Source: Venturia oleaginea
Taxonomy: Eukaryota; Ascomycota; Dothideomycetes; Venturiales; Venturiaceae
Assembly: GCA_013176395.1 (NCBI GenBank)
Contig: JABMLP010000022.1
Span: 1-64,000 of the forward strand
Reading direction: 5' to 3'
DNA: 64,000 bases
Part shown: positions 1-64,000 of the stretch, one piece after another
Numbering within the stretch: the first letter of the stretch is position 1
Layout: every line of letters begins with the position of its first letter
Program-made: the position numbers and the translations under genes
Notes under the pieces: generated by a model
Database searches by the model: none
Seen by the model: the letters and a program-made list of their open reading frames with translations, nothing else
What the model was told of the DNA's origin: nothing

Positions 1-293
1 CAAAAAAAAATGAGTAGTCGTCAAAATGGCGCTCGGACTCGCCTCCCGCTAACGGTATTCTAGTAGAGGTAACGGCACTGGTCATATTCCTCAAATAATC
101 ACTTGATCAGGTAAGCAGTTTTATTACACCTCGCCCCGTGATTATAACAAGCACCAATCAGAGCTTATAGACCTGGGCGTACCGTACGTCTGCTTTTCGA
201 GTAATGAGGAAACTAGCCAGTGCTTCTCGTCTTGGCGGCCAGTTCAACGACTGCTCTTTTTTTTCGGATTCCTCAATCACTCGAAAACCACAA
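1..293. mobile_element. MITE copy A, left end cut by the window
   Basis: This is a non-coding repeat whose right terminus reads CTCGAAAACCACAA and is followed by TA at 294-295. The same family recurs at 53690-56125, where both termini are visible as inverted repeats (TTGTGGTTTTCGAG and its complement) flanked by TA. Here roughly the first 35-40 bp of the left terminus lie outside the window. A TA target duplication and no ORF suggest a Tc1/mariner-type MITE. Position 127-128 (CA) corresponds to the TA used by a pogo-like insertion in the other copy, so this copy serves as an empty-site reference. Confidence 0.75.
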
Positions 294-1082
294 TACGAAA
301 GTACAAATTGAGCGCTTGACCTCAACAAGACGGTGCCTTTAGCGACTTCCATAATCATTTTGCCTATACTAAACTGAAGTGTGCGTTCCATCGGCCTTAC
401 TTGTATCTTATATATTCTATCGTTTATCTCTTCAACTCAAAAAAAACTCAAAGCCTCACAACGCCCTCGCATGCAGACACACCTGAGCGCGGCTGCTGCA
501 ACCCCCATAATCAGGGGGCGTGGATACACGATGCTACGTACAAATGGTGTAAAAACACCGGCGGTAAATACGCAGAAACGATAACACCGGCAGGTTAGAG
601 AAGAACATCGTAAGCCTAAGCTTATACACTATCGCGATCATTTTTACTTAAACCTCGCTGCTGTCATGAATCTCCTAATAACCGTTGTTGTTTACATTTG
701 GTGTACTATAGACTCATCACATCTATTTGAGTATGGGGCTTGTTGCAAAGGGGAGGGAGGGAGTTTGGGTACTTAAGATTGGTGGGCTTGCAGGCTTATA
801 CATTTCTAAGGATCGGTATAGTTCTTATAAAGAGAGATGGTTGCGTTTGGTACTTGCGGACTTCCTGTGGATGGAGGATAGTATAGGAATAATCGATGAT
901 TTTCTGAGCGTCAAAAGTGCGACATAGTATTCGATGAAGCGGGAAGAGATGAAAATGGAACAGGGACGTTTGTCGCGCTGAATACGAATATCGAGTTTAA
1001 TATGTTCGAAGTACGCAGGAAGGGCGTGGCTACTAAGGATGATGGAGGAGTTAATACTCCAAGAGATATATAATTACATATT

Positions 1083-1240
1083 GGCCTCCAAAGTCGAATT
1101 TTCAGCCTGTACGAGGCGGAGGCTACGAACCTTCCATATAGTCTCGACGATGATGGGAGAGCCGATGGAAATTGCTATCCGTGGACTCACCTCCACGGGC
1201 ATCGGACGGCACGTCGTGGTGGTTTGCCTGGTAGAGCGGA
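1083..1240 (+). repeat. Repeat shared with 54590-54735 (opposite strand)
   Basis: Starting at GGCCTCCAAAGTCGAA, about 150 bp match the reverse complement of the right end of the inserted element at 53811-54735, including the block GCCTGTACGAGGCGGAGG. Both copies begin at the same GGCCTCC boundary, which suggests a true element terminus. Similarity fades after about position 1240. Confidence 0.6.
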
Positions 1241-2684
1241 CTCTACCACACCACGAGCGATGCTCCTGGACACAGGGAAAACTCAGTACGTAGTAAGAGA
1301 TGGCAATACAGCGATTACACGAAGAGCAACGTATACTGGAAATACTACGCTGGCACCGAATTGGAGGAGTTCAAGTCCCGCCAACGCCGCACAAAGAGTC
1401 CAAAATTCTTAACTACGACTACTACCTTACCTACTTCCTACACCACCTCACCTACCCCGTACCGGGCGTGTACCGATACCTCCTCCGCAACAGTCTGAAG
1501 AGACTCCACCTCACCTACCTTACCTAGCTCACCTACCTTACCTACTACGCAATAGTCTGAAGAGACATCACCTCACCTACCACCAACGATGGCGCGAGAG
1601 TCCAAAGGGGCCGCAACAAGAGCTGGAGGATAAATGGCAGGGCAACATCGAAAAGTGAGCGGAATAGAGAAGGTAAAGGGCAGGAGAAGAAGGAAAAAGG
1701 GCAAGTTAACATCGAAAACTGAGCGGGGAGGAGGAGGACCACCTCCGGTACAGGGACAAAGGGCAGGGGTGATAGGGAGAAAAAGGGCAGGTTAAGGGTA
1801 GGAGGGTATTCTGGTGATGTGAGTTGGGGGGACGACGGACCACGGCAGGTTAAGGCATGGTATATACGGGGGATAGGAAATATCCGTACATGACGGTTCT
1901 CATGTGAAATGACAGCAAATTTTAGGCAGAGGACACGGCTCAGGAGCCGTAGAGGAGCTGTACTGGCGGGAGTAGGATAGATGACCCGGGTAGTAAAGTA
2001 GGGGGCATAGTAAGAGTAGGTGTACGGCCAAGTCGAGAGACGTTAAGATAGCGAAGGGACCGGACCGTTGATAGCCCCCTTGCGCACCGTATGCATTCCG
2101 CTCAGGATAGATCCGAGAGGCCTTTTCATCCCAGAGAGTTGGGTTTTTGCGATTGTAGATAGAGATTGTGGGCACACGGCACAGCAGCCATCACATACCA
2201 CGTAAAATCTAATTATTATTATTAATTACATATTGTGGTTTGTATATCAACTGGGACAATCTTCAAGTTTTGACTGACTAACTGAGTAGTTAGTTCTAAA
2301 AGCTCTACCCTAGAGCAAATCCTAGCTGAAACAGAGAGATTAGTTAATTCCCACCGCTTTAGCAATAAAAACTCCTTAAAAAAGGCTCGGTGTAGTAGAT
2401 GATTCGCGCCTTACATGTAAATACCCTATAGACTATAGTAGATATTTCATATCACAGAACAGGAAGTTTATGGTGCCTGATCGTGTTGCAATATGGTGGT
2501 AACACCAACGGTTTCAAAGTCGTTTCAAATCTGTTTGTTCTCACTCTTGTTTGCTCGGTATCTCTGCGGTCTCAGAACCTACGTCAGTACACTCTCTTTG
2601 TATAGATAGCCCTCATTTTCCACTCAGTTCGAGGGTTATGCAGTCACTCATTGAATTCATACTTTGTGTTGTTCCACTTCAGAT

Positions 2685-2815
2685 AGATCGACGGAACGAC
2701 GTTGAACGACGTATTTAATCAGCAAGATTTTCAACATCAGCTATCCCGGCTCTCGGAAAAACAGGTCAAGTCGACTTGCAGTTTGTCCTCGTTAACTTCG
2801 AAAGCACAATAAATA
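2685..2815 (+). repeat. LTR-like repeat shared with 56145-56225
   Basis: The stretch with AGATCGACG, GAACGACGT and AGCAAGAT in order reappears just downstream of MITE copy B, and both copies continue to a CTCGAAAGC / TTCGAAAGC block. No ORF spans it. A retrotransposon LTR remnant is plausible, but no paired LTR or target duplication is visible. Confidence 0.4.
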
Positions 2816-3341
2816 TTCTAACATTTTTTGACTGGTCAGATCTTCTTTTCCAGCAGTTCTACCATATAGCGAAGCTAGCCGAAAAATGTTGATCAATTAA
2901 TTCCGACCTTTGTAAGTAATCAGAACTCCTCCAAATATGCATGGTATATCTCAGAAGCGTCGGAACTGGTCCTATCTTTAGCACATCATCGTAGCGTAGA
3001 TCAGAATTGCGGGCGTCGCCGACTTAGAACGCCAACACGTTGATGCACAAACGACAACACATGTCAAGCACAGGCAGTATCTGGCTCCTACACTTTAAGC
3101 ATAGGCAGAATCTGGTTCTAGAGCCGGGTCTTAGTATGTCAATACGGCGTACTGTGGTCTCATGAATTTCAAATGTCAAGTAGCCCCAACCTTGTCAGCC
3201 TGGCCTGGCATCAGTTTACTGTGGTAGCCGGCCGATATATTGTTAGTACGCCGCCACCAGCCAGGGGCTTACAATTTTAGCGCATATCAAGCTGCCAATG
3301 AGCCCCCTCGCCTGTATACTTAATAATATGTTGTTACTGTA

Positions 3342-4431
3342 ACGTGTTTCACCATTCACTTGGCCACCCAAGCAAAAGTCTAATCCCTTCGTACAATTAT
3401 CGCGATAATGTCAACACCAACCCCCGGATCGGCTTGCAAAGAGGCTAGATTACTTCTTGCGAAGCAGAGCTTTCAAACGAATCCAAATTTAAGTCAACGT
3501 CAAATCTCAGCGTCGTACGATATTCCTCGATCTACACTTCAGTCTCGTCTTCAAGGTGGTAAACCACGAAGCGAATCTAACCACCAAAAGAGAAAGTTAC
3601 AAATACATGAAGAGCAGGCTCTGGTTCAGTGGATCCTAGACCTTGATCGACGAGGATTTCCGCCCCAAATTATCGACGTACGACGAATGGCAAACGCTTT
3701 ACTCGAAAAACGCGGTACGAATCCTCCACCGTCATTAGTCGGGAAGAACTGGGTATCCCGCTTCATCAACGCTCAGCCGGAGCTTTGTACGAAGTGGAAT
3801 CGTAAATTCCATTCACAGCGTGCAAAATGCGAAGATCCAGCGACAATCAACGCGTGGTTTCAGCGTGTTGAAGAGACGCCCTCACCACCAGGTACACCCC
3901 ATGGAGTAGCGCCACAGTGGACGTCAGAAACTCCTCGTACGATAGCTCAGCTTGAGCAGCAGGCTCAGCTCGTCCGAAATCTTCTTCATCGCCAATCTCA
4001 GAGCCCAAGTAGTCAAGCAATTGGTCAACTCATCAAAGGATGTCAAGTCGCAATGAATTCAGCAGTAATACTTGCAGAAGAGAATAGGAAGCTTCGTACA
4101 GAGAACCAACGACGAAAACAGAAGCAACAGTATCGTAGACGATATATTGCATATGGAGGCGTTTTACAAGCTCAACAGGGTCAGTTCTTGGTCGAGGGAT
4201 GCGAAAATAGCTCTAGAGATAGTGTTCAAGATCAGGAAGTCGTCGTACGACAGCGAGCATTACCAACATGTAGTGGCTGCGGTATTCAAGGTCATAAGAT
4301 TAATCGATGCCCAAATACGTAAAGCATGTATTGTTAGAATTATTTTAATAAAAGCTGTATCGGTGGGAGGTTTATCGCACGATGACTTGAGATTTAGTGG
4401 TTGGGGTGGCCAAGTGAGTGGTGAAACACGT
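3342..4431 (+). mobile_element. Pogo/Fot1-like element, copy 1
   Basis: The 1090-bp element has inverted termini beginning ACGTGTTTCACCATTCACTT. The other end is the complement, with one mismatch in the first 20 bp. TA duplications flank it at 3340-3341 and 4432-4433. It carries one uninterrupted ORF (3408-4322) for a DNA-binding protein without a DDE domain. Copy 2 lies at 54776-55899 and is nearly identical inside but has an extra terminal unit at each end. Confidence 0.88.
3408..4322 (+). CDS. Pogo/Fot1-type DNA-binding protein lacking the DDE catalytic domain
   Basis: The 304-residue protein starts with a psq/HTH-type DNA-binding region (about residues 8-55, including SASYDIPRSTLQSRL). 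A CENP-B/Tc5-type HTH follows (about 60-140, with GKNWVSRFINAQPEL). Next comes a glutamine-rich, coiled-coil-like stretch resembling the C-terminal tail of Fot1 transposases. It ends with a zinc knuckle, CSGCGIQGHKINRC (CX2CX4HX4C). Full-length Fot1/pogo transposases carry a DDE_1 domain of about 200 residues between the HTH and the tail; here the two join directly and in frame. The protein could still bind the element's termini, but catalysis would have to come from a full-length relative. The ORF is intact, while copy 2 is broken. Confidence 0.8.
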   Translation: MSTPTPGSACKEARLLLAKQSFQTNPNLSQRQISASYDIPRSTLQSRLQGGKPRSESNHQKRKLQIHEEQALVQWILDLDRRGFPPQIIDVRRMANALLEKRGTNPPPSLVGKNWVSRFINAQPELCTKWNRKFHSQRAKCEDPATINAWFQRVEETPSPPGTPHGVAPQWTSETPRTIAQLEQQAQLVRNLLHRQSQSPSSQAIGQLIKGCQVAMNSAVILAEENRKLRTENQRRKQKQQYRRRYIAYGGVLQAQQGQFLVEGCENSSRDSVQDQEVVVRQRALPTCSGCGIQGHKINRCPNT

Positions 4432-4495
4432 TAAGTTATTTTATACTCTACCTAAGTGTTCCTTAAGGCATACCTGGCTTGTGTATACCACCAAA

Positions 4496-5527
4496 ATGCC
4501 CCCTGTACGCCGAAAACAACCAGATTTTTCACGCGATGAGCGTTTACAAGTCAGAACCCTCCGAGATATTGGCTGGACTTACGAGCACATCGCCAACCAC
4601 CTCAAAGTCACGCAGAGGCAGGTCCAGAATACGTGCCAAGCCGAACAAACTACGCCAAAGAAACGGAAAGGCCGAGATCCTTCTCTCTCAGAGGAGCAGA
4701 TTGAGGAGCTTATCACCTTTATTCGCTACTCACGAACAAATCGGTTGATGTCCTACCTCCACCTCGCTACTGGTCCCTTTGCATCTTGGGAAGTAGGAGA
4801 GTATGCTATACGAAATGCCCTCCGAAAGCATGGCTTTAAACGATACGTTGCTTGAGCAAAACCTCCTCTCTCAGAACGAAATAAAGCAATACGCCTTGAA
4901 TGGGCTCTCGCACACGTCAATTGGACTCAAGAGCAATGGAATACTATCTTATGGACTGATGAGACTTGGGTGACAGGAGGGAGGCATCGCAAGTAATGGG
5001 TTACTCGGCAATCTGGTGAAGAGCTAGATAATACTTGTGTAGTTGATAAGATCCGGAAGCGGCGTGGTTGGATGTTCTGGGGCTGTTTTAGCGGTACCCA
5101 AAAGGGGCCTTGTCTCTTCTGGGAGAAAGATTGGGGTTCAATTAACCAGCGCTCATACTGTGATCGTACGGTACCTGTTATTGATGGATGGCTACGGATA
5201 AATCCAGGTCTCCAGCTTATGCAGGATGGTGCTCCTGGGCATGCTGCTGGCGAGACTTTTCAGGAGCTTAGAGAGCGAGGGATTACACCAATCTTCTGGC
5301 CTGCATAGTCTCCAGATTTGAACCCAATTGAGGCAGTATGGAATCTAATGAAGGACTATATTGAAAATAAGTGGGGTGATAAACAGCTTTCTTATAACCA
5401 GCTTCGGATAGCAGAGAAGGAGGCATGGGAGGCAACAACAGAACTGCAACTCCAAGATTTTGTAGCTAGTATGAGTACACGATGTCAAGATGTAATCAAT
5501 GCCCAGGGTGGGCATACGAAGTGGTAG
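4496..5527 (+). pseudogene. Mariner transposase, broken by three in-frame stops
   Basis: A single frame of 344 codons encodes a fungal mariner/Tc1 transposase. It begins MPPVRRKQPDFSRDERLQVR and has an N-terminal HTH, then the catalytic motifs WTDETWVTGG, LMQDGAPGHAA and SPDLNPIEAVW. Stops occur at 4853-4855 (TGA), 4994-4996 (TAA) and 5306-5308 (TAG). No frameshift is needed to read through, so decay is recent and by point mutation. The start chosen is the ATG after the leader; an in-frame ATG at 4418 lies inside the nested element's end. Confidence 0.85.
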
Positions 5528-5744
5528 CTTAAGTAATACATCATTACATGTTATATACAAGACCCTTGGCCGATGGCTTAAGCCACCATACTAACAATAC
5601 ATCGGCCGGCTACCACAGTAATGGCTTCATCAATTGATAATAGCTATCGATAGCCTCCGTGGGTAGCTCAACATTTAGAGTATATATCTCAAGTACCCGC
5701 AAGTTGAAGAGAACATCTACGAGCCTTTCATCTCTACAGCTACA

Positions 5745-6125
5745 ATGCATCTCTCTACCTTACTCTTCGCTACATCTGTAGTGTAAGTATACCGATTGAC
5801 AATCACACTTCGAACGACTTCAGTCATTATTGCACTGACGAAGGAAATCAGCTTAAAACACCTGATTGGAGAGGGTGCGAAGGACCTCCACATACCTAAG
5901 GCCCTCCTTAGGTTCGGAGACGATAAGGGCCTGCTGAGGTGGTTAAAAGAGGCGATGACGGGAAGAAGGAGATGGCTTGAGGATGAGCGAGAAACTAAGA
6001 TGGTCGTTCGTCTCGAACCTCGTTTTAATCCAGGCCCCATCGGCGCCCATGTGGCTGGGTTAATAAGATTAGCATCCCTGGTGACAGCGACTTCATCAAT
6101 TTATTATTCGTCGAGGCATCCCTGA
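5745..6125 (+). CDS. Candidate small secreted protein (two exons)
   Basis: An ATG in the context ACAATGC starts a signal-like peptide (MHLSTLLFATSVV), interrupted by a consensus GTAAGT donor at 5783. Splicing to the AG at 5850-5851 gives 103 residues, rich in Arg and Lys, without cysteines and without a recognised domain. An alternative acceptor at 5822-5823 gives a much shorter peptide with two cysteines. The coding potential of exon 2 is unsupported, and the locus may be a decayed secreted-protein gene. It starts 125 bp after the mariner's right end. Confidence 0.3.
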
Positions 6126-7170
6126 ATTGGTATCATCATCTATCAATTGATATGGCACTGAACTGATGGGGGGTCAGAGAATGGCCTTTCTTCTTCCGCC
6201 CTGTATCATACGCCATGAATCATACCTTCCCATCTCACTGTCCCTAAGTTCTTGATAATCTCTCAACCGAATTGGGCTACTGGATTTTGGTGTCCATGCC
6301 GCCTTTACTGCAATTTGTGCGCGAACATACCTTGGATCTATCATTCAGAAGTTAGTCCAGACATTGTTGGTGCAAAACCACTGGGAGAAAAGCGTCAAGT
6401 CTTTGAGGTTGTTTCGGAGGCAAGAAAGAGTTTTGAGGTAAAGCGCCTCTCCTCTCCCTATTGTTGAGTAGTCAGCGCGTGTAAGAAGGCTCCATCCATC
6501 TACGCAATAAGAATATAGCAAACTAACACGAGACCCATAGGCACGAAGAAGCCATCTGCTCATCCCTAACAATGATGTCCATCGGCGATCTCCCCCTTCG
6601 TATGTTCACGATTTTTATAACACCGAGGTTACTGTAACCATTTCGATGTATCCACCTCACATGGCCATCATGGTGGATAATAAATATGTATTCACAGTGC
6701 CGGACAAGCTGCTACAGGGGCCACAAGGGCGGCTGCAGCAGAAAAGTCATACATCATGAATTCGGACTCCTCCAGAATTGAATTTCGCCGTTAAGAAGGC
6801 GGAGTGGGAAGACCTCTGGCTATCGTTCTCACGCATTGGAGGCGAGGATAAGATGGTCGAAGAGGCTACGACGGAATATCCGTTTCGTCTTCGTTGCAGC
6901 CCCGCTTTCGGTAGGCTTTCGGTAGGATTCACTAGTAGAAGCTGTTTGTTAGGAAGGGAAAGGAATGTCAAGCAGAGAATTGACTTAGCAAAAGAGTCTA
7001 TTCTCTCTTCTACACTTGAAGAGGTAAAAGGGATAGATGTACTTCCCATTGTGTCTAGATGGGTATTCCGCATTCCCAAATCCCTTGCAATCATAAGATT
7101 CATGCATCCATTTTCGAGAGTCCTCTTCGCCGAAACCAAAACATCAAGTAATCGTTCCTCTAAACATGGC
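6126..7170. other. Intergenic, no supported gene
   Basis: ORFs here are short and lack domains or signal peptides. The minus-strand reading frame at 6747-7337 overlaps the last exon and second intron of GNA1 in part and does not represent a separate gene. The 3' part must contain the GNA1 3' UTR. Confidence 0.5.
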
Positions 7171-7846
7171 TTATTTGGGTTCGTAGTAATGTGCCATCTC
7201 CAAGCCTGCTCTTCTGAATCCACACTTGACGTAAAATCCTTCGTTGGCTTCTGAGCAATCAAGAATTGTCTGCGCATACCAATCAGCCTTAATGTTTGAA
7301 CATGGGTTTGAGGCTGAACATACCTTGTAGCATCCAACCTGCTCAGCGACGTGGTCTAATGCCTGAATAATCCGTAAACCGAGCTTCTTGCCTTGCTGGT
7401 CTTTAGCTACGGCAATATCCTCGATGTGACCGACGAGACCAAGGCTGTGTATGCTGTCATATTATTAGCCCCTATTCACAATCGCAATCCTGCTCTCTTG
7501 AAAGTTGCTTCACTCACAACTTCCGCTCGACTACTAAGCACCCCGTGCCTACAATTCCTCCCTTTCCCTTTCCATCTTGCGTCTCCTTCGCCGTGTCCAC
7601 GATCACCAACAGAAAGTATTCGTCATTCCTCATGCTCATCCACTCGTATCTCTCATTCCATGCTTCTTCTGATATGTCGCCGACAGTGGTGAGGACTCGG
7701 AGGACGTCTAGGAAACCGGAGAGGTAATCTGATTTTTTTAGAGGTCTGCATGTGTAACCTTCTGGGAGAGCAGCAAGGACAGTAGGCGAGATGAGGTGGG
7801 GGGAGAAGAGGGGTGGGTCGGACGTCGTTGTTGATGCCATGGTCAC
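7171..7846 (-). CDS. GNA1: Glucosamine-6-phosphate N-acetyltransferase
   Basis: The enzyme acetylates glucosamine 6-phosphate using acetyl-CoA, a step of UDP-GlcNAc synthesis that feeds chitin and glycoprotein production. Exons read on the minus strand are 7846-7518, 7453-7324 and 7269-7171, giving 185 residues, a normal size for the family. The introns (64 and 54 bp) have GTGAGT..CAG and GTATGT..CAG borders. Diagnostic GNAT motifs are YTCRPLKKSDY near the N-terminus, RNDEYFLLVIVD, GLVGHIEDIAV, and the acetyl-CoA loop QQGKKLGLRII. The last exon carries TILDCSEANEGFYVKCGF. An in-frame second Met two codons in is an alternative start. Confidence 0.93.
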
Positions 7847-8232
7847 TGGTGGTGAAGTAATTGGGTCGGGTATGATATGATCGAGTAGGTTAGTTAAGTT
7901 TGAGTGATAATAGAGTTGGTTGAGGTAGTAATCTTGTTATGGTGGTTGTTATTCTAGGTTGTCTGATCGCGGGTTCCTGAATCCATCTATTTTTGGCCAA
8001 AGGTGGGTGGGGTATCTGGACCCTCGACTTCTTCTTCTTCTTCCCTCCATCTCTCAACAACGTTGATTCAACTTGATTCCGACCCATTTTCACTTTTATA
8101 CCATCTTCAGCCTCCTCGTTGAGACCGGCTGACGAAGTCGAAAAGGAAAAACGGGTAGTGCCGCCAGAACAGCGCCCATAGCAAGACGCAGATCAACCCA
8201 CCCATACCCCGTCTGCCATTTGCATTTCCTCG

Positions 8233-8721
8233 TTATCGTGTCCATCCAAGTTCTTTTGGGCACCTTTCTTCGTTCTCCTCTACAGGCTCACTGTCTGACC
8301 TCTTGGAGCACAAGACGATCGAAAAGCATGCCAGAAGCCCAGCCATGCTCACGATTGACCTAGCATTCAGTGGGAATATCATCAACCATAGAGACCCGAA
8401 CAATCCTAGAGCAAGAATTTCCAGTATTCCAAAGCCAAATCGAAACCCACATACAACCCAGGCGATATCATGCTCTGGATCTTGAAGGACGGCTGGTGCA
8501 GTTTGAGACGGAACTGGGTGTCTGCGTGGTGGCGTTGCTTGACAGGGGTGATCGTGGACAAGGAACTCGTCGATTTGGGGATCCGGATGCACCAGTATTA
8601 GACGATCTGATTCGGACAGCCTCCTGCGCATGTTAACAGGCTCCTCAGGTGGCAGTTCTATCGGTGGCGGGACATCCTGGATTTTTTTGGCCAGAGATTT
8701 GACGCGAGTGCGAAGTCCCAT
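8233..8721 (-). CDS. Hypothetical membrane protein
   Basis: The 162-residue ORF has no stops and no family I recognise. The N-terminal half is polar and proline-rich. Two hydrophobic stretches near residues 95-118 and 122-138 look like membrane segments, and the tail is acidic then basic. An intron or extra exon cannot be excluded. It lies upstream of GNA1 on the same strand, about 390 bp away. Confidence 0.45.
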   Translation of the reverse strand: MGLRTRVKSLAKKIQDVPPPIELPPEEPVNMRRRLSESDRLILVHPDPQIDEFLVHDHPCQATPPRRHPVPSQTAPAVLQDPEHDIAWVVCGFRFGFGILEILALGLFGSLWLMIFPLNARSIVSMAGLLACFSIVLCSKRSDSEPVEENEERCPKELGWTR

Positions 8722-9358
8722 CGCGTCTATGATTGAAGAACGAAGAATGATTTAGGCGTGACTCTGGAATGTATAGGCTGAGAAAAAATGGTGAAGTCGC
8801 TTTGTGGTCATAAGAATTAGGGTTTGACTGAAGAAAACATTATCTGGCTGCACTGGCCAATTTTGGCTTCAATTGTTTCACCCGGATTCAGATCTCCGCA
8901 GGTTGAGTAAGTTGCATGGCATCGAATTCCATCGTCCCTTCCAGTTTTACCACATCGTCTTGTTACAGTACAAATGCTCATGGAGCGATATTCTGACCAA
9001 TCCGAAACATACCACTGCATCAATTGTCGGGATCAAGATTCTCCCATGATCGATGGCATTATAAGAGCTTTGTAAGTACTGCTAATCGCATTTGATAGCT
9101 CGAGAAAATTGGGCGACTTCAACATTTGCTGGCAATCAGCCCCGATCATAACGATTCGATCCATTCATGTCAGGATTACAAGATTTTAACGCCTTTTGCT
9201 GGGCGTCTATTGGTGGCTCCTTCGTTGGTCGAGAATTTTCGAATCCTTCAGCTCAGAAATGTCATACCACAATGATCCATAGGAGCAATTAGGCATCGCC
9301 ACTTCAGATAAAGATGGTCTAACTTCTGCATGTGGAAAGGAACTAGCCGTGAAGCACT

Positions 9359-10110
9359 TCACTGAATCTGGCTCTCTGTACATTGCCTCGCCCCAGCGAC
9401 CTGCACTCCGGTCTCTTTTACATATGGTCTCACGATGCTTTGTATATCAGTCACAAGATTCTCTGTGCCCAAGCTCATTTCAAGCTCCGCTTTATCATCT
9501 CCTATGTCGAACTTATCGGCGCTATCCGGCCTTCTCAATCGCTTCTTCCGTTCAGACCGTGGGTTGGTGGCTGTGCTTGGCACATTGACTTGCCTCTCGC
9601 AAGATACCGCCAACGGACGACAGAATATGGTTATAGTAATGGCATAGAGTCATGGCGTTTCCCATTCGATGAAAGAAAGCGACTCTTGGCTGATTTCTTG
9701 TATAATTTGGTCGGGATAGAAGAGTGTCTATGTCTGGTGGGGAGCATTGGTGATTTACAAGAAAAGCTTTGGGAACAGGCAATGGACCTACCTCGCTGCA
9801 TCACATTTATTGTGACTGGAAGTTGGGAAGAAGTTGTGCGAGGAAGATAATGGTTCCATAAAGTTCGGCATATTGTGAAGTAGAAAGAGGGCGAAGAATG
9901 CCTGAATATGATTTTGAATATCGATGGGAGATTTGATAGTACTGAATCGATGTTGAAGCCTTAGACACCTTTTCGATAAGGTTCAGCTTTTGCTGGACCA
10001 AGTCCACCTGAGGTACTTCATATCCGAAGCATATCCGGGCCCTTTCGTTTGCTTTGTCGAGATCAGGTCGGGTATCTGCCTTTCCAGTGAGGATGCCATT
10101 GGTACGGAAC
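9359..10110 (-). other. Possible multi-exon minus-strand gene, unidentified
   Basis: Two separated minus-strand stretches read as coherent protein. One lies at about 10105-9960 and contains NGILTGKADTRPDLDKANE followed by CFGYEVPQVDLVQQKL. The other is at 9613-9359, a Lys/Arg-rich then acidic tail ending in ARQCTESQIQ. I could not settle the splice sites that join them or find the first exon. Opposite-strand ORFs over the same bases look like shadows. A 28-bp tandem duplication (gatcacgtcctcgatccgg...) lies just upstream at about 10228-10283. Confidence 0.3.
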
Positions 10111-10490
10111 GATAGAGATGCGCTGGGATATTATACTAACTTAGTTCGAAGCTGTACCCTGGCATGTGCTGAGTTTCGCGGGAGGGGTGTCAGATTGTCA
10201 GTCGCAAAAGCCCAGCAGGCGGTCATGATCACGTCCTCGATCCGGCCATTCCTCGATCACGTCCTCGATCCGGACATTCCTCAAGTCGAGACAGCCTCAC
10301 TTTCCACCTTCTTCCGACAGACTTCAACAGTCCAGAATAATGGCAGCTCAGAGTCTGTGACAAAGGCCTGACATCCTGCTTATCCTTCTACACTCGCCTC
10401 CATCCTAGCTCGTCAACTGCCCAAACATCGTCACACTATCATTCACAACTCCCTAGTTACACGTCCCAAAGAGAATCCTGGTACACAAGA

Positions 10491-11960
10491 ATGTCGAACA
10501 TCGAGTTCGACGGCATCCGGCAGCGAAATGGGGATGCTGGCGACGAAATCATTGCCCCGGCCCTCGAGCCTGCAGCCGGAGTCGAAAAGGCCAAACCAAC
10601 ACCGAGCCATCCAGCAGTACAAGGCTGGAGAGTCATACTGATTGCATTATACTTTCTCGGCAGTGCTTTGAGGTAGGCTAGAAACCCTCCCTTTCACTGG
10701 TTATCATGCTCACACCACTCAGTATACACATGACACAATGGGCAGCTCTTCCCCTATATCTCTGGGATAAAGATTGGTACTATGCATGGCAGGCTCTATT
10801 AAAGAAGCACTTTGGCGTTCTGATGGTCATAATACAGCAGTGGTGGAGTCCTACAACAGTCATAGTCACCGGTGACAAGAGCGTGCGTGGACAGCTCCGT
10901 AGGACATCTGATGGAAGACTCGAGGCTCACTTCCCCGAAAGAATATTGATCCTCGCAAATCACCAGGTTCGTCCTAAGACTTTTCCCTTGTTGTTCTTCA
11001 CTAACGCGAATCCAAGATCTACACCGACTGGCTGTACCTCTGGTGGCATGCCTACGCAAACGATATGGCGGGCCACTTCTTTATCATCCTCAAAGACGAA
11101 CTCAAATATATCCCACTCCTCGGGCCCGGTATGCTTTTCTTCAGCTTCGTATTTCTCGCGCGCAAATGGGCACAAGATAAACCACGATTTAAGCATCGAT
11201 TGGACAAACTCAAGAGGAAGCAACAAAATCCCATGACAGGACAGAGCGAGCTGGTGCCCATGTGGATGCTCATATTTCCGGAAGGAACCAACATGTCTAA
11301 GAACGGACGGGCAAAGAGTCAAGCGTGGGCAAAGAAATCTGGCAAGCCTGATCTGGAACATGTTCTGCTACCTAGAAGCACAGGACTACACTTCTGTCTT
11401 GAACAGGTCAAAGGAACTGTGGACTGGGTGTATGACTGTACAATGGCATATGAAGGTTTGCCGTGAGTGCCTCTAAGAAAGTCGTTGAATTGCGCGAGCT
11501 GACTTGAGACAGATCAGGTCAGTACGCTCAAGACGTCTGGACGATAAAGTCCATTTATATCGATGGAAACGGTCCGAAATCAGTGAGCATGCACTGGCGA
11601 CGATTCGCTGTCGCAGATATTCCAGAAGATGAAGCCAAGTTCGACAAATGGCTCGAAGACCGGTGGGCCGAGAAAGATGAGCTTCTTGCGTACTACGAAA
11701 AGCATGGCGCCTTCCCTTATGACGAAGAAGTCATCACCGAGTACGAACCAGTCCCAAACGGCGCTGGAATCAGCAAGCCGGTGACTTGGACAAATTTTGT
11801 TCAAACAACCGTACAACCTGGTTCCTATCTGGAGGTTGTGCAGATATACATGCCTACCTTGACCGGTGCATTGCTTCTGCACTTGATTTGGAGGTTCTGG
11901 AACTGGCTCATGGTCACATTGGCGGTTCGCAAAATCGATTCCACCTGGCGGAACTTCTGA
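10491..11960 (+). CDS. LPLAT-family acyltransferase (lysophospholipid/LPA acyltransferase-like)
   Basis: Four exons (10491-10672, 10723-10966, 11017-11462, 11513-11960) join in frame to 439 residues. The acyltransferase signature is present: NHQIYTDW (NHX4D, residues 140-146), split by intron 2, and FPEGTN (residues 229-234), the EGT block that positions the glycerol phosphate. Hydrophobic segments near the N-terminus (about residues 45-60) and near the C-terminus (TLTGALLLHLIWRFW) suggest ER-membrane anchoring. The likely reaction is acyl-CoA-dependent acylation of a lysophospholipid; the length fits the fungal CST26/AGPAT-like group. Intron 2 has a GTTCGT donor, which is weak but leaves the motif intact. 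Confidence 0.88.
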
Positions 11961-12462
11961 TAATTCTTGAATTTTGGATAGCGGTCTTTGATGATTGACG
12001 AAGATACCCACATACATTTTTCGGACTGCTGTTGGTTTACATATAGATAGGTTGCACTGGTGCCAACACCGCTCAGTTCTTTGGATACTCGCAGTCTTGA
12101 ATATTAATGTCATGACGTTGCTCATTGATTACCCAACGCAACTTCCCAATCTGTACTATTGCTTGCCTGATTTATCTTTGGTCGCGTTGTTCTGATTGGA
12201 CTCGCCAATGATCTCGCCAACGTGCATAGGACGTTAATATTGAGCGAAATCGGCCGACGATGCAGGTGAATGAGTGCATTGCATCATGAGTTGAGCTTCA
12301 AAACGTCGACCCTTGCTGAAATACTCGGGATTTCTTCAAACTTCACCGCAGCAACTATAAACTAACAATTGAAAGCACGGTTCACCATCCTCACGACCAT
12401 ACTTCTCCAACTAAACATCTGAAAATCATTTCCATCAGGTTATACCAAGGGACCTCCACACC

Positions 12463-13469
12463 ATGTCGACGGCAGATCCCAAACTCTCCATCAACTCAGC
12501 GCTCACGCTTCCACACTCTTCCATCAAGATCCCGCGATTGGGCTTTGGGGTGTACCTGTCCGCCCCTGATGTGTGCACGAACTCTTGTCTCGAAGCACTA
12601 AAAGCAGGATACCGCCATATCGATACCGCACAATATTACGAAAACGAAGCGGAAGTTGGGAAAGCGATCCGAGAATCAGGTATCCCTAGAGGGGAGATAT
12701 TTGTCACGACGAAGATTCTCTTTGCAAAGGGGAGTGTGGAGAGTTCTTTGGAGGGGGTGAGGGAGAGTGTTGGGAAGATTGATCCGGGGGAGAGAGGGAG
12801 GAAGGGATATGTTGATCTCTTTTTGATTCATAGTCCTAATTTTGGAAGTGAGAAGACGAGGGAGATGTGGGAGGCGCTTGAGAGGTTGAAGGGGGAGGGC
12901 GGGACGAGGGCGATTGGGGTTAGTAATTTTGGGAGGGGGCAGATTGAGGAGGTTGAGGGGTACGCGAAGGAAAAGGTTGAGGTGAATCAGATTGAGGTAT
13001 GTTGATTTCTTGTCCCGGATTATAAGAGAAGGGGAGTGGTGAGAAGGAAGTGTTGGATGATAGCTAATGCGGGAGGGTAGCTCCACCCCTGGTGCCAACA
13101 ACGCGAGATTGTCAGTTACTGCCAACGGAAGGGCATCATTGTTGAAGCTTACTCCCCACTCGTGAGGAATCAAAAGCAAATGACGCGACGGTTATAAAGT
13201 TGGCGGAGAAGTATGGGAAGAGTACTACGCAGGTGCTTATTAGGTATTGTTTGCAGAAAGGGTGGGTGCCGTTGCCGAAGAGTGATAGGGCTGAGAGGAT
13301 TAGGCAGAATGCTGAGGTTTTTGATTTTGAGTTGGAGGGGCGTGATGTAGAAGTTTTGGATGGGTTGGACGAGGGGCGGAAGGGGCGATTGTTATGGCTG
13401 TCAAGAGTTAGAGTTTGTGTTTCCGTGTTTGGCGAACATGGCGCACGCTGTTTCGTGTCTTCTGCATGA
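12463..13469 (+). pseudogene. Aldo-keto reductase with an apparent 1-nt frameshift
   Basis: Exon 1 (12463-12996) and exon 2 (from 13081) encode an NAD(P)H-dependent aldo-keto reductase. The catalytic tetrad is visible as D54, Y59 (HIDTAQYYE), K84 (TTKI) and H123 (LIHSPN), followed by GVSNFG. The intron is GTATGT..GTAG, 84 bp. In exon 2 the frame runs through HPWCQQ and IVEAYSPLV, then hits a stop soon after 13180. The remainder of the family (KLAEKYGKSTTQVLIRYCLQ, PLPKS) continues one base out of phase to 13469. One missing base between about 13165 and 13185 explains this. It may be a true inactivating deletion or a sequence error. Confidence 0.82.
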
Positions 13470-14209
13470 TTACTCGTTGCATGTAATTCAACGATATGAA
13501 GTTTTTGCTTTTTCTCAGGTAAATTATTGAGTAGCAGAAGCAGCTCAATTCTGCAATCGGTGCTGGAATAAATCAGAAACCGATGTCGATCAGCTAGAAG
13601 CCGGATATTGACTTCCCGTTCCGAGAGCCCCATACAAACAGGACAGAGTAGGTACCTTGACACAGGCGACATGATCCTCGGATGTGAAAGATGTGGAAGT
13701 GATTGATTAAGCTGATTAATGGACGTGTGGTAGAGAGGCCAGAGGCAGGGGAAATACTCGGAGCGGCTGTTATTTATATCTTATTCGGTCTCGTGTCGGA
13801 TCAGCGTCGGTGCCAGCGATGGCTGGGAGCGTGTCTGATATGTGAAGTCTATGTCCAAATGAAAGACTGACGAATGCGATCCATTCGGCAGTGTAGCCGT
13901 GGTGTTGACTTCCACCTGAAGCCTTCGGTTTCGATGCGCCTGGCTCATCCTTGGACTCGTCCGCATGCCATCATTTCTGAGTCGCCCGTATTCTGTCCCT
14001 TCCACCCCATCAACAGGACTTCCTCGACGAGCTGCCAGTCGCGTTGCATCCCATAACCATTGCGTTGCTCTGCTAGAGGCGCGAGTCAACCGACCTGACG
14101 TTCCAATTCGGCGAGTCGGCATCTCTGAAGGCCTTCTCTGGACGGCATTTCGCTGTTCTTAACCACCGATTCGGATATCCACAACTGCTGCCTGCTGCCT
14201 CACAATACC

Positions 14210-16977
14210 ATGGCCCAACAGCCCATCGACCCTCGCCTCCATCGACAGTACGCTCCTCCTCCATACCAACACGTAGATGCTCTTCGCCATGGCCATCCGC
14301 CTCAGCAACATGCTCATCCATCGCCACCGCAACCCTACTACAACCTACCTCCTTTGAACCACCACAACCACCCCGGACTGCCCCCGACCCATCCTCCCTC
14401 GCACTCGCACACCCACTCCCATCTGCCACAGCTCCCCCAGCAACACCACCCGCAGCATGTGGATCCTGCATTGCAGACCGACGAGCAAGACTCGGCCGCC
14501 GACGACTCGGGCTCTGAACATGCCTCCCCCATGGACGGACAGCTGGGGTGAGCTATACTCCACTCCTCTGCATGTATTCTTGCAGCCGCATTCAGACGAA
14601 TCGATCAATTGGATGGCTAACCATTACTTACAGCTCTGGAAAGCAACCAGAAAAGCGACCTCGAGCCTGCGACTCTTGTCGTGGTCTAAAGGTCAAATGC
14701 ATCATTGACCCCTCTTCTGGTGAACCATGCAAGAGATGCGCAAAGGCCGGCCGACAATGCATTGTCACTCCACCAACGCGCAAGCGACAGAAGAAGGCAG
14801 ATAGTCGGGTTGCTGAACTGGAACGCAAGATTGACGCTCTCACTGCCACCCTGGCTGCGAGGGAGGGCGTGGCGCAATACGAGAACAATGGCTATGCCGA
14901 TATCAAAAGACAACCTGAATCGGCGTCACCCTATACTCAAAGCTCGCCGCAGCAATATCAGGCCGACCAGAGACCGTTAGGCAACCACGAGCCGACCTCT
15001 TCACCGAAGATGACGCGAGGAGGCAGGCCGAATGACGGTCCTGACAAGAGAAGGCGACTTGAACCAGTGGATGCAATAAAGTTGGCCTCCATACATGAAG
15101 GACATACTATCCAGATCACACCAACGCCCAACGAGCCAGGAGACAGACACACAAGCATATACAACCAACGAAACCGCCCATCTTCGACCACTCAGATATT
15201 GATCGTAAAATCAGTACCATTATCGATTCCGTCACTGCGGAGCATATCTTCGATCAATACGTCAACCATGGCTCACATCGATTTCCTGCTGTGCCATTCG
15301 CTGCTGGAACCAAAGCCAAGACGATTCGAGCGGAAAAGCCCATTCTGTTCATAGCCATTCTGAGTAGTACCTGTTACGGCACGGGAGTCTCTGAAGATAC
15401 ACAAGTTGCATTGGAACGGGAAATGCGAGAAATTTTCGCGTGTAGCATGTGGAAACAAGGAGAGAAGAGCCTCGAACTGATCCAAGCTCTACACGTTGCT
15501 ACGTTATGGTACCGGCCACCCGCCAATTTCGAGCAACACATGTTCTACCAGATGGTGCACATGTCTGCAATTATGGCCATTGACATTGGAATCGGCAAGC
15601 GACAGAGTCCCTGGAAGCGGAAGTGGTTTGGACAAGAGCCCCCGTTCAGACGTGTGCTGCCCAATCCCGAATCGGCCGAAGCCAGACGAGCTTGGATCGT
15701 TTGCTACTTTCTTTGCATTAGCATCACCATGGTACTGAGGCGGCCAATACTTGTGCGTTTCAATGACTACATGCGTGAATGCCTCGAATATCTTGAGACG
15801 GCCGAGGACGCACTGCCTTCCGATAAGATTCTCTGCCAGCATGTCAGAATTGCTCACATCTCCGAGCAGATTGCTGTGCAATTTGCCATGGATGATCCTG
15901 CGGTCAACCTTTCCATCTCAGATGGAAAGGTCTCCTATGGTATCCACCATTTTGAACAGGCCCTGGCCGATGTGAGGTCGAACAAGATAACCGATCATGC
16001 CCTGCAATTGGCCGAGCACGTAACCAATCTATACTTGCACGAGATCGCACTTCACTCGCAGAATAATGTCGAGGATTTCAAGGCCCCGTTCACCGAAGAG
16101 AGTTTCAAGACAGCGACCAGCGATCACGTCCTTGGACCACAGCACGTTGACGCTTTGACGGCCTGCCAAAAATCATGTCGAGATATTTTGGAGACATTTT
16201 TGTCTTATGAGTTTGATATAATCTACGCACTACCTGTAATATTCTGTAAGTGAAGGTCTTTCCTGCCAGTCTCCGAATTATTGCTAATCACTGTTTGCAG
16301 CTGTGCGCGTTATCTATGCTGTTGTCGTCATTATCAAGCTCTATATTGCCGCAACTGGACCTGGAGAGATTGGCGCGATCATCAAACGTGACGAGCTTCA
16401 CATCGAGCAATACCTGGAGAGACTGCAGCAACTCTTCCAGACGATCATGGACAAGGACAGATTGAGTCCTCACTCAAAATTTCTTTGGGTGATTCAGAGA
16501 CTAGGGGAACGCTATCAGGGTATCAAGGGACGAACCTCAAAGTCCACTGGTATCAACACACCCCTCCTGACCTACAGCGACTTGAAGGGTCCTCCTCCTA
16601 AGCCAGCTCCAACAGCCGATCAAGCTCCTGGTTTGCAGATGCTCAGCCAGGTCGCAACGTCCAACAACGAAGAACAGAATGGTGACCCACGTTCGCAAGG
16701 CGCACAACAAGCTCAACCACAGCAAGGCCAACAAGGCTGGTACCCTCACCAGCAGCAACAGCAGCAACACATGAACAATCTTCCCATGGATCCGGCAGCA
16801 TATACATACCAAGGTGGCCCTGGACTACCTGGCTATGATGGCTTCGATTATGGCATCGGGAGTTTGGGGATGGGTATGGATGGAGCGATCAGCGGATTGT
16901 TCATGGCCGATGGCTTGTGGAATTACAATGATGCACAAGCACAGGGACAGCAGCACTTGTTCCCAGGTTGGTCTTGA
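14210..16977 (+). CDS. Zn2Cys6 transcription factor, PrtT-like
   Basis: Exon 1 (14210-14547) encodes a His/Pro/Gln-rich start. Exon 2 starts at 14634 with the Zn2Cys6 cluster, cysteines at residues 125, 128, 135, 145, 148 and 155 (CX2CX6CX9CX2CX6C), inside RPRACDSCRGLKVKC. A linker and a coiled coil (VAELERKIDALTATL) follow, then a fungal-TF middle region. The last exon is 16301-16977 after a GTAAGT intron with a GCTAATC branch site, and is Gln-rich. The cluster and coiled-coil wording resemble PrtT, the regulator of secreted proteases in Aspergillus. The frame shifts by one base near 15170-15180, so either an unseen intron or a 1-nt deletion is present. With one base added, the protein would be about 875 residues. 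Confidence 0.8.
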
Positions 16978-17542
16978 TGAGCAAGAAGAGACTGTTGATG
17001 GATAACGAAATGACATGTTTCCATGTTATCAAGCATGTGGTACACAATTTAACTAGGTGCGAAATTGGCTAATATACATAATGCATATATTTGATATCTC
17101 TTCTCCACTCTAGATCATCAATGAGTTTCTTATCCGGAAATGCGTATCCTCGAATTGATGTAAGATTGTTTTGGTTCTAGGGGGAGGTGGCGCCTACTAC
17201 TCTCTCTCTCTCGCTCTGCATCTTTGGAGGGAGAAGCGCTGCGATGAGATGGGTAGACGTGCGTTGTCGATGATATTGTTGAAGGAGTGTAGTGGCACGA
17301 AGTTTAGGGTAGGAATATTCTTTTCATCATTCACTTGAGACTTGGCACAGCAGAGATGGATCGCCACGAAGAGTCGATGCACAAGCAAGAACAAAAAGAT
17401 ATAGATGAACAGAGGTATATAACAGGAGAGAACCCGCAGCAACCGTGAACTCCACCCAACGCCAGGGAAATTCTGCACGCTCGCTCGCTGAAAGCTCACG
17501 TCCTAGACAGTTGCACAGTATTCAGAATCCCTCAGAGACCGC

Positions 17543-19300
17543 TCAACGCTCACAAATCTCACGTCTCTTATGCTTCTTGAAATCCCCAACATAATGATCC
17601 GTATGATCCTGCCCATCCAACCTCTCCCCACTCTTCGGTTTCCGCCCCATCCAACTGCTGCCCTCCTCACTAAACACATCCAACTTTGTCCCCTTCTCCT
17701 TCAATTCCTCGGTAATGGCATTCACATCCAGCTTCAAGTAATCAGCCAAAAACTGTCCCACTTCCGTATTCTCGTGGTTTCCAACGAGAGCTTCAGCACC
17801 TTTGGCACTGGAGGCGTAGATATTAACGTCTGCGGCGGAGTGACCGTGGGTGCTCCAGCCTGTCTGGGCGCGGCGAGAAACAATATCTGCGAAGGTGTAG
17901 GGGGCGAGTTCAGGGTGGTCGACTAGGAGGGCTATTTCTTCTTCGCTGGCGTCGGAAATTCCAAGCTTGTTTATCAGAGTGTGTTTGATCCATTTCGTGG
18001 TGTTGAGATCTGGATTGTCCTGCCGATAGTGGAAGTACTCTACTCCGAGGCGTTCTGCAGAAGTGGTAACAGCTCCGAGGACTTGTGGATGCCAAAGATA
18101 TTCTGGATAGGTCGCATGTAATTGGCGAGCAGCAGCTAGACCGCCCGTTTCGTGGTCAGAGGTACTGACCATGATACCTGGTGTGCTGTCTTTGTCCAAG
18201 AACTCAAGGACGCTCGCGAAAGCGTCATCGTATGCCAGGACTTCGTGGACCTGAGCCGCAGGGTCATTTGCATGGCCGGCGTGGTCAATTCTGCTTCCCT
18301 CGATCATCAAAAAGAATCCCTTATCCCTGTCGGCGGTGGCTGCACTGAGTGCGGCCATTGCAGTCTCTGCCATCTCTTGGAGCGAAGGATAGATATCGCT
18401 CTCATATCTACGATCAATCTCAAATGGGATGTCGGTCCGGGCGAAGAGTCCGAGAAGAGGCAGCTGAACAGCTTTCCCCAGCTTCAAGCCATCAAATCCG
18501 GCACGGTTACTGATATAGTTGAAGCCTGCCTTCTCTCCAGCCTTGATGATATCCTTCCCATCTCCACGACAAGATCCCTCAGTAGTATTCGGCAAGAAAT
18601 GGCATCGTCCACCACCCAAAATGAGATCCACAACTCTGCCCAAAGGATAATCACCCATAAGCTGTTCGGCAATCCTGTCTTCTTCTTCCCTCATATTTAC
18701 ATGCGCAGCAAAGCAAGCAGGCGTCGCATCCGTGATCCTTGTTGTCACAACAAGACCAGTCATGTATCCAGCTTTTTTCGCCGCTTCTAATACCGTCCCG
18801 CAAGGAGTTCCATCCGGTAGCACGGAGATAGCACCATTATAACTCTTCATACCGCACGAGAAAGCAGTAGCCCCAGCAGCAGAATCCGTGACCAAACTCG
18901 AAGAACTCCTCGTCCGCGATTGTCCAATAAGATGTCCATCAATAACCAACTGCTCCGAATACGGCAACCCAAATTGATGTTGCTTGAAACTCCTTGTCAT
19001 ACTCAGGCTCGTTGGACCCATGCCATCTGACACCATCATAATCAGATTACGCTTTCCACTGGGGGTATGTTTGTTGGTCCCATTATCTGATTGTCCTTTC
19101 TGGTAGACGACGGCGAGGAGTATGACACCGGCTGTGGCAATGAGGGCCCAGGTGAAGAGACCGATTTCACGCCACAGTTTCCATTTGTCTTGGGAGGAGC
19201 GGCGGACGTGTTCGCCTGTGAGGAGGGCGTCTTCTTCTGGGTTCAGAGAGGAGTCGGGGGAGTCGCTGCGGTGGAGCAGGGGCTCATCGCCACCGGCCAT
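17543..19300 (-). CDS. PHO8: Vacuolar-type alkaline phosphatase
   Basis: This is an intronless gene of 585 residues. The N-terminus is cytosolic and acidic, followed by one membrane segment (about residues 47-66), as in type II vacuolar alkaline phosphatases. The catalytic region includes D92 (MMVSDGMG) and the nucleophile S140 in VTDSAAGATAFS. Metal-ligand motifs include IEGSRIDHAGHAND, VSTSDHETGG and STHGHSAADV. It hydrolyses phosphomonoesters in the vacuole lumen. Length and order of motifs fit the family. A minor alternative is a plasma-membrane form; nothing in the sequence decides. Confidence 0.92.
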   Translation of the reverse strand: MAGGDEPLLHRSDSPDSSLNPEEDALLTGEHVRRSSQDKWKLWREIGLFTWALIATAGVILLAVVYQKGQSDNGTNKHTPSGKRNLIMMVSDGMGPTSLSMTRSFKQHQFGLPYSEQLVIDGHLIGQSRTRSSSSLVTDSAAGATAFSCGMKSYNGAISVLPDGTPCGTVLEAAKKAGYMTGLVVTTRITDATPACFAAHVNMREEEDRIAEQLMGDYPLGRVVDLILGGGRCHFLPNTTEGSCRGDGKDIIKAGEKAGFNYISNRAGFDGLKLGKAVQLPLLGLFARTDIPFEIDRRYESDIYPSLQEMAETAMAALSAATADRDKGFFLMIEGSRIDHAGHANDPAAQVHEVLAYDDAFASVLEFLDKDSTPGIMVSTSDHETGGLAAARQLHATYPEYLWHPQVLGAVTTSAERLGVEYFHYRQDNPDLNTTKWIKHTLINKLGISDASEEEIALLVDHPELAPYTFADIVSRRAQTGWSTHGHSAADVNIYASSAKGAEALVGNHENTEVGQFLADYLKLDVNAITEELKEKGTKLDVFSEEGSSWMGRKPKSGERLDGQDHTDHYVGDFKKHKRREICER

Positions 19301-19781
19301 GATGGCGGAAGATTACGATAGGATTAGTTGTTGCGGATGGATGTGAGAGCGTTTATCGTAGGAGAGAGGAGGAAGAAAGGAGAGGCTCTAAGGAATGTGT
19401 GTATGTTGTTGTTCTTGGGGCTTTGCGCCCTCTATCGAGGTTCGATAGCCGTTCCCGCTAAAGAAGCAATGCAAGGCTTGGGCTGCCACATGATGAAACC
19501 TTTTGGCAGCTGATCTGGGGAATTGGTATGAGCTGGTCTAGATAATGCAAGAATTTGGATCGCTGTCATTGTTGTTTGTTGTAGTTTCAGTCCTTCTTTG
19601 GTACATACGCGGGCCCCGGGCAAGGCTGTGGTAAGGTCGAAGTTGGAACTGTGGACACGCGAGGCTGATCAAGCCTCTGTTGCAGTCGGCAAGTATACAG
19701 TACAAATGTAGAGGAACTCAGAAGCCCGAAGAGTCAGATAGGCTGAAGGAGTCCAGAATTTGCTTTCCCATGTACTATATA
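19301..19781. other. Intergenic, promoter side of the phosphatase gene
   Basis: I see no supported gene here. The stretch contains the 5' flank of the minus-strand phosphatase gene and ends at the TA target of the next MITE. Confidence 0.5.
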
Positions 19782-20097
19782 ACGTATTCCACCACCGAGC
19801 CGGCCACTTTTCCTTGGCACAGCCCTTAACCTCTTCAACACGCAATGTCTCAACAACGCAACGCGATAGCCGTTCAAGAAGAAGGCAGAATTGATCTCGC
19901 TCTTCAGGCCTATACCTCTGGCCAATTCAAAGCCTGGGCACAATGCTCGAAGGTGTAAAAAGGATATTGAGATATCTTCTGAATCAGATAGCAGCACGAC
20001 AGACTTGGAATCTATTGTTGATAGCGATAAAATTGAAGAGGCGTAATATGAGTTGGTCGTGCCAAGGAAAAGTGGCCGGCTCGGTGGTGGAATACGT
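19782..20097 (+). mobile_element. Pogo-type MITE, 316 bp, with transposase N-terminus remnant
   Basis: Perfect or near-perfect inverted termini of about 40 bp begin ACGTATTCCACCACCGAGCC. TA lies on both sides (19780-19781 and 20098-20099). The interior at 19844 opens with a short reading frame starting MSQQRNAIAVQEEGRIDLAL, which resembles the first residues of fungal pogo transposases, and stops after about 30 codons. It is therefore an internal-deletion derivative. The terminal ACGT.TT/TCCACC pattern resembles the pogo-like element at 3342, but the two are separate families. Confidence 0.85.
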
Positions 20098-20176
20098 TAT
20101 ATCATAATGTTCTCAAGATCATCATCTATCCAACCCGACTGCCTGCGCAAATAAAATCAGTAGATGAACCAATATA

Positions 20177-21310
20177 TCACATCTCATCCTTGCCCTTCCT
20201 ATTCCCCTCTCCCTCCACCAAAACCTCAACGCCATTCAGAACCTGCACATCCTCTATCACACATCTCTCACACCCACACTCGAAAGCCCACGTCTCGTTC
20301 AACCTCTTCCTTCTCTTCCCCAAATCCAAATCAACCTCATCACCTCCCATATAACTAATACACAACTCCTCTCCCCTCTCTGCCGCCCTATTCGTCCAGA
20401 AACCCCATCCCCTCCCCACCCTTCTCTTCCCCACATTCGGAGTACACGAATGATTAAAGAAAGAAGCTACAGGCCAAACACCATAACCCAGAAACTCATC
20501 ACCACCGTCATCGAGACTGCGGATACCGAAAGAGTTGTGCGAATCGCGTTCGGCGAGGTCGAGGAAGGCCGCCGCGTTTATGTATGGGAGGAGGGGGATG
20601 GGAAGGATAGCGAGGAGGTGGAGGTATGATTGGATCGCTGCTTGTAGGCATGAGGACGTAGCGTATGGTTTTGGGTCTGGGACTAACTGGAGAAGGGTTT
20701 CCCATTCCGTTGGTAGTAGTTCAGTTTTAGAACGGGAGATTGTTGCCGAGAGGAGAAAGGAGAGGTAATCTGGATTTGGAGATATGGCGAGAACAGATAT
20801 TAAAGCTCTCCTGTGCGGTTTCCTTGTTGATCCATTTCGGGCTTCGAGGATGAAATGGGCTGTACTTGATACTGAATCCCAAGCTGTTCGTATCTCTTCC
20901 TCATTCGGTCGTGTATCGTTCATATCATGGAAGTCATCATCATCATTCCCATAAATGAACCCATTCCTCTGCGCACTTTTGCTCTTGATGAATCCTTCTA
21001 TCGCCGTCCACGCCTGAATCGCAACTGGTCCCTCATCCTTCATCCAAGATCGAAGACACTCCTGACCACAAAACGAATGACCAGTCTCCGTTAATCTAGT
21101 CTTCAGATTCCTTCCACGCTCGTACATAAAACACTGGGCGCAGACCTCACGCTTATAATTTCTCAAAATGACAGAAGCTGGTAACGATGCGGTCTGAAGC
21201 AGTGGTGTTCCAGCCGGTATATCCTGAAGAGCAAATGCTCCTCTCCCACAAGTGGGTGTTTCCTTGACTTCGAACAAAGTCGTCCGAGGCAGACTTGAGC
21301 CACTTGACAT
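20177..21310 (-). CDS. SET-domain protein (SET6/SMYD-like)
   Basis: The start at 21310 (MSSGSSLPRTTLFEV) is preferred. An in-frame ATG 25 codons upstream adds a hydrophobic leader that looks like untranslated sequence. The 377-residue protein opens with the SET N-half (TPTCGRGAFALQDIPAGTPLL), then a Cys-rich insert (CAQCFMYERG, FCGQECL). The SET C-half follows, with SFFNHSCTPNV and ELCISYMGG. A post-SET-like WAFECGCERC ends the domain. These are the cofactor-binding and Tyr motifs of protein lysine methyltransferases. The target is unknown. Confidence 0.85.
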   Translation of the reverse strand: MSSGSSLPRTTLFEVKETPTCGRGAFALQDIPAGTPLLQTASLPASVILRNYKREVCAQCFMYERGRNLKTRLTETGHSFCGQECLRSWMKDEGPVAIQAWTAIEGFIKSKSAQRNGFIYGNDDDDFHDMNDTRPNEEEIRTAWDSVSSTAHFILEARNGSTRKPHRRALISVLAISPNPDYLSFLLSATISRSKTELLPTEWETLLQLVPDPKPYATSSCLQAAIQSYLHLLAILPIPLLPYINAAAFLDLAERDSHNSFGIRSLDDGGDEFLGYGVWPVASFFNHSCTPNVGKRRVGRGWGFWTNRAAERGEELCISYMGGDEVDLDLGKRRKRLNETWAFECGCERCVIEDVQVLNGVEVLVEGEGNRKGKDEM

Positions 21311-21642
21311 CCTGCTGATAGAGAGGACAAACACAATGGACACAATCGCAATAATAATTCGGCAAAAGCAGAGAGAAACACACAATTAACGACTCTAGAT
21401 CAAAGCAAAACAAGTCTCAATGAACTATACGACTTCGAACAGGCTATACGCTCCAGACGTGCTACCAATGGTCCCCGTCAAATAATACACAGCATCTAAA
21501 GAGATTGTAATGGCTTCCAATTTGTTGATGTCCCTGTACTCTTTCGCGGGGGACGTGTAACAAGATGCGGTTGCCAATCAAAATTTCGGCATATCCTCCT
21601 GTCGTTTATGTCTATGCTAGCGTGAGGATATACGCCTTCTCT

Positions 21643-21954
21643 TTACTCGTAGCTTCCCATGCCTAGTTTTGTGAATTGTATCTCCCGTGCGATTCGAAGC
21701 TTGTCTATGCAAGCCGCGAAACAAGCGGCGGGGTTCCGGAATAAGCAGCGGTGGCCAAGGAGGGTGGACAATTCGCGAGTCTCTTGACAAGATGTGGAAG
21801 CGAGAGGGAGGAATAGACAAATGGTCTGTATGGTGCTCGAAGATGACAATGGAGAATAACGACAACGGGAAGGGTGTAGAAGGGGAAATGGCGTGTCAGC
21901 AAGCTCGATTACTTCAAAGTCGAATTCGAGAGGAGCAGGGTTAGCAAGAGACAT
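21643..21954 (-). CDS. Possible small two-exon gene, unidentified
   Basis: Removing a GTAATC..ACAG intron (21912-21826, 87 bp) gives 74 residues. The second half contains several cysteines and KLRIAREIQFTKLGMGSYE at its end. The C-terminal part looks like real protein, but I recognise no family. An unspliced 103-codon reading is also open. Overlapping plus-strand ORFs are likely shadows. Confidence 0.3.
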   Translation of the reverse strand: MSLANPAPLEFDFEVIELADTPFPLLHPSRCRYSPLSSSSTIQTICLFLPLASTSCQETRELSTLLGHRCLFRNPAACFAACIDKLRIAREIQFTKLGMGSYE

Positions 21955-22367
21955 ATCTAGCTCTTCTCTTACCCGAGGTTAAGACTTAGCTCTTGTCCCT
22001 CTCATGCTAGAGAAAACAGCACAAACTGGCCTGTTCGTGAAAATGGTTGGTTGATCAAAGGTGCTCGAGGTGATAATGCCCAGTGGAGAAAGGATGGACA
22101 ACATAATGGTTTTGTTACTGGTTCTTATCGTTAAGACTACCCCCTTGTGGAGTGACAGGCATTTGGCGGAGGTGGACAAATGCAGCACCACAATTTCAAT
22201 TGCTTCCTTTTTCCTACCCAAACTTTATACCAGCCTACTATAAAATTTAGTAGCTACTTCTAAAACTCTTTTTAGCTCCTCATCTATATACCTTCTAAAA
22301 TAGCCTTATACTCTCTTAGCCTCCTTTTTAGCCTCCTCTAATTACGCCTTTTTAAGTTTTTTATAGC
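21955..22367. other. AT-rich relic left of the MULE
   Basis: From about 22245 the sequence becomes AT-rich with repeated 'agcctcctttttagcctcc'-type tracts. On the minus strand it reads as a Lys/Glu-rich peptide full of stops. This looks like a heavily mutated mobile-element remnant. I see no gene. Confidence 0.4.
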
Positions 22368-25224
22368 GGCTAATGACAGTACACCCACAATCATCGAATT
22401 TTCGGACCAGCACATAGACGCAATGACCAGCACAATCATTTGGCATGAAGACAAAGTCGTGTATGTTTTAGTCATTAATTGTATGCGATAGTCACTGATT
22501 ATATGTTTGAGGCCAAAAGGGTCAGCCATTCATTGCATAGAGTCGCTGCTGTAATCGAAGTCCCGACCATCACCATAGAATGGCGCTAACCGCATTTGAA
22601 TAATGTACAAACTCAAACTACACGGCAATCGACTCAACTCAATTAAACTCATCATTTTGGCTCAAATATCTCGCTCAGAACCGTGCTGTTTCAATTGTCG
22701 CCTGAATCTCGCTGATCTCGTCTGCCAATTGTACTGCTTTTGGCTGAAGTTTAGTGCCCTTCTGTCGTACCTTTTCGAGCTGTTCTTGAGCCTCTGATCC
22801 AGCGATTTCAGCGGCGTGAAACTCGCGATATTCCTCATTAGTCTCGATGCCGTGGTGTCTCTTTGCAAGCTCAAAGTTCCTAGCCCCAATGCTAGCACGC
22901 TCTTCTTGATGCCTACGTCGTTTTACCTCATCCTCAGAGGGCTCATTATCCTTGACAAACAGACTCTCCTCTGCCTCCGGGTCAGTGTCATCCTCGTCGC
23001 TTTTCTCGTCATCTGAAACCTCAATTGTGACCTTCTCTTTTTCCTGGCTCTTCTCTGAACGTGACTTGGGGTTTTTGCGCTTCGAATTTTGCTTAATTTG
23101 TGAGAGGACAGTGTGTTTTCGGAAGCGCTTCTTCCGAGGGCGGCCAGGGCCATTTTCTTTCAACTCCGGAGGCTCAGTAACGTTGTCGGGCATCAGTTCA
23201 TTAACAAGGATTGTGCGACAGGAAGGAAGGTAGGTCTCTCTATAGCGTTGAGCCATGTAGATTTGGATGCCGGTGGTTACATCGCCTAGACCTAGATTCT
23301 CGACGTTGTCAGTGCCAAAGAGTAGGATATTAGAATTGACTTTGAAGAAATCGGCAGCGCACCAAGCATGAGCGCAGGGAAGACGTATGTCCTGCCACTC
23401 AAGGCAAGTACAAGTTCTCGCATCTAAATCGACGCGCCAGCCAATAGCGGCGGTGTTCAGAAGTCGTACAATTGCCTTGCCTATCTAATGTCAGTTTAGG
23501 AGCTTCAAAATGGCGCGATTCTGACATACCTTTATTCTGTGGAACGCAAATCATCTTCCGGCCAACATCTCTGCGATCTGCGATGTGGTTGACGGCAAAT
23601 CTCGTAAAAACATTGTCCTTCTGTACGAACTCGCCGCGGTCATAGAACAGCTGAATTGTGGCGGTCCAGATGTCTTCCAACATGTACAGAATCGGCTTCC
23701 GCCTCTCATCAAGATATCTGCCGTTCATTGACTCTCCAACGCCAGATGAAGTGTGCCCGTAACAAGGAAACTCGCCGTAAGGCGCGTAGGCGGATGCCCA
23801 GCGATCAAATTTGCCGTTGTCAATATCCTCAATATACTTGGCCGCCTCCGGGTTGAGAACACGTATTTCTTTAAGAAGAGCTTGGAATTCGCGGTGGGAG
23901 GTGACACGGCACATCTGCTTGAATTTGGCCGTAATTATGTAGTGGTCATCTACATTCTCTGCAAGATGCCAGGTGCAGTAGTAATGCCAGGAGCCCGGAA
24001 AGTACTTAGTGATAGCTGGGACGAGGCCTTTGCCGCGGTCAGTGATTATCGCAAACTCTCCAGGGTCATTGCCTTTTTCTCTGCCAAATATTGTGAGGTT
24101 TTCGACGATGGCTTCGAGGAACCATTCCCACCAATCTTTTGACTCTGTAGGTACGATTGCCCAGGCTATAAGGAGGTTGTTTTCGTCGGCATCCACGGTG
24201 GTGACAACAAGCAGGATGCCTCCATATTTGGAGGAGCAGTGAGTGCCGTCAACGACGAGAAGACTACGACATCTGTCGAGAGCCAAAGTACACGCCGAAG
24301 GCATAATTACAGCGGCTTGAAAGACACCTCTCTCTGACTTGTACTTGATAGTAGCGCCGTTATATAAGTTGCAGAGTTCAGCCCAATCTGCGCTAATGTC
24401 TCCCTCCTCCTCAGAGATGAACTCATGATCGTGAATCTTCGCGTCGTGAAGCGCCAGTAGCAAGGGTTTGATGTACTGAAACTGCTTACTCTCCTCCCCT
24501 TCAATCTGGTTCCTAACCTCTACCACAGTGCGATGGGCTTGCCGGCTGGAGATCTTGTTGCCCTGCTCGAGACGTGCTTCATCTTGTACAAATTTCGAGG
24601 GGAGTTTGCGATTATTGGCGACAATATCGAAGTGGTTTCAAGCGAGATATTTGACTGAATGAACGCGCTGCCAGCCAATAGGACACTGGGAGGGACACGT
24701 ATGCTTCTTAAGTTGTCGTAACTTCCACTCCATTGGCTTGCCTACGAGGGCTACTCGTATTGCGAATAGGCATGTATGCTTCTCACGACCACGGCATTCG
24801 AGTTGTCAGAACTGGGGCTTGCTGTTCTTAACGTTGAAAGACTCATTGGCGGCCGCAATCGCGTCGGTAATGAGTTTTTTGGCTTCCTCAAGAGTCTCGA
24901 AAGTCATTCCAAGCTGGAGCGTTGGATAGAGAGGGATCTCCAGGTGCAGGAGGTTTTTGAGAGCGCTGGGACAGCGCCTGGCTTGATAATAGTGTCGCCA
25001 TAGGTGTAATTTGAGGTTGTTGGTGTGCTGAAATCGGGTTTTTGAGCAGAAGTTTGCACGGTAAGTTGCCCTCCACTGTGTTGACTGTAACTATATTAAT
25101 TGTGTTGATTGCTACAGAATTGTATGTATGTAATAGTCATTGAACATACAATAATTGCAATCGTCGCAGTCATGTATGCAATAGTCCGAAAAGTCGATGA
25201 TTGTGGGTGTACAGTCATTAGCCG
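22368..25224 (-). mobile_element. MULE (Mutator-like) DNA transposon
   Basis: The inverted termini begin CGGCTAATGAC and extend about 40 bp with few mismatches (22368-22407 versus 25185-25224). They share the internal block GTACACCCACAATCATCGA. The interior encodes a MULE transposase on the minus strand (22675-24907). I do not see a clean 8-10 bp target duplication, which suggests an old insertion or changed flanks. Confidence 0.8.
22675..24907 (-). pseudogene. MULE transposase with two in-frame TGA codons
   Basis: Exon 1 is 24907-23530 and exon 2 is 23480-22675, with a 49-bp GTATGT..ATAG intron; the joined frame is 727 codons. The N-terminus carries a Cys/His DNA-binding region (KHTCPSQCPIGW). 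The MULE catalytic core follows, with VVDGTHCSSKYGG, ITDRGKGL and CTWHLAENV. The intron junction leads into a SWIM zinc finger, CTCLEWQDIRLPCAHAW (CXCX10CXH). A basic AT-hook-like GPGRPRKKRFRK and an acidic tail follow. TGA codons at 24806-24808 and 24638-24640 interrupt the N-terminal domain only; the core from 24526 downward is open. Confidence 0.85.
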
Positions 25225-25814
25225 GTTGTTATTTACGTCAGCAAATTTATCTGCTTGCATCTCCTGATACACCTTGACGTGCCTAGATCGTAAAATAACG
25301 CCCTTATCGTTGATCCGCACTGTGCACCATGTGAGCTGATCTACAAGTGAGAGTAGGAAGGATGGAGGTGGCCGGACCGGAAGAGCCGACACAAGTAGTG
25401 CTGGGTATACCTACCGCCCATAAATGAAGTTCCCGTGGTAACCCGGAAGAAAATGTTCGCCCATCAATGATATTTGGAGATGAGTCGTGATTTCATGGCC
25501 CTTGTCGACAATAAGCATGAAAGCCTCGGAGGTCGTTTACGATGTGCAACGAGAAAGAGTGAGAGTGCAGACTTCGTGAGACAATATTCCACTGTACAGA
25601 GCTGGCAATGAAGTTTGAAATTCTATCATATGTGCAGAGGGCATGAATTATTGACCCAACAGTTACGCGTGCTCTCTGGATACAACTGTAGCATCGTGTC
25701 TGGTTCTCATTCGTTTCTCTCCACAACTTGTAGTATCGAGAGTATCGCCCAGCATCGATCATATATCACGCTCCATGCCGCCTCGTGTGGATTAAAGCTC
25801 ATTCGCAACATATT
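25225..25814. other. Relic flank right of the MULE
   Basis: The minus strand at 25392-25225 reads as a possible coding fragment (LTWCTVRINDKGVILRSRHV) that stops at the MULE end. The MULE may have entered an older coding repeat. The rest shows no supported gene up to the stop of the next one. Confidence 0.3.
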
Positions 25815-26668
25815 CTAGATCTGACAGTCATCAGCAGGATTCCAGCTCTTCATGAAATGTTTCCCGTTTCCTCCTTGCCTGCTCTCTCCGCCGTCTGTCC
25901 ATACTGATGCCAAATCGTATCCTGGTAAGTGAACAAAGCTTTCAATTTGAAGTTTTGCGCCTAGCATGCTGGAAATCCGACGATAGCTCTCGTTTTAATG
26001 ATGAGGTCTTCACCTTTCTCCTGGATGACTTTCGCGCAATGTTTCGTATGGACGTAATCAAGTCCCGAATGAGGTTTTTGCCCACGTCGGTAATATCGAT
26101 GCATCATTCTCCAAGCGAATGCACAGTGAGCCTTGTGCACCTGTTTATTATCAGCGAAATGGAAATGTCAGCAGTTATGTCCCTTGTGTACCGCGTTCGT
26201 GATGTAGGCGGGACCTAAATCATCGCCGAATTCCTGCTCCGTTTTGGTTACATTGCCGAAGCGGTTTGCGTATATTTTGAAGTTCCCATTTCGCCATTCA
26301 TCTGCCAATTCATGGTCCTGACATCTCTCTGAACATTATCAGCCGCGTAATTGATGGGATACACTTTGGTGCAATTATTTCATCTTACCAGGGAGCCAAG
26401 CAAATGTTGTCGGATCGAACTTGCAACCGTTTGCTTTGGCTTCAAGTACGGAGTGGCCGCATTCTCTTACTTGACCGTTCCCGTCTCTGTGTGGCAGTCT
26501 TGTAACTGCGAAGAGTACCAATGCCACAGAAATGGAGATAAATATGCCAATGGAAGGATAGAGAGTGCCACGTTGTCGAGCACTTGCAGGACGATGCGGC
26601 TCAACCTCTAGTAGAGAATCGTCGAGCTGAGAATCTTCGAGCTGAGAATCTTCGAGCTTGGTATACAT
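25815..26668 (-). CDS. UstYa/DUF3328-like membrane protein with two HxxHC motifs
   Basis: Four exons (26668-26389, 26328-26192, 26140-26014, 25960-25815) give 229 residues. The three introns of 51-60 bp all have GT..AG borders. A cytosolic acidic start (MYTKLEDSQLEDSQ) precedes one membrane segment (about residues 37-58). An extracytosolic CGHSVLEAKANGCKFD and WLPERCQD region follows. HKAHC (141-145) and HTKHC (170-174) give the paired HxxHC signature of UstYa-family oxidases, which cyclise or oxidise fungal ribosomal peptides. Many family members have unknown roles. It is divergent from the protease at 27124, with 455 bp between the starts. The first acceptor was chosen because the alternative causes an immediate stop. 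Confidence 0.7.
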
Positions 26669-27123
26669 GCCTTCCGACGTAACAGAGAACCAGCCGCTGG
26701 TGGTGAGACGAAGGTGCGCTTTTATCAATCGTCTGGGGTCAGGTCAGGAACCAAGCTTTGCTGGCTCCGTAATATGGGTCGAAGTCAATTGACCGGCATT
26801 GCAGTGGGGCGGACAAGCCAAGGATAGCATATTGAGGTGATACCCAAACGATGGAAGACGGCGAGCAAGGCACAGCCCTCGATGTGGTAATAGGGCCGAT
26901 CAATCACCATAAACCACAAAGCACTTCCGGGGCCTGTCAATCTCATGTCTACGATACCCGTGAAAGCGCCTGTATCGACGCGTCAATCCCTCTCTACAAA
27001 CCCGTCCACCGGACTTTGGAATGAGAGCAGGTATGTTGTGCTGGTCAGTGCCGCCATTACTTGACGCGATTCCATTACGAAGGTATGACATCCACCCTCC
27101 TTCATCAATCGGCATCAGCGATC
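26669..27123. promoter_or_regulatory. Shared divergent promoter region
   Basis: These 455 bp separate the start codons of the UstYa-like gene (-) and the secreted protease (+), so both promoters must fit here. No specific binding site can be named. Confidence 0.5.
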
Positions 27124-29950
27124 ATGAAGAAACTGACCATGCAGCTTTTCTTATCGTGTTTTCTGCTGGCGACTGCTTCCCTTGCCAAAGTCTTCATTGT
27201 GGAAACCGAGACAGATCAGGTAAGACTCTTTCTTCGGAGCTGCACATGCACGTGACTGATTGTGATTAGGATACCATTGGATTTCGTGAATTGCAAAACA
27301 TCATTTGTCTTGACGGCTTTCGTCCCAAACTCCGCCACGAGTTCTCAAGTCCACTCTTTTCAGGAGTATCTTTGGAGATTCCAGATGGAGGACCCCTCCA
27401 TAGCCTTGCACATGTCGAAAGTTGCTTGAAGAGCCAATCTGGGGTGAAAGGAGTCTTTCGATCACCACAATATACTTTGGCTGAGGATCCATTCGGCGAT
27501 GAGTCTTGGACGGCTACTACCGACCTCACTACCAAATACACAAGAAATCTCACTGAAATCAACACACTGCTGCGCTCGAGTAGTGTACACGAATCAACAG
27601 GCGTTGCTGAGTTACATCGTTCGAACATAACAGGCATCGGCATCACTATCGCCATTGTTGACTCTGGTCTAGACTACTACCACCGCGCGCTTGGTGGTGG
27701 GTTTGGGCCCGAGTTCAAAGTTACGTACGGGCGTGATTATTCTGGTGAACCTAGCACACGCTCCGAGTTTGATCCATACTCTGAATGTCGATACCATGGA
27801 ACACACGTGACTGGGATTGCTGCTGGCAAAGACCCGCTCATGGACTGGGTGGGCGTGGCCCCTGGGGCCAAGATTGAACATTACAGAGTGGTAGCTTGCA
27901 GGCTCGTCGCCATTGAAGCAGACACAATCATCAAAGCTGTTCTCGAAGCCCATGAGAGAAAGGTTGATGTGATATCGATTTCCCTATCCCTCGCTGGGGG
28001 CCCGTTCATCGATGGTACGACTCTCCTTGCAGCATGTTTCTACCCTCATCTAATTTCCGCTTAGATCCAGCAGCTATGGTCTTGACAAGAATCACTAACG
28101 AAGGACGCACCGTGTGCATTGTTGCAGCGGGCAACAATGGATTGATGGGTACCTTTGTAGCAGACTCGCCTGCCGCTGGACTAGGCGTGCTTTCTGTCGG
28201 ATCCTCAACCGTCCCTCATGTCACCAGATCTCGACCGGCCGCCCGCTTCAACATCAGTCCAAAGAATGTCTCCTACAAATTCCCATGGCAGCCTGCAAAT
28301 CCCAGTCATTTTCCGCAGACAATCCAACTCTTCGCTCTTACGCCCAACGCGAGCAAGGCTGAGGATGGCTGTTCTCCGCTGCCACCCACAACAGAAGACA
28401 TATCAAATAAGGCTTTACTCGTGCGCAGGGGCGGCTGCAAGTTCCGGCAGAAGATGCAAAATCTTCGAGACGCTGGGGGGAAATACTTGGTGATTCAGAA
28501 TTACAATAGTGGTCTCTTTGATTTTGATCTGAACGTTCCCGGTATGCTGGGAGCTGGTGCAGTATCGGACTCGATTGGGAAATACTGGCTGCAGCAATTG
28601 GCACAAGGCCAGCAAGTCACTTTGACATTGGACTCGGATTTCACCCAAACTGGCTACTTACTCGTGAGTAATTCGAGCCAACCTGGTGCCACTGTGTCAC
28701 CGCGAAGTTCGTGGGGACCGCCTGGCGGCGACATGCGCCTCTTCCCGTCACTTGTGGCTCCAGGCAACGGTGTGATGGCACCCTTCCCACGCTCTTGGGG
28801 TGGGTACGGTGCCCTTTCAGGTTCATCTATGGCTGCACCATATGCTGCTGGTTGTGTGGCCTTGATAAAACAAGCTCGACCTTGGTTATCCTCCCAGGAA
28901 ATCGTGTCCCTCTTGATAACTACAGCGGATCCGACTCCATTCAGCGATGGAACGAGCAAATCATTTAGCTTTCTTGCACCAGTTTGGCAACAAGGCGGTG
29001 GGAACATCGATCCCCTGCGAGCTATCAGAAGCACGACTTTGCCCGAGAAATCCTTCTTACCTTTCATCCACACTGAGTTCGGAAAGAGTCGAGGCTCGAT
29101 TGGAGTGCGCAATGTCGGGTTGAAACCAGTCCACTACGATCTTCAGACTGCTGCGGCAGTCACAGTCTTAACTCTTAGCGACCAGAACAAGACTGTCGTA
29201 CCGTGGACCAGAACGAACGAAACATCAGCCTTCGCGAGCGCAGAGTTCCTAGGCACTCTAAAGGGCGACATGGCAGCACTTTTGACTTTCGAGAAAAGCA
29301 ACTTCACACTTCAACCTGGAGAGAGCACTCAGATCCAGGTTACAGCAGCTTTGACCCAGCTTCAGCAATCACAAAAACGATGTCCAATATATGGGGGATA
29401 CATCAGTCTCGAGACCAACACGACTTCCGCCTTGCAGATACCCTACGGCGGCGTGGCTTGTTATTTACAAGAGTTCACGGTGCTTGAACAGACCTCAAAT
29501 TTTCTTTGGAGAGACAACTTTTGGTTCACGTCTCTTGGGTCCGCCACCAAAGCACAAGTAATTGATCCACAGACACCCCTATTTCCGATTCCCTCGAATT
29601 CCACATTCAAACTTCCTGGCTCAGGTGCTTCAAAAGATCTCAACACCGCCTCAACGACCTACCCTACACTGCTTCTGAGGTTGGCATTCTTCGCGAAGGC
29701 TGTCGACATAGACCTGGCATCGGCCGCCTCAAATGACACTCTCCATATTTCGCCATTCGCCAAGGATTTGACACATCGCCCCAGTGGGTTTAACCGCGTT
29801 GCAACAGCGTACCTTCTTTGGACAGGACAGATGGAAGACGGCAGTTGGGCCTCTCCAGGCACGTACTATTTCAGGGTTTGTGCGGTCAAGCCATGGTTGG
29901 CAGTGAGGGAATGTGTGACTACGGTGCCTTTCCACTTAAGTTACCTTTAG
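27124..29950 (+). CDS. Secreted subtilisin-like serine protease (S8) with PA insert
   Basis: Exons 27124-27219, 27270-28014 and 28065-29950 join to 908 residues. The start MKKLTMQLFLSCFLLATASLA is a signal peptide, followed by an inhibitor-like propeptide. The catalytic triad is D163 (AIVDSGLDYYH), H208 (YHGTHVTGIAAG) and S535 (GSSMAAPYAAG), with the oxyanion Asn in VAAGNNG. A protease-associated insert lies between His and Ser (about residues 370-450, LLVRRGGCKF). A long Fn3-like C-terminal part follows, as in minor extracellular proteases of Vpr type. It is predicted to act outside the cell. It is not a kexin: it lacks a P-domain and a membrane anchor. Confidence 0.9.
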
Positions 29951-30793
29951 GCGCACGGAATCACAGCATCTTCGAGCGGAATTAACAAGGCAACTAGCGG
30001 TACCTCATGAACAGGTGGTTAAATATGAATTCGCTTCATTGCGAAATGTGGATTACTTTTTAAGAGTCTTGCGCATAGAGCGCACCTCATTACCCGCAAT
30101 GTCAAAGCGAACAGAAGATCGGAGAAAACCGACGAAAGTCTGTCCAGCATTGTCAAGGATCCCGATAACAGTCACCCGTTTTCAGAGTCTGCCAACTCTT
30201 CAAAGGTATTACCATCTTTCGTGTCACGGGTTTAGTTATCGGGTGAAGTTTAATTCGATCGAGGTACTATTCAACATTTCCTGCGTGCCTTGTCCTTGTC
30301 CTCGGCTATCCGCCCAAAAGACAATCTCGATAGTTGACGTCTCAATCAAGCAGCGGCGCAGGCGTTTAATAATAAAGTCATTTAGCGGCTTGCCCGCACA
30401 CCATCTGCGAGCAAATTTGCACGCTCTCTCGTCCGAAAGAGGGAAGGTACGGTGTTTTCAGCTTCGTATCTTTCCTCTCAGGGGTCTATCGGAACTCATC
30501 CCGTTTATCCATCGTTGGTATCTGGATGAAGAGGACCCTGTTACGGAACTTAGAAGGGACATGCTAGGCCAATTTCAGCCTTATCGGCTCATCGGACTGG
30601 CTGCTCGAAGATCGAGACAATAACCTCATCCATCCTTGGCATCGGGTCCGATGAACTGGATGATTATAGAGACTGCCTCCACCGCTCTATGCTGTGGAGG
30701 TCAAGCCCCCCAGTCATCGAGCTTCGCCGTCTACTATGTCATCCGATGAATGCCCCGATAATGTCATTCCATATAGTTTATTAGAATGACTTA
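29951..30793. other. Intergenic/repeat transition
   Basis: A 202-codon ORF (30015-30623, +) has no domain, signal or usual composition, and I do not support it as a gene. A 65-bp direct repeat at 30637-30701 recurs at 34153-34217. Confidence 0.45.
30637..30701 (+). repeat. 65-bp dispersed repeat, copy 1
   Basis: The sequence starting TGGCATCGGGTCCGATGAAC and ending CTATGCTGTGGAGGT matches 34153-34217 with about four differences. Neither copy is in a gene. It is probably a fragment of an older element. Confidence 0.7.
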
Positions 30794-30942
30794 CTGTGGT
30801 GTCAGGGGATTTAAATAACTATCGGGCCTACAATGCTTTGACTGCCGCAAGGTTTCGTAGCAGTATTTTTGTTGTAAAGCGGATGCGGGGTAGGGCTGAC
30901 AAGGATGATGCCACTTAACATTTAAATTCCCTGACACCATAG
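30794..30942. mobile_element. Mariner-type MITE, 149 bp
   Basis: The inverted termini CTGTGGTGTCAGGGGATTTA and the complement at the right end (two mismatches in 23 bp) are flanked by TA at 30792-30793 and 30943-30944. There is no ORF. The outer CTGTGGT matches the start of the mariner at 3219, which suggests it could be moved by a related transposase. Confidence 0.8.
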
Positions 30943-31559
30943 TAGTATTATATGTTTCATCTATCCGATGTCATTAATTTATCGACATACCGTCGTGGTC
31001 TTTTCGTAGAGGTATATACTACGTCTAGGAGGTATTATATGTTATGCGCGAATTACCAACCAGGGCCTCGGGACTTCCAATTCTCGTAGATTCTGTTGTT
31101 TTTAGTATGTTGTAGCACCTGGTAAGTGATCCGCGCCCAATATGTCATACCCTCCAGACTGTTACGGGGAACTCATTTCTCAACACAGTTGATTATGTCA
31201 AGACCTTCTTGACACCTGTGTCCTCTTGTTCTGGTCCGCGGGTTTGGGGTAAGGACAATATCAGTCTGGAAGTACTTACCTTGAGTACCTTCCCTTGCTC
31301 AGGTTCTTTGGAGGCTCAATAGATCCTAGCCGTTCGATGTATCTCCCAATTCAATTGTCGTCCAACCGATTTGATCCTCAGATCAATCCCGAACGCTTGT
31401 CGGTTAGCATGAAGTTTGGGGGTGGGCTTGCTTCGTATGCATATGACTTGTGCTTGATTGTATCTAAGAGGTCGTTACTGTAGTAGGTTGAAGAAGCTCC
31501 TATGTGAGAAACATAACATGAAGTAACCACGAAGAGAGAAAGGAAAGTCCGTCCAATGT

Positions 31560-31734
31560 CCTCCCTATATACCGTTCTGGTTCTGGGTGCCAAGGTGTAT
31601 TCCCACACCTCTTGGCCTTTTCCCACACTTCCCACAACTGTAAGCCTTGCCAAGACCTGTGGGAACTATGGGAATATCACGTGACTCCTGCACGTACTGT
31701 TCTCCTTTAGGACTGACTCCGTCGCACCAATAAC
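31560..31734 (-). repeat. Repeat R1, copy 1, left part
   Basis: The minus strand carries a coding-like stretch (EQYVQESRDIPIVPTGLGKA) that also occurs on the plus strand at 56463-56558. This copy is interrupted at 31734 by the LINE-derived insertion; the missing upstream part is at 33378-33457. I cannot name the family. Confidence 0.6.
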
Positions 31735-31735
31735 G

Positions 31736-31774
<39 letters not shown>

Positions 31775-33377
31775 ACCACACACAGCGAGAACTCAATTTT
31801 TGGAATTTACAGAATTATCATCTAAAGATCATCAAAACACCTCTGCCAGTGGCCGCTCCGGGCTCTAGAGGCCATCGCGCGTCCCTCAGCGTCGATGAGA
31901 TACCTCTAGAGTCGCCGTCGCGGCCACGGCATAGCAAGCACACGAATACATGAGCAAGCTACACGAACGATGCGTCCACCAAAGACAACAGCAACCATCT
32001 AGTCACTATCTCCCGGCTAGTCCATCACCCCAGATGACACTGCAACGCTACGAGTCGACGAGTCACCGCTAGAACGGCAATACCTTCAACACAACTCAAA
32101 CACCAGACGCCCGGTGTGCAACAATCGACACCACACACCACTGCAACGACTAGACAACCTCTCCCAACGTCTTGGCAAACCGTTCTGCTACAAGCTGTTG
32201 CCCAGAGCCTTGAGCCTCTCCCCAAACTGTTGCCTCCCAGTTATGGCATTGGCAAGAGTAGGTGCGCGACACAGTAAGTAGTAAGGACTTATAGAAGGAG
32301 CTTATTGGCGGCAAATCCCCTCCCTGTAAGCTAGCAGACGTAGCCTTGAGCCTCTCCCCAGACTGTTGCGTCCCAGTTATGGCATTGGCAAGAGTAGGAG
32401 CGCGATATAGCAAGCAGGGAGAGCGACTAGCAGCAGATAGGCTCCGACTATAAGACGACAGGTCTACAACACAATCGGTGCGACACGATACGGCAGCTGC
32501 TAGAGAACCTCATCTACTATCGTCTCCGCAAACCGTCCTGCTGCAAGCTGATGTTCAGAGCCTTGAGCCTCTCCCCAAACTGTTGCGTCCCAGTTATGGC
32601 ATTGGCAAGAGTAGGTGCGCGACACAGTAAGTAGTAAGGACGCATAGAAGGAGCCTATTGGCGGCAAATCTCCTCCCTGTAAGCTAGCAGACGTGGTCTT
32701 GAGCCTCTCCCCAGACTGTTGCGTCCCAGTTATGGCATTGGCAAGAGTAGGAGCGCGATATAGCAAGCAGGGAGAGCGACTAGCAGCAGGTAGGCTCCGA
32801 CTATAAGACGGCAAGTCTATAGCACGATCGGCGCCATACAATACGGCAGCTACCAGACGGCCTCGTCTACGGGCATACCCGGAGTATCACACCCAAGCAG
32901 CGAAATCACAACTACGATGGTTACTATTATCTCCAGCATCACACAACCAAATACACTGCCGCATAGGAATCTGGTGCAAGGCAACTTTCACAAGCAGAAA
33001 CATACTTAGGGAACCCATTGGCCTTGAGGGATAAGGCGAAACAGATAGACAAAGCTGAGCACTAGAGGGAGACTGTAGGTAGAAGGATAGCGAAACACGA
33101 GGCATTGCCTCTTGAGTCTACATAGCACAGATATACTAGCAGAGTAACCAGTATCTACAAGAGCCAGCGGGCATTTGGAGATACTGGTTAAGGGAAAAGA
33201 GGGAGGACGGAGGGGACAACTGGTCTTGTTTCAGTGAACGGGGCGAAGTGGGGCGCGGTGGATTATATAATCTATCACGTGTCGGGTGTCTGATGAAGTC
33301 CTCCTAACCGGACATAGCTGCGTGATTAAGCGGCTGCAACCGAGTAGGATAAAATCAATCAATCAATCAATCAATCA
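31735..33377 (+). mobile_element. Non-autonomous LINE derivative
   Basis: The 1643-bp insertion is flanked by a perfect 14-bp duplication, GTCGCACCAATAAC (31721-31734 and 33378-33391). It begins with a G plus about 36 A, then CACACAGCGAGAACTC, resembling the 5' UTR of the full LINE at 56563. Its last roughly 330 bp (from about 33045) match the LINE 3' end, including the block GGCTGCAACCGAGTAGGATA and the (AATC)n tail. The middle is unrelated to LINE ORFs and includes a 352-bp tandem duplication. It therefore carries LINE ends around foreign filler and would depend on the LINE for mobility. Confidence 0.82.
32155..32856 (+). repeat. 352-bp tandem duplication inside the LINE derivative
   Basis: Two copies of about 352 bp lie head to tail (for example, TGGCATTGGCAAGAGTAGG occurs at matching offsets). 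Each copy contains two shorter imperfect units starting CTTGAGCCTCTCCCC. No reading frame is conserved. Confidence 0.7.
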
Positions 33378-33457
33378 GTCGCACCAATAACTTCTTATCA
33401 TCCAACCATTCTTTGCGAGTCCTGCCTTCCTGCTCTTCAGCCTTGAGGTGATCTGTA
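33378..33457 (-). repeat. Repeat R1, copy 1, right part
   Basis: The minus strand (GTGTTACAGATCACCTCAAG...) matches 56335-56420. Together with 31560-31734 it forms one R1 copy split by the LINE derivative. Confidence 0.6.
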
Positions 33458-33686
33458 ACACAGACGTAGTAGCTAAGGTACTACGGTAGCTTTATTAGAT
33501 CACGTGTATAGAGTAGGGGTGATATCATATTAGCGTACTAGAGAACTTTAAGTAGCTAGTTAAGCTATCGGATCTAGGATAAAAATACTCAATTCTAAGC
33601 CCAGCTGTATGTAATCTGAAATTCGTAGTGTAGTGCCTTAGCTACTCACTACGACGCTTAAACTTAATACCAATATCCTCAGTATC

Positions 33687-33997
33687 TGTTAAGGGATGGA
33701 ATCCTTCTCTCTAGCTTATCCATGACTGGATTTCCAATTGTTCTCTTGTTATTCTGCAAGCTGTCATGTTCTATTTTGCAAGCTGTCATGTTCTATTTCG
33801 CAAGCTGCCATGTTCTATTTCGCAAGCTGTCACGTTTCCATTTAAAGATACTTTCTAGAAGGATCTATTGTAAGAGGAGGATTATTTATACGAGCTATCC
33901 TTCCTGTATTTACACTTTCTTCTCTGTACTTAGATACTTTGAAATACAAGCAGTCTTCTCTCACTTGCGAAACACCTTTGAGGGTTGAACTCTTACA
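33687..33997 (+). mobile_element. Solo LTR, gypsy family
   Basis: The 311-bp LTR starts TGTTAAGGG and ends CTCTTACA, with the 5-bp duplication GTATC on both sides. Its 3' half (for example TACTTAGATACTTTGAAATA) is almost identical to the LTR at 34760-35040. It contains four tandem copies of a 22-bp unit starting GCAAGCTGTCATG at 33756 and a TATA-like GATTATTTATACGAG. This is the product of LTR-LTR recombination. Confidence 0.88.
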
Positions 33998-34002
33998 GTA
34001 TC

Positions 34003-34759
34003 GCGATACCATCCACCGATGAAGCTAAATTCGTCATTGCATCCGATAAATAACGCTACCATCGAGTTTCATCGAAGTCCTTATTATCGCGTTGACTCGA
34101 TGACTGAAGGGCTTGGTGGAGGTGGAGATCCATGGCAATAATGATGGAGTCCTGGCATCGGGTCCGATGAACTGGATGCTTATAGGGACTACCTCCGCCG
34201 CTCTATGCTGTGGAGGTGGAAATCGATGTCAATGTCGTGCTTAACGAGTGAATGAGGATATTCGCTTATAGCCCTGGCCAGAAAGACGTTAAACTTGGCG
34301 TGTTTGCGTGAGAAAATCCTGTGCTGGTAGATCTGAAACCGCCTACGAATTCATCGTACTCTCATCGGGACCGTCTGAAACTCAAATAGATCTGGCACGT
34401 ATTCAACGTACTATACCGTCGTGCATCCACCATCTTTACGCACCAACCACCCCGCCGAAATATTTTCAGCTTCTCTCCGTAAATATTTTAAGTCCTAAGA
34501 ATCTAGATTACGTATCTCTAAGGGAAGAGAATCCGCGCCTCTAACAGTTAGAATAGATTCTTTAAATCTGCTACCTTTTAATTTACCTCTGATACGGAAA
34601 ATATGAAGGGAAAATCTTAGAATTTACCTAGAGAAGCAAAGAAATTATTTCGTTAAGATAGTTAGTACGTAAATATAGTTATTGGTTAGTACAGCTAGCT
34701 AATACGTAGCCGTATAGTACGTTGAATACTTTACAGATCTATTTGGGTTTCAGACAAAC
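34003..34759. other. Between solo LTR and gypsy 5' LTR
   Basis: Contains the second copy of the 65-bp dispersed repeat (34153-34217). The rest is AT-rich with no supported gene. Confidence 0.5.
34153..34217 (+). repeat. 65-bp dispersed repeat, copy 2
   Basis: Matches 30637-30701 over its full length with about four substitutions. Confidence 0.7.
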
Positions 34760-35099
34760 TGTCAAAGGATAGATCCTTTCTCAACTTATCCTGGATGGAT
34801 TCTTAGCACTACCTGGTAGTTCTCACGTGCGCCTAGCAGGGATTATTCAGGGACCGTTTCACATGCGCTTCTACTCCTTTCTATTCTCTTCTCAGGACAG
34901 CATGTCCTTTTCCTACTTGGAAGATTATATATACAAGTTGTTCTTCCTGTACCTACACTTTCTTCTTTGTACTTAGATACTTTGAAATACAAGCAGTCTT
35001 CTCTCACTTGCGAAACACCTTTGAGGGTTGAACTCTTACATTATCTAAGTACCGCACCAATACCTCTTGCTGACAGTAAGAGAGAGTCTCTGCAGCAAT

Positions 35100-35205
35100 C
35101 GTCAGAGCAAAGAGAAAGCCCTCCATCGAGCGAGGTACCGAGAAAGCCCTCCATCGAGCGAGGCACTGAGAAAGCCCTCCATTGAGCGAGGCATTGAGAA
35201 AGAGT
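35100..35205 (+). repeat. 30-bp tandem repeat, about three copies
   Basis: The unit GAGAAAGCCCTCCATCGAGC plus about 10 bp is repeated three times with small changes, in the leader of the gypsy element. Confidence 0.75.
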
Positions 35206-35373
35206 TTGCTAGGTACCTCATAACCTAGGACGGATGCTACATCTTCTCATTGTGTAGTAATCACGAACGTCGAAGATTGAGAGTTGTTGAAACTTGTCCT
35301 TTGCGAAGGGATATCAACAACGTCCAAAGTGACACCCACAAGTTGAAAGTACTCCCAGGTCAATCCTGTTGGT

Positions 35374-36410
35374 GAGTCAAGGTCCTAAAGAGGACACCCA
35401 AGCCATTTCAGTACTCTCAGGAAGAGCCTGTAGAGTCAAGGTCCTAAAGAGGACACCCAAGCCATTTTCAGTACTCTCAGGACGAGCCTGCAGAGTCAAG
35501 GTCCTAAAGAGGACACCCCAGCCATTTCAGTACTCTCAGGAAGAGCCTGTAGAGTCAAGGTCCTAGAGAGGACACCCAAGCCATTTTCAGTACTCTCAGG
35601 ACGAGCCTGCAGAGTCAAGGTCCTAAAGAGGACACCCCAGCCATTTCAGTACTCTCAGGAAGAGCCTGTAGAGTCAAGGTCCTAAAGAGGACACCCAAGC
35701 CATTTTCAGTACTCTCAGGACGAGCCTGCAGAGTCAAGGTCCTAAAGAGGACACCCCAGCCATTTCAGTACTCTCAGGAAGAGCCTGTAGAGTCAAGGTC
35801 CTAAAGAGGACACCCAAGCCATTTTCAGTACTCTCAGGACGAGCCTGCAGAGTCAAGGTCCTAAAGAGGACACCCCAGCCATTTCAGTACTCTCAGGAAG
35901 AGCCTGTAGAGTCAAGGTCCTAAAGAGGACACCCAAGCCATTTTCAGTACTCTCAGGACGAGCCTGCAGAGTCAAGGTCCTAAAGAGGACACCCCAGCCA
36001 TTTCAGTACTCTCAGGAAGAGCCTGTAGAGTCAAGGTCCTAAAGAGGACACCCAAGCCATTTTCAGTACTCTCAGGACGAGCCTGCAGAGTCAAGGTCCT
36101 AAAGAGGACACCCCAGCCATTTCAGTACTCTCAGGAAGAGCCTGTAGAGTCAAGGTCCTAAAGAGGACACCCAAGCCATTTTCAGTACTCTCAGGACGAG
36201 CCTGCAGAGTCAAGGTCCTAAAGAGGACACCCCAGCCATTTCAGTACTCTCAGGAAGAGCCTGTAGAGCCAAGGTCCTAAAGAGGACATCCAAGCCATTT
36301 TCAGTACTCTCAGGACGAGCCTGCAGAGTCAAGGTCCTAAAGAGAACACCCCAGCCATTTCAGTACTCTCAGGAAGAGCCTGTAGAGTCAAGGTCCTAAA
36401 GAGGACACCT
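35374..36410 (+). repeat. Minisatellite with two-unit higher-order structure
   Basis: About 17 units of 59-61 bp begin GTCAAGGTCCTAAAGAGGAC. Two subtypes alternate regularly: one has CCCAAGCCATTTTCAG..GACGAGCCTGCAGA, the other CCCCAGCCATTTCAG..GAAGAGCCTGTAGA. The true period is therefore about 119-120 bp. Units are almost identical except at the edges (for example near 36275). The array lies between the 5' LTR and gag of the gypsy element. Confidence 0.93.
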
Positions 36411-36972
36411 AACCCAAGAAGCAAGGGCCAACCTCAAGGGCCAAACAAAAAGGAATTTCAAGAAGAGAACACTTGTCCTAACCCAAGAAGCAAGGGCCAA
36501 CCTCAAAGACCAACCTCAAGAGCCAACCTCAAGGGCCAAACAAAAAGGGAATTCAAGAGAATTCAAGCTGAGATTTTCTAGAAGGTGCTAGAATCTCCAA
36601 GAAGCAAGGGCCAATTGTAAGGGCCAATCCACAGTAAATTCTCGCAAAATTTACAAAGAGGAAATCAGAGGTCATCCTAAGACAGCGTAGTCTTAGGAGT
36701 TGAAGCTGTAATAAGCTGAGGAAAGAAAGAGTTAGGAAGAGAGATTCAATACCCTTGACCTTCATAGTCCCTAGGAGCTCTGTCCTTAGTAATAAGGGTT
36801 GCAGAGCAGACTGTCAAGGATGAAATCAGTCGGAAGGAAACTCAGCCTCAGAGCTTGTACTCGATGATTGGAACGTCAATCAAGATTGATAACCGCCTAT
36901 TCGAAAGAAAACTTCAGAGGAAGGGAGTTAGTTCTTATCGAGGACATGGAAACAACAGTCGTGCGAATATAG

Positions 36973-38117
36973 GTGTTTGAGTTGATTCATACGGACTGCA
37001 GCCAATGGAGCTCGACAAGATTCAGAGCGGTCCACGTGGATCCAAGAAAGGTACAGGTCAGAAAGCCCAAAAAGAACAACACTGGACGTTTCACGAATCA
37101 GGGACAACGATTCGGAAACTCACCCATGGGCTCAGAACACCTCAAGGCTTTACAATCCGATGCGTCAGTACCGCCAATCCACAACATACTGAGCTGGACG
37201 GCTTGTTATGAGGACGACTGCAAAGTACACCTATCCGAGAAGCAGAGCTCCGGATACTACCCTCGGGATAGAGGAGGTTACCAAGGTAACGGCAATGTCA
37301 AAGGACATCTCGCTATGATGAGTTCGTCATCTAGCTCACCCGGTCTTTATGGCACTCAGTTGGTATTGCCAAAAGCAGAGTATGGCACAAACCAATTCGG
37401 GGTTGAGAATACAATGGCTGCTGTCAAAGTTATCAGCAGATACCCAAGCATGAGAAAGAATCCGGAACACGATCTTCACTGGATGATTCCATCGAACTGG
37501 TACAAAGTCAAAGAATGCCCACTGTGGGAGCACAAGTCCGAGGAAGATCCAGGAGAACCAGATTGGGAATTCCACTGGTTCACGAAAAGGAAGTCAACAA
37601 TACGACCCTCAGGAAGATCATGAAAATCCCAAACATCAGTACAGATGTACAGCACGTCCACCACAGACACTCACCTATGAATTGCTGCTAGTATGAGGAA
37701 TGCGATTTACCTCAGCACCAGGAAATGAAAGATCTTGGAGAAATACTCCAAGAGTTGCCAGCCATTTCCGGGAGTTGGTCTACACCAAACGAAAACGAAT
37801 CTCTACAGTCTATGTCGGGCGACGACAGTGAGTCTACAGTAGAAGACAACTCCAACGAAGGAGAATCGAAGGAAGATCTAGAGTTTATGACCTTCCGGCT
37901 CTCACGTTTGACACGAGACGTTGAACGAGCAATTGATCAGGACGATTCTCAGTGCAAAGACGTCTATCCAAATGCATGCCTTGACTTCACCTGCCCATAC
38001 CATCCGAATGGGGCAAGGAACCTTCGACACCTTGTCCGACGATTGGACATCGCAGTCAAAACAAAGCAAGCACGCAAATGGCATGAGAATTCGGGAAACG
38101 AAGAGGATCAACAGTAG
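36973..38117 (+). pseudogene. Gypsy gag remnant
   Basis: The frame at 36973-37623 contains ILSWTACYEDDCKVHLSEK, typical of the gag/pol spacer of fungal gypsy elements. It breaks at 37623 and a related acidic segment resumes in another frame at 37725-38117. Upstream gag sequence is missing or merged into the minisatellite leader. Confidence 0.65.
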
Positions 38118-38128
38118 AGAAGGCCCTG

Positions 38129-40228
38129 TTGAATCCTAATGAAGCGCCTCATTTTCTGAACAACCTTGGTACATCCAAGATGCTGGTCGAAGGAAAGATC
38201 GACGACGTACCAGCATGGGCCTTCATCGACACTGGTGCCGATAGGAATCTTCTAAGCGACAAATTGGTCGACGAATGGAAACTACCCGTACGGTCGAAAC
38301 GGCATCCATATCCACTAACTATCGCTGATGGAAGACCTGTCAACTTCAATGGAGGCATAGTGATCTACGAAGCAGACATAATCTTGTGGATACAAGGGAG
38401 GAAAGAACAGATTGTTCTAGACGTCACGAATATTGGAGACTCGGATTTGATCCTTGGTCTGCCATGGCTTCGAACTCACAATCCGCATATCGACTGGAGA
38501 ACATTGACGCTCACGTTCCCAGACCAACGATATCCCGTGCAGGCTAGCATGCGCGCTAGAACACGGACAGCACAAAGACCTTTGCAGAAAAGGCCTACAC
38601 ACGTTGAAGTGGCATACTGCTATCGTCTCCAGACAGAGGAGGATAGGTCAGTGTTCCAAATTCCCCATAGGTACCAGGAATTTGCAGAACTTTTTAAAGG
38701 GGAATCGATCGAAGATTCTCTTCCACCACACCAACCATGGGATCATGAGATCAAGCTCAACAATAATGAACAACCAAAGAAGTTCAAGATCTACCCATTG
38801 AGGGAAGATCAGCTTGAAACCCTTCGTGAATATATCGACGATTTCACGAAGAAGAAGTTCATCCGGGAGTCGAAGTCACCCGCCGGATATTCAGTTTTCT
38901 ACGTACCCAAGCCCGATGGTTCACAACGATTGTGTGTCGATTACCGACATCTAAATGAGATTTTGGTGAAGAATGCGTACACGCTGCCTTTAATCCAGGA
39001 GTTGAGGGACAGACTCCAAGGAGCCAGATGATTCACGAAATTCGATATTCCTGCGGCTTTTCATCGAATTAGGATTAAGGAAGGTGACGAGTGGAAGATA
39101 GCATTCCGCACTCACCTTGAGCACTACGAATACCTTGTCATGCCCTTTGGTTTGACAAACGCCCCTGCGACGCTGCAAGCCTATATGAACAATGTGCTTC
39201 GCGAGCACTTAGACAAGTTTGTGTCTGTTTATATGGATGACATTTTGGTTTACTATCATCGAACGTTCGAAGAACACGCCAATCACGTTCGAACCGTTCT
39301 CCGCGCACTACAGATATTTAACTTGCGGCTGAAACCCTCGAAAAGCGAATTCCACAAGCAACGAATCAAGTTCGTTGGATGTTTTGTCTCTCAAGATGGA
39401 GTTGAGATGGACCCGGAAATTTACCAGAAGGTCCGCGATTGGCCGGTACCCTCGAACGTCAAAGGAGTACAGTCATTTCACGCCTTCGCGAATTATTATC
39501 GACAATTCATCGAAAGCTTTTCCGAAGTTGCAGAACCCCTCACGGGATTGATGAAGAAGGGGATTACCTTCGAATGGAACGAGCATGCGCAAAAGGCCTT
39601 TGACGCACTCAAGATACGGTTAACAACACCACCCATTCTGCAACTGTTTAACTCAAAAAAAAAAACAGCCACAGTCGAGGCGGATGCGTCCGATCGAGCC
39701 CTCGGAGCATGCCTCAGCCAACCCGATTCAGATGGAAAGCTTAGACCAGTAGCTTACCACACACGAAAATTCCTGAAAGCAGAAGTCAACTACTCCACTT
39801 CAGACAAGGAACTCATGGCCATAGTTGATGCCTTCAAGCACTGGAAGCATTATCTTGAAGGAGCGAAACACAAGATTACCGTGTATTCCGATCACAAGAA
39901 CCTGCGGAATTTCACGACGACAAAGGAATTGAATCGACGGCAACTAAGATGGTCAGAAGAACTGTCATTTTACAACTTCCATATCCTTTACAAGAAAGGA
40001 AAGGAAAACGTTAACGCCGATGCATTAAGTCGACGAGAAGACTTCATGGCAGGAGAAAAAGAGAAAGTCGAACGCGCTTTGTTCCGACAGAAGGTGATGC
40101 ACTTGTGCACCAAGTCTCATCACTTCAGACAGGAAAGTCCTCTTATTGGCAAGAGGTCAGGAACGCGCAGCAAAGGATCGAGATGTACAAGGCTACATTC
40201 AATCAGCAGATCAGAATACCCGTATTGA
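38129..40228 (+). pseudogene. Gypsy pol: protease, reverse transcriptase, RNase H
   Basis: One frame encodes the aspartic protease (AFIDTGADRNLLSDKL), then reverse transcriptase with YPLREDQLETL, the catalytic VYMDDILVY and PFGLTNAPATLQ. RNase H follows (EADASDRALGACLSQ) and then KKGKENVNADALSRRED. A TGA at 39029-39031 replaces the usual Trp before FTKFDI. The frame ends at 40228, and a short stretch of the next domain is readable in another frame to about 40370. No integrase core is present. Confidence 0.87.
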
Positions 40229-40478
40229 AGACGGATTGCTCCTCTTCAACAACTTGGTATATCTTCCCACGAGCCTTAGGAAACAATCAACACGAATCTC
40301 CACTCAATGGTCATTGCCGACCAGAGAGAACGCGGAACCTAATGCTACAGGCGTACCATATCCAGACGTGCCATGAGACGAGTAAATCATAGATATAGCC
40401 CGCGTCCCAACCATATCGAAGACACTTACAACCATCTATTACTTCTCAATTACGCAACATTCTATCCTCATATACAAG

Positions 40479-41109
40479 ATGAAGTTCGCTTACCAAATCC
40501 TTGCCTTCAGTGCGCTCGCCACTGCTATCCCTCTTGGATCTGCTGAAAATGCTCTGGTTGTCAGTGTTACCTCTTCCTGCTTCAACATCAAGAACTGACC
40601 GAACTTGAGCAGCGTGTACCAGCCGAGAAGGTATATGTCCCCCATGGAGACAGCGGATCCAGCTATGTGCGTAAAATCCCCTGTTGATCACCCCATTATT
40701 CAACCACCCCTCGCAATGATGTCGTTCATCAACTAACCACACTGAAATTAAATAGGACAAACGACAGGAAGGCGCCGATCCAAGCACTAGTTACGCTACG
40801 GAAAATGACGATGGAGCTCTCTACAAGGTTTCTGAGGAGAAGAGGAAACGCCAGGAAGGCGCCGATCCAAGCACCGGTTACGAAGGCGAAACAGACGACG
40901 GGGTTTTCTACAAGGCTTCCGAAGAGAAGAGGAAACGCCAGGAAGGCGCCGATCCAAGCACCGGTTACGAAGGCGAAACAGACGACGGGGTTTTCTACAA
41001 GGCTTCCGAAGAGAAGAGGAAACGCCAGGAAGGCGCCGATCCAAGCACCGGTTACGAAGGTGAAACAGACGATGGGGTTTTCTACAAGGCTTCTGAGGAG
41101 AAGAAGTAA
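40479..41109 (+). CDS. Secreted Kex2-processed repeat-peptide precursor
   Basis: Three exons: 40479-40556, 40610-40630 (acceptor 3 bp later also possible) and 40756-41109, about 150 residues. Exon 1 encodes a signal peptide (MKFAYQILAFSALATAIPLG). Exon 3 encodes four units of 29 residues, each RQEGADPSTGYEGETDDG then VFYKASEEKRK, joined by KRKR/KR sites for the Golgi protease Kex2. Unit 1 differs (SYATENDDGALYKVS). Units 2 and 3 are identical in DNA; unit 4 differs from them by silent changes within the core and ends KK-stop. Each mature peptide would begin with Gln, which could form pyroglutamate, and holds two Tyr and one Phe. The architecture fits Kex2-processed repeat proteins and dikaritin precursors. 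The gene starts about 100 bp after the truncated gypsy. Confidence 0.85.
40762..41106 (+). repeat. Four 87-bp coding repeats of the peptide precursor
   Basis: The units are 40762-40848, 40849-40935, 40936-41022 and 41023-41106. The length is a multiple of three and the frame is kept. Most variation between units 2-4 is at third codon positions. Confidence 0.95.
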
Positions 41110-41763
41110 TGGCGTTACTGTTCTTTTCAAGGATCGTCTCTGTGGAATTGGCCAATTGGCGAGGAAGGGTGGTTTGGTGGTATTGGCGATTGTGAGATTT
41201 TGCTATTTGTCGATATTACATGATGTTGTGCATCAGATAGGTAGTTGCCGGAGTGGTATGTCGAGCGAGCAGCAATCCATATTTCTCCCGGTGTTATACA
41301 ATGCTTCCTCTTCCTCACCACGTTGGGTTCTCCATATCTATCTATTTGCCCCCGACTCACATCCTGTAGATATACCTAGCTTAATGTCGATGCTGATAAA
41401 TTTCAACTGTTGAAACACGGGCAGCACCTGCGTCCCAAAGTTCACCATGGTATGCTTTTGCATATTGACTTTGTAGGATAAATTGTTCCGCATAAGTATA
41501 CGGTTGTTCTTGGCCGTAGATGTCTTCACCTGTTGTGGCATGGTAGAAAGCAGCGTTTGCTAAAAATTGGGTTACCTCTTCTCCTTGCCGGTCTTCCAAC
41601 AGTGATATCAGAAACTGCTCCTCTGTACCTTCGTACGCCGTGATGTACAGTAGGGTCGCACAAGTTTCCGTACAGCCGAGATCGCTCAAAAAATGGTGAT
41701 TCTTGTAATTACATTATCGCGCTTTCAACGCGATCATTTTCGCTCATATTCTCGTATAATGTA

Positions 41764-42991
41764 CAGTAATACCAGGGCTACAAAATGAGCCATTCAGTGA
41801 GCTATTTAGTATTTTGTGTGCCAACCATCTGCCGCCAGTAATGCCCCAACCCTCCTTGGCATTGACTCAAGTACAGCATCAAAATAATGTTGTTCAATAA
41901 GCCGCCAGGCCTTAATAAGTGCTTCTTCTAGAACCTCTCGTATATTGTCTACACCGCCAGTAACGTATTCAATCATAGGTTCCACTTTGTAGACCAATTC
42001 TTTGAGCCTCCGCCAGAGGTTTTCAATCGGGTTCATATCAGGACTGTAGGGCGGCGCATCTTGTAGTGGAATGAGGTTTTCCTTAAACCAGACTGTAGTC
42101 TTTTTGGCTTTGTGGATAGGCGCGTTATCCTGCATAAATTTAAGGCCCGGTTCGTATACTGTAGGTAGCATTTCGTCGAGTAACTTGATATACGAGTTCG
42201 TAGAGTAGCCTTGACGCTTGCTCTCTAGGTCACGCTTAAGAATGTACAATTCAGAGCGCCCTGCTTGGCCAGAGAAGCATGCCCAAATCATGATAGACAC
42301 TCCTTTACCCTTCTTATAGGTATCAATCATTGAGGTCTCCCATTTTTGTCCTGGTGTGCGAAAACACCATGTTCTTGCCTTGCCGGTCCCTCGCTCAACT
42401 GAGCACTCGTCAGACCATATAATCTTCGCCCAATCTTCAGCTTTCCACGAGATGTGCTGCTCTGCCCAGAGCTTCCTGGCGTCAGCATGTACCTGTGTGA
42501 TGAAAGGGCGCCTTGCAGACCTCCAATTTGCGATTCCGTACTCTTTCAATATCCTCCTGATGGTATCCTTCGAAAAATCGATGCAAGCCTGTCTTTTGAC
42601 CTCCTCGTACGTTAACTTAGGCTGCGTACGTATAATACGTAACAGAGATCGTTCATCTCGGTCTGTATACGAGCGTGGCCGGCCGCTGGAAAGTAGGGAT
42701 TCGCCATTCTGGCGTAATGGGGCCTTTTCAAGGCTGTATTGGATGGTGGAACGCGGTAGTTTTTGTAGCGCCGCAATTGCGCCTAAACTGAGCCCGGCTT
42801 CACGCTGCGCATCAATTTTTCCGCGTTGATATGGAGTAAGACGATGATTAGGAAGCCTCTGCGGGTTTATAGGAGTCAATGGCTTTCGTTGAGGTGGCAT
42901 AATGGTAGTGCAAAGATAATGTGTTAAAAAAATGAGAGGTGTAGATTTCGCGTTTTCGCTTAATTGTACGGAAACTTTTGCCCTAGTACTG
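41764..42991 (-). mobile_element. Tc1/mariner element with intact transposase
   Basis: The 1228-bp element is flanked by TA (41762-41763 and 42992-42993). Its termini begin CAGTAATACCAGGGC on the left and CAGTACTAGGGC on the complement of the right, imperfect but similar. It carries an uninterrupted transposase ORF and sits inside the decayed copia gag, so it is younger than that relic. Confidence 0.82.
41806..42900 (-). CDS. Tc1-type DDE transposase, intact
   Basis: The chosen start (42900, MPPQRKPLTPINPQRL) gives 364 residues. Upstream in-frame codons to 43110 belong to the interrupted copia gag, not to this gene. A bipartite HTH occupies about residues 20-130 (LSLGAIAALQKLPRSTIQYS, then TYEEVKRQACIDFSKDTIRR). 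The catalytic acidic residues are in IIWSDECSVERG, KFMQDNAPIHKA and PPYSPDMNPIENLW. Length and motif spacing are complete, with no stop or frameshift. Cut-and-paste activity at TA is expected if it is expressed. Confidence 0.9.
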   Translation of the reverse strand: MPPQRKPLTPINPQRLPNHRLTPYQRGKIDAQREAGLSLGAIAALQKLPRSTIQYSLEKAPLRQNGESLLSSGRPRSYTDRDERSLLRIIRTQPKLTYEEVKRQACIDFSKDTIRRILKEYGIANWRSARRPFITQVHADARKLWAEQHISWKAEDWAKIIWSDECSVERGTGKARTWCFRTPGQKWETSMIDTYKKGKGVSIMIWACFSGQAGRSELYILKRDLESKRQGYSTNSYIKLLDEMLPTVYEPGLKFMQDNAPIHKAKKTTVWFKENLIPLQDAPPYSPDMNPIENLWRRLKELVYKVEPMIEYVTGGVDNIREVLEEALIKAWRLIEQHYFDAVLESMPRRVGALLAADGWHTKY

Positions 42992-44122
42992 TATATCTTG
43001 AACTGGCTCTCCCCTGGCTGTTCCATATCCATCTTGTCAGCAGTCGCAAAGAACGCCTTCTTTGCACGGGCCTGTTCTTCTGGGCAGTGTTTGCGGCTCC
43101 TACAGTCCATTCTACCACAGATCCAACATCCATTCTTGTTCTTCTGGCCTGGGGTGGTAGGAATGGGGTAGGATCAAATGGCTTCCTGTACCTTTGCCAT
43201 TCCTTTTTGCCTTGCCAATTTGACGTAGAAGAAGAATGAGTTTGTCTTGGCGCTCCGTATGACGGTTGAAATCTCTGCCTTCCATTTTCATGAAGCCGTC
43301 TGTCATTTAGGTATATGTCGTGCGACTCTTCAGATGTAATGACCTGCGTTGACTCTTTTCTCTCAAGTGCAAGTTGTAATGAAGCTCGGAGTTCCGCAAA
43401 TAGGTGTCCGCACGATGGATTAGGGCGCCTGAATATATCCTCCAATTCTCTTACACCTTTGCAAGCATTTGACCTTTGTTAAAGAATATCGTACGGTTCA
43501 CCTGTGAAATTACGATCTTTCCTCCAGGTTTTATTGAAGGCAATGATACCTTGGGGTGGTAGGTAGACATTTGGGATACTTTTTCGTGGTGGAAGTTCGT
43601 AAGAATCTGTTCCTGGGTCTCCTGGAGGTCCTGGGGAATATCCTTCTAGTGTGCCTTTTTCTTCGCACGAACCTCCTCCCCATCTATTATCATCCCATCC
43701 TCCCCCATTTCCATTTCCATTCTACCCTCCTCCACCACCTCCATAGTCTCTACCTCCTTTACCTCCTGAGTCATCTCCATCTGATGGATCTGGATTTTCT
43801 GGATTATCTGGTAGTGGTGGTGGGGGATTCTGGCGAGTTTGATTGCCCTTTTGCACGGCTGTTGGTTTTCTATCCTCTGCATACTCTCCCAAGTTAGATA
43901 ACCTCTTTCTTTCGTGCGACCTGTTGTATCTTGAGATTGTATACGTTGATCCTGATATTGCTCTTGCTCCTTTCGTGCGATTGAAGGACGTTGAGATCCG
44001 GATCCCTGTGTACTTGGCGACTCTTTCTTATCCGAAAATTCATCCCTTCCTGTGATTCTTTCGAATATTTGTTTTATCTGGTTTACCGCATCTGGTCGCT
44101 CCTGCGTACGAGTTGGAAACAA

Positions 44123-44563
44123 TATGCCCTGTCAAATGAACTCATTTCATTCACCTCATTTGTACTAGCTTGAATACGAGCCCCTCAATCGTGTATATAT
44201 ATGGGCATGCCCACATATCAATTCAGACTTTAGTCTGCTTCATCTACCTTTTGGCAGGTTATGAGCCCGGGCTTGCACTACCGCTGTGCCCATATATAAT
44301 TTACCCTACCACGCAAAGCAGATTCATTGGTGTTGAATCACCACACGGCCAACGGCTTTCTATGACCCATTCGAACCCTCCCGCTGATCTCTCTCGCGTC
44401 AAGGCACACGACAAATCTCAGAACCTCGTCAATTGCGCTTCTAGTTACTACAAGCCCTGTTCACGCCGCTTCTCAGGTCTCTCGCTCCCCTACACGTCAG
44501 AAACATCACCCGTACAGTTCCTATCGCTCATACAAATCCTTGCATTAGCTAAGTGGTCTTCGA
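44123..44563. other. No supported gene
   Basis: A plus-strand ORF at 44170-44577 has no domain and runs into a tandem repeat. I see nothing else that can be supported. Confidence 0.4.
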
Positions 44564-44709
44564 TCATGTCTCCGTGACCCGCTAGGACGGTGAGCAGGCA
44601 TGCAATCAAGGCTGAAATTTAAGCCAGATCTCTCGGTCATGTCTCCGTGACCCGCTAGGACGGTGAGCAGGCATGCACCCATGGCTGAAACTTAAGCCAA
44701 ATCTCCTCG
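44564..44709 (+). repeat. 73-bp tandem duplication
   Basis: Two copies of a 73-bp unit begin TCATGTCTCCGTGACCCGCT, with a few differences. A fragment of the unit (ATGGCTGAAACTCAAGCC) recurs near 44760. Confidence 0.85.
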
Positions 44710-45277
44710 ACTGCGACGATGCGATACAATCAATAAGTCTTCATATTCTCAATCTACACTCATGGCTGAAACTCAAGCCGGATCCGGCTCTGGATCTATT
44801 ACGGAACGGTAGCTGGAAAGACGCAGCATACTCGTAGCCAAAGATTGTTTAGATTCAGTTAAGGAGTGAAGGTATCTACAAACAGAGAACCTCAATGAGG
44901 TTCTGTCTCTATACTAGGCTCAATCAGGCTTAGGCTCTTAGCCTATACCAACCATGGGCCATGCCCATAACAAGTATCTTCTAAATCTAAACCGAAGTTA
45001 AGCTGCTATACCCGCCAAGGCTACCCCTATTATTGTAGAAGTTACAAAATTTTGTCTTGCTTTAGAGGCTAAGCGTAAGGCCAATTTAGTATCGCTGCTA
45101 CGGATACTATCACGTGGACATGTATTCGGTTGTATTCGGATGTATTTGATTGCATTCATGTGCATTCAAATGCATGCCATTCTATCTCCTTATGATTGGT
45201 TGATCGTTACAAAGATGATGTAAGATCACGTGTGGTTCATTTGCTTCATTCTTGGCGAAATGAACAAAATGAACATA

Positions 45278-45532
45278 TGTCACGGGGCGGGTTCGGGTAT
45301 CAGGAGGAAGGAGCAGCAGCAGGAACAGGTATCATTCAACAGGCTATATACGGGCTGGCAGGCAAACCAACAGGCAGGTTTGACGACAGGACGTAGCTCA
45401 AAGAGCTACGAATTGGTTGAAGCCACGTAGGCTTTAAAACCTTTCCTCGGCAGAACTCCGGTTCTGCCTTGATCACGTGCCGTGGGGCCACCCCAACGGC
45501 GGGAAGGACTTGTCCGCGGTCGTACCGTGACA
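45278..45532. mobile_element. Solo LTR, 255 bp
   Basis: It starts TGTCACGG and ends CCGTGACA (8-bp inverted ends), with the 5-bp duplication ACATA at 45273-45277 and 45533-45537. No internal retrotransposon sequence remains. Its family is not the gypsy at 34760. Confidence 0.85.
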
Positions 45533-45537
45533 ACATA

Positions 45538-48500
45538 TTGAAGAGCTAGGATTTCTTAGGAGATGGATCTCTATATGAAGGACGAGACTCTGCTCCCTCA
45601 GTGTCTCGTATCTTCACTTTCTAGTTACTTCCCTACTGCTTTTAGTTACTTAGCACAATTCACGACTCCTATATCTTGCAAGCTTCACATCACTTGTTTG
45701 ATACGATACTGTCGCCCTGGACCACTTGAACCCTACTGTACGGATTAGCCAAATCCAGCTAGATTACTTTGAGTCATAGCCTCTGCGTAACAATCGCCCG
45801 CTCGTTATTGGCGGCCAATACCTAGTACGGACTTGTTATTTCAGCGGCTTCACTATTATCTCGAAATGTGTTATCATCTCGTTTGACTGGAGCTTTGTAC
45901 GATAATGATCACCCAACTGCCACGTACTCGCCTGGCCAGAACCAGGTAATTGGATAGCAGTTACTGGTTAAATATTTTGGATTCACGACTTTCCATTTCT
46001 ATTAAAAGGCTATTTCGATCTGTACAAAAGAAAGTTTCCAAAATTGCAATTCCTAATTCTTGCATCTTTCCCGATTACGCTAGAACTTTTGGATCAGACC
46101 AAGTTCAAGGCGCGTTACCAGACCCATTTGCGACACAAAAGTAATCAAGTACGGTACATTCAGTGTTGGCCTTTTTATATAGCGACAACGACCTCGACTT
46201 CGTGAATAAGATTCGAGCCTACGCCTCTCACAAATCATGTCACGCTCATCTTCATTCGCCCTGAAGCCGAATCTGGCAATCGATTCAATCTGTACCCGAC
46301 TTCTCTGTCCTTTTCTGTTTTTTGTGGGCCCTGCTTCTCTGGCTCACACACAGTGTATAGCTGGAGCAAGAGGTTCCTTACAAGTACACCTGCTCTGAAA
46401 CTCTTCAATTGAAAGAGGAGGAAACCCTGCCGTTGCCAGTCAAACGCGAGATTTCACTGAGCATCTGGAAATGCTTGTAGAAAGGATTATCATCTTTTGC
46501 GGTGGCTTTACGGAACATCGGATCGCTTTGCCCGTCGTCTTTCGCCCGATCTGAAGCTCAAACTTGGACTTTAGAGTCTGGTGGCCGACCTCTCTACCTT
46601 GGTGATCCCATGCTCCAGGATGAGAGCTTATACTCAGATTCACTTCGTTGTGTTTTTCGAGACTAAGTTCGTTTTGGCCTCAGCAGTCTTTAACCACGTG
46701 CTTACCAAGAATGGCTGGAGGATATGCGCGGTGCACACGGTAACCAAGCAATTGAACCACGTCCCTGAGCTTTCTCCTCTGGATGGGCATGGGCATACGA
46801 CTGGACCCATCAGTTGGGAGCTGGTGGCCGGAAGTGAGTTACTTTCTCCCTTTGGGTCAACCAAATCCTGCCTCCGAGGTAAGAGTAAACGTCAGCAGTG
46901 GTCTCACGCTGACCGCGCGATCATGGCGTGGCCACAAACGCGCAACGGTGGTGCATGCGAAGACATCATCAACGGCAAGATCAAAATAGAACACGGTCAC
47001 TTCGACCACTTCACAGAAAACAAGGTCATCCTCGATAACAATCATGAGCGCCATTTCAACGGGCGTGGTCATATGCGCAACCCGGTTTTCAAACACAATC
47101 CACACCGTGCGTGCGACGCTTGCAGAAAAAACCGCCAGCAAGTGAGGCGTGGCGAGCGAAACTTTGCCTCACAGCTGCTTTTCCTCTCAATAACGCGCCA
47201 TCACTCCAAGCCCCCCCCCTAGCTTTGCGATTAATCGCTCAACGAAGGAATCGCTTTTCCGTTTTACAAACAATGGATGGATTCAAGCGCGTCTGTATTT
47301 TCCGTTTCCTCAAAAATACGCACAGAGAAAAAATTAATTGGAATAAAAAGTTGAAAAAATTAACTCATAACTTATAAAAAAATAATCGAACCATAGCAAT
47401 GACACAATCGATTCGAATTGCCCCTACTCCCTACGCACAACATAGTACGGAGGTAAACCCACAACACAATATACGACTCCTTAGGAGTACCAGGTGCTAT
47501 AGGTAGTAAATCCATCCATTCACCCTAACCCAAAGAAAAAGAAAATAAATTCAACCAAGCCCCCCCCCCCCCCCAAAAAAAAAAGCCCCCCAAACCATGG
47601 CCGTACTCCGTAGTTCGAAGCTAGAACTAACGACACAGCCACGAAACCGGTACACTACCGATCCCGCCAAGAACGCGGTGCCTCTCAAGCTCAAAGCCCA
47701 GCCGGCCTCCCCGCGCAGCCGTCGTTAGATTATATTAGAACCTGCATTAGATCAAACAAGAATCCAGATCTAGATTCAGGCACAGCATAGCCGATGGCCG
47801 ACGAGGGAAAAAAAAAATCGTGGTTGGGAATGCAGTGTGCCGATGCCGATGGACTTGAGTGGAGATCCTAGAGACGGAGCTGCACCATAACCACGACCAC
47901 ATTGACAAGCAATATAGCGTTGAGAATCAGAACTTTGATGAATGAGCACTATGGTCAACATCAGCAAAGACTTTTCATTGCATGTAAAGCTTTGCTACCG
48001 AATCCAAGTCTCGTATATAACCTATTAACCTCCCCTCTCCATGTCATCAAACTCTGCTCTAGTGTGGCGTAGAACAGGCGCTTCGTTCTCTCATGCGCGA
48101 CCCAGTTGATCATCTTGGTCTCCTTGTCCTATAACCACAAACGTACTCCTCATCCATCCCATTCCATTAATCCAAAAGGGTTTTTGCCATGTCAAATGCG
48201 TACCTGTGCACACAGCTATCCAACTCACACTCGCAGAGCAGCAAAGTAGAATACAAGAATGCCGGCCAGCTCCGCAGTGGAAGACGAAAGGATGACCATG
48301 CCCAAGGAATGACAGAAGAAAGCCGTAGACGGCTTTTATGTAGAATATTAAAATAAAAGGCGGACGATGCAAGAGCAAACAGCCAGTGAATTGGAGATGA
48401 AGAACTCAAAATCAGAAACGCCACCCACTCCTGCACACCACCCAATGAACGCATGAAATGCCGCAGGGTGTAGCCCGATGGGCTGAGGCGAAGCAAAAGA

Positions 48501-48622
48501 GGCTTCTTTCTAAGATATCGCGAAAAAGGAACGATCCGAAAAGGCATGACCGGTTATTAGCGTCGGCCGAAATATATACATGACAAGACGGTCAAAATCG
48601 GCCAGAGAGGAAGTTTTGGTGA
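45538..48622. other. Long stretch without a supported gene
   Basis: The 213-codon ORF at 46581-47222 (+) has no domain, no signal peptide and an odd composition, and its opposite strand is also open. I do not call it. Around 47561-47590 there are homopolymer runs of C then A, and 47330-47400 is AT-rich. The stretch nearest 48622 includes the 3' UTR of the DUF3405 gene. Confidence 0.45.
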
Positions 48623-50818
48623 TCAAATATCGGCTGTGGTAGGGCCGCGCTCCCACTTGATGGGATGGAACAGAATGGATCGAAGACACAGCCGGCCGGT
48701 CTGAGTGAGCTCGTGCCAGCTGCCGCCTTCTTTGTTCTCCAAGTACCCGAACCAACGTCGCCAAAGGGCACCAGCAAATCCAGAATTGTAGTAGAAGCTG
48801 CTTCCGAGCTGGTTGTGTTCACCCCAGCCAAATACGCTGTCGGTAGGCTTTTCAGGGTGGTTGAAAACCTTGTCCATGTAATCGAGCGGCCAAAGGCGGT
48901 CAAAATACACAGGATGAGGAACATAAGCTGCCTTAAGCCCGTGGTGAAGAGCGATAGTCGGTGGCCACATCTCTGGGAACATGGTATGCTTCATCTTGTA
49001 AGTCTCGGCGTGAGCGAGATCCAGGAGTCGCTTGGAGAGACGAGATACAGTGATAATGGCCACTCGGCGTGGAGGAATTGGGTGCTGTCTGCTGTAACCG
49101 TCGACGTCGTCTCTGAAAACCCAGTTTGTCTTGGCCGGATCGAAAAGCGGGTTGAAAGTGATAAGGTCCGCCTCTTCGCCGACACCCCACTCGTAGTTGT
49201 CCTCGAGGTAAGGGTGTGGTGGCTTGGTTTCGTTTGGCGATGGTAGCATTCCGTTGTTGGGAAAGACAGCAGGGCCCCAGATAGGACCGGCTATGTCTTG
49301 GAATGTCTCCTGCTCGACAGTCTTCGCAAAGTCAGACCAGTTACCGTGGAAATCCGGAATGTAGTAGCGAGCGCTTCGTTCCCACAAGCCCTTACGGGGT
49401 TGCTCCTTGGCCCAGTCGGTGATCTTCTTGTTGAACTCGTAGTAGTGGCCAGAGTATCGAAGATCCATCTCCCAGTTCCAGTAGAAGTCATATTCTGGGT
49501 GCTGTTGGGAGAACCAGAAAAGTGGAAAGTGAGCGCCGCGATAAACACCGTGAATGGGCTGTCCAGAAGGATTGTCAAAATTCTCCGGGAATGGTGCAGG
49601 GTAGTACAGTCTCATCAATTCCTCGGACCAGAGAGTGGTGATGCCCCAAAATTCTTGTGGAACATGCTCTCGTAGGGTCTTCTGGTAGATTTCTTTGTCG
49701 GTCCAGATTGGAATGCTGTCGTCCCGAACTTGGACTAGCAGATGCACATCGTACTCCCCACCAGTCTTGAGACTCAATTCAGCAATCATGGCGCGCATTG
49801 TCAGAAGTTGGTGGTCGTCGTACTTATAGCCCGTGTAGGATCGCAAAATATAAGCCTGGCGGGACACTCGCTTCTTTGGTTTCCAGTCGGCGCGGGACTT
49901 GGCGTCTTGAGGAGCAGTCTGGTTCTCAAAGCGGCGTTTATTCTTCTCGAAGCATTTCTGCTGGGCTGCACCCCAATCTACGTTGCGATAATCGACCTTG
50001 GGCTGCTGCTTCCAAACTTTGCCTGAACCAACCTTCTCGGACTGTTCTGCCAAGCCGAGTCCACCTTCTTCACGGTCGTAACCGTAGCCATATGGTCCAA
50101 ATCTACCGAAGCGATCCCAGCAAACATCGTCGCGCAGTTTGAGTACGTCGTATGAGCCAAAGAAAGGATTCGTCATATTTTGGGGTATTCCGGGGTAAGC
50201 AAAGATCTCGGGAACCTTGACTTTCTCATCGTTATCGAGGAAGCATTCTCGAACTTCATGGTGGTGTTCTTTGTATTCATCCGAAGTGAATTCTGAGTAT
50301 GGGTTGAAAGCGAATGGGTCCATCGGCGGAGTGGAAGATGGGGTCGTGGTGAGTGCTGGTAGAGTGCTGATGTTCTGTAGCATGTACTCCTGCTCGGGGA
50401 TCCATTGTTCTTTTGGTACAAGCGTCCCGACGCCGTTGTAAAAGGCTTCAAATCTGGTACGATTGGTGTTAGCCACTGCCCAGGAATCGAGCCCATGATT
50501 GAGATATTACCTAGTAAACTTCTCCCACGGATAGGCATTCTTCGGGGGCTCCTTTTTCACTTCCATCTTCTGGTGACTTCGGTAACCCCCAACTGCTATC
50601 AACCCAAGGCAGAGCACTGTCGTTATCGCAAAGATGAGCATTCTCGACAAGGACATCTTGACCAGCATTGGGAATCGTTCGCCGCCAGGACTCGGGGACC
50701 GCCATCGATATTTTTTAAGGGAGATTGAGCTGTAAGGTGAGCTGGCATTGCTCTCGTAGCCAGGAAGTTGTTCATAGTTGACATTTGTCCGAATGGACAG
50801 AAGCTTGAGCGGGTTCAT
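48623..50818 (-). CDS. DUF3405 family type II membrane protein
   Basis: Exons 50818-50511 and 50453-48623 join across a 57-bp GTAATA..CCAG intron to 712 residues. An in-frame ATG 11 codons upstream (50851) is an alternative start. A cytosolic N-terminus leads to one membrane segment (about residues 60-79) and a large lumenal part. That part carries family blocks such as EFFGITTLWSEELM-like wording, WNWEMDLRYSGHYYEF and RSARYYIPDFHGNW. The family is widespread in ascomycetes; its architecture (Golgi-type anchor, Asp-rich WEMD motif) hints at a glycosyltransferase-like role, but function is unproven. Confidence 0.82.
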
Positions 50819-51416
50819 GGCTCGAACACGCGGGAAAAAGGCCGCTCGCATTATCTTGCTGTCGATAGGCTACGACAGCATGAGACTCTGGCGATAAGTA
50901 TATGGAGTCGCGGCGTGCGTGCTTTGTGTGCAGCCTGGGGGGATCCAGCAATAGACTGGTGGACAGAGAGTGGGATTGACCGAGGAAGCAAGGAGGCGAT
51001 TACGAGTAACAATTAATCTTCTGTCTTCGGAAGGGTAGCGTGTCGTGAGAGTTGAGGAGCACAGGGCGGAGTGATCAGTGCAAAACGAAGGTGGGTGTTG
51101 TTCAATTGTTGTTGCTTGGAGAGGACAGGGCGAGGCGGATTGTGATGAAAGGGTATGGTGGGTGGTCGGGTGTAGGAGGTATATCAATGGACAAGGGGTG
51201 AAGGGATAGTTAGATAGGGACGCTAGCAAAAAGATGATCTAAACTTGCCGGGAGTGCACCCTACCAATCAGCCACCATGTCCACACCAACGACGCGCGTA
51301 GACATAGCAGTACACATTTCCATAACAACAGCGGTAGCGGTGCACTGGGAGGCAGTAGTTTGGACGTTTGGACTTTGAACATTTGGACCTCGACATTGGG
51401 ACTTCAACTTGTCCAA

Positions 51417-51573
51417 CGCTGCACCTGCACCTGCACTGGCACTGGCATGGCACTGGCATTGGTACTGGCACTGGTATTGGTACTGGCACTGGCATGCCAC
51501 TGCACTGCACTGCACTACACTGCACTGCACTACACTGCACTGCACTACACTGCACTGCACTACACTGCACCCC
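51417..51573 (+). repeat. Microsatellite/minisatellite, CTGCAC and CTGGCA type
   Basis: The tract starts with CTGCAC and CTGGCA/TTGGTA hexamers, then a 15-bp unit TGCACTGCACTACAC repeated about four times. Open frames over it are repeat artefacts. Confidence 0.9.
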
Positions 51574-53129
51574 CCGATTGATACTGCATTCCTTATCCAC
51601 CAATCTATCAAGACCCCGGACCCATCCCCCTCGTCGCCCGTGTATTCCGTGATTGGTCTCGTCGAGATTGTCGTAATTATGTGCAAAACTCTGCCTGGTC
51701 TGTACTCTGTAACAGCAGCCGTCTGGATGGCTCATGCTAAGGAAACAAAGCCGTCTCCGTCACCAACTCATTGGCCAGAAACGCCCGTGGACTTTTAGCT
51801 GGCCGTGTGGCATGTGCAGGCTGTGTGCAGGCCAGACAGGGCTCCATACAATCTGGCGCTAAACATGATGCTGGCTGCTGGCTGGCAGCCTGGGGCCCTG
51901 GTCTGGCACCAAGGGTGGACCACTGAGGTGGAGAATGAGATGCACCGAGGCCAAAAGCCAGCCAAGCAGGGCACAAGGTCTGGTATGGTACATCCAGATG
52001 GCCTCCTGACAACAGGACCTTTTGTGTTTTTTTCCCTCAGCTCAAAGCCTGAAATTTCTCAAACGTACCAAAACGCGCACGCACGTAATTGTTGTGGAAT
52101 CTACCCGTCGATCGGTTAGATCCTCCCAAAGATGGCCAACAGTGCCGACCTCCTCCAGCTTCTAAAGGCGGACAGTCATTCATCGTCATGTATTATGCTC
52201 GTTGGTCGGAATGGAGATGCATGCCGGCTAACTTATATCGAGATCGAGGTAGCTTGACTGTGGGACCGCATCAACAATACAACCACATCTTCATCACAAA
52301 GCATGTTGAGTTATCGGCATCATCCATCTCAACCGCCGAACGAGTGCCTACGCAGTAATTCGTCCGAGATTTTGCCTTCTCGTGGTCAGTTGGGATATGG
52401 CCGATTGATTTTGTTCACGAACCTGGCTTGACACAACATGTCCACAAAGCCTTGGATTTGATAGATTGAGGACTACACGCCCAGAGCTATCAGGTACCTG
52501 TTATCACGTCCTTTACATTTCATTTTCATATATTTCTATCACCTGGCACTATCGTCAGTCTTGGCCAAATTTCACCTCCGTCCATTTATCTGGCAGTACT
52601 AGTATCCATATGATTGGTCTAACGTACGTCCATACATAATCTCTCCATCGTGAACGAGCGTCCAACCAGTTTAGATACCGAGTTTGTTCGGCTCTGAGGC
52701 GCGATGCGAGAACCTCATTCATCATCAACATCTACTATTAGGTGGATTGGATGGGTCCCGCCGATGTGGGTATGGAGGCGGAGGAGTTGCGTAGACCATG
52801 AATAATCTCTTCATGGTAGGTTACTGGAACATGACATGAACTCCGTTTTATTTTCATCTCCCTCAGATGTTGTTCTATATACCGACCTTTGTACTTACGA
52901 TTTTGCATGGTTGCGCCGTAGATATAGATGTGGAACAGCGAATTAAATCTAGAGCACAGCTGCGCAAACGTAACCATGGAGATGTCTGTTCTAGAGGTGG
53001 TTGATTTGGCCCTAGCAAGCTACTGTGACTTTACAATCCTCGTGACCTCCCGTATTAAAAATACCCGATCCACATCGGAAAACAGAGATGCTTCTCCACT
53101 ACGCTCCAGCCACATATCCCAAATGACAC
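51574..53129. other. No supported gene
   Basis: Short ORFs on both strands lack domains or signal peptides. I see no inverted or long direct repeats here. Confidence 0.4.
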
Positions 53130-53396
53130 TTAACAGTTGTGAACACAGCCATTCTGTCTCCTGCACTCTACCACACAGCCGTTGAATTGAGGCATCCGCT
53201 TGTCGGGGTTCCACTTCTTATAGCAATCAAGGACGCATGGAGAATATTCACGCTTCTGGAGTGGGTTGGTAGGATGGAGCGGGTTGGAATTGGTATCGCG
53301 GGTATCGAGAGAGATGAGATTTGCTCGCACTTCTTTGGTAGGGAGTGCTGTTGTGAGTATGAGTGGCGAGAGGAGGAAGAAAGTAATGAAGTTCAT
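53130..53396 (-). CDS. Small secreted cysteine-rich peptide with Kex2 propeptide
   Basis: The intronless 88-residue protein has a clear signal peptide (MNFITFFLLSPLILTTALP), a propeptide ending LQKR (residues 46-49) and a mature region of 39 residues. Six cysteines (54, 58, 74, 78, 84, 88) form three CX3C pairs: CVLDC, CVVEC and CVHNC. Two CX3C pairs are the hallmark of alpha-hairpinin-like peptides; the third pair at the very C-terminus is extra. Candidate roles are an effector or an antimicrobial peptide; the sequence does not decide. It lies about 290 bp from the nested-transposon block that starts at 53690. Confidence 0.72.
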   Translation of the reverse strand: MNFITFFLLSPLILTTALPTKEVRANLISLDTRDTNSNPLHPTNPLQKREYSPCVLDCYKKWNPDKRMPQFNGCVVECRRQNGCVHNC

Positions 53397-53810
53397 TTTG
53401 AGTTGGTTCGTCTGAGAGTTGACGGCTGACAGTTGAAGTCTGAGAGTTGACTAGATAGTCGCTGAGTAGGAGGAAGAATCCTATAAGTTTCAAATTACGA
53501 TAGAGAAAGGAACTCTACATATTTACTAGGAAATAAAGACAGGTGGCATTTGCGTACCAAGCGCAATCCCTCCACCTCCAGACTATATACTTAGGGTTTG
53601 TACGAGAATTCTGGATAGATTTGAATATCAATCTAGGAGTTTAGTAACGCGCCGATTCCAAGGGATATTCACTGGCCAGAGGGTGTTTATTGTGGTTTTC
53701 GAGTGATTGAGGAATCTGTAAATAAAAGAGCGAGTAGTCGTCAAACTGGCGCTCAAACTTGCCCCGCTGACGGTAAAGGTAACGTTCTGGTCGTATTTCT
53801 TGAATAATTA

Positions 53811-54735
53811 AATAATCAGGATTTATTGTTGTATGTAGGGCTCTGATGTGCCTGTGCCAACATCCACTGTATTTACAAGGGGTATAAAACCATGTGAGAC
53901 CAAAGACATGGAAAGTTCCCTTCTGTTTCTTTCCTGGGAAGTTTGGTAACCGGACTAGTCGGCCTCTCCCTTCCCTTTCTGCTTGTCTCTGAGTGCTATT
54001 CGGGTCAACACTATAGCGAGGTCGATTGCTCCAAAACCGTGTCGTAACACCTCTGTGTAGAGTGACTGCATTTTAACCGTACCCAGGCGGGCCTGGGTGG
54101 GAGCGGTTATTCTGTAACTGTTGCTCGCCTTTCCCTGGCGATGACTTTCTGTATGTGCCCATTATTCTTGATCTAAATTCAAGCCTGAATTCGTTATCTG
54201 CTTCTTTACTGTTCCTCCGTGCTTATACCGTGTCTGTACCGTGCCTTCGCCCGCCTGTATCCGCATGCCTCTCGCCCTTATCCGAAAGGGCACCCAAGAA
54301 TCCTCCTATCATCTTCTTTCCGCCTTAGAAGTTCTTCCCTACTGTTTGTTGATGGCACCCTGGAGGACCAATCCAGTTCCGTACCTAGTTTTCTGTCCGT
54401 GTAGGGTTGAAGGGTTTTATCGCGATATCGTTCGGAGGAGGATAGAGGTCGAGGACGGCTCGATGCTCGCCTGGTACGTGGGAGGTCGTTCTTTACGTTT
54501 GTTTGATTGATCCTGTTGTTGCCGGTGTGTCTGGGCCTTTTCGGCGATGGTGTGCTCGCGGTACGGTCGTGGTGCGACGTGGCCTCTTGCTGCGCGAGTG
54601 CGACGACGGGCAACCACCACGAGCGTGCGTTGATCTGATCGGCTCTGGTCACTGCCCTACATCTGAGATGTGGCGAGATGTATACAGGTTCGTAGCCTCC
54701 GCCTCGTACAGGCTCAGATTTCGACTTTGGAGGCC
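53811..54735 (-). mobile_element. Nested retroelement-like insertion with 13-bp target duplication
   Basis: The 925-bp body is flanked by TCTTGAATAATTA at 53798-53810 and 54736-54748. A 13-bp duplication is typical of LINE/SINE-type integration. Its minus-strand start, GGCCTCCAAAGTCGAA, is shared with 1083. It has a 124-codon minus-strand ORF (54652-54278) of unknown kind, rich in Arg and Ser. No reverse transcriptase is present, so it is either non-autonomous or a truncated copy. Confidence 0.65.
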
Positions 54736-54775
54736 TCTTGAATAATTACTTAATGTGATAAGTAGTTTTATTATA

Positions 54776-55899
54776 ACGTGTTTCACCATTCACTTGGCCA
54801 CCCCACTCACTTGGCCACCCAACCAAAAAGTCTAATCTCTTCGTACAATTACCGCGATAATGTCAACACCAACCCTCGGATCGGCTTGCAAAGAGGCTAG
54901 ATTACTTCTTGCGAAGCAGAGCTTTCAAACGAATCCAGATTTAAGTCAACGTTAAATCTCAGCGTCGTACGATATTCCTCGATCTACACTTCAGTCTCGT
55001 CTTCAAGGTGGTAAACCACGAAGCGAATCTAACCACCAAAAAGAAAGTTACAAATACATGAAGAGCAGGCTCTGGTTCAGTGGATCCTAGACCTTGATCG
55101 ACGAGGATTTCCGCCCCAAATTATCGACGTACGACGAATGGCAAACGCTTTACTCGAAAAACGCGGTACGAATCCTCCACCGTCATTAGTCGGGAAGAAC
55201 TGGGTATCCCGCTTCATCAACGCTCAGCCGGAGCTTTGTACGAAGTGGAATCGTAAATTCCATTCACAGCGTGCAAAATGCGAAGATCCAGCGACAATCA
55301 ACGCGTGGTTTCAGCGTGTTGAAGAGACGCCCTCACCACCAGGTACACCCCATGGAGTAGCGCCACAGTGGACGTCAGAAACTCCTCGTACGATAGCTCA
55401 GCTTGAGCAGCAGGCTCAGCTCGTCCGAAATCTTCTTCATCGCCAATCTCAGAGCCCAAGTAGTCAAGCAATTGGTCAACTCATCAAAGGATGTCAAGTC
55501 GCAATGAATTCAGCAGTAATACTTGCAGAAGAGAATAGGAAGCTTCGTACAGAGAACCAACGACGAAAACAGAAGCAACAGTATCGTAGACGATATATTG
55601 CATATGGGGGCGTTTTACAAGCTCAACAGGGTCAGTTCTTGGTCGAGGGATGCGAAAATAGCTCTAGAGATAGTGTTCAAGATCAGGAAGTCGTCGTACG
55701 ACAGCGAGCATTACCAACATGTAGTGGCTGCGGTATTCAAGGTCATAAGATTAATCGATGCCCAAATACGTAAAGAATGTATTGTTAGAATTATTTTAAT
55801 AAAAGCTGTATTGGTGGGAGGTTTATCGCACGATGACTTGAGATTTAGTGGTTGGGGTGGCCAAGTGAGTGGGGTGGCCAAGTGAGTGGTGAAACACGT
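54776..55899 (+). mobile_element. Pogo/Fot1-like element, copy 2
   Basis: The 1124-bp element has TA at 54774-54775 and 55900-55901. Its interior is almost identical to copy 1 (3342-4431). It differs by an added CACTCACTTGGCCACCC-type unit of about 17-18 bp at both ends. The encoded frame is broken. It entered the MITE at a site that reads CA at 127-128 of copy A. Confidence 0.88.
54860..55773 (+). pseudogene. Broken copy of the DDE-less pogo protein
   Basis: Compared with the intact ORF at 3408, this copy has a C-to-T change making TAA at 54953-54955. It also has a 1-base deletion in the A-run near 55037-55046. Everything after 55138 is open and identical in sequence class: CENP-B HTH, coiled coil and zinc knuckle. 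A 211-residue product from an internal ATG is possible but would lack the first HTH. Confidence 0.85.
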
Positions 55900-56144
55900 T
55901 ACCTCGCCCCGTGATTATAAAGTAGAGTGGTCCAAAGGGCTTCTACTACGTAGGACGAGATAAATAACAAGTAGTAAGAAGTATCAATTAGAGCCTATAG
56001 ACCTGGGCGTGCCGTACGTCCGCTTCTCGAGTGGTTAAGGAAACTAGCCAGTGCTTCTCGTCTTGGCCGCCAGTTTAACGACTGCTCACTTTTTTTCAGA
56101 TTCCTCTATTACTCGAGAACCACAATATGGGGGCGTAGTTGACA

Positions 56145-56558
56145 GATCGACGTTAAACGACGTGTTTGGTTAGCAAGATATCTCGTAAAAACACTCGATC
56201 ATACATCGTTATCCTCGAAAGCCCAATACAAGGGAAAGGCTATGGTGGGACGCCGCAAACCCTGGAAGATTCCACAGAGTTCTTGGAAAAGCGTTAGTTC
56301 TGCCTCCGTCAACCAACGCAAACGATGTGTTACAGATCACCTCAAGAACGAAGAGCAGGGACAGCGGGACTTGCAGAGGATGGTTGGATAACAAGAAGTT
56401 GTTGTTAGGACTGATGTAGAGTGGAATCCGTTGGGCGTACAAGAGGGGATTGGTGCAACCAGGTCAGTCCTAAGAGAGAATAGTACGTGCAGGAGTCACG
56501 TGATATTCCCACAGTTCCCACAGCACTTGGCATTGCCCACAGTGTGGGAAGTGAGAGA
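56145..56558 (+). repeat. Repeat R1 copy 2 with LTR-like 5' part
   Basis: 56145-56225 matches the relic at 2685-2815. From about 56335 it matches both halves of the split R1 copy at 31560-31734 and 33378-33457 (minus). This is the uninterrupted version. It ends where the full LINE begins. Confidence 0.6.
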
Positions 56559-56686
56559 CGGAAAACACCACAACAGCGAGAACTGAGATCTTTGAAACTG
56601 AATAATTATAACGCAAATACACATCGCCTCAAGAGGGCTCAGGTTGTTCTAGGCTCGACGCGTCGCCCAGCGCGTAGAAACGAGAG

Positions 56687-58318
56687 ATGACAATACCGTG
56701 GCCTCAAGAGGTGGTCTGGCCGACCGGACTTCATGAGCGCGCTACACAAATCACAAGGCACCTTCGAAACGCATTACTCTACCTCGAAAGCGGACAGGCT
56801 CTACCTGTACCCCCAGACCAAGTAAAGGCAATTATCACGACGATGCTGCCCTTGATTGCAAAGGCCCAAAGGACCCCCGATATGACAACCGTCCACGATC
56901 AACTACGCATTATACACACTGAGATGACTCAAGACACAAAGGAAACGGCGAAGGAGATAGCTGGGATAAAGGGAGAACTTAAAGCTCTGAGAACAGACAC
57001 ACAGAAGAACATCACTATTGGTGAGGAAGCGAAAACGGCAGCGAAAGAGGCAACAGAGGTGAGCAAGACCGTTGCAGGAATAGCGAGTGATATCAAGAAC
57101 AAAGGGACACAATTCCAAACAGGCATGCCAATGAGCTATGCTGCTGCCGCTACCCGAGGAGGGCTAGCTACAAGCACACATAGCATACAAACCCAAAGTG
57201 TCAAGACTCCCGCGACGGTCCGACGTGAGATTATCGTAAACATCAGAAACGCACAAACGATTCAGAGCCTGCGCGCAATGAATCCACGCAATTTAAAAGC
57301 CCACGTTGATCGAGCCATTTCCCAAAGTCAAAACGAACATATAGCCAATCTAAAGATCATGTCTGCTAACCAGCTCAAAAGCGGAGATCTGAGCATCAGA
57401 ACGGCGACAAATAGTGAAATGCAGCTTCTCAGACAATTCACGGAGGACTGGACCCCACGTATTGGGAACGGGACGTCAGTACGAAATCCAACGTATGGCG
57501 TTCTTGTACATGGCATACGTACTAGTACGATGAATACAGACAAATTCGAGGAAACTAGAGACGCCATTCTGCAAGACAATAAGCCGTTTATTCCAACCGC
57601 GGACATCAAATACATTGGATGGTTGACCCGGAAGGCGCCAACAAAAGCGATGTCGTCGGTCATCATTGAGTTCACCAAGCCTGAGGACGCAAACAAGATC
57701 ATCGATGAAGGTCTGGTGTGGCAAGGGGAGATGTGTCAAAGCGAACGATATGAGAGACAATGCCGACTGAAGCAGTGCTTTCAGTGCTACAAATACGGCC
57801 ACATAGGAACTCAATGCAAAGCAGCGAAAACATGTGGCTACTGTGCGCAAGAACATAGTTCTAGGGACTGCCCTTCGAAGACTGGACAGACCACACCTAG
57901 GAAATGCGCCAACTGCCAGGGAGCCCATGAAGCATGGAGTCAACAATGCCCAACTATGAAGGAGGAACTCACTCGGACAAAGGCAGCGTACGCGAACAGA
58001 CCTCGGTATCACCCTACGATGTTCACCTGTGATGAAATACCTATTCAAAATTCCGCCCGAGAACCTCCTGGAAGAACGAGGTCAACCACAGACCTGACCT
58101 CACGCCAAGGGCCAAGGACCAGAGGGATGCAACTATTACCTGGAAATGGACAAAAGAGACCTGCTCCAGGAGACAAGGAGAACGAAGGATCACACCAGAG
58201 TCAAAGGCCACAAAGAGCAACGAAGATGTCGAGGAGGGCGCTTGAGGCGCTAGAGGGCAATACTCTAACATGTAGAAACACACAATACATGGAAATCGAT
58301 GAGGACTCGGATTTATGA
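56687..58318 (+). CDS. LINE ORF1, Gag-like RNA-binding protein
   Basis: The intact 543-residue ORF has an N-terminal coiled-coil stretch (about residues 65-135) and a middle RNA-binding-like domain. Three zinc knuckles follow: CFQCYKYGHIGTQC, CGYCAQEHSSRDC and CANCQGAHEAWSQQC, roughly residues 364-425. The C-terminus is basic and polar. It is expected to coat the LINE RNA in the RNP. The last codons overlap the ORF2 start. Confidence 0.88.
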   Translation: MTIPWPQEVVWPTGLHERATQITRHLRNALLYLESGQALPVPPDQVKAIITTMLPLIAKAQRTPDMTTVHDQLRIIHTEMTQDTKETAKEIAGIKGELKALRTDTQKNITIGEEAKTAAKEATEVSKTVAGIASDIKNKGTQFQTGMPMSYAAAATRGGLATSTHSIQTQSVKTPATVRREIIVNIRNAQTIQSLRAMNPRNLKAHVDRAISQSQNEHIANLKIMSANQLKSGDLSIRTATNSEMQLLRQFTEDWTPRIGNGTSVRNPTYGVLVHGIRTSTMNTDKFEETRDAILQDNKPFIPTADIKYIGWLTRKAPTKAMSSVIIEFTKPEDANKIIDEGLVWQGEMCQSERYERQCRLKQCFQCYKYGHIGTQCKAAKTCGYCAQEHSSRDCPSKTGQTTPRKCANCQGAHEAWSQQCPTMKEELTRTKAAYANRPRYHPTMFTCDEIPIQNSAREPPGRTRSTTDLTSRQGPRTRGMQLLPGNGQKRPAPGDKENEGSHQSQRPQRATKMSRRALEALEGNTLTCRNTQYMEIDEDSDL

Positions 58319-61300
58319 AAGAGAAGGACCAACTTAATATACTACAGTACAACGTACGCAAATCAAGGGATACGGTTATGGCAACTCTACTCCGTGATCC
58401 AAGAGTAGCAGAATACGATATCATTGCTATCCAAGAACCGTGGCGCAACCCCTTCATGTCGACAACACACCACCCAGCGAAGAATATATTCCACTTATAC
58501 TATCCGACAACGAACAAGGAGGATGGCCCAGCAAGGGTGTGTTTCTTTGTCAACAAAAGGCTAGACCACGGCAGCCTGCAATTCGAACAGCACACAAGAG
58601 ACGTCTGCTCATTGAGAATCAGTATCAACAATGGCGATCAAACAGAAAACGAGCTGGTAATACACAACGTCTACAATACGGTCCAAAACATGCCAAACCG
58701 CATCAGCTCACTGCCGACCCTAAGAGCTCGATTGGAGGAACACGCGCTGAAAGAACAGATGGTATTAGGCGACTTGAACTTACACCATAGAATGTGGGGC
58801 GGAGCGCAGGTCGCACACGAAGACCGAGAAGCGGAAGAACTTATCGAAATTATGGAGAGATTTGATATGTCAAGCATGCTGCAGCCCGGAACGGTAACGT
58901 ACGAAGAAGGCAGCAGCAGGACGACGATTGATATGTGCTGGATGACATTAGGCTTGATTGACAGGACCATCAGTAGCAGAGTAGACAGAGAGCTAGACCA
59001 CGACTCAGACCACCTCCCCATCAGCATCATACTGGATCTCCGGACGCGCTCCACGGAAATCAGGCCAGGATGCAACTGGAAACTCCTAGACTGCAAGGAG
59101 TTCTGCGGGACGCTCAGAGACACCCTACCGGCACGAAGGAGACCAAGGACGAAAGCAGCGCTAGACATGTACACGATGGAGTTAGTCAAAGCGATCAAAG
59201 ATGCAGCAGCGAAGACAATTCCCCTCACAAGACCATGCACCAAGGCGAAAGAGAGATGGGACGGAACATGCTCGAGAGCATTGGCAGATACAAAACGTCT
59301 AAGGCGCATACACGAGAGAAGACACACGGAGGAGACATGGGAAAACTATCGCGAGGCGAGGAACCACAAGACACGGACGATCAAGAAGGCGCTTCGGCAA
59401 GCACACAGAGACCGCGTAGAAATGGCAGCAAGCTCCACTGAATCCCTCTGGAAAATAGCTAAGTGGGCGCGCAATAGAGAAAGCCAGCCCCCAAGTGTGA
59501 CGCCAATTATCAAGTGTCCGACGACCGGCAACCAGGCTACTACACCCTCGGCAAAAACGATTCTCCTTCGGGACGCCTTCTTCCCAGCACCGCCAGAAGC
59601 AGACCTCGACGATCTATAGGATGCAAGATATGATGATTGTATACCAATGCCAAACGTTACTGAGAAGGAGGTACTGGACGCAATACAAGCAGCGTCACCC
59701 TTCAAGGCCCCGGGACCGGATGGGATCCCAAACAAGGCCTTGCAGACGGCATCTTATATGTTGGTGGGACACCTGGCGACAATCATGAACCAGAGCCTAC
59801 AACTGGGCCACTACCCGACACATTTCCAAAGCTCGACCACGGTAGTGCTACGCAAACCAGGGAAGGACGACTACTCGACTCCAAAGGCATACCGACCTAT
59901 TGCGCTCCTGAATACGATTGGCAAGGCCATGGACGCAGTAATCGCTAAGAGACTTAGCTACCTGGTGGAAACACACCAAGTCATCCCAAGGATGCACATG
60001 GGAGGCAGGAAGTTAAGGTCAACGGAACACGCACTACACGCTGTGATCGAGAGAATCTACAACGCTTGGAACAACGGAAAAGGACAAGTCGCTAGCCTGC
60101 TGCTCCTTGACGTGTCAGGCGCCTTCGACAACGTATCCCACAAGAGACTCCTACACAATCTTCGGAAAAGAAAAGTTGATGAGAGAACAGTACGATGGAT
60201 TGCTAGCTTCCTGAGCGATAGACGCACGCGAATTGTCATCGATGGCTACGAATCTGACGAGTACACGGTTGAGACTGGGGTACCACAGGGATCGCCCCTA
60301 TCCCCCATCTTATACATATTCTACAACTCTGACCTTATTGAGCAATGCGACTCAGGCGACGATACTGCAGCTACAGGCTATATCGATGACGCAGCCATAC
60401 TTACATGGGGCAACACAACAGAAGAAACGTGCAAGAAACTCGAAAACGCGCTGGAAAAGGCAAACTGTTGGGCAAAGACACATGCATCAAAATTCGCCTC
60501 AGAAAAGTTCCAACTGACACACTTCACAAGAAGACGCACCCGTATAAACACATAACAGCCCGTTCAAACGGCATGGGGATGCATTGCGCCTAAGACAACG
60601 TGCAAATATCTAGGCGTGACGCTAGACAGCAAACTCCAATGGAAGGAACACATCGAAGAAATCAAGCGGAAAACTACAAAAACAGTGAACGCACTGTGCT
60701 CTCTGGGCAGCTCAACATGGGGCGTCAGTCTGCTAGATATGCGAAAAATCTACCGCGGAGTAGTAGTCCCTCAGATGATGTACGCGTGTTCAATCTGGTC
60801 GAATTCAGGAATGAGGGGAAAACCATACACGAGAAAAACGCTCGACACACTTCAGTCAATCCAAGCACGTGCAGCACGAATTATCTGTGGAGCGTTCAAA
60901 GCGACATCCAGAGTCGCCCTCGACATAGAGACCTACCTGCTCCCAGTCGAACAACAAATCTGGAAACACAACACCGAAACCCTCAGCCGTACACTCACGT
61001 GCCAAGACCTCCCTAAACTGCTAGATACTCAATTCGGAGAACCAAGGTCAAGACAACGAGCAAGCTACGATAGCCCATTATACAACATATATCGAGACGC
61101 CGAAGAGAAAGGAGCAGCAAATCTCGACAAGCGAGAGACAATCCCGCCGTTCGTAGCAGCACCATGGTGGCAAGGCCCAAAGACACATATCGCACCAAGC
61201 GATGAAGCGGCACACTCTGAGCACGACTCCGTCACTAGAGTCGAGGGTAATATTTGCATCTATACAGATGGGAGTAGCATAGACGGACATACAGGCGCTG

Positions 61301-62196
61301 CAGCAGTCTGGCCGCTGAAAAGACAGACGAGAAGCACGTATATGGGCCCTGAGACGACCTCCACGGTGTACGCAGCTGAACTTCAAGGAATAAATCTAGC
61401 GCTGCATATGGTTCAAACAGACATCGAGGCAGGAAACGAACGGAGAGACATCAATATCTTCACCGACAACCAGGCAGCGATACGCTCGCTGACAAGGCCG
61501 GAAGGCCGATCAGGAGCATACATTGTCAAGCGGATTGTACAACGGATCACACAACTTCACGAGTACGGAGCTATCGTGAACATCCGATGGATCCCTGCCC
61601 ACGAGGGAATTGACGGGAACGAGGCCGCTGACCAAGCCGCCAGGGAGGCCACTGGATGGAGAGAAGACGGAGAGAAAGGACCAAGAGCTGATATGCCACC
61701 GGAACTGTACCCGCTAAGAACGACAATCAAGACGTGGTGCTGGTAGGTAGTGAATAAACAATGGTTGACTAGCTGGAAATCCGAGACAAAGGGGAAAGCC
61801 ACGAGGAGATACACACCTAAGCCTACTAAAAGGGTGCTCCAACTCCATCAAGACCGGAGCAAGCGAGAAAGTGCGATCCTCGTACAGATGAGAACTGAAA
61901 AGATAGGGCTCAAGGCCTTCCTCTTCAGCCGACGTGTCCAAGGTATCCCAGACTCTAGGTGTGACTGCCGTGAAGGGATGCAGACCGTAGCCCATATCCT
62001 CCTGGAATGCCGCAAGTTCCGGGACATCCGGAGAGACGAGTTGGGCCGCTTCCCAGGACGAAACAACCTCCGGAATATCTTGACTACGCATAAGTTAGCC
62101 ACAAAAGCTATCAGATTCATGGAACAGACGCGGGTCCTTGGGCATAGTGGGATCGAAAACGCGCAGACGACGCTGAGCATTGAGGGGAGACTGTAG
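58315..62196 (+). pseudogene. LINE ORF2: APE endonuclease, reverse transcriptase, RNase H; three stops
   Basis: A single frame of 1294 codons holds an exonuclease-endonuclease-phosphatase domain (ILQYNVRKSRD, IIAIQEPW, LGDLNLHHRMWGG, DHDSDHLPI). Reverse transcriptase follows (KAPGPDGIPNKAL, YRPIALLNTIGK, LLDVSGAFDNV, TGVPQGSPLSP, GYIDDAAIL). RNase H is next (IYTDGSSIDG, AAELQGI, FTDNQAAIRSL, IPAHEGIDGNEAAD). A C-terminal CX3CX7HX4C-type knuckle is CDCREGMQTVAHILLEC. TAG (59617-59619), TAA (60553-60555) and TAG (61744-61746) interrupt it; no frameshift is needed. Confidence 0.88.
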
Positions 62197-62460
62197 GTAG
62201 ACGGAAAGCGAAATATGAGGCATTGCCTCCCGGAATCTAGATAGCACAGATGTACTGGTAGAACAACCGACATTTACAAGAGCCATTGGGCATTTGGAAA
62301 TAGTGGTTGAGGGAAAAGAGGGGGGATCGAGGGGATAGCTGGTCTTGTTTTGGTAAGCAGGGCGAAGTGGGACGTGGTAGATCATATCACGTGTCGGCTG
62401 TCTGATGAAGTCCCCCTAACCGGGCATAGCTGCGTGATTAAGCGGCTGCAACCGAGTAGG

Positions 62461-62487
62461 ATAAAATCAATCAATCAATCAATCAAT
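62461..62487 (+). repeat. (AATC)n tail of the LINE
   Basis: ATAAAATCAATCAATCAATC continues to about 62487. The same type of tail ends the LINE derivative at 33350-33377. Confidence 0.9.
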
Positions 62488-62724
62488 GAAACGCATGACT
62501 AGTAAATTCCCATCTGTTGTCTGATCCCGTTTCGCTCGATGCCCTACAGCTCAATGCTATACGAGTCGGGTAATGATGTTGAGCTTAAAGTGTTGGTGTT
62601 ATAGAAGCACTTTGTGGCCGTGTTCGCGAAGTTGCTATGGAATCTGATACACCTCGTGATAGCGTGTCGCGTAGTTTCTTTGCGCGCTCGAGCTTCTCTC
62701 GTCACCATTCATCCTTAAGTTGCA

Positions 62725-64000
62725 ATGCCTGGCGATGAGAAGGCGCCCGTGAAAGTATCCTTGCCGCTGGTGGGAAGGCCACATCTAAAGTCCCATCAGA
62801 CATGCTGACTCCAATTACAGGCCTTCCAGCAACAGATATTCCACGAACTTCGCAAGGAAGACCAACTCCTCATCCTCGCGCGCGGTCTCGGTCTGCTCCG
62901 CATCATAACGAACCTCCTTCACGCTTACGATGTCGTCGGACACAACATCGTCATAGTAGTAGGCGCTGATGAGCGCGAGGAGAAATGGATTGGAGAGGCG
63001 CTGGCTGAGAAAGCCGAGCTGAGCCGGCCATCAAAATGTCGAGGCCTCACCACTATCAACAGTGATGCGTTGACTCCCCAGACAAGAGAGAAGTCCTACA
63101 ATAGGACTGGAATTTTCAGCGTCACTTCACGAATTCTGATCGTCGATTTCCTATCTGGCCTGCTTGACGCGTCCAAAGTCACTGGTATAATACTCCTACA
63201 TGCAGAAAAGATCTCAGACACATCACAGGAAGCCTTCATACTTCGCAAGTACAGACAGGACAACAAGGCTGGATTTCTCAAGGCATTTACTGATGTTCCC
63301 GAAGCCTTTGTCTCCGGCTTCTCTCCACTTGCCACCAAGCTGAGACATCTTTTCTTACGCAAGGTTGCTCTCTATCCTCGATTCCAGGCTGATGTTGCCA
63401 AATCATTGGAAGGCAAAAAGAAAGCTGAGGTCATTGAGCTGGAAGTTGCCATGACGGAGAGCATGCGTATTATCCAGAATGCCGTGATGGAATGCATTGA
63501 AGCTAGTATTGGGGAGCTCAAAAAGCTGAACTCAGGTGTCGAGATGGAAGACTGGAACATAGACAGTGCTCTACATCGTGATTTCTTTCGAATGATTATG
63601 CGGCAATTAGATCCTGTATGGCATCGAACAAGCCCTCGGAGTAAGCAGATCGTAAACGCTCTGCGAAAGCTGAACGACCTTCTTCGGTCAGTGTCTTAAG
63701 AAGGGGCTTAGGTCAAATGCTGATTCTAGACTCAGGTTTGTCTTAATATATGACGCTGTCGGCTTTCAAAGATACCTCGACATGCTGCTTGCCGATGAGC
63801 AAGCTCCCGAGGGCAAGAGAAAAGAAAACCCGTCTCCATGGCTTCTCCTTGACGCCGCAGATACTCTCTTCGACACTGCGAAACGACGCGTATATACTGG
63901 AAAGCTGACAGATGTTCGCCCAGCCGAGAGGATTTCATCGCCAATACCGGATACCTTGCACCCCGTCCTTGAAGAGCTGCCCAAGTGGGAGATGCTTGCG
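62725..64000 (+). CDS. RAD1: XPF/Rad1 structure-specific endonuclease, 5' part
   Basis: The start is ATG 62725. Exon 1 is 62725-62769 if the donor is GTGGGA; this keeps the family wording SLPL before FQQQIFHELRKEDQLL. An alternative GTATCC donor at 62755 shortens it. Exon 2 is 62821-63686 and exon 3 runs from 63730 off the window. Visible motifs are ARGLGLLRIITNLLH, VGADEREEKWIGEAL, ILIVDFLSGLLD, VTGIILLHAEK and SQEAFILRKYRQ. These are followed by SLEGKKKAEVIELEV, QLDPVWHR and the start of the central region (SPWLLLDAADTLF). The nuclease ERKxxxD motif lies beyond the window. Rad1/XPF with Rad10/ERCC1 cuts 5' of lesions in nucleotide excision repair. The LINE ends about 240 bp upstream of the start. 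Confidence 0.93.

Follow-up and report, generated by a model that had tools for sequence, protein, structure and literature searches.

The repeat-peptide gene and its surroundings

The window, by which we mean the whole stretch of 64,000 nucleotides of Venturia oleaginea DNA that was analysed, belongs to a 1.16-Mb contig (C15). On its forward strand lies a gene model of three exons joined in phase 0, which yields a predicted precursor of 163 residues (Table 1). The first-pass annotation had placed a repeat-peptide gene with two introns here, and its coordinates are correct, with the ATG at 40479 and the TAA finishing at 41109; the two predicted introns also agree with it, as judged from their splice signals and the reading frame. 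The translation of exon 1 opens MKFAYQILAFSALATAIPLGSA and resembles a signal peptide by a crude rule of hydrophobicity and a small-x-small pattern. For intron 1 the alternative acceptors 40612 and 40627 are likewise in frame, so that the start of exon 2 is not fixed to one position. The locus is most likely a real fungal gene of an ordinary kind, encoding a secreted protein from which four short acidic peptides, nearly identical to one another, are released.

Table 1. Positions of the predicted gene and of neighbouring features in the window.
Feature	Position	Strand	Description
Inverted-duplication arm	1-62481		partner C15:115424-172897; match gaps 33687-33995 and 35041-40326
LTR	34760-35040	+	281 bp, TG...CA; solitary in the second arm, flanked there on each side by CAAAC (by eye)
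Gypsy-type LTR element, internal part	35041-40326	+	Pfam reverse transcriptase, RNase H and aspartyl protease; truncated ahead of the integrase region
Upstream stretch common to both copies	40327-40478	+	152 bp; arm alignment resumes at 40327
Exon 1	40479-40559	+	MKFAYQILAFSALATAIPLGSAENALV, signal-peptide-like by the crude rule
Predicted intron 1	40560-40609	+	50 nt, GTCAGT...CTGAC...GAG
Exon 2, spacer	40610-40666	+	QRVPAEKVYVPHGDSGSSY
Predicted intron 2	40667-40755	+	89 nt, GTGCGT...CTAAC...TAG; CTAAC branch-site-like
Exon 3	40756-41109	+	DKR, four 25-residue units split by KRKR, final KK, TAA
Tc1/mariner-like transposase frame	41809-43173	-	downstream of gene; Pfam DDE_3 and HTH_Tnp_Tc3_2

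A Pfam search with the precursor gave nothing above noise (best E 0.58), and no match was obtained among PDB sequences (best E 0.19). Scans of viral and prokaryote contigs returned 4 and 14 pattern matches, respectively, none encoding a relative, as expected for a fungal gene.

Among the frames scanned elsewhere in the window are a DUF3405 gene, a LINE-like reverse transcriptase, a MULE transposase, an alkaline phosphatase, a SET protein, a Zn2Cys6 factor, an aldo/keto reductase and an acyltransferase. A subtilase (27270-29947; Peptidase_S8, PA and fn3_5) extends over two overlapping frames, which could reflect an intron or decay. The stretches 3352-4421 and 54803-55872 are 98.9% identical and overlap frames with a Tc5-type transposase DNA-binding domain. 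A tandem duplication of 353 bp in 1.9 copies is found at 32168-32851, and a minisatellite of 119 bp in 8.8 copies lies at 35374-36416, within the gypsy element and close to the 5' LTR.

Four near-identical units between dibasic sites

The array in exon 3 consists of four 87-nt copies according to TRF; another repeat listing gives three overlapping 174-nt copies spaced 87 nt apart. In translation, the pattern QEGADPST[GS]Y...YK[AV]SEE is repeated four times in units of 25 residues, each with 7 or 8 acidic residues, one basic residue and neither Cys nor Trp. Unit 1 is QEGADPSTSYATENDDGALYKVSEE, which occurs once, and units 2-4 are QEGADPSTGYEGETDDGVFYKASEE, which occurs three times. The four units bounded by dibasic sites are therefore as first described, apart from the extent of KRKR: it stands at the internal boundaries only, unit 1 follows a single KR, and unit 4 ends in KK before the stop. 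Of the Tyr and Phe that had been called conserved, every unit has Tyr at both positions, whereas the Phe is not conserved, unit 1 reading A-L-Y-K where units 2-4 read V-F-Y-K. When the repeat exon (117 residues) was modelled with AlphaFold without an alignment, no confident fold resulted (mean pLDDT 52.6).

Units 2 and 3 have the same DNA sequence. Compared with unit 4, each shows five differing sites, four of which are silent in the repeat frame (binomial P ~0.008), and the fifth, non-silent difference is the last K/R residue. Between units 1 and 2, six of the 17 differing sites are silent, which is no clear excess (P 0.12).

Comparison with the KEX2-processed repeat proteins

The gene fits the sequence definitions of KEX2-processed repeat proteins (KEPs) given in two surveys (Le Marquer 2019, PMC6339444; Umemura 2020, PMC7329392). 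One sets at least three tandem units of 8-100 residues between KR, KK, RK or RR (PMC7329392), and the window gene has four of 25 residues. The other sets a repeat share of at least 15% of the protein (PMC6339444); here the repeats account for 100 of the 163 residues. Both ask for an N-terminal signal peptide by SignalP, one survey adding that no membrane helix be predicted by TMHMM (PMC6339444, PMC7329392), and in the window gene the putative signal peptide is that of the crude rule only. The signal-like start, the near-identical units between KR or KK sites, at least three in number, and the compact array are shared with the KEPs of both surveys. It is by these definitions, and not by listed sequences, that the gene is likened to the class; its unit strings were not seen in the papers searched. 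As to the first-pass suggestion that the peptide product may be undescribed, a search of open-licence full text, supplements lying outside its scope, with six unit strings returned no fungal paper, the sole match being an unrelated one on cancer. A broader word search returned nothing.

The surveys list 7878 (PMC7329392) and 1193 (PMC6339444) KEPs. KEPs are widespread: those of the former survey were detected in 1345 of 1461 strains. Of the 7878, 2560 are without a homologue, and a unit sequence peculiar to one gene is thus nothing unusual in this class. One printed motif, KEP motif 3 (DADAATXYV[A/V]D; PMC6339444), has an ADxxTxY core that aligns with ADPSTGY and ADPSTSY of the window gene. 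In this comparison, which used the printed consensus only, 2.45% and 0.95% of 2000 shuffled units scored equally high, and with six motifs and two units the likeness is not significant after correction. Besides PMC6339444, strings like motif 3 were found in the full-text literature in two unrelated papers only. We take the resemblance as a lead rather than as membership.

The first-pass proposal, a Kex2-type precursor with repeats lying among transposons, is supported by the sequence. A P_proprotein domain occurs once in the genome, within a 902-residue open frame on C13. This frame is as expected of a Kex2 and, by its P domain only, is a candidate for the processing enzyme.

Two gene copies in an inverted duplication

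The genome searched comprises 46.08 Mb in 61 contigs; 5.8S rRNA had no match in this assembly, and the rDNA may be absent or missed. The gene was found at two places, both on C15, namely the window copy and a second copy at 136800-137427 on the reverse strand. The one further match, on C17 (E 0.118, 34% identity), appeared by eye to be an unrelated acidic protein and was set aside.

Both copies lie in the arms of an inverted duplication, which was found by comparing C15:1-184000 with itself, considering rows above 500 bp and 90%. The window segments 1-10933, 10880-33686, 33996-35040 and 40327-62481 match 172897-161959, 161958-139159, 139165-138121 and 137579-115424, respectively, at 99.9-100% identity. 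The arms span 62.5 kb in the window and 57.5 kb in the partner. The contig starts within the window arm, the true outer end of which lies beyond the contig, and the inner edge at 62481 coincides with the boundary of a LINE-like element (56570-62481). Besides its arm copy, this element has an inverted copy of 100% identity at 78538-84449, suggesting very recent movement or duplication.

Two sites separate the gene copies, 40897 and 41061. The second copy has one residue changed, D94N in unit 2, and one silent difference, at 41061. Neither copy has lost the open frame or any KR site, and the intron sequences are identical. Over 40327-62481 the arms differ at six positions, two of which fall within the 346-bp array (P ~0.004); this clustering could reflect faster change in the repeat or an assembly error in it.

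The DNA upstream of the two copies is not the same. The gypsy fragment ends 152 bp before the ATG of the window copy and is missing at the second copy. Where the window arm holds 5286 bp of gypsy sequence (35041-40326), the other arm holds 541 bp (137580-138120), and dispersed repeats of short length occur in this native DNA, with 29 matching stretches if its own is counted. At least 53 stretches in the genome match the gypsy element, the window's own included, and two copies that were inspected, on C26 and C59, continue past the point of the window cut and finish in a 281-bp LTR. By eye, the LTR of the second arm looks like a solo LTR with a target-site duplication. In the simplest history, a full element would have stood upstream of the gene; in one arm a solo LTR would have remained beside the native 541 bp, and the window arm would have lost the end of the element together with the native DNA up to -152. 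The 152 bp common to both copies are presumably the core promoter and 5' UTR. Accordingly, the description of the gene as intact is right for its coding part but not for its upstream region, where a cut-off gypsy element takes the place of native DNA. The promoter of the window copy is doubtful because the DNA beyond -152 has been replaced, and the copy may be silent; the second copy is therefore the better one for study.

These observations lead to the question whether the gene is a former KEP that is stranded among transposons, has lost the upstream control DNA of its window copy and yields no product. The gypsy fragment in place of the 541 bp and the transposase close downstream would fit such decay, as would D94N and the accumulation in the array of two of the six differences of the 22-kb arm segment. 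On the other hand, the frame is open and every KR site is present in both copies, the introns are unchanged between them, and the second copy retains 541 bp more of upstream DNA. We therefore consider a decaying or silent gene unlikely.

Dikaritin, pheromone and chance readings

The dikaritins (ustiloxin, phomopsin and asperipin-2a) have the same precursor layout and Tyr in their units. Each unit of the window gene holds Tyr and Asp/Glu within a KEP layout, and a dikaritin-type RiPP could arise if UstYa-type oxidases from other parts of the genome oxidised and crosslinked Tyr, together with Phe in units 2-4. UstYa (PF11807) and tyrosinase (PF00264) were searched exon by exon with the best candidates scored, a procedure that may miss a short exon. 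Among the best-scored candidates were 23 UstYa stretches on 14 contigs and 25 tyrosinase stretches, none of either on C15. The presence of UstYa stretches on 14 other contigs would allow crosslinking in trans, and Tyr is enriched in the published KEPs linked to DUF3328, the UstYa domain: it occurs in 65.6% of the units of KEPs near DUF3328 and in 38.2% of the remainder (PMC7329392). The Tyr in the window gene thus leans mildly toward the DUF3328-linked type and away from a linear peptide.

Against this stand the contig itself, with none of the 23 UstYa and 25 tyrosinase stretches, and the published distances, which average 3.09 genes for the 22% of the 7878 KEPs that have DUF3328 in one of their 15 nearest genes (PMC7329392). 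The precursor units are shorter as well, with 13 residues in ustiloxin, 14 in phomopsin and 8 in asperipin (PMC7329392) compared with 25 here, and the window gene differs further in having no YXIX core. The UstYa match that does adjoin a KEP-like gene in the same genome adjoins a different one. This gene, at C5:721661-725263 (L038), has PLFAK units and KREAEA sites resembling those of Ste13 and lies beside a UstYa match, forming a probable dikaritin-like cluster, as read from its sequence. It is at least one such case among the 20 UstYa loci scanned (L019-L038, 1.5 kb on each side, several overlapping) in a scan that was strict and of short range.

Among the scanned neighbours in the window, none is known to be a defining partner in dikaritin clusters. 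An oxidised or cyclised dikaritin-like product, as raised in the first-pass annotation, is hence unsupported, and we judge it improbable. Since no UstYa was found on the contig, the gene fits the larger group of KEPs that are not linked to DUF3328.

The yeast-type pheromone precursor named alongside it found no support. Ascomycete alpha-type pheromone precursors share the precursor layout; they are described by a Cys/Trp-type core and Ste13 dipeptides (PMC6339444), whereas the units of the window gene contain neither Cys nor Trp and do not start with an XA or XP dipeptide for Ste13.

An open frame alone is weak evidence for a gene of this kind because the array has further open frames. Dinucleotide shuffles were therefore made of the 400 bp upstream, and each was scored for a model with an ATG, an equal signal-like start and 0-2 introns (GTNNGT donor, CTRAY branch site, AG) leading in frame into the KR repeats. 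One of the 1000 shuffles gave an equally good model into the repeat frame, odds that are somewhat overstated by a rule devised after the gene was seen. The unshuffled sequence gives three models under this rule, distinct only in the acceptor of intron 1. That the locus is a minisatellite open by coincidence, preceded by a signal-like ORF that arose by chance, would agree with the several open array frames and with the other minisatellites of the window, but is made very improbable by the shuffles, by the KRKR between units and the stop where the array ends, and by the four silent changes among the five in unit 4.

Proposed maturation of the precursor and its meaning

Taken as a whole, we think it probable that the gene encodes a KEP that is secreted and cut by Kex2 and Kex1 into four acidic peptides, probably pyroglutamated and most likely linear and otherwise unmodified. 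We infer a course that runs from splicing and secretion through cleavage and pyroglutamate formation to a linear peptide with a biological role. The signal peptide would direct the precursor into the ER and the secretory pathway, Kex2 would cleave after each KR in the Golgi, and Kex1 would remove the C-terminal K/R. This is the published order of events, in which entry to the ER by the signal peptide precedes cleavage of dibasic sites by Kex2 in the Golgi and trimming of basic residues by Kex1 (PMC9769878). Four 25-residue acidic peptides would be released, QEGADPSTSYATENDDGALYKVSEE once and QEGADPSTGYEGETDDGVFYKASEE three times, with calculated monoisotopic masses of 2680.09 and 2675.14, or 2663.07 and 2658.11 as pyroglutamate. 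Their N-terminal Gln makes conversion to pyroglutamate likely, and with Glu as residue 2 of the unit no trimming by Ste13 is expected. The peptides would most likely be secreted linear and otherwise unmodified.

Linear pyro-Gln peptides from KEPs, with Gln likewise directly after KR, have been detected in Coprinopsis cinerea (PMC9769878). That fungus is a basidiomycete and its peptides have other sequences; the product of the window gene, by comparison, is a predicted one. Coprinopsis KEPs have also been expressed in Pichia pastoris (PMC9769878). KEP functions are called largely unknown in the same paper (PMC9769878), and secreted signal and interaction factor are among the functional classes named in the KEP surveys. 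The peptides of the window gene may have an extracellular role, either in signalling or in interactions with other organisms.

As a speculation to which we give little credence, the gene might represent a KEP type not described before, the acidic Tyr peptide being a lineage-specific signal or interaction factor, or else crosslinked in trans, and a recent inverted doubling having cost one copy its upstream control DNA. The picture of the KEP class is unchanged by the window gene, which adds to it a case with precise peptide masses, two natural copies that differ upstream, and a UstYa-linked KEP-like gene as a contrast.
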